This document shows positions 1 to 55,892 of a DNA stretch of 55,892 nt, piece by piece. Location of the stretch: NCBI GenBank assembly GCA_903828455.1, contig CAIKMJ010000016.1, positions 1 through 55,892 of the forward strand, given 5' to 3'. The notes under the pieces are model-generated. The model worked only from the letters and a program-made list of their open reading frames with translations, searched no databases and was not told where the DNA came from. How positions within the stretch are numbered: position 1 is the first letter of the stretch; each line of letters starts with the position of its first letter. A program made the translations under genes and the position numbers. Origin of the DNA: an uncultured Acidobacteriia bacterium (lineage in GTDB: Bacteria; Acidobacteriota; Terriglobia; Bryobacterales; Bryobacteraceae).

Positions 1-422
1 GCAAAAAGCGCATTGGCCGTGGCATGGGCTCCGGACGCGGCAAGACGTCCACACGCGGCCATAAGGGCGCGCGTTCCATTTCCGGCTACAGCATCATGCG
101 CGGCTTCGAAGGCGGCCAGATGCCGCTGCACCGCCGTCTGCCGAAGCGCGGATTCAATACCATTTTCAAGAAGCATTTCGCCCTTGTGAACCTGCGCGAC
201 CTCGAGAAGCTGGAAGGCAACTCGTTCACGCCCGACAGTCTGCTGGCGCTCGGGGTGATCCATAAGCTCGGCGACGGGCTGAAGGTTCTGGCGAACGGCG
301 AAATCACGCGCGCCATCACCGTGGAAGCGCACGTCTTCTCCAAAGCGGCGGCGGAAAAGATTCAAAAGGCCGGAGGCGAAGCCCGCGTGGTTGGCGCCGG
401 CGCTGCCCCGCAGCAGGCGTAG
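1..422 (+). CDS. rplO: 50S ribosomal protein L15 (5' end missing)
   Basis: This is the C-terminal part of ribosomal protein L15, a 23S rRNA-binding protein of the large subunit. The reading frame is open from base 3 and runs KKRIGRGMGSGRGKTSTRGHKG, the glycine/arginine-rich N-terminal signature of L15, so the ATG at 24 is internal and only about the first ten residues are missing. The Ala/Gly-rich C-terminus is normal for the family. It is followed after 38 bases by secY, the usual order of the spc operon. Confidence 0.95.
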   Translation, partial: KKRIGRGMGSGRGKTSTRGHKGARSISGYSIMRGFEGGQMPLHRRLPKRGFNTIFKKHFALVNLRDLEKLEGNSFTPDSLLALGVIHKLGDGLKVLANGEITRAITVEAHVFSKAAAEKIQKAGGEARVVGAGAAPQQA

Positions 423-460
423 CAAAAGACGAAGGAAATCCGTAAAGGAAACCGAACGCC

Positions 461-1858
461 GTGAACAAGCTGTTTGAAGCCATCAGTAATGTCTTCCGCA
501 TTCCGGATCTCCGGAAGCGGGTAGGGTTTACGTTCCTCATGCTGGCCATCTACCGGCTGGGCAGCTTCATTCCCACGCCCGGCATCAATGTGGTCCGGTG
601 GCAGGACTTCCTGCAGCGTCAGAACGGCTCCATTTTCGGATTCTTCGACCTGTTCGCGGGTGGTAACATTCGGCGCCTGTCGATTTTCGCGCTGGGAATC
701 ATGCCGTATATCACGGCATCGATCATCCTGCAGCTTCTGACTGTGGTTGTTCCGACGCTGGAAAAGCTGCAGAAGGAAGGCGAGCTGGGCCGCCGCAAGA
801 TCACGCAGTGGACGCGTTATCTGACGGTTGGACTCGGCATTGCGCAGTCCTTCGGTATTTCGATGGGCCTGCAGGGGATGTCCGATAACATCGTGATCAA
901 CCCCGGCATCGGTTTTATTCTGCTCACGATTCTCTCGCTCACCACGGGCACGGCCTTCATCATGTGGCTGGGCGAGCAGATCACCGAGCGCGGCATTGGC
1001 AACGGCATGTCGCTGATCATCTTCACCGGCATCGTGGTGGGTGTGCCGGCGGCGATCGGCAATCTGTACACGAACGTATTCGTTACGCATGAATGGAGCG
1101 TGCTGACGCTGGCCATCGTGCTGGTCATGATGGTGTCGGTTGTCGCCTTTATCGTGCTGGTTGAACTGGGCGAGCGGCGGATTCCGGTGCAGTACGCCAA
1201 GCGCGTGGTCGGGCGGCGCGTGATGGGTGGCCAATCGACGCATATGCCGCTGAAGGTGAATGCGGGCGGCGTGATTCCGGTTATCTTCGCCTCGTCGATG
1301 CTGGCGTTTCCGCAGACGGCTGCCAACATTCCGTTTGTCCGCAATAATGCGTGGATCAGCAATACGCTGGCGACAATTCGCCACGGCGAGCCGCTCTACG
1401 TGCTGCTCTTCATTGCGCTGATCGTGTTCTTCTGCTTCTTCTACGTGTCGATCATCTTCAATCCGACCGAAGCGGCCGATAACATGCGCAAGTACGGCGG
1501 ATTTATCCCCGGCATTCGGCCCGGCCGCAGCACGTCCGACTACATGAACACGATTCTGACGCGGATCACGTTCGTGGGCGCGATTTATCTTTCCATTCTC
1601 TGCCTGATCCCCGATGTGATGATCAGCGGAATTCATTTGCAGCATCTGCCGCTGATTGGCGATGCGATTGACAAGACTTTCCCGCGTTTCATCCTCGAAG
1701 GGCTGAACGTGCAGTTTTACTTCGGCGGCACTTCCCTGCTGATCGTGGTGGGCGTGGCGATGGACACGGTCAATCAGATTGAGGCGCAGCTGATTATGCG
1801 CCATTACGAAGGGTTTACTCCGCGGGCCGGACGCATTCGCGGACGCCGCAGTTCCTAG
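461..1858 (+). CDS. secY: Preprotein translocase subunit SecY
   Basis: SecY forms the protein-conducting channel of the Sec translocon in the inner membrane. At 465 residues it is slightly long but otherwise typical, with about ten hydrophobic segments. Family landmarks include the N-terminal RKRVGFTFLMLAIYRLGSFIP-type stretch, GIMPYITASIILQLL near residues 80-95, and a cytosolic loop with GERRIPVQYAKR. The start is GTG at 461, with an AAAGGA ribosome binding site about 11 bases upstream. It follows rplO as in most bacteria. Only about 70 bases separate it from map, so adk, often found between them, is missing here. Confidence 0.97.
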   Translation: MNKLFEAISNVFRIPDLRKRVGFTFLMLAIYRLGSFIPTPGINVVRWQDFLQRQNGSIFGFFDLFAGGNIRRLSIFALGIMPYITASIILQLLTVVVPTLEKLQKEGELGRRKITQWTRYLTVGLGIAQSFGISMGLQGMSDNIVINPGIGFILLTILSLTTGTAFIMWLGEQITERGIGNGMSLIIFTGIVVGVPAAIGNLYTNVFVTHEWSVLTLAIVLVMMVSVVAFIVLVELGERRIPVQYAKRVVGRRVMGGQSTHMPLKVNAGGVIPVIFASSMLAFPQTAANIPFVRNNAWISNTLATIRHGEPLYVLLFIALIVFFCFFYVSIIFNPTEAADNMRKYGGFIPGIRPGRSTSDYMNTILTRITFVGAIYLSILCLIPDVMISGIHLQHLPLIGDAIDKTFPRFILEGLNVQFYFGGTSLLIVVGVAMDTVNQIEAQLIMRHYEGFTPRAGRIRGRRSS

Positions 1859-1929
1859 TCGATGGCGGTGGCAGTGGTATTGAACGACGTCCGCCGGCCG
1901 TGCGGGATTCCGGCAGCGGGAGTCACCCG

Positions 1930-2700
1930 GTGATTGTCCGCAAGACACGCGCCGAGCTGGAGAAGATGCGCCGCAGCGGTTTGCTGGTGTACGAGATTCT
2001 CCAGGCGTTGGGCAGGATGGTCGAAGAAGGGATTTCGACCTGGGATCTGGAAGTAGCGGCGGTCAAAATGATGGCCGACGCGGGTGCGAAGCCGGCGTTC
2101 AAGGGCTATTATGTACCGGCCGCCGGGGAACGTTACAAGTACGTGCTGTGTACCTCGATCAACGAGGAGATCGTGCACGGCATGCCCAACCCGAAGCGAA
2201 TTCTGAAGGGCGGCGATATCGTCTCGATCGATACGGGCGTTTCGCTGGAAGGCTATTTCGGCGACTCGGCTTTGACGGTTCCGGTCGGCGCGGTGAGTGA
2301 GCAGACGCAGAAGCTCCTCGATGTAACGCGGGAATCGCTGGAGCTGGCGATTGAGCAGGTTCGCGAAGGCAACCGGCTGTTTGATATTTGCGGGACGGTG
2401 GAGGAGCATGTGGTGAAGAACGGCTTCTCCATTGTTCGGGAGTACGTGGGACACGGGATCGGGACGCAGCTCCATGAAGAGCCGCAGGTTCCTAATTACG
2501 TGGACCGCAAGAATGAAAACCCGCGGCTTCGCGAGGGTATGGTGCTGGCGATCGAACCGATGGTGAATGCCGGACGGCCCGAGGCAAAGGTTTTGAAGGA
2601 TAAGTGGACCGCGGTCGCCAAAGACGGCTCGTACTCGGCTCACTTTGAACATTGTGTTGCAGTGACTCCGGAGGGCCCCTGGGTGCTGACCCGGCCCTGA
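1930..2700 (+). CDS. map: Methionine aminopeptidase, type I
   Basis: This cytosolic dinuclear metal enzyme removes the initiator methionine from nascent proteins. Counting from GTG 1930 (256 residues), all five metal ligands are present: D101, D112, H175, E209 and E240. The conserved substrate-contacting His is in the IVHG motif (H83). I prefer GTG 1930 over ATG 1900 because GGGAG lies about eight bases upstream and the protein then begins VIVRKTRAELEKM, matching the usual type I N-terminus. It lies between secY and infA, as is common in the spc operon. Confidence 0.93.
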   Translation: MIVRKTRAELEKMRRSGLLVYEILQALGRMVEEGISTWDLEVAAVKMMADAGAKPAFKGYYVPAAGERYKYVLCTSINEEIVHGMPNPKRILKGGDIVSIDTGVSLEGYFGDSALTVPVGAVSEQTQKLLDVTRESLELAIEQVREGNRLFDICGTVEEHVVKNGFSIVREYVGHGIGTQLHEEPQVPNYVDRKNENPRLREGMVLAIEPMVNAGRPEAKVLKDKWTAVAKDGSYSAHFEHCVAVTPEGPWVLTRP

Positions 2701-2709
2701 GCTGAAGCG

Positions 2710-2910
2710 ATGGTGTTGCCGGCCGTGGTTACAGAGGAGTTGCCGGGGTTGTTGTTCCGGCTGGAACTGGATGACCGGTCGCAGGTTCTGGCTCACGGAG
2801 CTGGTTCGGCGGTAAAGAACTGGGTACGGTTGTTGCCGGGTGACCGAGTGGAAGTCGAACTGGCGGAGCAGGATCCTTCGCGAGGACGAATTTTGCGGAA
2901 ACTGCCCTGA
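2710..2910 (+). CDS. infA: Translation initiation factor IF-1, divergent
   Basis: This is a 66-residue single OB-fold protein. The core LPGLLFRLELDD...VLAHGAGSAVKNWVRLLPGDRVEVEL aligns with the IF-1 core (LPNxMFRVEL, LAHxSGKMRKNYIRxLPGDKVxVEL), and the downstream GRI(L) matches the conserved GRI motif. The normally invariant SGKMRKNYIR loop is changed to GAGSAVKNWVR, losing basic residues that contact 16S helix 44, and the N-terminal KxDxIxxxG stretch is reduced. Position between map and rpmJ is the canonical infA site. It could be the only IF-1 of the organism or a divergent paralog. Confidence 0.8.
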   Translation: MVLPAVVTEELPGLLFRLELDDRSQVLAHGAGSAVKNWVRLLPGDRVEVELAEQDPSRGRILRKLP

Positions 2911-2943
2911 CGGGCGGGTTCGGAAGCGGGCGGATCGGGCGTT

Positions 2944-2974
2944 TTGACCGCGGCCTCGATGCCTGCGGTAAGAT
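2944..2974 (+). promoter_or_regulatory. Candidate sigma-70-like promoter before rpmJ
   Basis: A TTGACC box (2944-2949) and TAAGAT (2969-2974) are separated by 19 bases in the 98-base gap before rpmJ. It might drive rpmJ-rpsM-rpsK separately from the upstream operon. The spacing is long, and this is inferred from consensus only. Confidence 0.3.
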
Positions 2975-3008
2975 AGAAGATTGTGTGCAGTTAAAGTGAG
3001 ATATTGAT

Positions 3009-3122
3009 ATGAAAGTTCGCGCATCGGTTAAGAAAATCTGCGACAAGTGCAAGCTGATCCACCGCGAAGGCGTGGTGCGGGTGATTTGCGTCAACCCGAA
3101 GCATAAGCAGCGGCAAGGTTAA
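3009..3122 (+). CDS. rpmJ: 50S ribosomal protein L36
   Basis: This 37-residue protein begins [15 protein letters not shown] and ends NPKHKQRQG. It carries the L36 zinc ligands C11, C14, C27 and H32, so it is the zinc-binding (C+) form. It is too short for many ORF callers. It sits between infA and rpsM, and its stop codon overlaps the AAAGGA ribosome binding site of rpsM, which suggests coupled translation. Confidence 0.96.
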
Positions 3123-3132
3123 AGGAAAATAC

Positions 3133-3519
3133 ATGGCACGTATTGCTGGCGTCGACCTGCCCCCGAAGAAACGGGCGGAAATCGGACTGACTTACATCTA
3201 CGGCATTGGCCGGACACGCTCGAAGAGCCTGCTCCACCGCGCCGGTATCGATCCGAATAAGAAAATTGCCGACATGACGGAAGAAGAGACCAACCACATC
3301 CGTCAGATTCTGGAAGAAGAAGGCGCGGTGGAAGGCGATCTCCGCAAGGAAGTCTCGCTGAACATCCGGCGCCACATTGAAATGGGCTCCTATCGCGGCC
3401 TGCGGCATCGCCGCGGACTTCCCACGCGGGGCCAGCGCACCCACACCAACGCCCGCACCCGCAAGGGACCGCGCAAGGGCACGGTGGCGAATAAGAAGAA
3501 AGCGACGGCGAAGACCTAA
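3133..3519 (+). CDS. rpsM: 30S ribosomal protein S13
   Basis: S13 sits in the head of the small subunit and contacts the P-site tRNA and L5 (bridge B1). At 128 residues it has the family N-terminus [14 protein letters not shown], the [10 protein letters not shown] motif, and the basic C-terminal tail [19 protein letters not shown] that reaches the decoding centre. An AAAGGA site lies six bases upstream of ATG 3133. The stop overlaps the rpsK start by one base, indicating translational coupling. Confidence 0.97.
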
Positions 3520-3926
3520 TGGCCAAGGCACCAGTCAAGGGCGGAAAAAAGAAGTCCTTCAAGAAGAAAGAAAAACGTGTTGTACACACGGGCGTCGTGC
3601 ACATTCAGGCGACGTTCAACAACACGATCGTGACCATCGCCGATTCGGAAGGCAACACGGTATCGTGGTCGAGCGCGGGATCGCTCGGCTTCCGCGGTTC
3701 GCGCAAGGGCACGCCGTTCGCCGCGCAGCAGGCCGCACTCACGGCTGCCAATAAGGCGACCGAAGTTGGTCTCCGCAGCGTGGAAGTTCGCGTGAGCGGG
3801 CCCGGTTCGGGACGCGAATCGGCGGTTCGCGCGCTTTCGACGGCCGGCATCGATGTGCGGGCCATTCGCGATACCACGGCGATTCCCCACAACGGCTGCC
3901 GCCCGCCCAAAAAGCGCCGCGTCTGA
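3519..3926 (+). CDS. rpsK: 30S ribosomal protein S11
   Basis: S11 is a platform protein near the E site. The 135-residue product has a Lys-rich N-terminal extension, then [48 protein letters not shown], and the C-terminal [18 protein letters not shown] signature. It starts inside the rpsM stop (TAATG) and is followed by a 131-base leader before rpsD. Confidence 0.97.
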
Positions 3927-4018
3927 TCCGGTTAAGTCGTTACTGTAGAATAAGAGTTCAGGTAATCAGGTAGTAAAGCGGGATGAAGGCGACAGCCGTA
4001 AACCGCACGTAGCCAGAC

Positions 4019-4035
4019 TGGCCCCCGAGGGGCCA
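4019..4035 (+). promoter_or_regulatory. Hairpin in the rpsD leader
   Basis: A perfect 7-bp inverted repeat (TGGCCCC, loop CGA, GGGGCCA) ends seven bases before the AAGGAGAAGG ribosome binding site of rpsD. Ribosomal protein S4 represses its own operon by binding a leader structure in several bacteria. This hairpin is well placed for that, but no full S4 pseudoknot was recognised. Confidence 0.4.
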
Positions 4036-4057
4036 TCTGAACAAGGAGAAGGAAAAC

Positions 4058-4690
4058 TTGGCACGTTATAGAGGCCCTGTGTGCCGCCTTTGCCGGCGCG
4101 AGGCCACCAAACTGTTTCTGAAAGGCGAGCGCTGCCACACCGAGAAGTGCGCAATTGAAAAGCGCAATTTCGTTCCCGGTCAGCATGGCAAGGATCGCAA
4201 AGCGAAGATTGTGGGCTACGGTCTGCAACTGCGCGAAAAGCAGAAGGTTCGCCGCATCTACGGCGTACTGGAATCCCAGTTCCGCATCACGTTCGAAAAG
4301 GCTGTGAAGATGAAGGGCATCACGGGCGAAAATCTGCTCGGAACCCTGGAACGCCGCATGGACAACGTGATTTACCGGATGGGTCTGGCGACCAGCCGCG
4401 CGCAGGCGCGCCAGATCGTTCGCCACGGCCACATTCAGGTGAATGGGCGCAAGATGAACATCCCCTCCTTCATCGTGAAGCCGGGCGACGAGATCTCGGT
4501 GCGCGAAACCAGCAAGAACAACGCTGCTATTCTCGCCTCCCGCGACGCCACGGCGCACGCGCCGGCGCCGTCCTGGATGGACGTGGACCGCGAAAACCTG
4601 AAGGGACGCATCAACAGCACGCCGCGCCGCGATGAACTCACGCAGGTGCCGATCAACGAACAGCTGATCGTCGAACTTTACAGCAAGTAG
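4058..4690 (+). CDS. rpsD: 30S ribosomal protein S4 (zinc-binding form)
   Basis: S4 is a primary 16S rRNA-binding protein that nucleates 30S assembly. The 210-residue protein starts at TTG 4058 behind a strong AAGGAGAAGG site, giving the expected N-terminus MARYRGPVCRLCRRE. C9, C12, C26 and C31 form a zinc site, so this is the C+ type. The S4 RNA-binding domain is seen around residues 97-160 (RMDNVIYRMGLATSRAQARQ, HIQVNGRK). Followed by a terminator-like hairpin before rpoA. Confidence 0.96.
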   Translation: MARYRGPVCRLCRREATKLFLKGERCHTEKCAIEKRNFVPGQHGKDRKAKIVGYGLQLREKQKVRRIYGVLESQFRITFEKAVKMKGITGENLLGTLERRMDNVIYRMGLATSRAQARQIVRHGHIQVNGRKMNIPSFIVKPGDEISVRETSKNNAAILASRDATAHAPAPSWMDVDRENLKGRINSTPRRDELTQVPINEQLIVELYSK

Positions 4691-4696
4691 TTTCCC

Positions 4697-4730
4697 GGCC
4701 GCCGCGCGTGATCCGCGTGGCGGCCTCTTT
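4697..4730 (+). terminator. Hairpin between rpsD and rpoA (attenuator or terminator)
   Basis: A 12-bp stem (4697-4708 with 4714-4725, one G-T wobble) closes a five-base loop and is followed by TCTTTGTGTT. The U tract is weak, so partial termination that sets rpoA-rplQ levels is plausible. Confidence 0.5.
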
Positions 4731-4807
4731 GTGTTCCGTAGTTGCAGTGAAACCGGCATGCGCGGATTGAGATAAAGCCGTGCCGCGATTGGAGTAGAAA
4801 ACAACGT

Positions 4808-5842
4808 ATGTTCAAGGGCTTCCAAAAACCGAAACGTCTGGTCGCAAATACCGAGACCCTCACCGAGCGCTACGGGCAGTTCACCGCCCAGCCGTTCCAG
4901 CGCGGGTTTGGCACAACGATTGGCAATTCCCTGCGCCGCGTCCTGCTGTCCAGCATTGAAGGCGCCGCTATCACCGCCGTTCGAATTGAAGGCGTGGATC
5001 ACGAGTTCAGCCCGATTCCGGGCGTGGTGGAAGACGCCACCGATATCATCCTGAACCTGAAGCAGGTGCCGTTCAAGGTGATCGGCGAGAATGTGAAGTC
5101 GGTGCGACTGGTGGCCGATAAGGCCGGCGAAGTGTTTTCGGGCTCCATCCAGACGGATGCAGACGTGGAAGTGCTGGATCGTAACCTCCATATCGCGACG
5201 GTGAGCGAAGGCGGCAAGCTCGACATCGAGATGCGGCTGAAGCCTGGCCGTGGTTATGTCAGCGCGGATAAGAATTTCGACGAAGATCTCGCGATCGGCT
5301 ATATTCCGATCGATTCGGTTCACTCGCCGGTTCGTAAGGTGAACTTCACAGTGGAAGCTGCCCGTCTCGGCCAGATGACCGATTACGACAAGCTCACGCT
5401 GGAAGTCTGGACCAACGGCGCTATTTCGCCGCAGGACGCGATCGGCCACGCCGCAAAGCTCCTGAAGGACCACATGACGATCTTCATCAATTTCGAAGAG
5501 ATCGCCGAGTCCGTGGAAGAGCAGCCGGAACGTGGCATGGACCGCGTCAGCGACCAGTTGAACCGCAGCGTGGAAGAGCTGGAACTTTCGGTGCGTTCCT
5601 ACAACTGCCTGAAGAACGCCGGCATTCAGACGATTGGCGAACTGGTACAGAAGTCGGAATCGGAAATGCTGCGTACGAAGAATTTCGGCCGCAAGTCGCT
5701 CAACGAAATCAAAGAAATCCTCATGACCATGGGCCTTGGCCTTGGCATGAAGCCGGATCAAAACGGACGCCTGGTTGCAGGCCCGCCGTCGGCGTCCGGA
5801 CCGCTGCCGGACGATCTGCCCGATGATGAGCAGTTTGCCTGA
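4808..5842 (+). CDS. rpoA: DNA-directed RNA polymerase alpha subunit
   Basis: Alpha dimerises to scaffold RNA polymerase assembly. The N-terminal domain (about residues 1-230) shows [22 protein letters not shown] and the [17 protein letters not shown] loop. After a linker with EEQPE, the C-terminal domain (about 255-325) has the [15 protein letters not shown] and [17 protein letters not shown] signatures used to contact UP elements and activators. At 344 residues it has a short acidic tail. It follows rpsD and precedes rplQ, the standard alpha-operon order. Confidence 0.97.
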
Positions 5843-5891
5843 TCAGGTATCGAGAAACGAAACAGATTCGCATCACAGGTAAGTAAACAAA

Positions 5892-6335
5892 ATGAGACAC
5901 AGATTTGGCAACGCAAAACTGAAGCGCGACATCGGGTCCCGCAACAGCCTGCTGAAGAACCTGACCACCAGCGTGGTCCTCGAAGAGCGCGTGATCACCA
6001 CTGTCCCGAAGGCGAAGGCAGTGCAGCCGCTGGTCGAAAAGATGATTACACTGGCGAAGGCGGACACGCTGCATACGCGCCGCCAGGCGGCCGCATATCT
6101 CACCACTCCGAAGTCCGTGCAAAAGCTGTTCGAGACGCTCGGCTCGCGCTTTGGCCAGCGCAACGGCGGCTACACGCGGATTACGCGCCTTGGCAACCGC
6201 CGCGGCGACGGCGCCGAACTTGCCATGCTGGAACTGGTGGGGTCGGAACTGGTGAAGCGCGCCGAAGAACGCGCAAAGCGGAAGGAAGAGCGGCTCAAGG
6301 CCCAGCAGGAAGGCACCGAGCCCGAAGCAGAATAG
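5892..6335 (+). CDS. rplQ: 50S ribosomal protein L17
   Basis: L17 lies near the polypeptide exit tunnel. The sequence opens MRHRFGNAKLKR, a slightly altered form of the family start, and includes NLTTSVVLEERVITT, KAKAVQPLVEKMITLAK and NGGYTRITRLGNRRGDGAELAMLEL. The 147-residue length includes a charged Glu/Lys-rich C-terminal extension. It is the last gene of the operon and is followed 25 bases later by an intrinsic terminator. Confidence 0.96.
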   Translation: MRHRFGNAKLKRDIGSRNSLLKNLTTSVVLEERVITTVPKAKAVQPLVEKMITLAKADTLHTRRQAAAYLTTPKSVQKLFETLGSRFGQRNGGYTRITRLGNRRGDGAELAMLELVGSELVKRAEERAKRKEERLKAQQEGTEPEAE

Positions 6336-6360
6336 GCTCGGCCGAGCTCAAGAGTACAGA

Positions 6361-6395
6361 CCGCAGGTGGCTCGCGCCGCCTGCGGTTTTTTATT
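6361..6395 (+). terminator. Intrinsic terminator of the ribosomal operon
   Basis: An 11-bp GC-rich stem (6361-6371 with 6376-6386, one wobble) with a TCGC loop is followed by six T residues and ATT. It ends the rplO-rplQ transcript and lies just before the convergent gene at 6423. Confidence 0.88.
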
Positions 6396-6422
6396 GCCGC
6401 CGCCGAGCTTACTGGTCGTCAG

Positions 6423-6716
6423 CTACTGTTCGTCCGGTCTTGCCTCCGCTTCATCGGAAACGTCGGCGCCATCCGCCTGTGCCTTCGCAATCGCCTGGCG
6501 TGCCGCGTCCAGCATGTGTTGCGGCACTTGCACCTGAAATTCCATGCTCGGCAGCATGTGCGGCCCGACATAAATCGCAGGAATCCCATTCGACTGCAAA
6601 ACTCCTAGAATCGTCATTGCTTCCATTTCGCCTTCAAAGCTCGACGAACTGAACGCCGCCACCAGCGGCTCGTCAGGCGCCGGATCCGACGCCCTGCCCT
6701 GCCCGTTGTTTGTCAT
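6423..6716 (-). CDS. DUF2007-like putative signal-transducing protein
   Basis: This small protein (97 residues from ATG 6716) resembles the DUF2007 group of unknown function. It has EGEMEAMTILGVLQSNGIPAIYVG, the pattern of short proteins that read as LxxAxxxxxxLxxxGIPxxV, then FQVQVPQHMLDAARQAIAKAQA, a typical C-terminal helix of that fold. An acidic tail follows. A longer reading frame to 6767 exists, but its extra 17 residues run into a tandem repeat and look non-coding. It converges on the ribosomal terminator and is monocistronic. The family assignment is moderate; the function is unknown. Confidence 0.6.
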   Translation of the reverse strand: MTNNGQGRASDPAPDEPLVAAFSSSSFEGEMEAMTILGVLQSNGIPAIYVGPHMLPSMEFQVQVPQHMLDAARQAIAKAQADGADVSDEAEARPDEQ

Positions 6717-6767
6717 GCTTTCACGATAATCCTTTTTTGCCGCGAGCGGCACACTGAATCGCTCCAC

Positions 6768-6808
6768 GTTGGGAGTGCTGTGTTGGGAGTGCTGTGTTGG
6801 GAGTGCTG
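6768..6808. repeat. 14-bp tandem repeat, three copies
   Basis: The unit GTTGGGAGTGCTGT is repeated in direct tandem at 6768-6781, 6782-6795 and 6796-6808 (last copy incomplete), in the gap between the divergent DUF2007-like and YtxH-like genes. Confidence 0.9.
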
Positions 6809-6928
6809 AGCTTTGAATCCCGGCACCGATCTGTCACAACTGCCTTCTTGCGGATAGAATAGGGGTATAGCACGGTCGCGAACTGAATCCAGTGATGAAA
6901 AATGCACCGGCTGACAAAGGAGCGAGAC

Positions 6929-7234
6929 ATGGAAGAACGAGACAACGGCGGTAGCGGCATCGGTTGGTTTCTGGCAGGTGCGGTGATCGGCGCCGGCGCG
7001 GCTATTCTCTTCGCGCCTCGCAGCGGCAGCGATACGCGGAAGGCTATCGGCAGAACAACGAAGGAAGGCCGCGACGCGATGGAATCGAGCGGACGCGAAT
7101 TGATGGACCGCGGACGGGAGCTGTACGAGCGCGGGCGCAAGATCGCCGACGAAGCGGCCGAATTGTTTGAGCGGGGCCGCAAGCTGGTTCAGGGCGAGGA
7201 AGCGGCAGGCCTCGACGGCAAGGCTCACGGATAG
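6929..7234 (+). CDS. YtxH-domain small membrane-anchored protein
   Basis: This 101-residue protein has an N-terminal glycine-rich transmembrane segment (GIGWFLAGAVIGAGAAILFAP) directly followed by RSGSDTR, the hallmark of the YtxH/general stress family. A long, highly charged helix with heptad-like ERGRK/DRGREL repeats follows. I start at ATG 6929 because AAAGGAG lies about seven bases upstream; the ATG at 6902 lacks a site. Such proteins are often stress-induced, but the biochemical role is unknown. It is monocistronic, with the MBL-fold gene about 100 bases downstream. Confidence 0.72.
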   Translation: MEERDNGGSGIGWFLAGAVIGAGAAILFAPRSGSDTRKAIGRTTKEGRDAMESSGRELMDRGRELYERGRKIADEAAELFERGRKLVQGEEAAGLDGKAHG

Positions 7235-7332
7235 CGTTTTCGCAGTAAGCAGAGTCAACGGAGGCGCCCGCAGCGCGACGGCGCGGTCGGCATGCGGGCG
7301 CGGTATACGGACGGATTACGCTGATACAACCT

Positions 7333-8190
7333 GTGTCTTCGCACCTGACTGCCCTGACGATCGGCGATACCAGAATCACGCTGCTGCGCGCCGGCGCTTA
7401 CTGGTGGGACGGCGGCGCGATGTTCGGGGTTGTGCCGCGGTCGCTCTGGGGCAAAACGCATCAGCCAGATGAGCAGAACCGCATCGAATGCGGCCTGAAC
7501 TGCTGCGTGGTGGAGACAGCCGATCACCGTATTCTGATCGACACCGGTGGCGGGGTTCGGTTCGATGAACGCGCACGTGAGCGGCAGAAGATGCCGCAGC
7601 CTCCGCAGCTTCGCGAAGTGCTGGCGGCGGCTGGATTCGAACCGGAAACATTCGACACGGTAATCAACACCCATCTTCACTGGGATCATTGCGGGGGAAA
7701 TACGGTGGATGAGAACGGGCGGGCCGTGGCTTCCCTGCCCCACGCCCGGTATTTTGTGCAGCGCGGCGAGCTGCTGCATGCCCGGGAACAGCACCCGCGG
7801 GATGCCGTGAGCTACCGCGCCATCAACTACGAGCCGCTGCTGGAGGCAGGTCAGCTGCATCTGATTGAAGGTGACCGCGAGATTGTGCCGGGCGTTGCGG
7901 TACGCGTGGCGCCGGGGCACAACCGCGACATGATGGTTGTCCTGGTGCGTTCCGGACATGACACGTGGTGCCATGCCGCGGATCTGGCGCCGTTCGCGGC
8001 GCAGATCACGCCGACCTGGGTGGCCGGATTCGATCTCTACCCGATGGAGACGATCGCGCAAAAGCAGGAGTTGTTTTCGCGCGCCGCGGCCGAGGGGTGG
8101 TGGCTGAGCTTCGCGCATGAGCCGCGGCTGGCGTTTGCGAAGATCGAAACACGCGAGGGCAAATGGCGGACAACGGAGACAAGGGCGTGA
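7333..8190 (+). CDS. Metallo-beta-lactamase-fold hydrolase (lactonase-like)
   Basis: This 285-residue MBL-fold protein is probably a cytosolic hydrolase of the type that includes N-acyl homoserine lactonases. Metal ligands are clear: the HxHxDH motif at H114, H116, D118 and H119, H196 in the PGH motif, D217, and H262 near the C-terminus. The N-terminal GGAMFGVVPRSLW stretch is typical of the AhlD/lactonase-like subgroup. It starts at GTG 7333, with no strong ribosome binding site. Its end overlaps the start of the aldehyde dehydrogenase by 28 bases, so the two are co-translated. The substrate cannot be told from sequence. Confidence 0.8.
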   Translation: MSSHLTALTIGDTRITLLRAGAYWWDGGAMFGVVPRSLWGKTHQPDEQNRIECGLNCCVVETADHRILIDTGGGVRFDERARERQKMPQPPQLREVLAAAGFEPETFDTVINTHLHWDHCGGNTVDENGRAVASLPHARYFVQRGELLHAREQHPRDAVSYRAINYEPLLEAGQLHLIEGDREIVPGVAVRVAPGHNRDMMVVLVRSGHDTWCHAADLAPFAAQITPTWVAGFDLYPMETIAQKQELFSRAAAEGWWLSFAHEPRLAFAKIETREGKWRTTETRA

Positions 8191-9719
8191 CGCTCCCCGC
8201 GTTCCGCAACGAGGGTTACCTCGATTTTGCGACGCCGGCGAACCAGGCAGGGATGCTTTCGGCGCTCGCTTCGGCGCGGATGCAACTGGGGCGGCATTAC
8301 GGGGAGAGGTCCGGGGAGCGCCTCGTTTCCACAAATCCGGCACGTCCCGATGAGATTGTGGGCACGCACGCCGCGGCCACGCGTCAGGAGGCCTGCGAGG
8401 CCGTGGATGCGGCCTACGCGGCGTTCGCGGCGTACTCGCGGACACCGGCCGGTGAGCGCGTCGAGGCGCTCATCAGGGCTGCTGAGCTGCTCCGCGCGCG
8501 ACGACTCACGTTCAACGCATGGCTGACGTTTGAGGCCGGCAAGACGTGGGCCGAAGCCGATGCCGAAACCTGCGAGGCCATCGACTTCTGCGAATACTAT
8601 GCCCGCGAGATGGCGCGATTCATGTCGCCGCCGCCGCTGGTTCAGCTGCAAGGGGAGCGAGGTGAAGCGCGCTACATTGCGCTTGGAGTGGGCGTGATCA
8701 TTCCGCCGTGGAACTTTCCGCTGGCTATTCTGGCCGGCATGACGGTTGCGGCGCTGGTGGCGGGCAATACGGTGGTAATCAAGCCGTCCAGTGAGACGCC
8801 GACCATCGCAGCGCTGTTCGTTGAGTTGCTGCTCGAAGCGGGATTTCCGGAGGAGGCGATTCGACTTCTCCCGGGGCCGGGCTCCGTTATTGGCGACGTT
8901 CTGGTGTCGCACCCGCTTACGCGGTTTGTTTCGTTCACGGGCTCGCGGGATGTGGGGCTTCGCATCAATGAACTGGCGGCGACGCGGCAACCGGGCCAGC
9001 GGTGGATTAAGCGCGTGGTGGCGGAGATGGGCGGCAAGGACGCCATCGTTATCGACTCCGAGTGCGATCTGACGGCTGCCGTTGAAGGCGTTGCGGCGTC
9101 GGCATTTGGGTATTCGGGTCAAAAATGTTCAGCGTGTTCGCGAGCGATCGTTCACAGGGATGTTTATCCGGCTTTTCTCGAAGCGCTTCGCGCCCGGGTG
9201 GAACGGATTCCGGTGGGAGATCCCGCCGATTTCGGCAACTACATGGGGCCGGTCATCAGTGCGGGCGCCAAACGGGGCATTCTGGAGTACATTGAAATCG
9301 GCAAACGGGAGGGCATCCTGATTTCCGGGGGCAGCGGCGTGAGCACGCCCGGGCACTACGTTGCTCCGACCGTGTTCGCGAATGTGCCGGCGGGCGCCCG
9401 TATTTTTCAGGAAGAGATCTTCGGGCCCGTTCTGGCTGTGACGAGGGCCGAGAACTTCGAACAGGCACTGGCAATGGCGAACGATTCGCCGTACGGCCTC
9501 ACGGGCGCGGTTTATTCGAATAACGGAGATCATCTGGAGCTTGCGCGCCGTGAGTTTTTTGTGGGCAACCTCTACCTCAATCGCAAGTGCACCGGAGCAA
9601 TGGTTGGCGCGCATCCATTTGGGGGATTCAACATGTCCGGCACGGACTCCAAGGCTGGCGGTCCCGACTATTTGCTTTTGTTTCTGCAGGCCAAATCGAT
9701 TGCGGAAAAGCTCGCGTGA
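8163..9719 (+). CDS. pruA: L-glutamate gamma-semialdehyde (P5C) dehydrogenase
   Basis: This NAD-dependent aldehyde dehydrogenase oxidises glutamate semialdehyde to glutamate in proline and arginine catabolism. It is the stand-alone (RocA-type) form of 518 residues. The nucleotide-binding PPWNFPLAI is at 181-189, the general base is E288 in AEMGGKDAI, and the catalytic Cys is C322 in the QKCSACSR motif, which is characteristic of P5C dehydrogenases rather than other ALDHs. The C-terminal GAHPFGGFNMSGTDSKAGG loop also fits. No proline dehydrogenase gene lies nearby. It overlaps the preceding MBL-fold gene and ends before a strong terminator. Confidence 0.9.
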   Translation: MADNGDKGVTLPAFRNEGYLDFATPANQAGMLSALASARMQLGRHYGERSGERLVSTNPARPDEIVGTHAAATRQEACEAVDAAYAAFAAYSRTPAGERVEALIRAAELLRARRLTFNAWLTFEAGKTWAEADAETCEAIDFCEYYAREMARFMSPPPLVQLQGERGEARYIALGVGVIIPPWNFPLAILAGMTVAALVAGNTVVIKPSSETPTIAALFVELLLEAGFPEEAIRLLPGPGSVIGDVLVSHPLTRFVSFTGSRDVGLRINELAATRQPGQRWIKRVVAEMGGKDAIVIDSECDLTAAVEGVAASAFGYSGQKCSACSRAIVHRDVYPAFLEALRARVERIPVGDPADFGNYMGPVISAGAKRGILEYIEIGKREGILISGGSGVSTPGHYVAPTVFANVPAGARIFQEEIFGPVLAVTRAENFEQALAMANDSPYGLTGAVYSNNGDHLELARREFFVGNLYLNRKCTGAMVGAHPFGGFNMSGTDSKAGGPDYLLLFLQAKSIAEKLA

Positions 9720-9821
9720 TAGGATCGAAATACCCCGTTACGAAGGGGACAAAGAAGTACCAATTACAGGGTCGAACCTGATCGACACGGCGCGGATCAA
9801 ATGCATCCGCTCCAAAAAACG

Positions 9822-9860
9822 CCGGGACTGATTCATTCGGATCAAGTCCCGGTTTTTCTT
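9822..9860 (+). terminator. Intrinsic terminator after pruA
   Basis: CCGGGACT (9822-9829) pairs with AGTCCCGG (9845-9852), followed by TTTTTCTTT. It ends the MBL-fold/pruA transcript. Confidence 0.85.
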
Positions 9861-10615
9861 TCACACAACTTTCACAATCGAGTCACTTCGCGTTTACCCT
9901 GCCTCGCTAATCTGGCTGTGCGGGGCGAAAGCTGAATTGCCACATAAGCTTTCACTCTGAGCTGCATCGAGGATTTTGATTGGATTTCGACACCCTGGCG
10001 TGAATATCATAAATTCAGAGCCGTAATTGAGCGGCGTCTGCGGCGTAGTCAGCCGAATTTCCGCAGGGACCACGAACGTACCCAGACATTGATTCAGCAC
10101 ACGAAAGGAGAACGCCCGAAGTGTATCCGTTGCCTGGATTCGCGGCGGGCGAACAAAAGATATGCGACATCAAAGCAGGACGCACGTTCCAGTGACAACA
10201 ATTGCGCACTCCGCGGCAGCAGGTCCACAACAGGCTGAGCTGAGCTCGATCACTCGGCCCGAAGGCCTCGCGCCCGAAATCAGGAGGCCACGCAAGGTTA
10301 ACACCGCGTGGATGGCCGGATTTAAACTCAAAGGCGGTCCGCCGCTGGGACAGATTCTGTCCCGTGAGTACCATCAGCCGGCGCGACAGTCCTACCGATA
10401 AACCAACAGCCGAGCGGGCCGGCGCGCAGAGGCAGATTCGTGAAGATTACGGGAACTTCACTTTTCAGCCCGCGCGCGTGCCGCGGCGGCTTCCACCATT
10501 TCGTGCTTTCGAATTCCTGAAAACTCCCTGTTGAGGCTTTGAGCCCGTGCCCAAAAATCGCTGCCGGCGATGTATCCGGGGGCATTCGCGGGCCATCCGG
10601 ACGCGGGAGGTTTGC
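9861..10615. other. Gap without a recognised gene
   Basis: About 750 bases lie between the pruA terminator and the secreted HExxH protein. Only short overlapping open frames are present on both strands, none with a convincing ribosome binding site or family resemblance. A minus-strand frame at about 9894-10100 has protein-like composition and could be a gene remnant, but I cannot identify it. A GGGAGG site (10605-10610) for the next gene ends the gap. Confidence 0.5.
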
Positions 10616-11251
10616 GTGAGACGCAACATTTATTTACTTTCGTATTTATTGGTGCTCACAACATTGGCAGCGGTTCCCGCCTTTGCGGCGAGCCTCAACT
10701 TGACATCGCCTAAATCAGGCGACGGCACAACTGCCGGTTTGTCGGAAGCGGGCGACGCATCCACAATCCAGGTTTGTCTTGACCTGCAGGCCTCTGTGGA
10801 CCATCAGATTCTGATGGGTGCCCGGTTCACGGCGGTGCAGCTTTTCGCCGGGATCGGCGTGAAGTTGCAATGGATATGCGACCGATCGCGGGGCACGGTC
10901 AATCGCGGGATTGAACTTCGGCTTTCCGACCATACGGATCCGGCCTTTCTGAAGAGCGCCCTCGGATACGCCCAGCCATGGACGGATACCGGGATACGTG
11001 CGACCGTGTTTTACGACCGCGTGGACGAATTGCAGCGGGGGCGTGACCCGGTGGGCGTGATTCTGGGCTATGCGATTGCCCACGAACTGACACATGTCCT
11101 TCAACGCGAGGACGCCCACGCAGCACAAGGAATCATGCGGTCATCGTGGAATGAGCAGGACTTTCAGCTGATGCGACTGGGAACTTTGTACTTCACCGGC
11201 GCGGATGTTCGGGCGATTCACCGCGGTCTCGTTGCCTACGCACAGAAATAA
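10616..11251 (+). CDS. Secreted HExxH metalloprotease-like protein
   Basis: This 211-residue protein starts at GTG 10616 behind GGGAGG. That start gives a clean signal peptide (RR, then hydrophobic 6-25, ending AFAAS). A zinc motif HELTH lies at 156-160. A further His at 168 and a GIM turn at 172-174 resemble the third ligand and Met-turn of metzincin-like peptidases, although the spacing (His 12 residues after the first His) is not the classical HExxHxxGxxH. Small secreted proteins of this kind are frequent in acidobacteria. The substrate is unknown; it may be a peptidase or only a fold relative. Confidence 0.65.
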   Translation: MRRNIYLLSYLLVLTTLAAVPAFAASLNLTSPKSGDGTTAGLSEAGDASTIQVCLDLQASVDHQILMGARFTAVQLFAGIGVKLQWICDRSRGTVNRGIELRLSDHTDPAFLKSALGYAQPWTDTGIRATVFYDRVDELQRGRDPVGVILGYAIAHELTHVLQREDAHAAQGIMRSSWNEQDFQLMRLGTLYFTGADVRAIHRGLVAYAQK

Positions 11252-11784
11252 CATGCCAGATCAGCTACTGGAGATCGTTCCTGGAAATTGTTACTCCTGC
11301 GACCGTCGCTCCGCAGATGTGGCATCGGCGGCACACCAGAAGATCGTTCATAACGGTGGGACTGGTTAGAGCGGGTGCTTCACATAGGTGAAGGGTCGAG
11401 GTGCGTCTTGCGGCGCTTACGACGCTGGTCACGGAGAGGATCCAGTAGTAAGCGCGACTTACCGAGGCCGAGCGGCGCCGGAGCCAGCTGACACTCCTGC
11501 GAATTCCGCGAGTGCTGACTGTCCAATCGGTCACTAACCCGTATCTGCCTGTGCTGACGTAGTCTCCTGCGGCTACTTACCGTCACAGATCGTGAACGAT
11601 TGCCGGGGCCCGCGCGGTTTCATCATCCTTACCAGCTTTTCTTTACGTTGAACACAACGCCGGAACTCCTCCGGGGGAATCACACAACTTCGAGAAATCT
11701 TTTTCCAATGTCTTCAAGCACGTAGCTGGACGAAGCGGCACGAGCTACCACCGACGCGTGTATGTTCTTAGCGGGGAGAACAAC
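11252..11784. other. Gap without a recognised gene
   Basis: About 530 bases lie upstream of the glycosyltransferase. Only short frames are present (for example a 38-codon frame at 11253-11369), none convincing. Base composition is more even than in the flanks. The region may hold the promoter for the glycosyltransferase and phage block or decayed sequence at its left edge; no att-like repeat was spotted. Confidence 0.45.
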
Positions 11785-12789
11785 GTGCCCGTCGTACTTG
11801 CTTACAAGAATTTTGCCGCGAATCGGAATATTAGTCATATCGGCCTCGGAGTAACCGCGCTCAATACAGCCAAATCTCTGCGAAACGTTGGCTACGTAAC
11901 CGACGTTCGCGCAGTCACCGGGCCGGCCGAACTACGCGCCGGCCTTGAAATGGCTCCGGCATCGCACGTGGTGGTATCGGCGCCATGGATCGCAACCGGC
12001 GAACTGGCGCGGTTATGCGCCGAGTTCCCGGAGACACAGTTCGCGGTGGTGTGCCATTCCAATCTTGGATTCCTGCAGGCGGACCCCAACGCGATGAGAC
12101 TGCTGCGGGAAGGACTGGAACTACGCAGGACAACGTGGAATTTTCAGATGGCGGCGAATTGTGAGCGGCTGTCGCGGTGGGTTGAAAACGCGTACGGGGT
12201 GCCCTGCCCGGAACTGCCGAATCTCTATCATCTGGATGGCCGGGCACCGCAACGCAACTACTATTCCGGGGGCACGCTTCGGATCGGAGCATTCGGTGCG
12301 ACACGCCCGCTGAAGAATCTCATGACCGCAGCGGGAGCAGCGCTGCAGATCGCAAACGAGATACGCGCAGATCTGGAATTCTGGATTTCGGCGGGACGCA
12401 ATGAAGGTGGCGGAGTCACGTTGGAAGCAGTCCGCCAGATGTTCAGCGGACTGCCGCACGCGCGTCTGGTAGAAAACGCATGGCAGACATGGCCGCAGTT
12501 CCGGCAGACCGTTCGACACATGCACCTTCTGCTGCAGCCGAGCTACACAGAGAGCTTTAACGTGGTTACCGCGGATGGGGTAGCAGAGGGCGTACCGAGC
12601 GTGGTTTCAGACGCAGTTGCGTGGGCACCGGCCGCGTGGAAGGCATCGGTAGACGACGCGGACGACATTGCAAGAACCGGCCGGAGGCTGTTGAAAAGTC
12701 GGTGGGCACCGAGGGCCGGGATGTCCGCACTTGAAGCACACAACCGGCGGGGATTGACGTTATGGCACCGCTTCCTTGGTCAGCAGTAA
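11785..12789 (+). CDS. Glycosyltransferase, GT4/GT-B-like
   Basis: This protein of about 334 residues has a GT-B-like layout. An N-terminal Rossmann-type half runs from VVLAYKNFAANRNISHIGLG to HVVVSAPWI. A C-terminal half follows with IGAFGATRPLKN and LQPSYTESFNVVTADGVAEGVPSVVSD, which matches the nucleotide-sugar-binding E-x7-E region of GT4 enzymes (ES-FNVVTADG-AEG). I prefer GTG 11785 because GGGGAG lies upstream; GTG 11758 is an in-frame alternative. It lies directly upstream of the phage block on the same strand, so it could modify phage or surface glycans. The donor and acceptor are unknown. Confidence 0.68.
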   Translation: MPVVLAYKNFAANRNISHIGLGVTALNTAKSLRNVGYVTDVRAVTGPAELRAGLEMAPASHVVVSAPWIATGELARLCAEFPETQFAVVCHSNLGFLQADPNAMRLLREGLELRRTTWNFQMAANCERLSRWVENAYGVPCPELPNLYHLDGRAPQRNYYSGGTLRIGAFGATRPLKNLMTAAGAALQIANEIRADLEFWISAGRNEGGGVTLEAVRQMFSGLPHARLVENAWQTWPQFRQTVRHMHLLLQPSYTESFNVVTADGVAEGVPSVVSDAVAWAPAAWKASVDDADDIARTGRRLLKSRWAPRAGMSALEAHNRRGLTLWHRFLGQQ

Positions 12790-12871
12790 CTCGGTCACAC
12801 GCTGAAGCAGAGTTTTTTCTGCGTGAAATCAGACACTTAGCGGCTAAGCCGAATATTCATGGCCGGAACAC

Positions 12872-13180
12872 ATGGTAGTAGTTGAAGCGGGACAGATGTG
12901 CGCAGCCGAATTATCCGGTGCGCAGGAAAGGGATCAAGACTTTCTTATGTACCAAGCCGTAGACCGGGATCAGGATGACAAGACACCCGAAGACAAGATC
13001 GTGGAAACGATCGACGCGGCGCTGCTGAAAGCAGGTGAGGCGATCAGCGCCGAAGGAATGAAGATCGCCGACCTCGTGAAGTTATTGCAACTCCGGAAAG
13101 AACTAGCGAAGAGCGGACCGAAACTTGTCGGCATTCGATGGGTCGGGGAATGCAACGATCATACGCCGATAAACGAGTAG
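12872..13180 (+). CDS. Small phage protein, candidate terminase small subunit
   Basis: This is a protein of up to 102 residues, largely helical and charged. A central amphipathic segment (KIVETIDAALLKAGEAISAEGMKIADLVKLLQLRKELAKS) resembles the helical region of phage proteins just upstream of TerL. No helix-turn-helix is obvious. The start is uncertain: ATG 12872, 12896 and 12947 are in frame, and the last has an AGGAAAGGGA stretch about 14 bases upstream. It overlaps the TerL reading frame by about 40 bases. The call as small terminase rests on position only. Confidence 0.4.
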   Translation: MVVVEAGQMCAAELSGAQERDQDFLMYQAVDRDQDDKTPEDKIVETIDAALLKAGEAISAEGMKIADLVKLLQLRKELAKSGPKLVGIRWVGECNDHTPINE

Positions 13181-14445
13181 TTAATTACAGACCGCTGAAG
13201 AGCCAGCAAGCGTTTCATGATTCCGTAGCGACGTTCAAGGGCTTTTCGGGACCTATTGGATCCGGCAAGAGCGCGGCGCTCTGCTATGAAGCTATTCGCA
13301 TGGCGTACGACAATCCGGGCACGGTGGGCCTGGTCGGGGCTCCGACGTATCCGATGCTGCGAGATGCGACGCTTACGGCGCTGATCGAAGCGCTGGAGAC
13401 GAATGAGATTCCGTACCAGCATTTGAAAGCAGAAAACACGCTGAAGCTCACCGAGCCGGGATCTGTAATTCTGCTGCGGTCCATGGAGGAGTACGAGAGG
13501 TTACGCGGGACGAATCTGGCGTGGTTCGGAGTCGATGAGCTGACTTACACGAAGGAAGAAGCGTGGCGGCGGCTGGAAGGCAGGCTTCGAGACCCGAAGG
13601 CAATCCGGCACGGCGGATTCGGCGTGTGGACGCCAAAAGGGTTCGACTGGGTGCACCGGCGGTTCGTGGCCGATCCGGTGCCGGGACACGAAGTGATCCA
13701 CGCGACGCCGTTTGAGAATCGGCATTTGCTGGCATGCCAGCCGGACTTTTACGAAAGGCTGCAGGGCAGTTACGACCAGCGGTTCTATGAGCAGGAAGTG
13801 CTTGGCAAGTACGTCAACGCCAAGGGGGGGCTGGTCTACTACGCGTTCGAGCGAGAGCGGAATGTGGTGCGGCAGGAGATGTCGCCGTACCAACCGCTGC
13901 ACTGGGCGCTCGATTTCAACGTGGATCCGATGAGCTCGGTGGTGGCGCAAAGAACAGGCGACGGTGTGGTTCGGGTGCTGGACGAGATTGTACTGAGAAG
14001 GGCGACGACGGAAGAGGCATGCGAGGAATTCGAGAAGCGATTCGGGAAGCCGCAGGGCGGAGTGGTGATCTATGGAGACGCGTCGGGAGAATCGAAGAAG
14101 ACGGCGGGAGCTTCGGACTACGACATTGTCCGGGCCTTCTTCCGATCCAGAGGCATTCGAGCCACCTACCGCGTGCCAAAGAGCAACCCGCTGGTGAAGC
14201 GACGGGTTGCCCAGGTGAATGGCCGGTTGCGGAATGCAGCTGGCGAGGTGATGTTGCTGGTGGACCCACGGTGTCGTGAGTTAATCGCGGACTTCGAGCA
14301 GGTGGCATACCTCGAAGACTCACTCGAAATCGACAAGAAACGGGACCGAAGGCGCACGCATACATCCGATGCGCTCGGCTACATGATCTATCAGGAGAGC
14401 GACGAGATTCCAAAGATAGGCGAACGCGGACAGCGGTTGCTATAG
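13138..14445 (+). CDS. Phage terminase large subunit
   Basis: TerL is the packaging ATPase/nuclease that cuts concatemers and pumps DNA into proheads through the portal. The ATPase domain has Walker A GPIGSGKS (38-45) and Walker B WFGVDE (D133, E134). The RNase H-like nuclease domain supplies acidic residues D259 (ALDFNVDP), D314 (IYGDASG) and D411 (HTSDALGYM), so the two-metal site looks complete. At 435 residues the length is normal. The start is unsure: ATG 13138 or ATG 13150, both inside the preceding gene. Confidence 0.88.
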   Translation: MGRGMQRSYADKRVVNYRPLKSQQAFHDSVATFKGFSGPIGSGKSAALCYEAIRMAYDNPGTVGLVGAPTYPMLRDATLTALIEALETNEIPYQHLKAENTLKLTEPGSVILLRSMEEYERLRGTNLAWFGVDELTYTKEEAWRRLEGRLRDPKAIRHGGFGVWTPKGFDWVHRRFVADPVPGHEVIHATPFENRHLLACQPDFYERLQGSYDQRFYEQEVLGKYVNAKGGLVYYAFERERNVVRQEMSPYQPLHWALDFNVDPMSSVVAQRTGDGVVRVLDEIVLRRATTEEACEEFEKRFGKPQGGVVIYGDASGESKKTAGASDYDIVRAFFRSRGIRATYRVPKSNPLVKRRVAQVNGRLRNAAGEVMLLVDPRCRELIADFEQVAYLEDSLEIDKKRDRRRTHTSDALGYMIYQESDEIPKIGERGQRLL

Positions 14446-14456
14446 GAGATGAACCG

Positions 14457-15842
14457 ATGGCAGGTCACCACATTGAACAGGAACATCCCGAATACAGTGC
14501 GAAGGCACGAATGTGGCGCCGCTACCGCCACCTGTATGCGGGCGGAGAGACATTTCGGGAGCATGCATCCGAATATCTGGTCCGGAGACAACGGGAAGGT
14601 CTGGAGGTCTACCAGGAGCGGCTCAACCGGGTTTTCTACGAGAACTATCTGGGCTCTATTATCGACTGGTACACAGCTACGCTGCTGCGCCGTGAGCCGG
14701 TAATCGAAATTGCCGGCAACAATCGACCGGGAAAAGACTTCTTTGCCGCGTTTACGGATGACTGCGATTTGCGCGGCACGACGCTCTCGCAGTTTTTCAG
14801 GCAGCAGATGACAGAGACACTGGTGTGCGGGAAGTCTTACATCGCGGTGGATTTCCCGCGGGCTGGAGACGACGCGCGGACGAGGGCCGAGGAAGACGCC
14901 ACGGGGCGCAGCCGGGCATATCTGGTCGGTTACAACGCGGAAGAGCTGATTAACTGGAGCCATAACGCGCAGGGAGAACTGGACTGGGTGGTGCTTCGGA
15001 CATCCTGGCTGAAGCAGGACAGCGTAAAGACGCTGGGCTGGAAGAAGGAAACGCGCTGGATCTATTACGACCGCGAGAAGTTCGAGATCTATGAGAAGCA
15101 GCAGGCAAAGACGCCCGAAGACAGCGTCATCGTGCTCATAGACGAGGGCAGACACGGGTTTGCAGCAATAAACAAAGTTCCCGTGTTTGAGTTGCGAGTC
15201 AGCGACGGACTCTGGCTGACCAATAAAATCGCACTGTTGCAGCTGGAGCATTTTAATAAGTCAAACGCTCTGGGCTGGGCGCTGACGATGGGTCTGTTCG
15301 CGATGCCGGTTGTGTATTCAGACCGCGAGTGGAACCAGATTACGGGCGAAAGCTACTACATTCAGCTTGGCCCTGAAGATAAGTTCGGGTGGACCGAACC
15401 TTCCGGACATGTGTTTCAGATCGCAGCCGACAATCTTACGCGATTGAAGGACGAGATCTACCGGGTTTCGTACCTTCTGCAGCAGGCTCAGGATGGAGCG
15501 CCAACGCCGAGGTCGGCCGAAAGCCGGCAATGGGACTTCAGTGTTACGCAGGAAATCCTGCGGGCGTACGGAGATACTGTCAAGAATTCACTGAGTACGC
15601 TGCTGGGAGCGATTGCGGAGGCCCGGCAGGACGGTTTGACGGTTCATGTCACGGGCCTCGACGAATTCGACATCACGAATTTTGCGAGCGAGGCGGCGGA
15701 CGCAAAAGCGCTTTTGAATTTGCAGATTCCTTCCGCGACCCTGACGAAGCAAATTCAGACACGTGTGGCGCTGAAGTACCTGAGCGACGCCCGACAGGAA
15801 GTAAAGAACCAGATTCGGGATGAAATCAACGCCACGACTTAG
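14457..15842 (+). CDS. Phage portal protein
   Basis: This 461-residue protein follows TerL by 11 bases behind an AGGAG site. It has the features of DUF4055/SPP1-like portals: an N-terminal helical region (YLVRRQREGLEVYQERLNRVFYENYLGSIIDWYTATLLRREP), a conserved central wing with GKSYIAVDFPRA and YNAEELINW, and a helical C-terminal crown (SESRQWDF-like SAESRQWDF, QEILRAYGDTVKNSLSTLL). It would form the dodecameric DNA gateway at one capsid vertex. Position between TerL and scaffold supports the call. Confidence 0.8.
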   Translation: MAGHHIEQEHPEYSAKARMWRRYRHLYAGGETFREHASEYLVRRQREGLEVYQERLNRVFYENYLGSIIDWYTATLLRREPVIEIAGNNRPGKDFFAAFTDDCDLRGTTLSQFFRQQMTETLVCGKSYIAVDFPRAGDDARTRAEEDATGRSRAYLVGYNAEELINWSHNAQGELDWVVLRTSWLKQDSVKTLGWKKETRWIYYDREKFEIYEKQQAKTPEDSVIVLIDEGRHGFAAINKVPVFELRVSDGLWLTNKIALLQLEHFNKSNALGWALTMGLFAMPVVYSDREWNQITGESYYIQLGPEDKFGWTEPSGHVFQIAADNLTRLKDEIYRVSYLLQQAQDGAPTPRSAESRQWDFSVTQEILRAYGDTVKNSLSTLLGAIAEARQDGLTVHVTGLDEFDITNFASEAADAKALLNLQIPSATLTKQIQTRVALKYLSDARQEVKNQIRDEINATT

Positions 15843-15938
15843 GCACCGCATCCCGTACGGCCGCCGCCGGGAGATCCCGGGGACCGCCGCGAGTGGGGAG
15901 CAACGAATGATTCAGCAATCCGAGGGGCAGACGAGGTT

Positions 15939-16496
15939 ATGAGCGAGTCAATCAATATACAGGCAGTCATTCGCCAGGCACTGGATGAATTTATTCAGCA
16001 AGACACGGCGCGGCGGGAACCGGCGCAGCAGACGGAACTGCTGGAGGAAAGGCGGCGCAGGGAGTCGCTGGAACGCCGAGTCAATGAACTGGTGGAAGAG
16101 AACAGGCGGGCCAGACTGGCGGCCGACGAAGCGGAGCGGGCAAACGGGATCCGCACCGAGCTGCAGAAGCTCGGTGTGGCGAAGGTTGAGCTCGCGTACC
16201 GCGCAGTGCAGAGCGGGGTCGTGAGGTCCGAAGATGGCCGTCTGGTTGCGCGCGGCGAAAACGGCGAGCAACCGGTGGCCGAATATCTGGCGGGTTTTGT
16301 TCAGGAGAACCCAGAGTTTTTGCCGGCACGGATACCCGGAGGAACAGGGATGACGGGTGCGCAGAAGGCGTCGCCCGCGGTGCGGGGGGGCCCGGTGGAC
16401 CTCGACCTGATCAGTCCCACAATGAGCAAGGAAGAACGGGACCGAGTACGGCAGGAGATTTTGCGGGTAGCATCGCAAACGCTGCGGGGGGCGTAA
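15939..16496 (+). CDS. Phage scaffold-like protein
   Basis: This 185-residue, Glu/Arg-rich protein has a predicted coiled coil at about residues 20-70 (ELLEERRRRESLERRVNELVEENRRARLAADEAERA). It is followed by a domain with VAEYLAGFVQENPEFLPAR, a pattern common in phage scaffolding proteins, and a short helical C-terminus (SKEERDRVRQEILRVASQTLRG). Scaffolds direct capsid shell assembly and then exit. It lies between portal and major capsid. No protease motif is seen, and no separate head protease gene is present in the cluster. Start ATG 15939 has GAGG just upstream. Confidence 0.65.
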   Translation: MSESINIQAVIRQALDEFIQQDTARREPAQQTELLEERRRRESLERRVNELVEENRRARLAADEAERANGIRTELQKLGVAKVELAYRAVQSGVVRSEDGRLVARGENGEQPVAEYLAGFVQENPEFLPARIPGGTGMTGAQKASPAVRGGPVDLDLISPTMSKEERDRVRQEILRVASQTLRGA

Positions 16497-16581
16497 CCCC
16501 GCGTCAGCATACCGCCGGTAAATCGCGGAATGTTCAGAGCAGCATTTTCGCGACGGCGGAGAAGTAAGCGCCACAAAAGCG

Positions 16582-16629
16582 ACGGGGACCATGCCCACAA
16601 TCCCGCAGGGATCGGGCAAGGGTCCCCGT
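16582..16629 (+). promoter_or_regulatory. Long hairpin before the capsid gene
   Basis: A nested inverted repeat: the outer 9-bp stem ACGGGGACC (16582-16590) pairs with GGTCCCCGT (16621-16629), with inner TGCCC/GGGCA and ATCCC/GGGAT arms. It ends about 20 bases before the AAGGAG site of the capsid gene. No U tract follows, so an mRNA-stabilising or processing role is more likely than termination. Confidence 0.6.
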
Positions 16630-16660
16630 TGGCATTTTGCGGCACAAATTAAGGAGAACG

Positions 16661-17572
16661 ATGCCAGCAATTACGTCAGCAAACGTAGCAAATGCGATCG
16701 TCAAACTGGTGGCGGCCGATGCGTTGCCCGCCCTGGTGGGGAACCTCGTGATGGGGAACCTGGTCAATCGCGATTATGAACCGACATTGGCGCAGGCGGG
16801 CGATACGGTGAACGTGCCGATCGCGCCGCAGCTTGTGGCCAACAATATCGCCGAGGGCGGCACGGTCCAGCCGCAGAATCCCGCGCTGGGGAATGCGCAG
16901 ATCGTGCTGAACACGCACGTGGAAGCAACATTCCAGATTCCGGACGTGACGAAAGTGCTCGCGGTGCCGGACCTTCTGCATGTATACATGCAGCCGGCGG
17001 TGGTGGCACTCGCGGAGAAGATCGAAAGCGATCTGCTCAATCTGTACGCGGGCTTTTCAGCGAACACGCCGCTGGGCACGGCGGGTACGCCGGTGACGGA
17101 GGCTGTGATCGATCAGGCGGAAACCACGCTTTTCGAGGCCAAAGTTCCGGTGAGCGAACCGAAGTATCTGGTGGTGGATCCGAATACCTATTCGGCAATG
17201 CGCCAGATTCCCCGGTTCAGCGAATTCCAGAGTGCGGGCGAGGCAGGCCTTCGCGCGCTGGTGGACGGCTCGTTCGGCAAGATCAAAGACTTCTTTGTCT
17301 TCCGTTCGCAGTTTGTTCCGATGACGGGCAGTGCGCCGGTCAACGCGCATAACCTGGCATTCTCGAGGAATGCGATCGGACTTGTGGTGCGCCGACTGCC
17401 GCAACCGCTCCCGGGGACGGGCGCGATCGCCGAATATGCCGAACTGGGTAACTTCGGGATGCGGGTGACGATGAGTTACCAGCCGAACACGCTTTCGCAG
17501 CAGTTCACCGTCGATATGCTGTACGGCTGCGCAATTCTGCGGAACAACTTCGCGGTGCAGATCAACAGCTAA
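16661..17572 (+). CDS. Major capsid protein (P22 coat/Gp5-like)
   Basis: This protein of about 303 residues starts at ATG 16661, which has AAGGAG five bases upstream. It begins PAITSANVANAIVKLVAADALPALVGNLVMGNLVNRDYEP and continues with GDTVNVPIAP and VEATFQIPDVTKVL, the pattern of HK97-fold coat proteins of the P22/Gp5 group. Later features include PKYLVVDPNTYSAMRQIPRFSEF and the basic GLVVRRLPQPLPGTGAIAEYAE. No N-terminal delta domain is evident, consistent with a separate scaffold. Hairpins on both sides probably tune expression of this abundant protein. Confidence 0.85.
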   Translation: MPAITSANVANAIVKLVAADALPALVGNLVMGNLVNRDYEPTLAQAGDTVNVPIAPQLVANNIAEGGTVQPQNPALGNAQIVLNTHVEATFQIPDVTKVLAVPDLLHVYMQPAVVALAEKIESDLLNLYAGFSANTPLGTAGTPVTEAVIDQAETTLFEAKVPVSEPKYLVVDPNTYSAMRQIPRFSEFQSAGEAGLRALVDGSFGKIKDFFVFRSQFVPMTGSAPVNAHNLAFSRNAIGLVVRRLPQPLPGTGAIAEYAELGNFGMRVTMSYQPNTLSQQFTVDMLYGCAILRNNFAVQINS

Positions 17573-17590
17573 GCGGGCAGCGCGAGCAGG

Positions 17591-17625
17591 AAAACGGGCG
17601 ATGTGTTTTTCGCGTCGCCCGTTTT
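17591..17625 (+). terminator. Hairpin after the capsid gene
   Basis: An 11-bp perfect inverted repeat AAAACGGGCGA (17591-17601) with TCGCCCGTTTT (17615-17625). The A-rich/T-rich ends make it look like a bidirectional intrinsic terminator, which would reduce read-through from capsid into tail genes. Confidence 0.6.
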
Positions 17626-17666
17626 GAACGGTGTCGCCGGGCGAATGGCCAGGCGACGACCTATTT

Positions 17667-17697
17667 CAGGTACTGCGCTTTCGAGGTGCAGTACCTG
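17667..17697 (+). promoter_or_regulatory. Second hairpin after the capsid gene
   Basis: A 10-bp perfect inverted repeat CAGGTACTGC (17667-17676) with GCAGTACCTG (17688-17697), followed by no U tract, about 20 bases before the GAGGAG site of the next gene. Role unknown. Confidence 0.5.
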
Positions 17698-17730
17698 GAT
17701 TCAGTATTGCGAATCAAGCGAGGAGAATTC

Positions 17731-18036
17731 ATGGACTTGCGGGCTTACTACAGAAGGCTCCGGCAGGCCGAGGCGGAACTCACGGGCGAGGAATTCGTCA
17801 TGGTGAGCCTGGCGACACCGGAAGGCGGCAAGGCGGGCATCCGCACGGAAGTGCCAAGAGCAGTTGCCGCCAAGCTATTGGCGGAAGGGAAGGCAACTGT
17901 GGCATCCGAGGAAGAAGCGAAGGCGTACCGTGAGGCGATGCGCGAGGCGAAGGCGAAGTTCGACGAAGAAGAAGCCGCGCGCCAGGTACAGGTCATGGTG
18001 ATTCCGACGCGCTCTCGCAGAAAGCAGCGGGAATAA
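17731..18036 (+). CDS. Small phage structural-module protein, unknown
   Basis: This 101-residue protein has ATG 17731 behind GAGGAG. It is mostly helical and highly charged (AYYRRLRQAEAELTGEE, AKAYREAMREAKAKFDEEEAARQ). A middle beta-like segment VMVSLATPEGGKAGIRTEVPRAVAAKLLAEGKA is followed by a basic tail. It sits between capsid and connector, where many phages place a head decoration or head-tail joining protein. I do not recognise a family. Four bases separate it from the next gene. Confidence 0.55.
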   Translation: MDLRAYYRRLRQAEAELTGEEFVMVSLATPEGGKAGIRTEVPRAVAAKLLAEGKATVASEEEAKAYREAMREAKAKFDEEEAARQVQVMVIPTRSRRKQRE

Positions 18037-18039
18037 GCC

Positions 18040-18804
18040 ATGGCCCTGTTTGCGGACGGGCCGGCGCCCACGATCGACAATCTGATCAACGAAGATTCCG
18101 GGCTACTGGACGTTGCCGAGACCACGGGAATCAACGTGACTGCAAAGCTCCGGCTGGCTCATGAAGAAATGGAGTCAGAATTGCGGCTTTGGCTGAACAG
18201 GCCACGGGCAGCCGCGGAGCTGCTTTGGACGGCAGCGCCGCGAATAGAACAGATTGTAACTACGCCGCCGCTGAAGCGCTGGGAGACCATGCTTTCGCTT
18301 GCGATGGTGTATCGGGACGCGTACTTCAGCGCCCAGGTGGACCGGTATCAGGCCAAGTGGCAGGAATTTCTCCAACTGGCACGAGACGCCCGGGAAAGAT
18401 TGATCGCAAGCGGGCTTGCAATGGTCAGCGACCCGGTTCCGCAGCCGGTTCCTCCGGTTCTGGGCACTACGCCCGCACCTTACCCGGGCGGCACATATTA
18501 TGTGTCCGTTGCGGGGGTGAATGCAAAGGGACAGGAGGGAGCCGCGTCGTGGGCATCGTCAATCACAACGACGACGGGGAACGCGATTCTGGTGGCGCCG
18601 GCGGCATGGAACAGAGACGTCGCTACTTATCGCGTTTACGCGGGACCGTCGCTGGATGCGATGGTGCGACAAAACACTGTCGATTTGCGAGCAGGGCTGA
18701 CTTACACGTATCTGCCCGGACAAATCACCACCGGTACGCCAGCCGGAAACGGACAGGCGCCGGAGTTTGTGCGGCCGCTGACGCGGACGATCCTGAGGGG
18801 TTAA
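18040..18804 (+). CDS. Head-tail connector-like protein with Ig/FN3-like C-terminal module
   Basis: This is a two-part protein of 254 residues. Residues 1-125 are helical (AKLRLAHEEMESELRLWL, KRWETMLSLAMVYRDAYFSAQVDRYQAKWQEFLQLARDARERL), like head-tail connector proteins that sit under the portal. Residues about 135-235 are beta-rich, with GGTYYVSVAGVNAKGQEGAAS and the ending YRVYAGPS...YTYLPG, a fibronectin-III or Ig-like pattern. A similar module occurs in the tail hub downstream, so it may be surface-exposed. The function is inferred from position and composition. Confidence 0.55.
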   Translation: MALFADGPAPTIDNLINEDSGLLDVAETTGINVTAKLRLAHEEMESELRLWLNRPRAAAELLWTAAPRIEQIVTTPPLKRWETMLSLAMVYRDAYFSAQVDRYQAKWQEFLQLARDARERLIASGLAMVSDPVPQPVPPVLGTTPAPYPGGTYYVSVAGVNAKGQEGAASWASSITTTTGNAILVAPAAWNRDVATYRVYAGPSLDAMVRQNTVDLRAGLTYTYLPGQITTGTPAGNGQAPEFVRPLTRTILRG

Positions 18805-18807
18805 GAC

Positions 18808-19302
18808 ATGGCTGGCATAACGGGAACGCTGACTAACAATGTACTGGCCCTGCTGACCGAAACCGCGGCGGGGGTGAATGCCCGGGCGGCGGCGATTGAA
18901 AAGGCCGACCCGCTCGTGCAGACGCCGGCAATCCGGACGGTGCTGACGCACAACGTGAGCGTCGAACTCGCGGAAAAGGCGGGGCACACGAGTTATCCAA
19001 GCCTGCTGGTGTATTGCGAGAAGACGCAAAACGCTCTCAAAGAGAAATTCCGGGAGTTTTCGGGCAACGCGCGGGTAGTGGTGGAAGTTCGCCATTCGCA
19101 GGACAGGCTCCATGGCCTTGACAAGTCTCTGGAAGTTTACGTTGATGCCGTCTGCGCGCTGCTCGATGATTCACGCGGAGACTGGGGCGGAGGAGCGTTT
19201 TATCCGGGTGGTTATGAGGTCAGCTATGAACCGGTTGTGCGGGGCGGGAAGAATTTCCTGCAGCGCGCGAAGGTGGGATTCGACGTGGAGGTGAGTAGAT
19301 AA
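18808..19302 (+). CDS. Tail terminator/completion-like protein
   Basis: This 164-residue protein, start ATG 18808 with GAGGGG upstream, has TPAIRTVLTHNVSVELAEKAGHTSYPSLLVYCEKTQNALKEKFREFSGNARVVVEVRHSQDRL. It then has ALLDDSRGDWGGGAFYPGGYEVSYEPVVRGGKNFLQRAKVGFDVEV. A mixed alpha/beta pattern ending in strands is typical of tail terminator proteins that cap the tail tube. Its position between connector and major tail protein agrees. Three bases separate it from the next gene, consistent with one operon. Confidence 0.55.
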   Translation: MAGITGTLTNNVLALLTETAAGVNARAAAIEKADPLVQTPAIRTVLTHNVSVELAEKAGHTSYPSLLVYCEKTQNALKEKFREFSGNARVVVEVRHSQDRLHGLDKSLEVYVDAVCALLDDSRGDWGGGAFYPGGYEVSYEPVVRGGKNFLQRAKVGFDVEVSR

Positions 19303-19305
19303 CCA

Positions 19306-20478
19306 ATGGCATACATTTCATCGAACGCGAACCGCTGGTACTGCGCGCAGGAAACTGCCTACGGGCAGGTACCAACGATCACCGCAGCAAACCGCATTCC
19401 GGCGGTAAAGCTGAGCGTGCAGAATCAAAGACAGAAAAGTCACAGAAAAGACAAGACAGGAAGCCGCACGTGGGCGGGACTGCCGGCCGCGATGCGGCGC
19501 GAGACGACGTTTGACGCGACGACGTACATGCGGGACTGGCCGCTGCAAACGGCGCTTCCCGGTTGCGACCCGCTGTTACAGGCTGCGTTGGGCGGGGCGG
19601 GCGTGCTGTGGCCGGGCGGAACGACCGCCGCCGCGGGAAGCACGACGTCGACGATTGTGTTCGCAGGCGCGCACGGACTCGCGCCCGGGTCGGGCCTTGT
19701 GTATAACAGCGAGATTCGGTTCGTCGCGAGCGTGACCGACGCGCATACGGTTGTCCTGAACGCGCCGTTTTCAAGCGCGCCTCGCGCCGCATCGGTGCTC
19801 ACGCCGACGGCCAGCTATGCCCCGGCGTCCGAATTGCCGAGCGTTAGTTTGTTCGACTACTGGAACCCGACCACCGCCGTGCAGCGGGTCCTGACAGGAG
19901 TCGCAATCGATCGGTTCACGGTGAGCCTTAATGGAGACTTTCACGAGTTTGGATTTAAGGGCTGGGCGCAGGACGTAATGGACAGCGCTTCGTTCGCCGC
20001 AGGCCTGGGCGGATTGACGACATTCCCGATTGAGCCGGCGACAACCGCATTCCCCTATTCGCCCGTTCCGGGCAACCTGGGTCAAGTGTGGCTGGGAGTC
20101 AGTCCGACGCAGTTTTTTACGGTTGCACAAGCTTCCATAGAACTGCGAAACAACCTCGACATGCGGCTGAACGAATTCGGATCTGTGTTACCGCGGGGAA
20201 TTGCACCAGGAGCACGCGAAGTGTCGCTTTCGCTGGAACTGTTCGAACAGGATGATACTCCAACAGCGGCACTGTATCAGGCAGCGCGGCAGCAAACGCC
20301 GGTGAGCATGATGTTCCAACTGGGCCAGACCAACGGGCAGCTGATGGGAATTTGGATGAAGAACGTGGTGCCGGAGGTGCCGGCCTTTGACGACAGCGAA
20401 CACCGGCTGAAGTGGAAGTTCAGCGAATCGCGCGCGCAGGGCGGGCTGGACGACGAACTCATGGTGGCGTTTGGATAG
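19306..20478 (+). CDS. Major tail (tube) protein
   Basis: This 390-residue beta-rich protein starts at ATG 19306 with GGAGGTGA upstream. It has YISSNANRWYCAQETAYGQVP at the N-terminus, like phage tail tube proteins, then a Gly/Thr/Ala-rich insert (about 100-165) reminiscent of an exposed loop or Ig-like decoration. A tube-like second half follows: VSLNGDFHEFGFKGWAQDV, VSLSLELFEQDDTPTAALYQAARQQTPVSMMFQLGQ. It would polymerise around the tape measure. It lies just upstream of the tail assembly chaperone, the conserved location in siphoviruses. Confidence 0.7.
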   Translation: MAYISSNANRWYCAQETAYGQVPTITAANRIPAVKLSVQNQRQKSHRKDKTGSRTWAGLPAAMRRETTFDATTYMRDWPLQTALPGCDPLLQAALGGAGVLWPGGTTAAAGSTTSTIVFAGAHGLAPGSGLVYNSEIRFVASVTDAHTVVLNAPFSSAPRAASVLTPTASYAPASELPSVSLFDYWNPTTAVQRVLTGVAIDRFTVSLNGDFHEFGFKGWAQDVMDSASFAAGLGGLTTFPIEPATTAFPYSPVPGNLGQVWLGVSPTQFFTVAQASIELRNNLDMRLNEFGSVLPRGIAPGAREVSLSLELFEQDDTPTAALYQAARQQTPVSMMFQLGQTNGQLMGIWMKNVVPEVPAFDDSEHRLKWKFSESRAQGGLDDELMVAFG

Positions 20479-20485
20479 CAATGAC

Positions 20486-20863
20486 ATGGGAGAAATGAAC
20501 TGGGAAAGCCGGACGCTGGTGCGTCCGGCCGGATGGCCGGGAGTCGAACTGGTCATCGCAAAAATGAGCTTTGGCCGACGCACAGAACTTATGCGGCGTG
20601 TGCGCGAAGTCAGCGGACGGCTGGAGTACTTTCAGGCCGGACAAAGCGCGGACAACAGCATGGAGGCGAGCCTATTGGCGAGCGAGATAGACCGGCTGTA
20701 CGTCATCTGGGGACTCGAAGAAATTCGGGGGCTGCTTCTGGATGGGGAGCGTGCGACGGCGGAATCACTTATCGAACGGGGACCCGAGCAACTCTTTCAG
20801 GAAGCTCTGGCGGCTGTGCGGGCTGAGATCGGGCTCAACGAGGCAGAAAGAAAAAACTTATAG
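20486..20863 (+). CDS. Tail assembly chaperone, short (zero-frame) product
   Basis: This 125-residue product is read in the zero frame from ATG 20486 (TTG 20471 and ATG 20495 are alternatives). It has WESRTLVRPAGWPGVELVIAKMSFGRRTELMRRVRE and a helical body with LLASEIDRLYVIWGLEEI. It is acidic and helical, like gpG-type chaperones that coat the tape measure before tube assembly. Its end carries a -1 slippery heptamer (A AAA AAC at 20851-20857) three codons before the stop, allowing a longer fusion product. No enzyme activity is expected. Confidence 0.7.
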   Translation: MGEMNWESRTLVRPAGWPGVELVIAKMSFGRRTELMRRVREVSGRLEYFQAGQSADNSMEASLLASEIDRLYVIWGLEEIRGLLLDGERATAESLIERGPEQLFQEALAAVRAEIGLNEAERKNL

Positions 20864-21210
20864 TCGCGTTCCACTTCGCGCTGGCCACCAGCCAGTCGCG
20901 TGAACGGACCGGATGGGATTGCGACAGTTGCAGGCGTTACGGTCTGGAAAGCAAGCGGCGCTGTGGATTCCTGCCTGAGGAATTGCGGGGCGAGCCCCGT
21001 ATTGTTTGGGGGCGTAAGCAGGTGCAGAGCGACGAATGTCCGAAGTCGTTGGTGACAGGAGAGAGCCTTGCGATGGTGGAAGCCTTTTTCACCCGAAAAA
21101 GGCTGGGAATCAACACATCAATCGAGACGGCAGCCCGCACAGTGGATGCCTTTTTAATCCTGCAGGATGAGATGGAGCGTGAGGAACGGGATGGCACATC
21201 ACAGCATTGA
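20486..21210 (+). CDS. Tail assembly chaperone, -1 frameshift fusion product
   Basis: Predicted -1 frameshift product of about 241 residues: 124 zero-frame residues, a slip at 20851-20857, then 117 residues in the -1 frame, open from CTT 20857 to TGA 21208-21210. The extension begins LIVAFHFALATSQSRERTGWD and contains four cysteines (DCDSC, RRC, DEC) that could bind zinc, then SLAMVEAFFTRKRLGI and a helical end. This is the gpG/gpGT arrangement of siphophages. A separate gene starting at TTG 20983 is less likely because the start is weak. Confidence 0.72.
20851..20905 (+). promoter_or_regulatory. Programmed -1 ribosomal frameshift signal
   Basis: The heptamer A AAA AAC (20851-20857) is in the correct phase relative to the upstream frame (codons AGA AAA AAC TTA TAG). 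A stem-loop follows: CGCGCTGGC (20877-20885) pairs with GCCAG-T-CGCG (20891-20900, one bulge), extendable by GTTC/GAAC (20868-20871 with 20902-20905). Spacer to the extended stem is 10 bases. Confidence 0.78.
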
Positions 21211-21820
21211 AGAAGTCTTTCGGGCAATCCGGCCAAAGGGTGTGCAGTTCCCTGCCGATTCAACGATCAGCGCGGGAGTCGCCGCGGGAAGCGGCGATCT
21301 GGGAAGCGCGCTGTCGCAGGCGGGCCAGCAGATCGCGCAGTTGCAGGCGGCGTTTCAGCAACAGGCCGCGTTGATTCAGTCGAACACGCTCGCGCTCCAG
21401 AGCAACACGTCGGCGAAAAGTGGCGGATCGCTCAGTTCGTTAGGATCCGGAATCGGCTCCGGGTTGCTCGGCGGAGGATTGGGACTGCTTTCGCCGCTTA
21501 TCTCGGGCATTGCAAGTCTGTTTGGCGGCGGTGCTAAGACGCCCGCGCCGCTTCCGGTCTACATACCGCCTCCGTCAGTGGCACTCAGCGCGACGCTGCA
21601 AGGCAACGATATCCGCCCGACAGCATCGTCCAGTGCGCCGCCATCCGGCGGAAGCGCACCGAGTGCCTCCGCGCAAGCCACGGTGGCGCCACAAATAACA
21701 GTGAACGTGCATGCGATGGACAGCCAATCTTTTATGGACCGCAGTTCCGATATAGCGAATGCTGTGCGAGAGGCCATGCTGAATTTGCACCCGATAAATT
21801 CCGTGGTCGCCGAGTTGTAA
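21191..21820 (+). CDS. Very short tape measure-like protein
   Basis: This protein of 209 residues starts at ATG 21191. A Gln/Ala-rich helical region (GSALSQAGQQIAQLQAAFQQQAALIQSNTLALQ) precedes a Gly-rich hydrophobic segment (GIGSGLLGGGLGLLSPLISGIASLFGGG), like the transmembrane part of tape measure proteins. The C-terminus VNVHAMDSQSFMDRSSDIANAVREAMLNLHPINSVVAEL is typical of phage tape measure C-termini. If so, the tail would be very short (about 30 nm by the 1.5 angstrom-per-residue rule). It overlaps the chaperone frame by 20 bases. A tail accessory protein is the alternative. Confidence 0.6.
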   Translation: MAHHSIEEVFRAIRPKGVQFPADSTISAGVAAGSGDLGSALSQAGQQIAQLQAAFQQQAALIQSNTLALQSNTSAKSGGSLSSLGSGIGSGLLGGGLGLLSPLISGIASLFGGGAKTPAPLPVYIPPPSVALSATLQGNDIRPTASSSAPPSGGSAPSASAQATVAPQITVNVHAMDSQSFMDRSSDIANAVREAMLNLHPINSVVAEL

Positions 21821-21823
21821 GTT

Positions 21824-22174
21824 ATGGCCACGTTTCCCACATTGAGAACCGGCGCGGTGGCACAGTATCCGCTGGACTACAGTACACGGTTCGCGACGCA
21901 GACGGTCCGGTTCCTTGACGGCAGCAGTCAACGGTACCGGATTTCCGGATCCGGATTACGGCGCTGGCAGATTCGACTCGACCTGCTTGACGAGAGCGAA
22001 CTGGCAGCGCTGATCGACTTCGTGGACGCCCAGACCAGCAACACGTTCCAGTTTGCAGATCCACTTTCCGGCACGATTGTGGCGAGTTGCGTCCTTTCCG
22101 GCGATCCATTCGAAGCCATTCTGGAGGCCGAAGGTCGAGGAAGAGCTTCGCTCGTAATTGAGGAAATACGATGA
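21824..22174 (+). CDS. Distal tail-like protein, first paralog
   Basis: This 116-residue protein begins MATFPTLRTGAVAQYPLDYSTRF and has FLDGSSQRYRISGSGLRRWQIRLDLLDESELAALIDFVDAQ, then FQFADPLSG. The layout (target strand pattern, then RRWQIRLDLLDESELAALIDF, then an F-x-D-P turn) is shared by the next gene, so the two are tandem paralogs of a distal tail or baseplate adaptor family. It overlaps the next gene by four bases (ATGA), a sign of translational coupling. The exact role is inferred from location between tape measure and hub. Confidence 0.6.
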   Translation: MATFPTLRTGAVAQYPLDYSTRFATQTVRFLDGSSQRYRISGSGLRRWQIRLDLLDESELAALIDFVDAQTSNTFQFADPLSGTIVASCVLSGDPFEAILEAEGRGRASLVIEEIR

Positions 22175-22947
22175 ACTGGTACCCACAGATCGGGAGTGGC
22201 TCGCTGGCTCAGTTTCCGCTGGGACGATCGAGACAATGGCGGGCTATCACAAACTGGCTGGAGAACGACGAGCGTGTAGTCCTTGCGGACGCCGCTTCAA
22301 GCCACATTGAATGGACGCTTAAGTATCGGGAGTTATCGGATGCAGAGGCCACGGCTCTGCGGAATTTATTCACTGCGTCCGAGGGATGTTTCGGTGCATT
22401 CGGCTTCATTGATCCGACCGCGAATCTGATCGGATCAAGCAGCGATCTGACGCAGCCGGTCTGGAACGCTGGCTTAATGGCAGCAGGCGGAGGGAATTCG
22501 GATCCGACCGGCGGCAGTTCAGCGTGGAATCTCACGAACAGCGCTCCCGGACCTCAAAGTCTGCAGCAGACGCTCGAAGTACCGGCAGACTATACGGTCT
22601 GTTTCAGCATGTGGCTGCAGAGCGAGACCTACACGAGCGTGACGCTGTGTCGAGACGACGTGCAACAACCTGTGGTGGCGGGACCGGTCTGGGCAAGGCA
22701 TTTTGTGTCCGGACGCGCGTCTGGCACCGGTAGTTCGTCCGTGTTGAGCATAACCGTGCCGGCCGGTCAAACGGTGCGTATTTGGGGCCCGCAGGCCGAG
22801 GCGCAGCCGTACCCGTCACAGTACAAGCCAACGCTTGCAGTCGGCGGGATTTATCCGGAAACCTATTTCGCTAAAGACGAACTAACCATTACCAGCACAG
22901 CTCCGGGACTATCGTCCTGCGACGTGACACTGGTCTCACGAGGTTAA
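22171..22947 (+). CDS. Distal tail-like protein with carbohydrate-binding-like insertion
   Basis: This 258-residue protein starts in the stop of the preceding gene. Residues 1-90 repeat its pattern: YPQIGSGSLAQFPLGRSRQWR, SHIEWTLKYRELSDAEATALRNLF, FGFIDPTANL. The next 130 residues (WNAGLMAAGGGNSDPTGGSSAWNLTNSAPGPQSLQQTLEVPADYTVCFSMWLQ...VRIWGPQAEAQPYPSQYKPT) resemble the jelly-roll carbohydrate-binding domains found in phage receptor-binding proteins. The ending TSTAPGLSSCDVTLVSRG closes a beta strand. It probably links the tail tip to a surface ligand. Confidence 0.6.
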   Translation: MNWYPQIGSGSLAQFPLGRSRQWRAITNWLENDERVVLADAASSHIEWTLKYRELSDAEATALRNLFTASEGCFGAFGFIDPTANLIGSSSDLTQPVWNAGLMAAGGGNSDPTGGSSAWNLTNSAPGPQSLQQTLEVPADYTVCFSMWLQSETYTSVTLCRDDVQQPVVAGPVWARHFVSGRASGTGSSSVLSITVPAGQTVRIWGPQAEAQPYPSQYKPTLAVGGIYPETYFAKDELTITSTAPGLSSCDVTLVSRG

Positions 22948-22957
22948 CAGCCACGCC

Positions 22958-25900
22958 ATGCAAAGCGCATATACAGCCAAGGAAAACACTGCCGGGGACA
23001 CGCCGCTCCTCCTATTTACATGCACCTTGTCCGACGGGAGTCAGCACCACTGGAGCAGCCAGACGGTTGTGTGGGACGGAATAACCTATGCAGGCCGAGT
23101 CCTGAGACACAACCTGTTCGAGGCTCACATGGCTTCCGCCACGCAGGTGGGTGGCACACCGAAATTGACATTTGAGTTGGCCAATGCGGATTCGGCACTT
23201 TCTGAAATCGAGGCACAGATCGGGTTTAAGGGTTCGCGCCTGCTGGTCCAGACGGTCTTTTACGATTTGAATGCCGCAACGGCGAGTAGTGATGCCGTCG
23301 CCGTCTTCAAAGGCCTGATCAACTCTCCGGATCTTGTGACCGAGACTTCTTTCCGTCTGAGTGCGATGAATCGCATGTCAATGCAGCGAAATGTGATTCC
23401 GGAAGTCAGCGTGCAAAGGATGTGCCCGTGGCGCTTCCCCACAACAGCGGCGCAGCGACTGGAAGCCGTGGATGGAGGCGGGCGCGGCACTCATTCACCG
23501 TTTTATCGTTGCGGCTATTCGCCAGACCAGACGAACGGCGTTGGCAATCTGAACGGAACGGTTCCCTTTACAACGTGCGCATATACGCGCGCCGACTGCG
23601 AAATGCGTGGAATGTTCTCCACCGATTCCAGCGGACACACCACGGCCCGTTTCGGAGGATTGGAATTTGTCCCTCCGACCATACTTGTGCGTGGCGCCGG
23701 CCAGAAGGCCTTACAGCTGTCGGCCGTCCAAAGCAATCAGGCCGCCTATAACAATTCCGTTCCTCTCATATACGGCACACAATGGACGCAGCCGCCGGTC
23801 GTGCTTTCGCGCAATGACGGGAATCTGACGCGCATGGAAGTGCTGCTGGGCATGGGGGAAATCGAAGGCGTCCTCTCGGTTCTGGTGAACGGAGTGGAAA
23901 TTCCGCTGGGAGTTCAGGGCCGCAATATGACGGCGACGGGCTGGTACAACCTGGTCTCAACCGGCGCCCGCAGCGGCGGCTTCGACCTGAATTTCACAGA
24001 CGCACATGGCACTCCTCAGGGCGACCCGTATGGCAGTATGGCTTACCTGGCCGTCGTCGTACCGAATCGCATCAGCGATGGCACCGGCATTCCGGCCGTG
24101 CAGGTGCTCGTGCAGGGAACAAAGCTGCTCCGCTTTGACAACAGCGGAACTTCGCTTGGAACTGCCTTTTCCGCCAATCCCGCGTGGGTCCTGCTGGATA
24201 TCCTGCTGCGTACCGGATTTGAGTTGAGTGAAATTGACGTAACCAGTTTCGCTTTGGCCGCGGCGTATGCGGATCAATTGCTGACGGTGGACGATCCGGT
24301 CGGCGGGAACACGCAGTTGCCTCGCTTCGAGTGCAACTTTGCCATGAACTACCCCGACAGCGCGGGCGATGTGATCCGGGGGATCCGAAATAACTCCCGC
24401 ATGTATCTTGTGCTGAATTCCGCGGGGCTGGTGGAAGTGCGTGTGGAGAACGCGTTTGCGCTGCAACAGCCGGTAAAGCCCGCAGCCAGTAATTCGGCCG
24501 AGCCATTCAATGGCGGTTGGCCTGCGTATGAGTTTGACGCCCGCTCGATTGCCAGAACCAATGACGGCGCTTCAACGGTAAGACTCACTACAAAAGGCGC
24601 TTCGGATACGGCCAACCGGCTGACGATTGAATTTCAGGACCGCTTTAACCAGTTCCAACAGGACAGCCTTTCGCTCAGCGATCAGGATGACGAGCTGCTT
24701 TGCAGCCAAACAGTGGCCGCAGCCTGGGATGCCGTCGGAATTTCCAGCTTCAACCAGGCGGCCCGGATGCTGTTGCTCGGACTCAATCGCGGATTGCAGG
24801 GCAACCTGTTCATTGAATTTCAGACCAGCGTCAAGGCGCTCGGACTGATGCCCGGGGACCTGATCACGGTTACGTACGCCAAGGAAAACCTGCAGCGAAC
24901 GCCATTTCGGATAACGCAGGTCAAACCGGGCGCAAGCTTTCGCACCGTCACAATTTCTGCACAACTGCACAACGACGCGTGGTACTCGGATTCGGTAACC
25001 GGCATCATTGGAGGCCGCGGGCGCCAGACCGGCGTTACCTCGGGTTTGCCCGCGCCAGTCGCGGGCGTGACCGCGGATGCAGACGGACTCTTGCAACTCG
25101 GCATCACGGAAGCGGAGGTTTCGGGCGGAAATGGCGCCACGCAAGTGGAGTTGGCGGTGTCCTTTACCGCGCCCTCGGGGACGCCCGGAACGTTGCCCTC
25201 GCCGCTGATGAGCCTGGCGACCATGGTCAGCAGTTCTGGCGGCACGCTGGCGGCGGCAACAACATACTTCTATGCGATGAGTGCTGTCGATACCGATGGC
25301 AACCAGAGTCCTCTCTCATTCATCGCACAGGCGACGACCCCGGCAGGATCTTCCACCAATACCGTCACGCTCAGTGGGATTGCCCTGCCCTCCGGCACCG
25401 CAGGCTTTCACGTCTACCGTGGCGTGACCTCGGGCTTCCTGCAACGGATCGCTTCAGCTGTTCCGCCTTCCCCAACATTTACGGATTCGGGATTCACTGC
25501 ACAAGCAGTGCTTCCGCCGGATCCAAATTTTGATCACGTGAATATGTACTGGCGCTGGGAGCTTCTGCCGGAAGCATCCGCCAGTATTCATTCGGCGACT
25601 ACTATCGGCAATTCAACACTCCAGTTACCGGTCAACGGGTACACGAACGCGGTGGTGCGGATCACTCGGGGGACGGGCGCAGGACAGGAACAACTGATCG
25701 TCAGCAACACGGCGACGACGCTGACTACGGCCGCCACGTGGGCGGTAGCGCCGGACACTACGAGTTATTTCACTATCGCGGAAACTTCGTGGCGCACAGG
25801 TGCGCGAGGCTTTACGAGTCCGATCCGAATCGACGTGCCGGAACGAATCGGCTCGGGTGTTGAGCTATGTGCGCGAGCGGCCAACGCAGCCAACGACGAA

Positions 25901-26863
25901 GCGGCTTACGAGTTGTCGCCCGTGACGCGCTGGGTGCTCGGACAGTCAGGCGGGCTGTCGGCCGACTCCGGAGTTCCTGGCGCCCCGGCGTTCGGTGTGG
26001 CCGTTTCTTCTTCGGTGGCCGGAACACTCGAATTAGGCGGAATCGGGTTTGCCGACCTCGTGAACACCAGCAGCATCGTGGCCGGGACCTACACCTTCCA
26101 CTATTACGATGAAATCAATGGAACTGCGGCAGGTGCTGTTACATTCCCCGTGTCCGCGAGCGATTCGACCATTACTTTCGGAGCCACTTACGACATCGGC
26201 ACTCTGCTGCAGATTGACCAGGAGATTGTCCAGATAACCGGGGCGAACAGCGGCGGCGGTTTCAATGTAGATCGCAATATGTTTTCATCGGGCGCTTCAA
26301 CCCATGCTGCGGGGACCGCTGTTTATCAACTGGATGCAAAAGTCGTCATCGTCCCGTTCATCAGAAACTTCTTCGGCAGCCCGGCCAGCGGCGACTGGAA
26401 ATACAGCGTGCATCTTCCGAACGTTCGGCTGGCAGCGGCAGAACTCTATATGACGAATGCCTTCGGCGCCGGCCCGGTGACCTCCAATCCATATACCGGA
26501 ACGATCGACTCGGGACTCCGGACGATGGCGGGCGGTCAATATTCGTTTCAGGTGAGTGGCTATCTTGCGATTCAGACAAATGCGGCCCCGGCGCTCATTG
26601 TGGATACGGACCATTCGGTTCGTGACGTATTCGGGATCGCCGGAACAGCGGCCACGGGCGCCGGAATTACGGCACAACTGAACCGCAACGGAGCCGCTTA
26701 CACAACAGTTACATTCAACGCCGGCGCGACCAATTCGGTGACACCTGTCGAGAGCGGCTTCGGCCTGCCCGCACTCCGGGCCGGAGATGTCCTGACGCTC
26801 GACATCACAAGCGTAGGCACCACGATTCCCGGCAGCGACCTGACCGTGATCCTCCGGCTCTGA
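22958..26863 (+). CDS. Giant tail hub/host-recognition protein
   Basis: This is a 1,301-residue protein at the tail tip. Residues 1-250 resemble lambda gpL/DUF2163: FKGLINSPDL, then four cysteines C156, C185, C207 and C214 followed by RFGG, the pattern of a [4Fe-4S] cluster-binding tail-tip protein. The central part (about 250-690) has VQVLVQGTKLLRFD and FNQFQQDSLSLSDQDD, as in tail hub (gpJ-like) proteins. From about 720 there are FN3/Ig-like modules (AATTYFYAMSAVDTDGNQSPLS, GFHVYRGVTSGFLQRIAS). A Gly/Ser-rich beta C-terminus likely binds the host. Confidence 0.7.
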   Translation: MQSAYTAKENTAGDTPLLLFTCTLSDGSQHHWSSQTVVWDGITYAGRVLRHNLFEAHMASATQVGGTPKLTFELANADSALSEIEAQIGFKGSRLLVQTVFYDLNAATASSDAVAVFKGLINSPDLVTETSFRLSAMNRMSMQRNVIPEVSVQRMCPWRFPTTAAQRLEAVDGGGRGTHSPFYRCGYSPDQTNGVGNLNGTVPFTTCAYTRADCEMRGMFSTDSSGHTTARFGGLEFVPPTILVRGAGQKALQLSAVQSNQAAYNNSVPLIYGTQWTQPPVVLSRNDGNLTRMEVLLGMGEIEGVLSVLVNGVEIPLGVQGRNMTATGWYNLVSTGARSGGFDLNFTDAHGTPQGDPYGSMAYLAVVVPNRISDGTGIPAVQVLVQGTKLLRFDNSGTSLGTAFSANPAWVLLDILLRTGFELSEIDVTSFALAAAYADQLLTVDDPVGGNTQLPRFECNFAMNYPDSAGDVIRGIRNNSRMYLVLNSAGLVEVRVENAFALQQPVKPAASNSAEPFNGGWPAYEFDARSIARTNDGASTVRLTTKGASDTANRLTIEFQDRFNQFQQDSLSLSDQDDELLCSQTVAAAWDAVGISSFNQAARMLLLGLNRGLQGNLFIEFQTSVKALGLMPGDLITVTYAKENLQRTPFRITQVKPGASFRTVTISAQLHNDAWYSDSVTGIIGGRGRQTGVTSGLPAPVAGVTADADGLLQLGITEAEVSGGNGATQVELAVSFTAPSGTPGTLPSPLMSLATMVSSSGGTLAAATTYFYAMSAVDTDGNQSPLSFIAQATTPAGSSTNTVTLSGIALPSGTAGFHVYRGVTSGFLQRIASAVPPSPTFTDSGFTAQAVLPPDPNFDHVNMYWRWELLPEASASIHSATTIGNSTLQLPVNGYTNAVVRITRGTGAGQEQLIVSNTATTLTTAATWAVAPDTTSYFTIAETSWRTGARGFTSPIRIDVPERIGSGVELCARAANAANDEAAYELSPVTRWVLGQSGGLSADSGVPGAPAFGVAVSSSVAGTLELGGIGFADLVNTSSIVAGTYTFHYYDEINGTAAGAVTFPVSASDSTITFGATYDIGTLLQIDQEIVQITGANSGGGFNVDRNMFSSGASTHAAGTAVYQLDAKVVIVPFIRNFFGSPASGDWKYSVHLPNVRLAAAELYMTNAFGAGPVTSNPYTGTIDSGLRTMAGGQYSFQVSGYLAIQTNAAPALIVDTDHSVRDVFGIAGTAATGAGITAQLNRNGAAYTTVTFNAGATNSVTPVESGFGLPALRAGDVLTLDITSVGTTIPGSDLTVILRL

Positions 26864-26915
26864 GGTCATTGGCGGCGTTACAGCAAGCCGCAGCACTGCC
26901 CGGTACACTGATTGT

Positions 26916-28145
26916 TTGCTGCTGGTTCAGAACGTATCGAAACTCTATCGCCTTTATCGGACTCCGTTCGACCGGATTCGGGAGTTGAATCCGCTGCGGA
27001 AGAGTCCGCTGCACACAGACTTCTGGGCGCTGCGCGATATCTCGTTCAGCGTTGAGCGCGGTGAAGTGGTCAGCCTGGTCGGGCCGAATGGGTGCGGCAA
27101 GAGCACGCTGCTTCAGGTGATCAGCGGAATTCTGCAGCCCACCACCGGGCGAGTGGTGACGCGCGGGCGAGTAGCTGCTTTGCTGGAATTGGGAGCGGGA
27201 TTCAATCCGGATTTTTCCGGCCGGGAAAATGTCTTTATCAATGGCGAGATCATGGGAATCAGCCGCGCCGAAATGGAGCGGAACCTCCCGCTGATCGAGG
27301 CGTTTGCCGAAATCGGCGAATTCATTCACCGCCCGGTCAAGGAATATTCGAGTGGCATGTACGTCCGGCTGGCGTTCTCGACCGCCATTCACGTCAATCC
27401 CGACATCCTCATCGTGGACGAAGCTCTGGCCGTGGGCGATGCCGTGTTCGCCAACCGCTGCATTCGTAAATTTGAGGAACTGCGCGAAAGGAAGACCACC
27501 GTGCTGTTTGTCTCGCACGACCTCGGGCTGGTCAAGCAGCTTTCCAACCGCGCCATTTTTCTGCTGAACGGGCGCATGGAGGCCGAGGGCGAACCCAAGC
27601 ATGTGATCGATAAGTATATCGGCGTCGTACTGGAGCGCCAGAAGGCATTTCAGCAGTCCGACCGGAAGGAACATCCGACAGCTTCCAACCGCCATGGCGA
27701 TGGTTCGAGCCAGATCCTCGACGTGACGCTGATCGATCAGGCCGGGCGGCCTTGCGGCGTCGTTTCAAGCGGCGAACGCGTAACCATCCGGATTCGGACC
27801 GTCTTCCGCCAGAAGATGGATGAGCCGATGGTCGGAATTCTCATTCGTAACCGCATCGGCATGGAGATTTACGGGACGAATACGCGGATCGAGCAGGTCG
27901 ATCTGGGAAGCTACGAGGCCGGCGAAGAGCTCGACATCGAATTTCAGTTTGAATGCTGGCTGACACCGCAGCATTACACGATCACGGTCGCAACACAATA
28001 CGCGGACGGCTCAAGCCACGACTGGCTCGATGACGTGATTTCCTTCGAGGTCCTCGCCCAGCGTCAGGCGGCCGGCGTCGCAGATCTGCGGGCGCGCATC
28101 GAATGGCGGAAGACAAAGCCCGATGAAAACGCGGCTCAGTCTTAA
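26916..28145 (+). CDS. Polysaccharide ABC transporter ATP-binding protein, Wzt-like
   Basis: This 409-residue ATPase has an N-terminal nucleotide-binding domain with Walker A GPNGCGKST (56-64), a signature SSGM (145-148), Walker B ILIVDE (E169) and switch H201. The YRLYRTP and ELGAGFNPDFSGREN stretches are diagnostic of the Wzt/TagH group that exports O-antigen or teichoic-acid chains. Residues about 260-400 form a separate beta-sandwich like the carbohydrate-binding domain of Wzt. The start is TTG 26916. No partner permease is in the window. It lies just downstream of the phage hub. Confidence 0.82.
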   Translation: MLLVQNVSKLYRLYRTPFDRIRELNPLRKSPLHTDFWALRDISFSVERGEVVSLVGPNGCGKSTLLQVISGILQPTTGRVVTRGRVAALLELGAGFNPDFSGRENVFINGEIMGISRAEMERNLPLIEAFAEIGEFIHRPVKEYSSGMYVRLAFSTAIHVNPDILIVDEALAVGDAVFANRCIRKFEELRERKTTVLFVSHDLGLVKQLSNRAIFLLNGRMEAEGEPKHVIDKYIGVVLERQKAFQQSDRKEHPTASNRHGDGSSQILDVTLIDQAGRPCGVVSSGERVTIRIRTVFRQKMDEPMVGILIRNRIGMEIYGTNTRIEQVDLGSYEAGEELDIEFQFECWLTPQHYTITVATQYADGSSHDWLDDVISFEVLAQRQAAGVADLRARIEWRKTKPDENAAQS

Positions 28146-28434
28146 AGTCCGGGCGGGGGCTCCGGTGACGAAGTTCGCGGGCGAGTACGGCGACGGATGG
28201 AAACTCCACGTCGCCGCGCCGCCGGTGGACGGCAAAGCCAACGACGCGATCGTGCGATTTCTGGCGCGCCTCGCAGGTATCGCGGCCGCCGATGTGCGGA
28301 TCGTAAGCGGCGCTTCGGCCAGCACAAAGATTGTGGAATTCGAGGGGCTCGATGCGGCCACGCTCCAACGCGCTATCCTCGAATCGCATGGACGTCCAAC
28401 GGATACAGGAAGCGCTCCGGCGCGAAAAGCTTGA
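28123..28434 (+). CDS. DUF167/YggU family protein
   Basis: This small basic protein (103 residues) has the family pattern LSLKVRAGA, then the conserved VAAPPVDGKANDAIVRFLARL loop-helix and VRIVSGASASTKIVEFEG. The structure class is an alpha/beta fold with a conserved groove; its role is not known, though genes of this group often lie near cell-envelope or division genes. It begins inside the end of the Wzt-like gene and overlaps the following peptidase gene, so all three appear co-translated. Confidence 0.82.
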   Translation: MKTRLSLKVRAGAPVTKFAGEYGDGWKLHVAAPPVDGKANDAIVRFLARLAGIAAADVRIVSGASASTKIVEFEGLDAATLQRAILESHGRPTDTGSAPARKA

Positions 28435-29551
28435 CGGCTGGCTGTTTTTCGATCACCATCACCGCGACCCGCTGGCTTACCGGATTCTGGGCCTGAACCC
28501 GGCGTTGCACGTCACGCGACGCTGGTATTATCTGATCCCGGCGAAGGGCGATCCTCGCGGGCTGGTGCATCGCATCGAGCGCGGCGTTCTGGATGCCTTA
28601 TCCGGCAACAAGGCTCGTTACTCCACATGGCAGGAACAACAGACCGGCCTTGAAGCGCTTCTCAGCGGGACGAAGCGAATCGCCATGCAGTATTCTCCCC
28701 GTTGCGCCGTTCCCTATGTCGCGATGGTGGACGCAGGCACGGTGGAAGCCATCCGCGCCACGGGTGTTGACGTGGTGACGTCGGCGGAACTGATTCAGGA
28801 ATTCGAAGCACTGCTTACCGCATCTCAGTTCGAGTCTCACCTCGAAGCGGGCCGCATCGTCGACCGCATCTGCGCCGGTGCATTCCGCTTCATCGGCGAC
28901 CGCATCAGTTCGGTTGTAAGTGAAATTGAAGTGCAGGAATGGCTGCTGGGCGAATTTCGCAACGCCGGACTAATCACCGACAGCGGGCCGATTGTCGGCG
29001 TCAATGCCCATTCGGGCGATCCGCACTATGAGCCCACGCGCGAGACGAGCCTCGCCATCCATCAGGGGGATTTTGTCTTGCTCGACATGTGGGCGAAGTT
29101 CGACCGCCCCGAAGCCGTTTATTACGACATCACCTGGACGGGCTTCTGCGGCGAGGCTCCCGAGCGCGTGAAGGAAGTATTCGGCATTGTGCGCGACGCG
29201 CGGGACAGAGCAGTGAAAACAGTAGCGGCAGCGGTCGCAGCTTCCCGCGAACTTCGTGGGTTCGAAGTGGACGATGCCGCACGCGGCCACATTCAGGCGC
29301 ACGGTTTTGGCGACTTTTTCGTACACCGTACCGGCCATTCCATCGGCACAGAAGTTCACGGCACGGGCGCGAACATGGATAACTTCGAGACGCACGACGA
29401 TCGGCGCATTCTGCCAGGATCGCTCTTTTCTGTCGAACCCGGCATTTATCTGCCGGACTTCGGAGTTCGCTCCGAAGTAAATGTCTTTGTGAAACACAAC
29501 TCAGCCGGAACGACCGGCGCCGTACAGCGCGAATTGGTGCGAATTGGTTAA
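28388..29551 (+). CDS. M24 family aminopeptidase (Xaa-Pro peptidase-like)
   Basis: This 387-residue protein has an N-terminal creatinase-like domain (about 1-160) and a C-terminal pita-bread catalytic domain. Metal ligands are seen in LLDMWAK and YYDITWTGF (two Asp), GHSIGTEVHG (His), FSVEPGIYL (Glu) and RSEVNVFV (Glu). The expected first ligand segment reads DMWAKFD, a variation on the usual DxG(A). I start at ATG 28388 because the longer ATG 28331 start adds 19 residues that overlap YggU. It converges on the multicopper oxidase gene with only three bases between stops. Confidence 0.8.
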   Translation: MDVQRIQEALRREKLDGWLFFDHHHRDPLAYRILGLNPALHVTRRWYYLIPAKGDPRGLVHRIERGVLDALSGNKARYSTWQEQQTGLEALLSGTKRIAMQYSPRCAVPYVAMVDAGTVEAIRATGVDVVTSAELIQEFEALLTASQFESHLEAGRIVDRICAGAFRFIGDRISSVVSEIEVQEWLLGEFRNAGLITDSGPIVGVNAHSGDPHYEPTRETSLAIHQGDFVLLDMWAKFDRPEAVYYDITWTGFCGEAPERVKEVFGIVRDARDRAVKTVAAAVAASRELRGFEVDDAARGHIQAHGFGDFFVHRTGHSIGTEVHGTGANMDNFETHDDRRILPGSLFSVEPGIYLPDFGVRSEVNVFVKHNSAGTTGAVQRELVRIG

Positions 29552-29554
29552 GCG

Positions 29555-32500
29555 CTAAGGCACAACCAGAAACTGACCCATCATGCCCCCGTCTTCGTGA
29601 TCGGAAAAGTGGCAATGATACATGTACGGATTGACGGGATCGGCAAAATCGGTAAACTTCGCAACAAAGGTTACTGACTGCCCGAGGGGCACCTCAACGG
29701 TGTCCTTCCAACCCTGCTCATAGGCGCCTACGGGCCCCGAACTCCGCGAAACGATCTTAAACTGCACATCGTGGATATGGAAAGCGTGACTGAAGGTCGG
29801 GCCGTTGACAATGGTCCACGCTTCCGTAGTGCCGAGCGACACCGTCTGGCCGATCGCCGCCATCGCGTAGGACTGGTTGTCGAACGTGAAGGGCGTACCC
29901 GGGCCTTTATCGGTAATGTGAATCGTCCGTGTCCTGGTAGCATCGGCGAGCGTGAGATAAGTGTTATTCACCAGCGTTTTTGGCAGGCTGGTGACCGCGT
30001 TGCCGGTCGGCGCAATCACATTGATGTGCAGAACATTGAACGTCGTATTGTTCAGCAGGCTGCCAAACGTTCCGTTTGTCCCGGGTTCGCCGCCGGGAAA
30101 GCCGAAGTACTGTCCGCCGTTGAACGACAGCAGGTTGAGCTGACTTCCCGGCGTATCTTTTGTGAGGTCGACCAGAATCTCTACCCGCTCTCCGGCGAAC
30201 ATGACAAGTCTCGTGACCGGCACCGGCGCATTTAACAAGCCGCCGTCGTTCCCGATTACGTAAAACGTTCGGTTATCGCTGAATCCGAAGTTATAGGCTC
30301 TCTCGATCTCGGCATTTAGTAACCGGAGCCGCACGAACTGCGCCGGCAGAGTAACCTGGGCGTTCATCGTTCCGTTAGTCAGCATATAGTCGCCGTATAC
30401 GGTAACCGATGCGTTGGTATTGAACTGATTTCCGCCCGGCAGAAAACGGCGGCTGGTGAAGACGAGCGGAATATCGTCAATGCCATAGTTTCGCGGCAAA
30501 GGCAGCGCCGCTTCCACCGGGTCTTTGATGATGATGAAGCCTCCCGCGCCATAGCTGATCTGCTCGGCGGTGGTTTCGTGCATATGGGGGTGGTACCAGT
30601 ATGTCGACGCGTTATTCGCCACCTGAAAGGATGGCGACCACGTCTCGCCCGGCGCGATTGGCTGATGGGGACCGCCATCCATCACGGCAGGAATGTGGAA
30701 GCCGTGCCAGTGCGTCGTCGTTTCTTCGGTGAGCGCATTGGTCACATTCATCTGAACAAAGTCGCCCTGATTCATGATCAGCGTCGGCCCCCAAAAGCCG
30801 GCGCCGTTGTAGCTGTAAGTATTGGTCGCCGCGCCGGGCCGCAGTTGCCGGCTTCCCTGCCCCAGCGTAAGATTGAAGGTCGTTCCCGTGATTGTGTCCG
30901 GGATCCAGAGCGTCGTGTAAGTGGATGACACATTGAGCGCCGGCGTGACGCCGACTCCCGCCGACGGAGCGCCTGAACCCGCGCCATTCGTCGCCGCCAC
31001 CGCGCAGGAGTAAGTTGTCCCGTTGACGAGCCCGGTTACAAGAAAAGGGCTGCCCGCACCCGTGCCGGTCTTTGACACGGAGCCTGCCGTACACGTGGCG
31101 GTGTAGCCGGTAACGGGCGAGCCGCCGGCGGATGCGGGCGCGGTGAAGGCAATCGTCGCGTACGCGTTGCCGGCGGTGGCGCTGACGTTGGTTGGCACGC
31201 CGGGAACTCCGCCGGCCGCGGGTATCACGATTACACTCGCGGAGGCCGTACTGGTTCCGGCTGAGTTTGTCGCAGTTAGAACGCAGTTATAGGTGGTGCC
31301 GTTCGTGAGGCCGGTCACGACAACGGGGCTGCTTGCCGACGTACCGATAGCCGTGGCGCCGCCGCCGGCGCAGGTTGCGGTGTATCCCGTGATCGCCGCA
31401 CCACCGTTGCTGACCGGCGTGGCGAACGAGATACTCACGCTGCCGTTCCCGGCTGACGAAAGCAGATCCTCGGGCGCGCCCGGTGCCGCGGCCACCGGAG
31501 TAACAGCAATCGCTGCCGACGTGGTTCCTGTCCCGGCGTAGTTGGTGGCGAAGACAACACACGTGTAAGTCGTGCTGGCCGATAGCCCGTAGACTACGAC
31601 CGGACTGCCAGTGGAAATGCCGGTAGCAACCGCGCTTGCGCCGCCGCATTGCGCAGTGTATCCGATAATCTCCGTGGTTCCGGCCGAAGCAGGCGGGCTG
31701 AACGAGATGCTCACGCTGCCACCGCCAACTTTAGAAGTCAGGTTGGTCGGAGCACCGGGCGAACCAGGTGCGCCCGGCGTCCCCGGAGCCACCGTCTGGA
31801 TTGTCGAACCACTAATCGGAAGATAGAGGGACTGCAGCGCGACCGGGCTTCCGTTCAAAGCGAACTGCACGAGAGCATCGCCGGCCTGCAGGTTCGCCGG
31901 CACCACCACGTTGAATTGATAAAGAGCGACCGCGCCCGGCGCGAGTCCGGCGTACTGAACAGTCGCCGTGGCGCCACCGATTGTGATGCTGAAGGAACTC
32001 GCCAGTGCGTTCTGGCCGCTCGCAACCGCCCCGCCCACCGGAGGCGATTTCACTGAGCCAAAGCCGATTCCGTAGAGGGTCAGGATTTCGCCGGCCACCG
32101 CGGGGGCGGCTGGTACGTTCGGCACGCTGCCGTTTCCGACATACGATCCGCTGGAACTATGGATAGCAGTCACGTACTGTTTCCCGTTCACCAGAAACGA
32201 CGCGGGAGCCAGCAGACCGGGCTGCTGCGGGCGGATCGCGATCGTGGCCGCGGCGCTCGACTGCCCCTGATAGCTCACCACAACCGGAATCGGGCCCGAG
32301 GAAATTGAATCGGGAAGATTGACGTTGATCTGGCCGGGACTTACGTAACTGATATAGCCGGCCGCACCGCCGATTGTGACTGAGACGCCATCGAGCGCGG
32401 TCGGTGCGGCCGAGCCGTTAAAGTCGCTCGTTGCCCACGCTCTGGTGGTGCCGGCGAGATTCGAGCCATAGATTTCGATCCACGAACCCGGAGACGCCAC

Positions 32501-32629
32501 CGCGGCGTAGCCGCCGAAGGCGCCGGCGGTCGTGATGTGGTCGATTGACGGAGCGGCAGCGGCCTGCGCGATTCCCGCCGCGAGTAACCCCGCTGCGAGC
32601 AAAGCGAAACGACTCTTCGTGATCTTCAT
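29555..32629 (-). CDS. Secreted multicopper oxidase with N-terminal TIGR03437-like and FN3 domains
   Basis: This 1,024-residue exported protein has, after a signal peptide (1-25): a Solibacter-type IPT/TIGR03437-like region (about 30-300, IYGSNLAGTT, YVSPGQINVNLP); three FN3 domains with PGAPTNL/PGAPEDL/PGVPTNV starts (about 315-590); and a multicopper oxidase of about 430 residues. All copper motifs are present: HWHGFH, WYHPHMH, HAFHIHD and YHCHFSDHEDGGMM, giving type 1, 2 and 3 sites. It is probably CueO/bilirubin-oxidase-like in activity, oxidising phenols or metal ions. ATG 32629 is the likely start. Confidence 0.85.
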   Translation of the reverse strand: MKITKSRFALLAAGLLAAGIAQAAAAPSIDHITTAGAFGGYAAVASPGSWIEIYGSNLAGTTRAWATSDFNGSAAPTALDGVSVTIGGAAGYISYVSPGQINVNLPDSISSGPIPVVVSYQGQSSAAATIAIRPQQPGLLAPASFLVNGKQYVTAIHSSSGSYVGNGSVPNVPAAPAVAGEILTLYGIGFGSVKSPPVGGAVASGQNALASSFSITIGGATATVQYAGLAPGAVALYQFNVVVPANLQAGDALVQFALNGSPVALQSLYLPISGSTIQTVAPGTPGAPGSPGAPTNLTSKVGGGSVSISFSPPASAGTTEIIGYTAQCGGASAVATGISTGSPVVVYGLSASTTYTCVVFATNYAGTGTTSAAIAVTPVAAAPGAPEDLLSSAGNGSVSISFATPVSNGGAAITGYTATCAGGGATAIGTSASSPVVVTGLTNGTTYNCVLTATNSAGTSTASASVIVIPAAGGVPGVPTNVSATAGNAYATIAFTAPASAGGSPVTGYTATCTAGSVSKTGTGAGSPFLVTGLVNGTTYSCAVAATNGAGSGAPSAGVGVTPALNVSSTYTTLWIPDTITGTTFNLTLGQGSRQLRPGAATNTYSYNGAGFWGPTLIMNQGDFVQMNVTNALTEETTTHWHGFHIPAVMDGGPHQPIAPGETWSPSFQVANNASTYWYHPHMHETTAEQISYGAGGFIIIKDPVEAALPLPRNYGIDDIPLVFTSRRFLPGGNQFNTNASVTVYGDYMLTNGTMNAQVTLPAQFVRLRLLNAEIERAYNFGFSDNRTFYVIGNDGGLLNAPVPVTRLVMFAGERVEILVDLTKDTPGSQLNLLSFNGGQYFGFPGGEPGTNGTFGSLLNNTTFNVLHINVIAPTGNAVTSLPKTLVNNTYLTLADATRTRTIHITDKGPGTPFTFDNQSYAMAAIGQTVSLGTTEAWTIVNGPTFSHAFHIHDVQFKIVSRSSGPVGAYEQGWKDTVEVPLGQSVTFVAKFTDFADPVNPYMYHCHFSDHEDGGMMGQFLVVP

Positions 32630-32654
32630 GCGGAAAAGCCTCGCGTTCGGAAAA

Positions 32655-33377
32655 CTATAGCAATTGGGCGGCACGCTGGAAGACGGCATCGAGCATCTCC
32701 TGCGTCAGCTTGCCGGTTGAAGTGTTCTGCCGGCTGGGATGATAGGAACACAAGAGCGACGGCTGAACCGGATAGAGAATATTGTGGCCGAACCGGTAAT
32801 CGGCCAGCCGCGCCACCTCGCCCCGCTGTTTCATTATCCCCAGATACGCATCCATCGCCACCTTCCCCAGCGCCACCACCACGCGCAGGTTCGTCAACAA
32901 CTGCAGCTCGCGTTCGAGCCAGGCGCGGCAGTTGAGCAACTCTTCGCGCGAGGGTTTATTATCCGGGGGCGCGCAGCGGGCTGCGTTGGTGATCCACGCG
33001 TCACGAAGCACCAGTCCGTCGCACCGGTCCGCGCTGGTCGGTTGCGAGGCAAAGCCGGCCCGGTGCAGCGCGCGGTACAGGTAGTCTCCCGAGCTGTCCC
33101 CTGTGAACATACGGCCCGTGCGATTGGCGCCGTGCGCGCCGGGAGCAAGCCCGAGGATCAGAAGCCGGGCCGCGGGGTCGCCAAAGGAGGGCACGGGTTT
33201 TCCCCAGTAGTCCTCGTCCCGGTAGGCGCGGCGCTTCACCTGCGCCACTTCCCGGCAATGCCCGATGAGTCGCGGGCAACGGTTGCAGGCGGCGACACGG
33301 CGGTTCAATTCGTCGAGCGTGGCGGGCAGCGGGCGGAGCTTTGACACGGCTAAGAAAACTTTATCGCGCAACCTCAT
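32655..33377 (-). CDS. Uracil-DNA glycosylase, family 5 (UdgB-like)
   Basis: This 240-residue base-excision repair enzyme removes uracil or other deaminated bases from DNA. The catalytic motif GLAPGAHGANRTGRMFTGD is diagnostic of family 5 rather than family 4, since the usual activating Asp/Asn in GE(E/Q)PG is replaced. C31 and C34 begin an Fe-S cluster motif (AACNRCPRL), with later Cys in ARCAPP and LNCRAW. Motif 2 near the C-terminus reads SYHPSRQN. Start at 33377 gives the expected N-terminus. It follows the MCO gene on the same strand. Confidence 0.88.
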   Translation of the reverse strand: MRLRDKVFLAVSKLRPLPATLDELNRRVAACNRCPRLIGHCREVAQVKRRAYRDEDYWGKPVPSFGDPAARLLILGLAPGAHGANRTGRMFTGDSSGDYLYRALHRAGFASQPTSADRCDGLVLRDAWITNAARCAPPDNKPSREELLNCRAWLERELQLLTNLRVVVALGKVAMDAYLGIMKQRGEVARLADYRFGHNILYPVQPSLLCSYHPSRQNTSTGKLTQEMLDAVFQRAAQLL

Positions 33378-33429
33378 TTTTCCCGCTCAGTCAGCCGATT
33401 TAGACAGTAGAAATGAGGTCAAAATTCGA

Positions 33430-33458
33430 TTGACCGTGGCGCTGGAAAGTTACAGAAT
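33430..33458 (+). promoter_or_regulatory. Candidate sigma-70-like promoter for the PBP gene
   Basis: TTGACC (33430-33435) and CAGAAT (33453-33458) are 17 bases apart, about 100 bases upstream of ATG 33558 and divergent from the UDG gene. Confidence 0.4.
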
Positions 33459-33557
33459 AGGAAAGTCCGGCTGCTCCCCGGAATGCAGTTTGCGTCGATA
33501 ATGCCCGGCCTCGCCAGTGGCCGATATGCTCAGCTCTCTTCCGCGACTCAGGTATTG

Positions 33558-34823
33558 ATGAACTCTTTCCGCCGCATGTTTTTCCGACCGTTCGTTTTCG
33601 TTACCGCTTCGGCGCTCGCCGCGAGCCTGGCGACGGCTGCAACACATAAGCCGGTCGCGCCGAAAAAGAAAAGTACCGGCGCACACGTGGTCACGAAGGC
33701 GCGGGTGGCGGCAAAGAGCGTTTCCGCGGTGACGGCTTCGGCGCTGACGGCTTCGGCGGTGACGGCTTCGGCGGTGACAAGAGCGGCGCTTACCGGCTCG
33801 TCGGCGCTGACCATCAAATCGAAGAATGCCCGGGCCAGCCACGGCGGCGGCCAGACGTGGGATGCACCGACGTATAAGGATTCCACGGTCGGCGACAACG
33901 TGGATGGCGAGGATCTGACGGTTCGGCAGGCGGCGGTGGAAGCGCTGGGTCCGATGAATGGATCGGTGGTGGTGGTCGATCCCACCACGGGCCGCATCCT
34001 GACCATGGTGAATCAGGAACTCGGGCTGGGTGGCGGTTTTCAGCCTTGTTCCACGGTGAAGGTTTCGGTATCGCTGGCGGCCCTGCGCGAAGGGCTGGTG
34101 GAACGGACCAGTCCGGCAAAGTTTTACAGCCGGCGTTCGCTCGATTTGACCGACGCGCTGGCCTACTCGAACAATTTCTATTTCGCCACGCTCGGCATCA
34201 AGCTGGGCTATGAGCGGATGAACTATTACGCCCACCTGTTCGGCTATGGCGAAAAGGCCGGCCTCAACATCCCGGGCGAACATGCCGGCTATTTCCCGCC
34301 CGCGCCGCCGAAGAACGGCGGCATGGGAATGCTGACCAGCTTCGGCGAGGAGATCGAACAGACGCCGCTCGAACTGGCCGGCCTGATGACGGCGATCGCC
34401 AACGGCGGAACGCTCTACTGGCTGCAGTATCCGCGGACGGAAGAGGAGATCCGGAATTTTACGCCGCAGGTGAAGCGGCACCTCGATATCGCCCCGTACA
34501 TCGACGAAATCAAGCCCGGCATGCGCGGCGCGGTGGAGTTCGGAACCGCGGTGCGGGCAAAGCAGGATGACGTCATTTTGGGCAAGACCGGGACCTGCAG
34601 CGAAGGCCGCACGCACCTTGGCTGGTTCGGCTCTTTCCGCGACAACGGGTCGCGCAAACTGGTTGTGGTCGTGATGCTGACGGGCGGCAAGCCGTCCATC
34701 GGTCCCATGGCATCGGGCGTGGCGGGAGATGTTTATCGCCGGCTGGCTGCGAACAACTACTTCAAAGTCAGCGCGCCGCTGACTCCGGCTTCGATCCTTA
34801 CTCCGGTCTGGCCGAAGCGGTAG
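33558..34823 (+). CDS. Penicillin-binding protein, transpeptidase domain only
   Basis: This exported protein of 421 residues has a signal/membrane anchor (about 8-28) and a low-complexity Ala/Ser/Thr/Val linker (50-80). A transpeptidase domain follows with all three active-site motifs: S165-T-V-K168, S204-N-N206 and K343-T-G345. The GYGEKAGLNIPGE and FGEEIEQTPLELAGLMTAIANGG stretches match class B PBPs, but no dimerisation domain precedes, so it may be a stand-alone D,D-transpeptidase or PBP-like sensor. Start ATG 33558 is chosen for the signal sequence; ATG 33483 is possible. Confidence 0.75.
   Translation: MNSFRRMFFRPFVFVTASALAASLATAATHKPVAPKKKSTGAHVVTKARVAAKSVSAVTASALTASAVTASAVTRAALTGSSALTIKSKNARASHGGGQTWDAPTYKDSTVGDNVDGEDLTVRQAAVEALGPMNGSVVVVDPTTGRILTMVNQELGLGGGFQPCSTVKVSVSLAALREGLVERTSPAKFYSRRSLDLTDALAYSNNFYFATLGIKLGYERMNYYAHLFGYGEKAGLNIPGEHAGYFPPAPPKNGGMGMLTSFGEEIEQTPLELAGLMTAIANGGTLYWLQYPRTEEEIRNFTPQVKRHLDIAPYIDEIKPGMRGAVEFGTAVRAKQDDVILGKTGTCSEGRTHLGWFGSFRDNGSRKLVVVVMLTGGKPSIGPMASGVAGDVYRRLAANNYFKVSAPLTPASILTPVWPKR
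33729..33779 (+). repeat. 15-bp in-frame tandem repeat in the PBP gene
   Basis: The unit GTGACGGCTTCGGCG and variants recur about 3.5 times, encoding V/L-T-A-S-A repeats in the linker between anchor and transpeptidase domain. Confidence 0.85.
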
Positions 34824-34894
34824 ACAAACGCAACGACTGGCTGCGAGGCGGACTGGCTTCGAGGAGAATAGCTGCGAGGAGAATAGCTCCGAGC

Positions 34895-35374
34895 CTAGCG
34901 CAGCCGGGACTTGCGCATGCGGCGGTCGGCTCGTTCGCCGATCAGTCCGGCCACGCGGTCGAGCAGGTAGGATACGTCCTCGTTACTCATCTTCACCAGG
35001 CTCTCTTCCCTGACCTGTGCCGGAGCGTCCGAAAGCGGGGCATCCGTTTCCAGCAAATCGGCTGACATTAAAGCAGTTGCCGGCCGGAACTCCTTCTGCC
35101 GCGCATAGGCGAGGACGCCGGGGCCGGCATCTTCAGATTCCGCGCGCAGGTCGGCCAGTACCAATTGGTATTCGCTCTCGTCCAGCTTTCCAATCGCTTC
35201 CGCCGACGTGGCTGCTCCGCTGACCGCATACCCTGCGGCGGTGAGGATTGATTTGACGGCAAGCCGGGACGCCAAATCGGAATCGGCAAGGAGAACGCGG
35301 GCGACCTTCTGAGTCTCTGCCCTGCCCGCCAGCGAGGCCTCGCGAACGGGAATTTCGGGTGTTGCTGTAACCAT
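34895..35374 (-). CDS. Stand-alone response regulator receiver domain
   Basis: This 159-residue protein has one REC domain: acidic pair in LLADSDLASR, phospho-acceptor Asp in LVLADLRAE, conserved Ser in ALMSA and Lys in SLVKMSNED. A basic C-terminal tail (GERADRRMRKSRLR) follows instead of an output domain. It has no histidine kinase beside it. It may act as a CheY-like shuttle or phosphate sink. It is monocistronic on the minus strand, 66 bases downstream of TesA. Confidence 0.72.
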   Translation of the reverse strand: MVTATPEIPVREASLAGRAETQKVARVLLADSDLASRLAVKSILTAAGYAVSGAATSAEAIGKLDESEYQLVLADLRAESEDAGPGVLAYARQKEFRPATALMSADLLETDAPLSDAPAQVREESLVKMSNEDVSYLLDRVAGLIGERADRRMRKSRLR

Positions 35375-35440
35375 GTCTCGATTTCTAATTTAGACGAAAT
35401 CGGTCGACTTATCCATCAAAATCCGGCAAAAGTTAAGGGA

Positions 35441-36169
35441 CTAATTACTAACCGATGGGGGGAGAGGCGCCCGCCGGAGCATCGGCATCAGATAGTTCAT
35501 GACCGTATGTGCAACGATTTCAGTACCTTGCGCGGTCGGGTGAAGTCCGTCCGGCTGGGTCAGATCGGGGTGGCCGCCGACGCCATCCAATAGAAACGGG
35601 ATTCGACGAAGCTTGTAGTTTTTCGCCAAATCCGGATAGATCTGCTCGAAGGAACGGATATAGTCGGGGCCGTAATTTCTCGGCAGTGTCATGCCGGCGA
35701 GCAAGACTTCGGCGTGGGCGGCGCGCAGAGAATCTACAATAGTAGTCAAATTCTTCCGGGTGACGGTGACGGGCTGGCCGCGAAGGCCGTCATTGGCGCC
35801 GAACTCCAGAATCACAATGGCCGGGTGGAGGCTGAGAACGGTGGCGAGCCGTTCCACGCCGTCGGTGGTCGTATCGCCGCTCACGCCGAGGTTGACGACG
35901 CGGTAGAGGTATCCGGCGGCGTCGAGCTGCTTCTGGATGAGATCGGGAAAGCTCTGGCCGGGTTCGAGGCCGTAGCCGGCGGTGAGGCTGTCGCCGTAAG
36001 CGGCGATGACGGGGCGCTTGTCGTCGGACTTTGATGGGACGGCAGCGGGCGGAGGAAGAGTTGGCCGGGGCGCGGCCGCCGCTGGAGTGGCGGGTTTGCG
36101 GTCGCCGCAGCCGCAGATCGCAATCGCCAGGGCCGAAATCAGAATCCATCGCAGGCGCATCGCCATCAT
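35441..36169 (-). CDS. tesA: GDSL-family lysophospholipase/thioesterase (TesA-like lipoprotein)
   Basis: This SGNH hydrolase of 242 residues has AAYGDSLTAGYG (block I Ser), NLGVSGDTT (block II Gly), LEFGANDGL (block III Asn) and QPDGLHPTAQG (block V His). The N-terminus carries a lipobox-like ALAIAICGC, so it is probably an envelope-anchored lipoprotein, unlike the periplasmic E. coli TesA. It is divergent from YbbA-YbbP with 35 bases between coding regions, the same arrangement as in E. coli tesA-ybbAP. The substrate class is inferred from the family. Confidence 0.8.
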   Translation of the reverse strand: MMAMRLRWILISALAIAICGCGDRKPATPAAAAPRPTLPPPAAVPSKSDDKRPVIAAYGDSLTAGYGLEPGQSFPDLIQKQLDAAGYLYRVVNLGVSGDTTTDGVERLATVLSLHPAIVILEFGANDGLRGQPVTVTRKNLTTIVDSLRAAHAEVLLAGMTLPRNYGPDYIRSFEQIYPDLAKNYKLRRIPFLLDGVGGHPDLTQPDGLHPTAQGTEIVAHTVMNYLMPMLRRAPLPPSVSN

Positions 36170-36204
36170 GATTGCAGACGGAACTGCACGGGCAAAGGAT
36201 TCGT

Positions 36205-36975
36205 ATGACTGTTAGCGAACCTGCTGCCATAATTGAGACTGCCTTGCCCGCATCGCTATCCATCCCCGCATCGCCATCCATTATTGACGTCGTCCGGCTT
36301 ACGCGGACGATCGTCACGCCCACCCACAAAGTAGAAATTCTGCGCGGGATCGACATCTCGGTGCCGCGAGGCCAGTTTGTGGCGATTATGGGGCCGTCGG
36401 GCAGCGGCAAGAGCACGCTGCTCGGGCTGCTGGCGGGGCTGGATACGCCAACGAGCGGGCAACTGCTACTGGACGGGGTGGACATCACGGGCCTGACCGA
36501 GGACCAGATGGCGGAGGTGCGGGGGCGCAAGATTGGCTTCGTTTTCCAGTCTTTCCAGCTCATCCCCACGCTGACGGCGGAAGAGAATGTCCTGCTGCCG
36601 GCCGAACTGGCGGGAGCCGGCGCGGAAGCCGGGGGCCGCGCGCGCGAGCTGCTGACACGCGTGGGACTGGCCGACCGGCTGGACCACTATCCGGTGCAGC
36701 TTTCCGGCGGCGAGCAGCAGCGCGTGGCGCTGGCGCGTGCCTTCATCACGAGGCCGCCGATCCTGCTGGCGGATGAGCCGACCGGGAATCTGGACGGGCG
36801 CACCGGCGAGCAGATTCTCGAAATGCTGCTCGAACTCAACCGGCACGAAGGCACCACGCTGGTGCTGGTGACGCACGATCCGGCGCTGGCCGCTCACGCC
36901 GACCGCGTGATAACGCTGCGCGACGGGCTGGTGGTGAGCGATGAAGCCGTCGCCGCGGCGGCTGCCCGAGGGTAG
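36205..36975 (+). CDS. ybbA: ABC transporter ATP-binding protein YbbA-like
   Basis: This 256-residue LolD/YbbA-type ATPase starts at ATG 36205 (AAAGGA upstream). It has Walker [10 protein letters not shown] (63-71), the Q-loop [18 protein letters not shown], signature [15 protein letters not shown] and Walker [13 protein letters not shown]. The [12 protein letters not shown] stretch is typical of MacB-like energising subunits. It is paired with the following permease, which begins near its stop, and divergent from the TesA-like gene. Confidence 0.85.
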
Positions 36976-36994
36976 CGATGGCGTCGCCAGTCTT

Positions 36995-39634
36995 ATGAAC
37001 CGCATGCAGAGCTACCGGACGGCGGCGAAGATCGCGTGGCGCGAGACGCGGGCGTCGTCGGGCCGCTTCCTGTTTGTGATTCTGGCGGTGGCGGCGGGCG
37101 TGGGCGCGCTGACGGGCGTGCGCGGGTTTTCGCGCGCGTTCCACACCATGCTGCAGCGCGACGCGCGCACGTTCATGGCGGCCGACCTGACGGTCCGGAC
37201 GTTCCAGATGGCCTCGCCGGTGCAGGCGGCGAAAATAGACGATCTGGCCAGGCGCGGCATTGCGCACACGCAGATCACCGAGACGCTTACGATGGCGTCG
37301 CCCTTGAGCCAGACGGCGCCGCTGCTGATTTCGGTGAAGGCCGTGGATCCGGCGGTGTATCCGTTTTACGGCGAAGTGAAGTTCAATCCGCCGATGAGCA
37401 TCGCGCAGGCGCTGCAGCCGGATACGGTGGCGGTGGCGGACGGCGTGCTGCTGCGACTGGGCGCCAGGGTGGGCGACACACTGCGCATCGGCGGACTGCC
37501 CTACCGGATTGCGGCGGAGATCACGACCGAGCCCGACCGCATGACGGGCAGCCTCAACGTGGGGCCGCGCGTGATGCTGTCGCGCGCCGCGTTCGAAAAG
37601 ACGGGGCTGCTGGTGCCGGGCAGCCGGGCGGCCGAGCGGTACCTGTTCCGCATTCCGCCGGAGATTCCGATTCAAGGCATCCGCGAGGAACTGCGCGGGG
37701 TTTTCCGCGACGGACTGATTGCGGATTACAGCGAGGCGCATCCGCTGATCGAACAGGGGCTGCGGCAATCGACGACGTTTCTTTCGCTGGTCAGCCTGAT
37801 TGCGCTGGTGATCGGTTCGCTCGGCGTGGCGACGGCGATTCAGGCGCACCTGCAGCAGAAGATGGATTCGATCGCGATTATGAAGTGCCTGGGCGCGAAG
37901 TCGGCGCAGGTGACGCGCATTTACGTGCTGCAGACGGCGGGGCTGGGGATCGCGGGGAGCCTTGTGGGCATTGCGCTGGGGAGTCTGGTGCAGATGGCGT
38001 TTCCGGTGCTGCTGTCGCACTACTTCCAGATCAGCGCGGTGCCGCGGTTCGACGCCGTGTCTGCGCTGCAGGGGCTGGTGGTGGGACTGCTGACGGTGCT
38101 GCTGTTTACCGTGCCGCCGCTGATGGGGATCCGGACGATTCGGCCGGCGCTGATCTTCCGCCGTGAAATGGCCGCGCCGGCGCTGAGTGTGGCCGAGTGG
38201 TGGAAGCAGAAGGCGGGCGAGGTTGTTTCGGCGCTGGTGATCCTGACATTCGTGGGCGTGCTGGCGGCATGGCTGAGCGAGAACCAGAAGACGGGCGTGT
38301 ACTTTGCGATCGCCATCGCAGTGGGCATGTTGTCGCTGGCGGCGGTGGCGTGGGCATTGCTGAAATCGCTGCGCTGGATCGGGCGGCATCTGCCGAGACA
38401 GGCGGGGCCGGTGCTGCGGCAGGGCATCGCAAATCTGTACCGGCCGGGCAATCACGCGGGCGCGGCGGTGATGGCGCTGGGCGTGGGCGTGATGTTCACC
38501 GTGACGGTGTGGATTGTGCAGCGCGGACTGCTGCAGGACATCGTACACACCGCGCCGCCGGGGATGCCGAATGTGTATCTGCTGGACGTGACGGCTGCGA
38601 ATCGCGACGCGGTGTATCAGCTGATTTCGTCGCAGAAGGGCGTGCTGCAGAAGCCGGAGATGGTGGGGGCGGTGTCGGCGACGATTCAGTCGATTGACGG
38701 CGCGCCGATGCAGCGGGATGAAGGTCCGCGAGAGGGCGGGCGAGGCGAAGGTGGTCGAGGCGAGGGCGGGCGAGGCGAAGGTAGTCGAGGCGAAGGCGGG
38801 CGAGGAATGCTGCGACGCTACTCGCGTGCCATTTCGGTTTCGGCGGCGGCGGAAAAGCCGGCGTTCACGCAGGTGCTGGAAGGCGCCTGGTGGAAGCCGG
38901 GCGAAGTGCCGGAGGGCGCGGACGCGCTGGTCTCGGTGAGCGAGCAGGCGGCGAAGGTGCTCGGGCTGCATCCGGGTTCGCAGATTGTGTGGACGACGCC
39001 GCAGCGCACGTTCACGTCGAAAGTGGTGGCGATCCACAAGAGCGAATCGGTGCGGCTGACGGCGCGCATCGAGTTCTATCTCACGCCGAAAGCACTCGAA
39101 GGGTTGCCGGCAATTTACTACGGCGGAATACGGGCGTCGGCCGAAGCGGTGCCGGCGATCCAGAAGGCGCTGTTCGACAAGTTCCCCGCGATCACGGTGG
39201 TCAACATGGCGGAGGTGCTGGACACGATCCAGGGGGTGGTGGATCAGATCTCGATGGTGGTGCGGTTCATCTCGGCGTTTTCGATTCTGGCGGGCGCGGT
39301 GATTCTGGCATCGAGCGTTGCGGGGACGCGCTTCCGGCGGATTCGCGAAGTGGTGATCCTCAAGACGCTGGGGGCGACGCGGCGGCGCATCGCGCAGATT
39401 TTCTCGGTGGAGTTCTTCGTGATCGGCACGGTGGCCGGGCTGATGGGCGGGCTGCTGGCGGGGATGTTCGCGTGGGTGGCGCTGAACCGGCTGCTGGATG
39501 CGAAGTCCGCGCCGGATGCGTGGCCGATGGTGGTGTCGATTGGCGGGACGGCGGCGCTGGCGGTGGCGACCGGCTGGCTCGCGAGCTTCCGCACGCTGGG
39601 GCAGAAGCCGCTGGAGATTCTGAGGGACGAATGA
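36995..39634 (+). CDS. ybbP: ABC transporter permease YbbP-like
   Basis: This protein of about 879 residues is organised as an FtsX-like permease pair: an N-terminal transmembrane segment (FLFVILAVAAGVGALTGVRGFS), a large periplasmic domain, four central TM segments, then a second periplasmic domain and C-terminal TM segments with SVAGTRFRRIREVVILKTLGATRRRI. The start near 36995 or 37004 is uncertain because the ATG at 36941 lies inside the ATPase gene. An Arg/Glu/Gly tandem repeat (38732-38805) is inserted in the second periplasmic domain. It ends overlapping the next gene by four bases. Confidence 0.82.
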   Translation: MNRMQSYRTAAKIAWRETRASSGRFLFVILAVAAGVGALTGVRGFSRAFHTMLQRDARTFMAADLTVRTFQMASPVQAAKIDDLARRGIAHTQITETLTMASPLSQTAPLLISVKAVDPAVYPFYGEVKFNPPMSIAQALQPDTVAVADGVLLRLGARVGDTLRIGGLPYRIAAEITTEPDRMTGSLNVGPRVMLSRAAFEKTGLLVPGSRAAERYLFRIPPEIPIQGIREELRGVFRDGLIADYSEAHPLIEQGLRQSTTFLSLVSLIALVIGSLGVATAIQAHLQQKMDSIAIMKCLGAKSAQVTRIYVLQTAGLGIAGSLVGIALGSLVQMAFPVLLSHYFQISAVPRFDAVSALQGLVVGLLTVLLFTVPPLMGIRTIRPALIFRREMAAPALSVAEWWKQKAGEVVSALVILTFVGVLAAWLSENQKTGVYFAIAIAVGMLSLAAVAWALLKSLRWIGRHLPRQAGPVLRQGIANLYRPGNHAGAAVMALGVGVMFTVTVWIVQRGLLQDIVHTAPPGMPNVYLLDVTAANRDAVYQLISSQKGVLQKPEMVGAVSATIQSIDGAPMQRDEGPREGGRGEGGRGEGGRGEGSRGEGGRGMLRRYSRAISVSAAAEKPAFTQVLEGAWWKPGEVPEGADALVSVSEQAAKVLGLHPGSQIVWTTPQRTFTSKVVAIHKSESVRLTARIEFYLTPKALEGLPAIYYGGIRASAEAVPAIQKALFDKFPAITVVNMAEVLDTIQGVVDQISMVVRFISAFSILAGAVILASSVAGTRFRRIREVVILKTLGATRRRIAQIFSVEFFVIGTVAGLMGGLLAGMFAWVALNRLLDAKSAPDAWPMVVSIGGTAALAVATGWLASFRTLGQKPLEILRDE
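38732..38805 (+). repeat. 15-bp in-frame tandem repeat in the YbbP-like gene
   Basis: Five copies of a 15-bp unit (like GAGGGCGGGCGAGGC) encode E-G-G/S-R-G repeats within the second periplasmic domain. The copies alternate between two sub-variants, as expected from recent slippage. Confidence 0.9.
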
Positions 39635-40335
39635 GGCGGCTCCTGCTGGTTCTGGCTGCCGGCAATTTACTCGCGGCCGGTAACTTGCCGCTCGAAGTGA
39701 CCGACGCGCGGGGGAAGAAGCCGGCGGGCGTGACGGTGGAGGCGGGAGAGCCGAATGCCGATGGCTGGCGGGCGCTGCGGGTGAGTAAGTCGAAGGGCGA
39801 CTACTTCGTTATCTGGCCGTGGGACGTGGCGGCGAAAGGGCCGGACGGGCCGGGCGACGTGCCGGTGATCGTGATGCAGCGTGGCGACAGGAAGGCGCTG
39901 GAGAATCCGCGCGCGGTGGCGGCGATGGCGACGCCGGTGGTGCTGGGCGCGAAGAGCGTCGAGGACGAGGCCGTGGCGACGGGCTTCTCCGAAGCGGAGC
40001 TGTCGCAGGCCTTCGGCACGTTGATCAGGGCGGAGGATTCGTTCGCGAAAGGCGTTGGCCTGCTTCGCGCGGGCCGGAATGCCGAGGCCGCCGAGGAACT
40101 CGGCAAGGCGCTGCGCGAGCGGCAGAGGCAGCTGACGCGCGTGCCGTCGGAGATTTGGGCGGCGGCGATGCTGGACGGCCGGGCGTTGATGGCGGCGGCG
40201 AAATACGACGATGCGGCGGTGGCGTATCTGGTGGCGCTGAAGCTGCGGCCTTCGGATGAAAGCGCGCAGACGGCGCGGGCGGAGGCGCTGATGAAGGCGG
40301 GGAAAGCAGAGGCGGCGGCGGCGGAGAGCCGATAA
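39631..40335 (+). CDS. Secreted protein with TPR-like C-terminus
   Basis: This 234-residue protein starts in the stop of the permease (ATGA overlap). A signal peptide (RRLLLVLAAGNLLAAG) is followed by a beta-like domain (about 20-90, PAGVTVEAGEPNADGW) and two or three degenerate TPR helices (AKGVGLLRAGRNAEAAEELGKALRERQ, AKYDDAAVAYLVALKLRPSDESA). The function is unknown. The tight link to YbbA-YbbP suggests a role in the same exporter or envelope process. It is convergent with mreD. Confidence 0.55.
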   Translation: MRRLLLVLAAGNLLAAGNLPLEVTDARGKKPAGVTVEAGEPNADGWRALRVSKSKGDYFVIWPWDVAAKGPDGPGDVPVIVMQRGDRKALENPRAVAAMATPVVLGAKSVEDEAVATGFSEAELSQAFGTLIRAEDSFAKGVGLLRAGRNAEAAEELGKALRERQRQLTRVPSEIWAAAMLDGRALMAAAKYDDAAVAYLVALKLRPSDESAQTARAEALMKAGKAEAAAAESR

Positions 40336-40362
40336 TCGACGCGCGGTCTTGCGGGTGAGAAC

Positions 40363-40905
40363 TTACTCTTTCCTTCGCAGCTTATCCAAAAAGTGAAAGA
40401 GCGCAACGCCGATCAGCGCGTTGATCACCGCCAGCACGAGGCTGGTCTGGAGATCGAAGATCGCCGGCTGATCGAGCAGCGATCTCTGCAGCAGCCAGAA
40501 AAAGAACTGGTGAAACAGGTAGAAGATGAAGCAGAGCACCATGCGGACGAGCGCGTGCTCCACGTCGAACTGCATGCCGATGGAGGCCGAGAAGTAGCCC
40601 ACCAGCGTTTTGCAGATGCCGTACATGCCGATGGGCTGCTGGAAGAGCGAATCCTGCGCGAGGCCGAGCGCCATGCCGATGCCGAGGCCGCGCAGCTGCG
40701 AGCGGCGCATCAGCGCAAAGTAGATGGTCACGAGCAGCGGCAGTTCGATGCGCGAGACGAAGCGGAAGGTCTGGAACAGCGGCAGGTACACCTGAATGAG
40801 CAGCGCCACGAGCGGCACGGCGAAGAAGACCCAGACGGGATAAATCGCGCGCCGCACCTGACGCGCGTTATCGACCATGATCCGGCTGGTTGTTGGGTAT
40901 TCCAT
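40363..40905 (-). CDS. mreD: Rod shape-determining protein MreD
   Basis: MreD is a small inner membrane protein of the elongasome. This 180-residue copy has about five hydrophobic segments, including YPVWVFFAVPLVALLIQVYLPLF, with GLGIGMALGLAQDSLFQQPIGMYGICKTLVGYFSASIG, the most conserved MreD region. Its start overlaps the stop of mreC by one base (TGATG), giving coupled translation. It is the last gene of the mreBCD run here; no mrdA/rodA follows. Confidence 0.85.
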   Translation of the reverse strand: MEYPTTSRIMVDNARQVRRAIYPVWVFFAVPLVALLIQVYLPLFQTFRFVSRIELPLLVTIYFALMRRSQLRGLGIGMALGLAQDSLFQQPIGMYGICKTLVGYFSASIGMQFDVEHALVRMVLCFIFYLFHQFFFWLLQRSLLDQPAIFDLQTSLVLAVINALIGVALFHFLDKLRRKE

Positions 40906-42230
40906 CAGGGTCTCGGCTGGGGCGCGGGAGTTGCGGGAGTCGCGGGAGTAGCGGGAGTTGCAGCCGTTGCCGGCGCCGAAACCGGCTTCGGGCGCGCCGC
41001 GGGCGCTGCCGCAGGTTTCGCTGAGGGCACGGCGGGTGAATTCACGGCGGGTGCATTCACGGCAGGTGCATTCACGGGAGCCGCATTTGCGGGAGCGGCG
41101 TTGGCAGGAGCGGCGTTGGCAGGAGCTGCATTTGCAGGAGCGGCGTTGGCGGAGGGCGCCGGAGCGACCGCGGATCCCGGGGGGGCGGCCAGCGGTGTGA
41201 CGCCAGCCACTTTCAGATTAAAGTTTGGCGGGGCCGAGCCCGGCAGTCCCTCGCCGTAGACGTGCTTCTGGGCGTCGCCGATTTTCTTGTACTGATCGAG
41301 CAGCTTGTCCGCCATGGTTCCGGTGGGCGGAGCGGCACTGGCTGCGGTGTCGCCGGCACCGGGATCGGGGGCGAGGAAGACCGGGGCATCGGCATTGACC
41401 GGTTCGGGGATTTCCTGATGGACGGGGTCGAGAATGACCATGACTTCCTCGGCGGCGGTTTCGGTGCCGGTGGGCTGGAGAACGATCTCCTGGAAATTCG
41501 AATCGTCACGCACGCTGGTCACGCGTCCGGCGGGAAGGCCGCGCGGAAAGATGCGGTCCTCGCCCGAGGTGTAGAACATTTCACCGACTTCCACTTTCTG
41601 GCCAACGGGTACGAAATCGACGCGCGCCGTGGTGCCGCCGAGTCCCTTCATCACGCCGTGCAGGTGGTTCTTTTGCGATTCGACGCCGGCGGCAAAACCG
41701 GGGTCGGTGACGGTGAGGACCTGCGCGGCGAGCGGGAAGACGGCGAGCACTTTGCCGACAATGCCGTCCGGCGTGACGACGGCCATACCGCGGTGAATGC
41801 CGGATGCCGAGCCGCGGTCGATGAGCACCGACTTGGTGCCGACGCCCGGGGTGGCGCCGATGACGCGGGCTCCGATCATTTTCGAAAGCGTGCGGGTCTG
41901 GAAGCCGGCGAGCGATTCAACGCGCTGGGCGGCGGCGAGGTTGTTCCTGAGGAGCTGGTTTTCGAGACGAAGGCGGTCGACTTCCGAGTGCAGCTGGCGG
42001 TTCTGTTCGCGCGCGTTGCGGGACTCGAAATAGTTGGAAAAGAAGCCGGTGGTGCCGCTGCGCATGGTCTCGATGGCGCTGGCGGCGGGGGCGACGGCGG
42101 TGACGGCCCAGACGCGCACCAGCGGGACATCGGCATCGTTGCGCACCTGCCAGGCCAGCAGCCCCAGTTGGGCGAAGATGGCGGCAAGCAGCACCGTGAT
42201 GTTGCGGTAGCGGTAGAGGAGAGATTCCAT
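40905..42230 (-). CDS. mreC: Rod shape-determining protein MreC
   Basis: MreC is a periplasmic elongasome scaffold anchored by one N-terminal TM helix (about 8-28, NITVLLAAIFAQLGLLAW). A coiled coil follows (NRQLHSEVDRLRLENQLLRNNLAAAQ), then beta domains with GATPGVGTKSVLIDRGSASGIHRGMAVVTPDGIVGKV and SGEDRIFPRGLPAGRV. ATG 42230 is the likely start. The C-terminal 130 residues are an unusual Ala/Pro/Asn-rich tail (repeats of ANAAP, encoded by 15-bp direct repeats around 41029-41155) that is absent from most MreC proteins. Confidence 0.85.
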   Translation of the reverse strand: MESLLYRYRNITVLLAAIFAQLGLLAWQVRNDADVPLVRVWAVTAVAPAASAIETMRSGTTGFFSNYFESRNAREQNRQLHSEVDRLRLENQLLRNNLAAAQRVESLAGFQTRTLSKMIGARVIGATPGVGTKSVLIDRGSASGIHRGMAVVTPDGIVGKVLAVFPLAAQVLTVTDPGFAAGVESQKNHLHGVMKGLGGTTARVDFVPVGQKVEVGEMFYTSGEDRIFPRGLPAGRVTSVRDDSNFQEIVLQPTGTETAAEEVMVILDPVHQEIPEPVNADAPVFLAPDPGAGDTAASAAPPTGTMADKLLDQYKKIGDAQKHVYGEGLPGSAPPNFNLKVAGVTPLAAPPGSAVAPAPSANAAPANAAPANAAPANAAPANAAPVNAPAVNAPAVNSPAVPSAKPAAAPAARPKPVSAPATAATPATPATPATPAPQPRP

Positions 42231-42312
42231 TCTTAACAGACGGGCGGCCGGGGCACGGGCCACCCTCTACTCATCTTCGCCTATCGGGCGGAATATCGGG
42301 GGCGGCGTGCCC

Positions 42313-42372
42313 GGTCTGACACTGGCTGGTCTGACACTGGCGGGCCTGACACTGGCTGAAGTGGCACTGCCT
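42313..42372. repeat. 15-bp tandem repeat between mreB and mreC
   Basis: Four tandem units of GGTCTGACACTGGCT-like sequence (42313-42327, 42328-42342, 42343-42357, 42358-42372; the last degenerate) fill much of the mreB-mreC gap. Confidence 0.85.
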
Positions 42373-42389
42373 GATTCGGCGCAGACTCT

Positions 42390-43415
42390 TTAGTCGATCG
42401 AGATCTTGCGCAGGAGCTTGAAGTCGCTGAGCATTCTGCCGGTGCCGAGGACAACGGAGGCAAGCGGATCGTCGGCGATGGAGACCGGCAGGCCGGTTTC
42501 CTCGCGGATGCGTTTGTCGAGATTCTTGATCAGGGCGCCGCCGCCGGTGAGGACGATGCCGCGGTCGCTGATATCGGCGCTGAGTTCGGGCGGCGTGCGT
42601 TCGAGGGCCACGCGAATGCCGTTGACGATGGTGGCGATGCACTCGGAGAGGGCTTCGCGGATTTCGGTGTCGTTGATGGTGAGCGTCTTGGGCACGCCTT
42701 CGATGAGGTTGCGGCCCTTGATTTCCATGGTGAGCGGACGATCGAGTTCGAAAGCGGAGCCGATTTCCATTTTGATGGCTTCGGCGGTGCGTTCGCCGAT
42801 CAGCAGATTGTACTTCCGCTTCATGAACTGCATCACGGCGTCATCCATGGCGTTGCCGGCCACGCGGACCGAGCGCGAATAGACGATGCCGGAGAGAGAG
42901 ATTACGGCGATGTCCGTGGTGCCGCCGCCGATATCGACCACCATGTTGCCGGAGGGTTCGGTGATGGGCAGACCGGCGCCGATGGCGGCCACCATGGCCT
43001 GTTCCACCAGATGCACTTCGCTGGCCTTGGCGCGGTAGGCGGAGTCCATGACGGCGCGCTTTTCCACCTGCGTGATTTCGCTGGGGACGCCGATGACGAT
43101 GCGCGGATGCACCAGCATCTTGCGATTGTGCGCCTTCTGGATGAAGTAGTTCAGCATCTTTTCGGTGACTTTGAAGTCAGCGATGACGCCGTCTTTCATC
43201 GGCTTGATGGCGACGATGTTGCCCGGCGTGCGGCCGAGCATTTCCTTAGCTTCCTTGCCGACGGCCTCTACTTCATTGGTGACTTTGTTGATGGCGACGA
43301 TGGAAGGTTCGTTGACGACGATGCCTTTGCCCTTCGCATAGACGAGCGTGTTGGCGGTTCCGAGGTCGATGGCGAGATCGGAGGAAAAAAGGCTGAAGAG
43401 CGAACGCAGATTCAT
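42390..43415 (-). CDS. mreB: Rod shape-determining protein MreB
   Basis: MreB is the bacterial actin that directs lateral wall synthesis. This 341-residue protein has SSDLAIDLGTANTLVYAKGKGIVVNEPS (phosphate 1), GNIVAIKPMKDGVIADF, DIGGGTTDIAVISL (phosphate 2) and LTGGGALIKNLD (adenosine). It is full length and clearly orthologous. It is the first gene of the mreBCD run; the promoter probably lies in the 192-base gap shared with the divergent carbonic anhydrase gene. Confidence 0.96.
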   Translation of the reverse strand: MNLRSLFSLFSSDLAIDLGTANTLVYAKGKGIVVNEPSIVAINKVTNEVEAVGKEAKEMLGRTPGNIVAIKPMKDGVIADFKVTEKMLNYFIQKAHNRKMLVHPRIVIGVPSEITQVEKRAVMDSAYRAKASEVHLVEQAMVAAIGAGLPITEPSGNMVVDIGGGTTDIAVISLSGIVYSRSVRVAGNAMDDAVMQFMKRKYNLLIGERTAEAIKMEIGSAFELDRPLTMEIKGRNLIEGVPKTLTINDTEIREALSECIATIVNGIRVALERTPPELSADISDRGIVLTGGGALIKNLDKRIREETGLPVSIADDPLASVVLGTGRMLSDFKLLRKISID

Positions 43416-43607
43416 CGTTGTAATTCGGGGTCCAGGATGGCCTGGGAATGATGGCTCAGAATTTCCGTGGAATAAGCTTCAGCGTAGCACAGCGGGCGCG
43501 AACCGCCCTTCTTCGGGCGAACGCTCGTCAGGCGGACGGCCGCGAGGCAGACGCTCGGCCGGACGGTGGCAATAAACGGTGCTCCGTCGGATAATGACAG
43601 GACTGAC

Positions 43608-44276
43608 GTGACGAGCCTCAAATACCTGTTTGACAACAACGCGCGCTGGGCCGAAGGGATTCGCGCCCAGGATCCGGAGTTCTTCGACCGGCTGGCGCAC
43701 CAGCAGTCGCCCGAATTCCTGTGGATCGGCTGTTCCGACAGTCGCGTGCCGGCCAACGAGATCACCGGGCTGATGCCGGGCGAAGTTTTCGTACACCGCA
43801 ATGTGGCGAATATTGTGAATCACGCCGATATGAACTGTCTGTCGGTGATGCAGTATGCGGTGGACGTGCTGCGCGTCAAGCACATCATGGTGGTGGGCCA
43901 TTACGGCTGCGGCGGCGTGGGGGCGGTGCTGGAGCAGCGGCGGGCGGGCATGGTCGATAACTGGCTGCATCCGGTGCGGCAGATTATGGAACATCAGTTC
44001 GCCGAATACCGCAGTCTGCATGCGCGCGGCGTGATGAGCACGCAGGCGCTGTGGGACCGGCTTTGCGAGGCCAATGTGGTGCAGCAGACGCGGGCGGCCT
44101 TTGAGACGGCGATCGTGCGCGATGCCTGGGCGCGGGGACAGGAGCTTTCCGTGCATGGCTGGATCTATTCGCTCAGCGACGGGCGACTGCGCGATCTGGG
44201 GGTCACGGTGGGCTCGCTGGCGGAAGCCGATGCGATTGCCGAGGGCGAACCGTTTCTGGCGCAGACGGGACTTTGA
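43608..44276 (+). CDS. Beta-class carbonic anhydrase
   Basis: This 222-residue enzyme interconverts CO2 and bicarbonate. Zinc ligands from GTG 43608: C42, H98 and C101, with D44 and R46 in the CSDSR dyad. The sequence MPGEVFVHRNVANIV and the HYGCGGVGAV motif are typical of the can/cynT group. I start at GTG 43608, which has AGGA upstream and gives the family N-terminus TSLKYLFDNNARWAE; GTG 43566 is an in-frame longer option. The next gene starts within three bases of its stop. Confidence 0.92.
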   Translation: MTSLKYLFDNNARWAEGIRAQDPEFFDRLAHQQSPEFLWIGCSDSRVPANEITGLMPGEVFVHRNVANIVNHADMNCLSVMQYAVDVLRVKHIMVVGHYGCGGVGAVLEQRRAGMVDNWLHPVRQIMEHQFAEYRSLHARGVMSTQALWDRLCEANVVQQTRAAFETAIVRDAWARGQELSVHGWIYSLSDGRLRDLGVTVGSLAEADAIAEGEPFLAQTGL

Positions 44277-44278
44277 AG

Positions 44279-45040
44279 ATGCGAATGCGGGGAATCGGCG
44301 GATGGCTGGCGCTCGCGCTGTGGCTGGGCCGGGCAGTGTGGCTGGGCGGCGGACTTGTGCACGCGCAGTCGCAGTTGCCGGCGGGCGCCATGAGCGGGCA
44401 TCCCGATCCGATGCTGAAATTCGTTTCGTTCGTGCTGGACGACGTGCAGAAGAACTGGGATCGCGTCCTGCCGGCCCAGATGAAGACGCCGTACCGCCAC
44501 GCGAAGCTGGTGCTGTACCGCAATTCGTTTCCATCCGCGTGCGGGAAGGCCGAGACAGCGGTGGGGCCGTTTTACTGCCCGGGCGACGAGAAAGTCTATC
44601 TGGATCTGGAATTTTTCAGTGAACTGAAGCGGCGTTTCGGCGCGCCGGGCGAGTTTGCCGAAGCCTATGTGATCGCGCACGAGATCGGGCACCACATTCA
44701 AAAGATCGAAGGGATCGAACAGAAGATCCGGCATCTGCAGGAAACCAATCCGCGCGAGGCGAATCAGCTTTCGGTGCGGCTGGAACTGCAGGCGGACTGT
44801 TTCGCCGGCGTGTGGGGGAATTCGACAGAGCAGCGGCATCTGGTGAACCGCAACGATATCGAGTCGGCAATCCATGCGGCGGCCGCGGTGGGCGACGACC
44901 GGCTGCAACGGCTGGGACGCGGCTCGGTGAATCCGGAAAAGTTCACGCACGGCACCTCGGCGCAGCGCGTGGAATGGTTCCGGCGCGGACTGGATTCGGG
45001 AAAGCTGACGGCGTGCAATACGTTCGGCAGCGAACGCTGA
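44279..45040 (+). CDS. YpfJ-like neutral zinc metallopeptidase
   Basis: This exported protein of about 253 residues has a signal/anchor segment near residues 5-30. The zinc motif HEIGHHIQ lies at the centre, with further family signatures KVYLDLEFFSELKRRFGAPGEFAEAYVIA and LSVRLELQADCFAGVW, where the Glu-rich LELQADC stretch supplies the third ligand. The ending NPEKFTHGTSAQRVEWFRRGLDSGKLTACNTF is also typical. Starts TTG 44273 and ATG 44285 are also in frame. The peptidase activity of the family is mostly assumed. It is probably co-transcribed with the carbonic anhydrase. Confidence 0.8.
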   Translation: MRMRGIGGWLALALWLGRAVWLGGGLVHAQSQLPAGAMSGHPDPMLKFVSFVLDDVQKNWDRVLPAQMKTPYRHAKLVLYRNSFPSACGKAETAVGPFYCPGDEKVYLDLEFFSELKRRFGAPGEFAEAYVIAHEIGHHIQKIEGIEQKIRHLQETNPREANQLSVRLELQADCFAGVWGNSTEQRHLVNRNDIESAIHAAAAVGDDRLQRLGRGSVNPEKFTHGTSAQRVEWFRRGLDSGKLTACNTFGSER

Positions 45041-45046
45041 GTCCCG

Positions 45047-45424
45047 TTACTTCGATTTCGCGTCTTCGGAATACTGCGGCTGCGGCGGATTCAGCTTGAT
45101 GGTGATGGTCTGCTCGGGCTGGTTCAGCGTGTAGACGTCGCCAAAGGTCTGGTAGTGCGGCGCGATCACCTGAATGGTGACTTCGCCCATGGGAATTTCC
45201 GGAATCGAAACGCTGCCTTCCTGACTGGTCTTGGTTTCCCAGTTGGTCTGGGGATGCTTCATCTTGATGGGGTTGAGAGCGCGCTTAAAGCGGATGATGA
45301 CGCTGGCGCGATCGATCGGTTTGCCGGTGGTGGCGGAATTGACCTGCACGGTGAGCCTTGTGCCGGTAGCGGCAAAGAGGGGCAGGATCAGAAGAAGCGC
45401 AAGGGTCAGCCGAACGGAACGCAT
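45047..45424 (-). CDS. Small secreted protein with carboxypeptidase-regulatory-like fold
   Basis: This 125-residue protein has a signal peptide (SVRLTLALLLILPLFAATG). A single beta-sandwich follows: LTVQVNSATTGKPIDRASVIIRF, then WETKTSQEGSVSIPEIPMGEVTIQVIAPHYQTFGDVYTL, with the G-K-P-I-x-x-A-S pattern and P-x-G-x-V/y-x-I-x-A turn of CarbopepD_reg-like domains. It probably has no enzymatic role. It is convergent with the metallopeptidase gene, and the hairpin array begins 40 bases upstream of its start. Confidence 0.6.
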   Translation of the reverse strand: MRSVRLTLALLLILPLFAATGTRLTVQVNSATTGKPIDRASVIIRFKRALNPIKMKHPQTNWETKTSQEGSVSIPEIPMGEVTIQVIAPHYQTFGDVYTLNQPEQTITIKLNPPQPQYSEDAKSK

Positions 45425-45464
45425 TTGCTTATTATGCGATATTCCTCGGTTGCCTTTGCACGGC

Positions 45465-45721
45465 CGATATCGCTAGGCGATGGCTTTCCTAATCGATATC
45501 GCCAGGCGATATCTTTGCTCGGCCGATATCGCTACGCGACGGCTTTCCTAATCGATATCGCCAGGCGATATCTTTCCCTGACCGATATCGCTACGCGATA
45601 TCTTTGCTCGGCCGATATCGCTACGCGACGGCTTTCCTAATCGATATCGCCAGGCGATATCTTTCCCTGACCGATATCGCTACGCGATATCTTTACCTAA
45701 TCGATATCGCTACGCGATATC
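45465..45721. repeat. Nine-copy 29-30-bp hairpin satellite
   Basis: Units begin at 45465, 45494, 45524, 45553, 45583, 45613, 45642, 45672 and 45702. Each contains a near-perfect inverted repeat GATATCGC-N3-GCGATATC (loops TAC, TAG or CAG; some arms degenerate) and a short linker with CTTTNCCTNA or CTTTGCTCGG. A higher-order repeat of about 90 bp is visible. The last unit contains the stop codon of the hpnE-like gene (45710-45712). Confidence 0.95.
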
Positions 45722-47044
45722 GGGAATCAGGAATTTTGAGTTGAGTCCGGCGGCGGCGGCCACGGCCTCAGCCGCGATGTAGCCGCTGCGAACGGCGCCC
45801 TCCATGGTGGCAGGCCAGCCGGACCGCGTCCAGTCACCGGCGAGAAAGAAATTTCCGAACGAGGTCGCCGGACCGGGACGCAGTTGTTCGAGGCCGGGCC
45901 GCGCGGAAAACGTGGCGCGGACCTCTTTGATCACCTGCGCGCGTTCGAGCTTCGCTTCGCCGATGGCGGGGAAGAATTCGGCCGCTTCGCGACAGGCCAG
46001 TTCGATCACTTCGGCACGCGGCATCGCGGTCAAATTGCGGGACGCGCTGACGACGAACTGCAGGTAGCGGCCGTCGCGCTTATTGAACATCCACTGGACA
46101 TTGCGATCGAGCAGTGTTGCGTGCGGCAGATCTGTCACCGGGCGGTCGAACCACAGATGGATGCCGGTAATCGGCGAGTGCTGAAAGGCATCCCACTCGA
46201 TGGGCAGTTCGGGCAAAAGAGTACGAAGGCGGTCGAACGGCAGACAGGAGATGTAATAGTCGGCGGCACGGCCGCTGCCGCCGGCCTCGATGCCGCACAG
46301 ACGGCCACCGGCGGCGTCGATCCTGGTGACAGCGGCGCGGTCGAAGATGCGCACATTGCCGGTTTGCCGGAGAGCAGCCTCGTCGTACAGTTCGCGCAAC
46401 GGTACGGCGGGGATGCCCATCTCGTAGGAATCGGCGCGCGCGATCATGCCGAGCCAGAAGACCTGAAAACCGTGTGCGGCGGCCATCTGGTCGAGTTCCT
46501 CATTGACGGCGCTGACCAGGACCTGCCGCCAGTAGCGCTCGATGGCGCGATCGGTCTGGCGCTTTTCGCGCAGCCAGTCCAGCATGCTGATCCGGTCGAG
46601 ATCGCGGCGCGTGAGGCGCTCGTTCGGAATCGCCCGCACGGCGCGCGCAATGGCGATCTTGTCGCCGAGTCCGAGGAACTTGAGCATCAGGAACGAACCG
46701 GCGAAGTGGGATGGCGCGGGAAGCATGCCGCGCTTCAGGATCGATGTACGGCCGCCGGGCTCGACAAAGAAGAACTCGCGGTAGAAATGGACCTTGTCCT
46801 GCGCGCCGAGCCGGCGGTAGAGATCGAGCAGATTGACGCAGCAGCGCAGCAGGACGTGCTGGCAGTTGTCGATCATCTCTCCGGCTGCTTCGTCGCTTTC
46901 GCCACCAGGTACGGGCCACGATGTGGCGCGGCCGCCCAGAAAAGGACGGGCTTCGTAAAGATCGACATCAAAGCCGCTCTTGCCCAGCGCCGCAGCCGCC
47001 GCGAGGCCCGCGAGGCCGCCGCCGAGAATCGCCACGCGCGGCAT
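45710..47044 (-). CDS. hpnE: Squalene-associated FAD-dependent desaturase (HpnE-like)
   Basis: This 444-residue amine-oxidase-fold flavoprotein resembles HpnE, which makes squalene from hydroxysqualene in hopanoid biosynthesis. N-terminal Rossmann motif GGGLAGLAAAAALGKSGFDVDLYEARPFLGGRATSW, then DNCQHVLLRCCVNLLDLYRRLG (typical HpnE), SAVNEELDQM and the C-terminal FAD motif FFLAGDWTRSGWPATMEGAVRSG. No hpnC/D lies adjacent, so the pathway role is inferred. Its last codons and stop are encoded by the hairpin array. It overlaps the TolC-like gene by one base. Confidence 0.82.
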   Translation of the reverse strand: MPRVAILGGGLAGLAAAAALGKSGFDVDLYEARPFLGGRATSWPVPGGESDEAAGEMIDNCQHVLLRCCVNLLDLYRRLGAQDKVHFYREFFFVEPGGRTSILKRGMLPAPSHFAGSFLMLKFLGLGDKIAIARAVRAIPNERLTRRDLDRISMLDWLREKRQTDRAIERYWRQVLVSAVNEELDQMAAAHGFQVFWLGMIARADSYEMGIPAVPLRELYDEAALRQTGNVRIFDRAAVTRIDAAGGRLCGIEAGGSGRAADYYISCLPFDRLRTLLPELPIEWDAFQHSPITGIHLWFDRPVTDLPHATLLDRNVQWMFNKRDGRYLQFVVSASRNLTAMPRAEVIELACREAAEFFPAIGEAKLERAQVIKEVRATFSARPGLEQLRPGPATSFGNFFLAGDWTRSGWPATMEGAVRSGYIAAEAVAAAAGLNSKFLIPDIA

Positions 47045-48321
47045 TATTGCAGGGCCGCCCGCAGTTCTCCCGTCTGCCGCAGCAGTTCGAGCCGGGCGCG
47101 TTCGGTGCCGAACTGCGCGTCATAAAACGCCATCCACTTTTCGTTTTCGGCGATGCGGGCTTCTTCCACTTGCCGCAGCGTGGCGCGGCCCTCGTCCATC
47201 TGCGCGAGCAGAACGCTGAGCTGCTCGCGCGAAAGTTCCAGTTCGGCCTGCGCGACCTGGCGAGCCATATCGGTTTTGGCGAGCGTCTGGTAGCTCTGGT
47301 GGATATCGAGCGCGATGCGGTCCTTTACCATCTGCGCTTCGGTGCGGCTGCGGCGCTGGTCGGCCTCGGCGACCGCGACCTGACCGCGAATGGTGGCGCC
47401 GAGGAAGAGCGGCACCTGAATGGAGGCGCCGATCTCGCCGTTATTGCGCTGAAAGCTGGTGAAGTACTGCTGGTAGTTGCTGAATTTGGCGAGCATGGCG
47501 TACTGCGCGACGAGGTCGACGCGGGGCAGCGACTGCGCCCTGGCGCCCTTAATTTCGAGCTCCCTGGCAACGATGCCGGAATCGAGACGTTTGAGGTCAT
47601 TGCTGGCGGCGGTCGCGGACTGGATGGCTGCGCTTTCGCTGGCCGGCAGCGCGGGCACGGCGCGTTCGGCGACAGAGGGTTTCACGCTGTCGCCGGCAGC
47701 GTAGCCAAGGGCGCTGGCGAGACTGCGTTCGGCAAAATCCCGATCGCTTTCGAGACTCATCCGGCGCTGGCGGGCGCGCAGCAGATTGACGTTGGCCTCC
47801 TGCGCCACAACGGAAAGTTCGCGACCTTCGGCGACGCGGGCCTGCAGAGTTTCGAGAACCGCGGCCAGGCTTTCGACCTGCTTCGCAGCCATTTCGGCGA
47901 GACGGCCGGCGCGGTCGGCATCGAGATAGAGCGACGCGACGCGAAATGCGACCTCATCGGCTTTGGCGGCGGTGCTGAAGGTCGCGCCGCGCGCGTTTTC
48001 TTTTGCCTGCGCGATGGCGTAGGTCTGCGGGCGGTTGAACAGGAAGCGATCGGCCTTCACCTGAAAGATGGAGGGCGCCGCGCCGTCGATGCCGAGCGGA
48101 AAGCCGTTGACGTAGGCGAGCCCGCTGCCCGCGCCCACATGGGGAGCGAACGGCTGTTCGGCAAGGCCGACGGCGGCGGCGACCTTCGCCTCATCGATGC
48201 GCGCGATCACCAGTTCGGGGCTCTGCCCGAGGGCGCGATTCACGGCATCCCGCAGCGTGAGCGTGTGGGTCTCGGCGTGAGCCGCGAGGGCGAAAAAGAG
48301 AAGGAAAGGAATTCCGCGCAT
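47044..48321 (-). CDS. TolC-family outer membrane efflux protein
   Basis: This protein of 425 residues has a signal peptide (GIPFLLFFALAAHAE), then two OEP repeats: TLRDAVNRALGQSPELVIARIDEAK in the first half and ARELEIKGARAQSLPRVDLVAQYA in the second. Long alpha-helical stretches (ALYLDADRAGRLAEMAAKQVESLAAVLETLQ) form the periplasmic barrel. Three bases separate it from the ABC permease upstream, so together they probably form part of an exporter, though no membrane-fusion protein is in the window. Confidence 0.8.
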   Translation of the reverse strand: MRGIPFLLFFALAAHAETHTLTLRDAVNRALGQSPELVIARIDEAKVAAAVGLAEQPFAPHVGAGSGLAYVNGFPLGIDGAAPSIFQVKADRFLFNRPQTYAIAQAKENARGATFSTAAKADEVAFRVASLYLDADRAGRLAEMAAKQVESLAAVLETLQARVAEGRELSVVAQEANVNLLRARQRRMSLESDRDFAERSLASALGYAAGDSVKPSVAERAVPALPASESAAIQSATAASNDLKRLDSGIVARELEIKGARAQSLPRVDLVAQYAMLAKFSNYQQYFTSFQRNNGEIGASIQVPLFLGATIRGQVAVAEADQRRSRTEAQMVKDRIALDIHQSYQTLAKTDMARQVAQAELELSREQLSVLLAQMDEGRATLRQVEEARIAENEKWMAFYDAQFGTERARLELLRQTGELRAALQ

Positions 48322-48324
48322 GAA

Positions 48325-49536
<1,212 letters not shown>

Positions 49537-49539
49537 GCG

Positions 49540-50433
49540 TTACCTTGAGACGCGCCTTCCGGTTGCGATGTCGGCCTTCTGGCCGCCGGCCCTCTCGAAA
49601 AGTTTGATGGCGTCGGCGCGGGACGGCTCGTCCGGCGTGAGCGAATCGAGCGCAATGTATTTCTTCAGCAGGTTGCGGGCTTCATCGAGCCGGCGTTTGG
49701 CATGAACCCAGATGGCGGCGCGCGAATACATCAGCGCGGGCGAGGCGGGTGCGATCTTCGCGGCGCGGTCTGACCATTCATCGCTTTCCATATGGCGGCC
49801 GCGGCGTTCGAGGAACCGCGCCATGTTCATGATCTGGCCGGTATTTTCCGGCTCCATTTCGATGGCGTGGTAGATGGCGGCTTCGGCGCTCTCGTACTGT
49901 TTTGCCTGCTCGTATAGCCGGGCGCGGGCCTGCCAGGCTTCGGCGGGATCGGCGCGGTCGAGGACCGGCATCAGCCCGCGCGCCTTTTCGACGCCGCCGC
50001 CCATCAGGGCGGGCGCCTGAAGGTAAAACTCGAACAGGTCGTTGACGGCATCGCGATTCATGGGGTCGAGCTTCACTGCCTGTTCGAAAGCCTCGCGCGT
50101 GTGGGTCGCCAGCCCGACGGCGAGCAGCGCGAAGGACGTTTCGGCGCGGCGGCCATAGGTGCGGCCGAGCCAGAGCTGAATGCCGGAATCGCCGGGCGCA
50201 ATCGCCGCCGCCTTTTCCAGAACTTCGGTGGCGCGCTTCAGATCGCCGGCGTGAAACAGGCACTGGCCAAGCAGCCGGAGTTCGGCGGCATCGGAGGAGG
50301 ACTCGCTGAGGAGCCGGATGGCGCCCGCGTAGTCGGTATGCATGTACAGGCCTTGCGCGCGATCCACATTTGCGCCGGCCGCCCACGCGTGAGCAGCCAG
50401 GAGAACGCAGATCGATGTAAGTCGCAGATGCAT
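49540..50433 (-). CDS. Exported TPR protein
   Basis: This protein of 297 residues has a signal peptide (RLTSICVLLAAHAWAAG) and about six TPR-like helix pairs, such as LRLLGQCLFHAGDLKRATEVLEKAAAIAPG, YESAEAAIYHAIEMEPENTGQIMNMARFLERRG and LMYSRAAIWVHAKRRLDEARNLLKKYIALD. It probably mediates protein contacts in the periplasm; four bases separate it from the ABC permease. The partner is unknown. Confidence 0.7.
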   Translation of the reverse strand: MHLRLTSICVLLAAHAWAAGANVDRAQGLYMHTDYAGAIRLLSESSSDAAELRLLGQCLFHAGDLKRATEVLEKAAAIAPGDSGIQLWLGRTYGRRAETSFALLAVGLATHTREAFEQAVKLDPMNRDAVNDLFEFYLQAPALMGGGVEKARGLMPVLDRADPAEAWQARARLYEQAKQYESAEAAIYHAIEMEPENTGQIMNMARFLERRGRHMESDEWSDRAAKIAPASPALMYSRAAIWVHAKRRLDEARNLLKKYIALDSLTPDEPSRADAIKLFERAGGQKADIATGRRVSR

Positions 50434-50444
50434 CCGGGGAAGCC

Positions 50445-50885
50445 TTACTGGTGGCCGCGATGGCGGTCACGGAACATGCGGAACAGTTCCATCATCGCGA
50501 TCCAGATGTTCACGATGCCAATCCCGCTGACACCGCCCCGCGTGTAGGTATTTTGCCAGAAAGTGTGCCACGTCGTCTGCATGGCCCCGGGAACGGCCCA
50601 GGCAAAGTAGTTCGACGACCAGCTCTCCGTCCACGGGTAAACGAGGAGAAACAGCCCGAGTTCGAAGCAAAAGATGATGAAGAGGATCGCGCTGAGCCGC
50701 TGGAACCAGGTGGGTCCGGGCGGGGTCATCGGCGCGTTCATGCCGGGTTCGTCGGTGGCCGAGTTCGCGACCTGAGAGTCTTGCGGTGTACTGACCGGCC
50801 GCGGCACGGAGGAGGCAGCAATGCTGCTGTCGGCGTCGTGGAAGCCGGGCGTTTCGCTCATGCCGTCTCCGCTGAGGTTGCTCAT
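50445..50885 (-). CDS. Small membrane protein, unknown function
   Basis: This protein of 146 residues has a polar N-terminal half rich in Ser, Asp and Pro, then two hydrophobic segments (LSAILFIIFCFELGLFLLVYPW and VSGIGIVNIWIAMMELFRMF). Its start overlaps the rnhB stop by four bases (ATGA), so it is translationally coupled to rnhB; a longer frame running into rnhB is a shadow. I do not recognise a named family; similar short membrane proteins follow rnhB in some acidobacteria by position only. Confidence 0.6.
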   Translation of the reverse strand: MSNLSGDGMSETPGFHDADSSIAASSVPRPVSTPQDSQVANSATDEPGMNAPMTPPGPTWFQRLSAILFIIFCFELGLFLLVYPWTESWSSNYFAWAVPGAMQTTWHTFWQNTYTRGGVSGIGIVNIWIAMMELFRMFRDRHRGHQ

Positions 50886-51598
50886 GCGCCGGCCGCCGCA
50901 AACATTTCCAGCTGCCGGTCGCGCGGAAGCATGGAACAGAGGGCACTTTGCCGCACCGGCTCGAACGTCATGCGGTGCTGTGGGGTGGGGCCGAGGCCGC
51001 GGAGTGCGGCGAGGTGGTCCGGCGCCGTGTAGCCCTTGTGACTGGCGAGCCCGTATTCGGGATAGAAGCGATGCCACTCGCACATCATGCGGTCGCGGTG
51101 GACCTTGGCGATGATGGACGCCGCCGCGATGGCGTGGCAGCGCGCGTCGCCTTTGATCAGGGGATGCTGGGGAATGGCGATATCGAGAGGAACAGCGTCG
51201 ATGAGAGCGAAGTCCGGGGCGGGCCGAAGCCGCTCGATGGCGCGCTTCATGGCGAGGCGCGAGGCTTCGTAGATGTTGATGCGGTCGATGGTGGCGGCGT
51301 CGACGGCCTCAATGGTCCACGCGACAGCGCGTTCGCGAATCAGGGCCGAGAGTTCTTCGCGGGCTTCCGGATCGATCTGCTTGCTGTCGTTCAGCCCGTC
51401 GATCGGGCGATCGGGCGAAAGAATGACGGCGGCCGCGACTACAGCGCCAAACAGCGAACCGCGGCCCACTTCGTCGGCACCGGCGATAAAATGGTAACCG
51501 CGCGCGCGAAGATCCCGTTCCAGCTTGTCCTGACACTGGAACGGTACGTTTTTCGGACTGCTTTTCGGGTTCAGCTCTCGCGCCGCGGGGCGGGCCAT
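50882..51598 (-). CDS. rnhB: Ribonuclease HII
   Basis: This enzyme cuts RNA in RNA-DNA hybrids and misincorporated ribonucleotides. The four acidic residues of the active site are present: D42 and E43 (GADEVGRG), D134 (LIDAVPL) and D169 (KVHRDR). The conserved GDARCHAIAAASIIAK stretch is also present. It lies directly after rplS, a very common arrangement, and before a coupled membrane protein gene. Confidence 0.94.
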   Translation of the reverse strand: MARPAARELNPKSSPKNVPFQCQDKLERDLRARGYHFIAGADEVGRGSLFGAVVAAAVILSPDRPIDGLNDSKQIDPEAREELSALIRERAVAWTIEAVDAATIDRINIYEASRLAMKRAIERLRPAPDFALIDAVPLDIAIPQHPLIKGDARCHAIAAASIIAKVHRDRMMCEWHRFYPEYGLASHKGYTAPDHLAALRGLGPTPQHRMTFEPVRQSALCSMLPRDRQLEMFAAAGA

Positions 51599-51617
51599 AG
51601 ATCGCCGAACGCGGGAG

Positions 51618-51965
51618 TTAAGCGCGTTCCTTCAGGCGGGCTGCCTTGCCCTTGAGGCCACGGAGATAGTAGAGCTTGGAACGGCGAACGCGGCCGGTGC
51701 GAACCACGTCGATGTGATCGATCATGCGGCCGTGCAGCGGGAAAATGCGTTCCACGCCGTGGCCAAAGCTGACCTTGCGAACCGTGATGGTTTCGCTCAG
51801 CGAGTGGTTATTGCGGGCAATGACGACGCCTTCAAAAACCTGAATGCGCTCTTTGTCGCCTTCCTTGATTTTGACGTGAACTTTGATCGTGTCGCCGATC
51901 CGGAACGCCGCAATGTCGGTGCGGACATTCTTCTTCGTAAACTTTTCTAACAGCGCGTTTTGCAT
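51618..51965 (-). CDS. rplS: 50S ribosomal protein L19
   Basis: L19 lies at the 30S-50S interface. The 115-residue protein has [58 protein letters not shown] and ends [27 protein letters not shown], all family signatures. It is the first gene of the rplS-rnhB run. The usual rpsP-rimM-trmD genes are not upstream in this window. Confidence 0.97.
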
Positions 51966-52190
51966 CTCAGGAAACCTTACAGGTGGGTTAATCCCTTATC
52001 TTACTACAAAACCTCCCGCACTTGCCCGGCCGGGGGCCGAGTTCGCCACGAGAGCCGGTGCAGGGATTTACAATGGCGGAACCGGCGGGCGGCGAAGCAG
52101 GAGCAATGCGGCCACGCCTGGAGCCGAATCGAAGGCCTCAACCGTTTTCATTTCTTATAGATACAGTCTCCGCCCGCGCGCCGGGGGAGA

Positions 52191-52976
52191 TCAAAAGCTG
52201 CGCTTTTGAAAGTGCCGAATGCCGGCCGCGAGGACTGCGGCTCCGAACAGGCCGGAGCTCCAGACCGGCATCCAGCTCTCGACCGGTTCCTGCACGCTCA
52301 GCTTCCAGACAATGCCGCTGATGTCCGATGTCTTGGGCAGCACGTAGTAGAGCAACTCCACCAGCTGCCGCGAGGATTCCGAACTCAGCAGCCGTTCGAT
52401 GCTGAAGCGCTGCGCAAGAATTGCCGCCGCGAACAGGATTCCGAAAGTGATCATGGTCGCGACCACGGCGCTGTCCAGCACCACGGCGGCCAGCACGATT
52501 ACGGCCAGCAGCACCGCAAAGACGAAGATCATACATAGCGCCGAAAGCAGAAAGCCCCCGCCCCACACGCCCGTCTTGAGGCCAAAGATCAACCACGCCC
52601 CGCCCGTCAGGTAGATCACATTCGCAGCCACCACCGCCAGATTGCCGAGGTAACGGCCAAGCAGCAGATGGGTTCGGGATACCGGCTTCGAAAGCAAAAG
52701 CTCAATGCGGCCGGGTTCGAACATCACCGAGACCAGGCTGGCCGAAGCGAAGACCGAAAGAGCCGTGCCCACGTAATAGATGGCCACGGCGAGCGTGCCC
52801 TGGAAGCTGTGAACCATGGGCGGGCCAGCGGAGAAATCGATCCGAAAGATGAACGCCAGCGCGAACAGGAACAGGCTGGAGCAGACGAAGAAGCCCCAGA
52901 AGATGCGGCGGGCGAAGGCCTCGCGAAACGTGTCGCGAACCAGCGCCAGCGTAGCGATGAGTGAGGCTGAGTTCAT
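52191..52976 (-). CDS. ABC-2 type transporter permease
   Basis: This 261-residue protein has about six TM helices (ALAVAIYYVGTALSVFASASLVSVMF, VVAANVIYLTGGAWLIFG, SALCMIFVFAVLLAVIVLAAVVLD) in the layout of NosY/CcmB-like ABC-2 permeases. The N-terminal motif RDTFREAFARRIFWGFFV is typical. It overlaps the upstream ATPase gene by four bases, so they form a two-gene exporter. The substrate is unknown. Confidence 0.82.
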   Translation of the reverse strand: MNSASLIATLALVRDTFREAFARRIFWGFFVCSSLFLFALAFIFRIDFSAGPPMVHSFQGTLAVAIYYVGTALSVFASASLVSVMFEPGRIELLLSKPVSRTHLLLGRYLGNLAVVAANVIYLTGGAWLIFGLKTGVWGGGFLLSALCMIFVFAVLLAVIVLAAVVLDSAVVATMITFGILFAAAILAQRFSIERLLSSESSRQLVELLYYVLPKTSDISGIVWKLSVQEPVESWMPVWSSGLFGAAVLAAGIRHFQKRSF

Positions 52977-53905
52977 GCGGCTTTCTGCTCCACGGTGCGG
53001 ATGAACACATCTTCGAGCGTGCTGCGGGTGCGGCCGAGCGACTCGACGGCGACGCCGGCGGCACGCAGCCGGTCAATCGCACCATTGGCCTCCTCGCGCG
53101 TGGCGAAGAAAAGCTCCAGCGAGCCATTAATCTGCGCGGCCGACCTCGCGCCCGCCCGCAGTTCGGTCGCAAGCTGTTCGGGCACATCCACGGCTTCCAC
53201 ACGATAGCCGCTGCCGCGCGTGAGCTCCTCGACGCTGCCGGAAAGCGCGACGCGCCCCTTCTGAATGATTGCGACGCTGGTGCAGAACTGTTCGACTTCG
53301 GCGAGCAGATGGGAATTGAGAAACACGGTGACGCCCTGCTTGCCGAGTTCCTGCAATACGGCGCGAATATGATGGCGGCCCACCGGATCGACGCCGTCGC
53401 TCGGCTCATCGAGGACGAGCAGCTTCGGCGAATGCATCAGCGCCTGCGCGAGACCGACGCGCTGCAGCATGCCTTTCGAATACGAACTGAGGCGGAGATG
53501 GTGGGCCCGCTCCTCGAGTCCCACCAGATGCAGTAGTTCGGGGATGCGGCGGCGGCGCGCGGCCGAGTCCATGCCGGAAAGCGCGCCGTAAAAGTCGAGC
53601 ATGTCGTGGCCCGTGAGGTACGTCGGAAAACGATGGTTCTCAGGAAGGTAGCCGACCGGACGGCGCGCTTCGGGACGGCTGGAATCCTGGCCAAAGATCA
53701 TGGCTCGTCCGGCGGTGGGGATGCAGCAGGAGAGCAGCAGTTTAACGAACGTGGTCTTACCGGCACCGTTCGGGCCAAGCAGACCGAATGCCGTGCCCGC
53801 GGGCACGCTGAGCGAAATATCGTCCACCGCGCGCAGCTCGGCGCCGGCCCACTGGTTGCGGAAGACTTTGGTGAGCCCCTCCGTCTGGATTGCGTATGCG
53901 GACAT
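52973..53905 (-). CDS. ABC-2 type transporter ATP-binding protein
   Basis: This protein of 310 residues from ATG 53905 has Walker A GPNGAGKT, a signature-like YSKGMLQRVGLAQAL, Walker B LLVLDEPSDGVDP and the switch His in FLNSHLLAEVEQF. The long C-terminal region (after about 215) with REEANGAIDRLRAAGVAVESLGRTRSTLEDVFIRTVE is typical of DrrA/NosF-like ATPases. The shorter start is preferred because the longer frame (to 53989) runs into the downstream end of the next gene. Confidence 0.85.
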   Translation of the reverse strand: MSAYAIQTEGLTKVFRNQWAGAELRAVDDISLSVPAGTAFGLLGPNGAGKTTFVKLLLSCCIPTAGRAMIFGQDSSRPEARRPVGYLPENHRFPTYLTGHDMLDFYGALSGMDSAARRRRIPELLHLVGLEERAHHLRLSSYSKGMLQRVGLAQALMHSPKLLVLDEPSDGVDPVGRHHIRAVLQELGKQGVTVFLNSHLLAEVEQFCTSVAIIQKGRVALSGSVEELTRGSGYRVEAVDVPEQLATELRAGARSAAQINGSLELFFATREEANGAIDRLRAAGVAVESLGRTRSTLEDVFIRTVEQKAA

Positions 53906-53940
53906 CTTTAACCACCATACGAAACGCCCGCGTGAAACGT

Positions 53941-54399
53941 TCAGGCAGGCTGAATGCAGGGGGCGAAGGGACGCGATGGCGGAATCCATTTGGCGCGGGC
54001 TTCGCGGGACTTCACGACGTCGAAATCGTAGTACCGGCGGAAGAGATCGCGCTGCGGGGCGAACTCCGTCACGACGCGGCGCGTGGCTTCGAGGCGCGTG
54101 AGTCCGGCGGGAAATTCGGCCTGAAGTCCGTCAACGAAATGGCGGATCAGTTCGTACCAGAACACGGTCAGCGTTTCGTGATAGCCGCTGTCGGGCGTGT
54201 TTTGTCCGCCCTGCGCCACGTTGTAGCGCGGAATGGCGGCGCGCAGGCGATCCAGCGCGTCGTCATAACTCAGGATGTAGCAGGCAGCCACGGCAAGATG
54301 GTGCGCGTGACGCCAGTCCGCGATGGGCCACGTGCCGGCCTCAAAGCCGGCGAGGAGACCGGCGAGCGTTTCGTCGTCCTGCAGGAAAGATTCTTCCAT
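53941..54399 (-). CDS. Conserved hypothetical protein with WRHAHHLA motif
   Basis: This 152-residue protein has a helical N-terminus followed by DWRHAHHLAVAACYILSYDDALDRLRAAIPRYN, then HETLTVFWYELIRHF. The conserved His pair and Trp suggest a ligand or metal site, but I recognise no known catalytic motif. It overlaps the ackA stop by one base, so it is translationally coupled to ackA. The function is unknown. Confidence 0.6.
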   Translation of the reverse strand: MEESFLQDDETLAGLLAGFEAGTWPIADWRHAHHLAVAACYILSYDDALDRLRAAIPRYNVAQGGQNTPDSGYHETLTVFWYELIRHFVDGLQAEFPAGLTRLEATRRVVTEFAPQRDLFRRYYDFDVVKSREARAKWIPPSRPFAPCIQPA

Positions 54400-55493
54400 C
54401 AGCTTTTGAGGATACAGCGGCGCGTGTCCCGCGCGATGAGCAGTTCTTCGTTCGTCGCCACGACCCAGACGGATGTGCGCGAAAAGCCGATCTGGCGGTC
54501 CTCGCGACGCGGGCTTTGGTTTGCCTCTGAATCGATGGCAATGCCCAGTTGATCGAGTCCGTCGCAGATACGAGCGCGAATTTCGGCCGAGTTTTCGCCG
54601 ATGCCGGCAGTGAAGATCAGCGCGTCGGCGCCATTGAGCGCAGCCAGATAGGCGCCAATGTACTTGCGGACGCGATAGCAGAAAGCATCGACAGCGAGAT
54701 GAGCGCGGGCGTCGCCGGCGGCCGCGGCGGCGAGAATATCGCGCATGTCGGAAGAGACGCCGGAGAGGCCCCGGAGGCCGCTTTCGTAGTTAAACGTTTT
54801 GGCAAGCGCGGCAGGATCCTGCTTCTCGTTGTTGATCAGATGCAGTACGGCGCCGGCATCGATATCACCGGTGCGCGTCCCCATGATGAGGCCTTCGAGC
54901 GGCGTGAGTCCCATGGAGGTATCGATGGAATGCCCGCCGCTGACAGCGGAAACCGAACAGCCGTTGCCGAGATGGCAGATGATCAGGCGAAGGCCGGCAG
55001 ACGCTTTGTCCTGCAGTTCGGCAAAGCGGCACGAGACATAACGATGCGAAATGCCGTGAAAGCCATAGCGGCGGATGCGCTTTTCCGTCAGGTATTCGCA
55101 GGGCAGCCCATAAACGTAGGCGTGGGGCGGCAGGGTGTGGTGAAAGGCGGTGTCGAAGACGGCAACGTGCGGCACACCGGGCAAACGCGCGCGGGCCGCC
55201 CGCCAGGCTTCCAGATTCACGGGATTGTGCAGTGGCGCGAGGGCACTGACGGATTCGATCTCGCGAATGACGTCGTCGGTCAGGATCGTCGATTCGAACA
55301 GCCGATCGCCTCCGTGGACGATGCGATGGCCAACGGCGTCAACCGGCGAATCGCCGAGTTGCAGAAAAGCCGCGGCCAGCGCGTCGGACATATTCGAAAC
55401 GCGCTCGATCTCGCCGCGCTGCAGCAGCGCTTCATCCTCAAACAGATGGAACTTGAGCGACGAGCTTCCGGCGTTGAGAACAAGAATCCGCAT
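54399..55493 (-). CDS. ackA: Acetate kinase
   Basis: This enzyme makes acetyl phosphate and ADP from acetate and ATP. The 364-residue protein starts at ATG 55493 (MRILVLNAGSSSLKF). Catalytic or binding features are HRIVHGGDR, FDTAFHHTLP, YGFHGISHRYV (His), HLGNGCSVSAVSGGHSIDTSMGLTPLEG, TGDIDAG and FTAGIGENS. It is slightly shorter than typical (about 400) but complete. No pta gene is adjacent. The longer frame upstream, to 55649, overlaps the next gene and is rejected. Confidence 0.92.
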   Translation of the reverse strand: MRILVLNAGSSSLKFHLFEDEALLQRGEIERVSNMSDALAAAFLQLGDSPVDAVGHRIVHGGDRLFESTILTDDVIREIESVSALAPLHNPVNLEAWRAARARLPGVPHVAVFDTAFHHTLPPHAYVYGLPCEYLTEKRIRRYGFHGISHRYVSCRFAELQDKASAGLRLIICHLGNGCSVSAVSGGHSIDTSMGLTPLEGLIMGTRTGDIDAGAVLHLINNEKQDPAALAKTFNYESGLRGLSGVSSDMRDILAAAAAGDARAHLAVDAFCYRVRKYIGAYLAALNGADALIFTAGIGENSAEIRARICDGLDQLGIAIDSEANQSPRREDRQIGFSRTSVWVVATNEELLIARDTRRCILKS

Positions 55494-55503
55494 GGCTTTT
55501 GAA

Positions 55504-55892
55504 CTATGGCGCTTGCTGGATTGTGGCACGAAGCGGTTGAGGTTGTGTGGGCGCGTACGGCGTGAGGCGCGGCGGGCGGGCATCGGGATCGAGCAGCCAG
55601 GCGGTGCGCGCTGGCGGCCGCTCCGCGTAGTAGCGGAGAAGCGTGGCATTCTCGGCCTCGCCCAGATCGAGTGCCCAGACGGTGTGGGCGCCGTCGATAT
55701 CGGCTGCGTTCCGAATCCAGGGATCGCCGTGATATTCGGCTTTGTAGTGAACGAACACGAGGTTCGCGCCGGGAGTATCGCGCAGCTTCGCGTCGATTGC
55801 CAGCCTGCCGTCGGGATCGCCAGCCGGGATCGCGTACTGGCGATCGAAATCGCTCAGCGCGCTCAGGACGGCGGGATTTCCCCAGCCATAGA
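55504..55892 (-). CDS. C-terminal part of a conserved protein (5' end beyond window)
   Basis: The minus-strand frame is open from the window edge (first full codon at 55890) to the stop at 55504, giving about 128 residues. It includes NPAVLSALSDFDRQYAIPAGDPDG, LVFVHYKAEYHGDPWIRNAADIDGAHTVWALDLGEAENATLLRYYAERPPARTAWLLDPD. This pattern resembles the soluble C-terminal domain of large integral membrane glycosyltransferase-like proteins common in acidobacteria. The GTG at 55758 is therefore internal. The family assignment is weak. Confidence 0.55.
   Translation of the reverse strand, partial: YGWGNPAVLSALSDFDRQYAIPAGDPDGRLAIDAKLRDTPGANLVFVHYKAEYHGDPWIRNAADIDGAHTVWALDLGEAENATLLRYYAERPPARTAWLLDPDARPPRLTPYAPTQPQPLRATIQQAP

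Follow-up and report, generated by a model that had tools for sequence, protein, structure and literature searches.

Organization of the chaperone locus

The window, the whole stretch of 55,892 nt of DNA analyzed in this study, represents contig 16 of a genome of 4.4 Mb that comprises 80 contigs, and carries on its plus strand a 13.7-kb head-tail gene cluster (13138..26863) whose genes encode terminase, portal, tail proteins and a coat protein of the P22 type, besides a protein of 258 aa and one of 1301 aa that carries a Phage-tail_3 domain. A pair of chaperone reading frames within this cluster is placed between the gene for an upstream tail protein (19306..20478, plus strand) and a short tape-measure-like gene encoding 217 aa (21167..21820, plus strand), for which the match is weak (E 0.00036, over 37 residues). 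The earlier note had placed the pair between the major tail and tape measure-like genes, and the position agrees, but the upstream protein corresponds to a "minor tail protein" in PHROGs and its designation as major tail or tube protein rests on position; among PDB sequences no match to this protein was found.

The first frame of the pair (20486..20863, plus strand) starts with ATG at 20486, or at 20495 after comparison with its homologues, and ends with TAG at 20861-20863. Near its end lies the heptamer A AAA AAC (20851-20857, plus strand), which is in phase for the X XXY YYZ type of slip site as noted before; the zero-frame codons AAA (20852-54) and AAC (20855-57) are followed by TTA and the TAG, so that one sense codon separates the heptamer from the zero-frame stop. 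The -1 frame is open from 20827, following a stop at 20824, to TGA at 21208-21210, and the extension downstream of the heptamer (20857..21210, plus strand) consists of 117 codons plus stop, beginning with CTT at 20857 and encoding four cysteines. No ATG, GTG or TTG is present in this frame of the window before 20983. The sequence AAAAAAC appears twice on the plus strand of the window, at 9814 and 20851, and a single heptamer by itself is therefore unremarkable.

Conservation of the heptamer and the frame relation

Homologues of the upstream tail gene were detected in 169 of 200 sampled Bryobacteraceae genomes, and the loci from 130 of these 169 positive genomes were examined at the DNA level. 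Both ORFs were present in 125 of the 130 loci, and the second ORF was in the -1 frame of the first in 124 of these 125, with one deviating locus (L134) in which the heptamer is kept and the match to the -1 domain falls in the third frame. In agreement with the earlier proposal of a programmed frameshift in the tail assembly chaperone, AAAAAAC was found in phase within the overlap in 123 of the 125 loci with both ORFs, and in 56 of the 57 genera from which these loci originate; L143 carries AAAAAAT in its place, and L128 keeps the -1 domain without the heptamer. The zero-frame stop follows directly after the heptamer in 105 of the 123 loci and one codon later in 16, as in the window, while in L092 and L173 the heptamer is kept and a further break shifts the stop.

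One or both ORFs are missing from 5 of the 130 loci. Three of them (L098, L129 and L182) are short pieces at contig ends. The other two are uncut; L104 keeps the chaperone but neither the heptamer nor the -1 domain, and L183 is without both chaperone ORFs, and thus in these two the heptamer and the -1 domain were lost together. According to the earlier note, frameshifting would be contradicted by homologues that lack the heptamer and have the -1 frame closed by a stop; apart from this joint loss, mostly the opposite was observed. In a smaller set of 50 loci, 35 from viral and genome collections and 15 from the Bryobacteraceae family set, with L003 and L072 being the window's own locus or nearly so, the heptamer was identified in 49, and the exception, L020, keeps the -1 domain. 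The natural losses of the canonical heptamer in L128, L020, L104 and L183 merit study.

Within the ORFs, Lys is encoded by AAA in 28% and Asn by AAC in 66% of cases, from which AAA AAC is expected at about 0.19 for Lys-Asn and at about 0.04 with a preceding A-ending Arg codon, these figures giving no exact probability because the loci share ancestry. Since codon use would give AAA AAC far less often than 123 times in 125, passive retention of the heptamer does not appear credible, even if the common descent of the loci is allowed for.

Among more distant loci, L063 and L218 carry AAAAAAT at the same position. Two loci outside the order (L237 and L238) and the prophage-like L221 carry AAAAAAC in phase together with a homologous -1 domain, and their zero frame continues for about 38 to 65 codons past the site; in another prophage-like locus, L220, the frame relation is kept without any recognizable heptamer. 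Because L237, L238 and L221 keep the heptamer with a longer zero frame, the tight junction between heptamer and stop is a trait of the Bryobacteraceae lineage, the heptamer itself being more widespread.

A conserved RNA stem downstream of the heptamer

After RNAalifold analysis of a MAFFT alignment, one stem was identified, with a 5' arm at 20863..20873 and a 3' arm at 20914..20925 (both plus strand), separated from the heptamer by a spacer of 5 nt (20858-20862). The same program gave no structure for an ungapped stack of 80 columns because the loop varies in length. The stem-loop proposed earlier at 20877-20900 (plus strand) is indeed predicted, but it forms the apical hairpin inside this longer stem, differing between loci in sequence and length, and had thus been placed too narrowly. 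The 3' arm begins at +48 in 107 of 120 loci. When 60-nt windows of the 120 loci were compared with dinucleotide shuffles, the folding energy departed from the shuffles only at offsets of 0 to +12 from the heptamer, with a mean z of -1.57 at 0, -1.58 at +7 and -0.91 at +12, against values that ranged from -0.38 to +0.32 at the remaining offsets.

For 118 distinct sequences, 94.9% of the cells in the stem are paired, compared with 89.4% in shuffled sets, 57 cells are changed on both sides versus 19.0, and the covariation is 0.223 versus 0.144; none of 500 shuffles reached the observed pairing, double-change cells or covariation. The number of pairs with double change (4 vs 3.5) and that of further pair types (15 vs 14.1) were not above the shuffles. 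Slid versions of the stem gave at most 51% pairing, and the outermost pair is non-standard in 19 of the 118 rows. Since the shuffles do not remove the relatedness of the loci, the manner of change is important: at the base of the stem the pair is kept across differing residues, G-C for Val with Asp, C-G for Leu with Glu and A-U for Ile with Asp, and one pair inward, for Ala with Gly, C-G replaces U-A and pairing is kept though the amino acids differ.

A covariance model built from the stem rows found one site each in 44 of 45 sources, with L220 as the single miss, and nothing else in 0.6 Mb, although the sequences of the window and L003 are also represented in the training set, and plain sequence contributes to the model score as well. 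Among 41 distinct model matches double changes numbered 7 versus 1.2, in an alignment that leans towards the model to which the matches were aligned. A search of Rfam over 20400-21300 gave two matches below threshold, and neither coincides with the stem element. Taken together, the alignments support a conserved and covarying stem at 5 nt after the heptamer. A Shine-Dalgarno-like upstream stimulator was rejected as a conserved part, GAGG being present between -18 and -4 in 40 of 120 loci and AGGA in 33.

Products of the chaperone gene

In Pfam, PHROGs, NCBIfam and PDB sequences nothing convincing was found for either the zero-frame or the -1 protein, the former thus having no convincing family match by sequence, and no record of the phage collection matched the -1 domain. 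The predicted fold of the zero-frame protein resembles those of tail assembly chaperones, and its product may thus be described as tail-assembly-chaperone-like on the basis of the model; the short product probably acts as a chaperone. When the -1 domain was compared by fold with viral models and 37 PDB chains, none of them proved to be a convincing neighbour. This domain is conserved with invariant residues, including the four cysteines predicted earlier for the extended product, which are present in all of 120 loci, and it may bind metal through these four cysteines.

Expression of the -1 frame

With high confidence we propose a programmed -1 ribosomal frameshift in the tail assembly chaperone gene of a host-domesticated, gene-transfer-agent-like head-tail cluster of Bryobacteraceae. 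The heptamer, its phase, the stem and the coding of the -1 frame are all borne out by comparison of the loci, and from these we infer the slippage of ribosomes and the ratio of products. Most ribosomes would read through A AAA AAC to the zero-frame stop and give the short chaperone, while some would re-pair one base back on the heptamer, helped by the stem 5 nt ahead, and would continue from CTT to add the 117-residue domain with the four conserved cysteines. By analogy with gpG and gpGT of phage lambda, the short form may cover the tape-measure protein, and the long form, which would be the rarer one, may recruit the tail-tube protein. For lambda, the short form is described to bind the tape measure and the extension to bind the tube protein, with a crucial short-to-long ratio of 30:1, and A AAA AAG is described to shift far better in E. 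coli than A AAA AAC (both in passages of PMC5009743). The weaker activity of A AAA AAC in E. coli would fit with a low ratio and a requirement for the stem in the present case.

Among the alternatives, we considered that two separate genes are involved, the -1 ORF being translated by stop-start coupling, for instance at a CTGA overlap, or from a start of its own. The zero-frame stop does overlap the -1 frame at the junction in most loci, and a usual start codon precedes the CxxC in the -1 frame in 80 of 120 loci (ATG in 25), but in the other 40, including the window, there is no ATG, GTG or TTG before the CxxC, an argument that applies to only one third of them. The first codon of the -1 extension is CTN throughout, and CTG, although the commonest in the 123 heptamer loci (67), is replaced by CTA (40), CTC (10) or CTT (6) in 56 of them. 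Restart at CTG should fix the start codon, and as a general mechanism at the junction it is rejected on account of the third base, which takes all four forms; the freedom of this base is understandable because elongation through leucine does not constrain it. In addition, the A-run and the stem would both be superfluous for separate genes, and we therefore regard this explanation as improbable.

It is still less likely that RNA polymerase slips on the A-run and an edited message encodes the fusion. An A-run is indeed located at the site, and among 120 loci four have a run of 7 and two a run of 10, but in 114 the run is exactly 6, a length that is short for RNA polymerase slippage, and the phase, the final C and the downstream stem are all kept. 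That the frame break represents a decayed gene or a sequencing error, as the extra breaks near the site in L092, L173 and L134 and the stop in the short tape-measure-like ORF of L073 might suggest, is hardly conceivable, since 124 of 125 loci share one frame relation and both proteins are conserved.

The head-tail cluster and its inheritance

Genes of the host flank the cluster, including those for ribosomal L17, aldehyde dehydrogenase, penicillin-binding protein, MreB, MreC and acetate kinase, and an ABC ATPase (Wzt_C domain) and an M24 peptidase are encoded immediately downstream (26916-29551). The same ABC ATPase and peptidase follow the cluster in 4 of 25 long loci compared (L002, L208, L216 and L218), several of the 25 ending too early to show the downstream neighbours. 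A glycosyltransferase whose match to Pfam GT4-conflict is borderline (26.4 bits, cut-off 26) lies just upstream (11758-12789). No integrase, replication, lysis or lysogeny gene was found among the window ORFs scanned, which are a part of all ORFs.

Of the structural genes, the portal matched 23 records of the phage collection, with an identity of 28.4% for the best among the matches listed, and the residues of the terminase that we take to be the motor and nuclease motifs are nearly invariant in 24 rows. The 258-aa protein (22171-22947) scored above the NCBIfam cut-off for GTA_spike_fiber (48.7 vs 36 bits), while the match to GTA_megatron reached 15.1 bits versus a cut-off of 800. Measured from stop to stop, the short tape-measure-like ORF has a median of 224.5 aa (range 85-337, 120 loci), which points to a short tail. 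In L073, from genome G124, an in-frame stop lies inside this ORF, and L208, a longer locus of the same genome, shows an ORF of 62 aa at that place.

The sole relative in the genome contig collection was a Bryobacteraceae MAG, with an upstream tail protein of 61% identity. By subset, the search for the upstream tail gene was positive in 118 of 141 good-quality genomes and in 69 of 76 genera, and a single match was found in 158 of the 169 positive genomes. A portal search across the phylum gave matches in 6 of 396 genomes (2 Bryobacteraceae strongly, 4 others weakly), and 38 of 61 genomes in a sample of the order matched, corresponding to 35 of 41 Bryobacteraceae and to 2 of 2 and 1 of 18 members of two other families. 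When a tree of the tail protein was built from 130 loci, monophyly was seen for 25 of the 28 genera represented by at least two members, compared with 0 or 1 in 20 label shuffles. The cluster is thus inherited largely vertically, and the overall pattern is, as judged from genomes, that of an element that has been domesticated and passed on by vertical descent, with losses.

In L220 (G041:C156; portal 34%) and L221 (G100:C1; portal 30%), a second and divergent copy of the head genes was noted, with the genes more widely spaced; both loci keep the chaperone and the -1 domain in the -1 relation, and they probably represent prophages akin to that from which the element arose. Many copies of the cluster (L003-L071) are listed as viral contigs in IMG/VR, though it is kept in bacterial genomes of the family, and soil viral counts may therefore include this bacterial cluster.

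Comparison with known systems

The tail-chaperone frameshift of long-tailed phages was reportedly described by Xu, Hendrix and Duda in 2004. The likeness to gpG/gpGT suggested earlier holds for the arrangement and the predicted fold, but no sequence match to the lambda proteins was found. The present system also differs from lambda in the heptamer, in the stop that mostly abuts it in the Bryobacteraceae loci, in the conserved stem 5 nt downstream, in the four-Cys extension domain and in residing in a cluster that is kept by the host and is not a phage. The g-t chaperone shift of the haloarchaeal virus HCTV-2 also takes place on A AAA AAC according to passages of PMC5009743, a likeness by heptamer and not by sequence comparison with this archaeal virus.

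RcGTA, the gene transfer agent of Rhodobacter capsulatus, likewise includes a short tape-measure-like gene, and shares with the present cluster the compact head-tail organization, the Phage-tail_3 domain and the match to GTA_spike_fiber. In contrast to RcGTA, the cluster carries a P22-type coat, a portal of another family and a GTA_megatron match far under the cut-off, it belongs to an acidobacterial host, and it is known from its genes alone. Vertical inheritance is described for RcGTA in passages of PMC11841831, as it appears to be the case here. The literature passages on RcGTA contained no report of a frameshift, which is no proof of its absence.

In passages of Eichorst 2018 (PMC5900883), Bryobacter aggregatus MPL3 and Solibacter are each credited with a single predicted prophage, and neither appears in the two prophage clusters named there, but cluster 140 contains strain KBS 96 of the same subdivision 3; the element may have been taken for a prophage in earlier work. 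Neither a GTA-like cluster of Acidobacteriota nor this frameshift element was found among the open-licence full-text papers listed. Frameshifts of this kind are well known from phages, but the present setting appears to be undescribed in those papers.

Biological implications

The claim of the earlier note that tail assembly is still under selection is supported by the conserved site together with the whole head-tail cluster. A frameshift of the tail chaperone is of use only where tails are assembled. That it is retained across most of the family, even to RNA pairs that persist while the encoded amino acids change, is evidence for a functional machine maintained by the hosts and against a prophage in decay. 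The cluster may accordingly be classified as a gene-transfer-agent-like element, tamed and seemingly still in use, that may mediate gene transfer. We are inclined, by a modest preference, towards an undescribed and separately domesticated gene transfer agent of Bryobacteraceae, inherited within the family, that would form a short-tailed, DNA-packing particle and need the frameshift for a long chaperone with a four-Cys (metal) domain; the slip site would be locked to the stop under selection for a fixed ratio, outside relatives keeping the longer overlap. It would be a candidate gene transfer agent in a soil bacterial group for which none was found described in the open-licence papers listed, and a retained frameshift may serve as a hint, available from DNA sequence alone, to tell living gene transfer agents from remnants.
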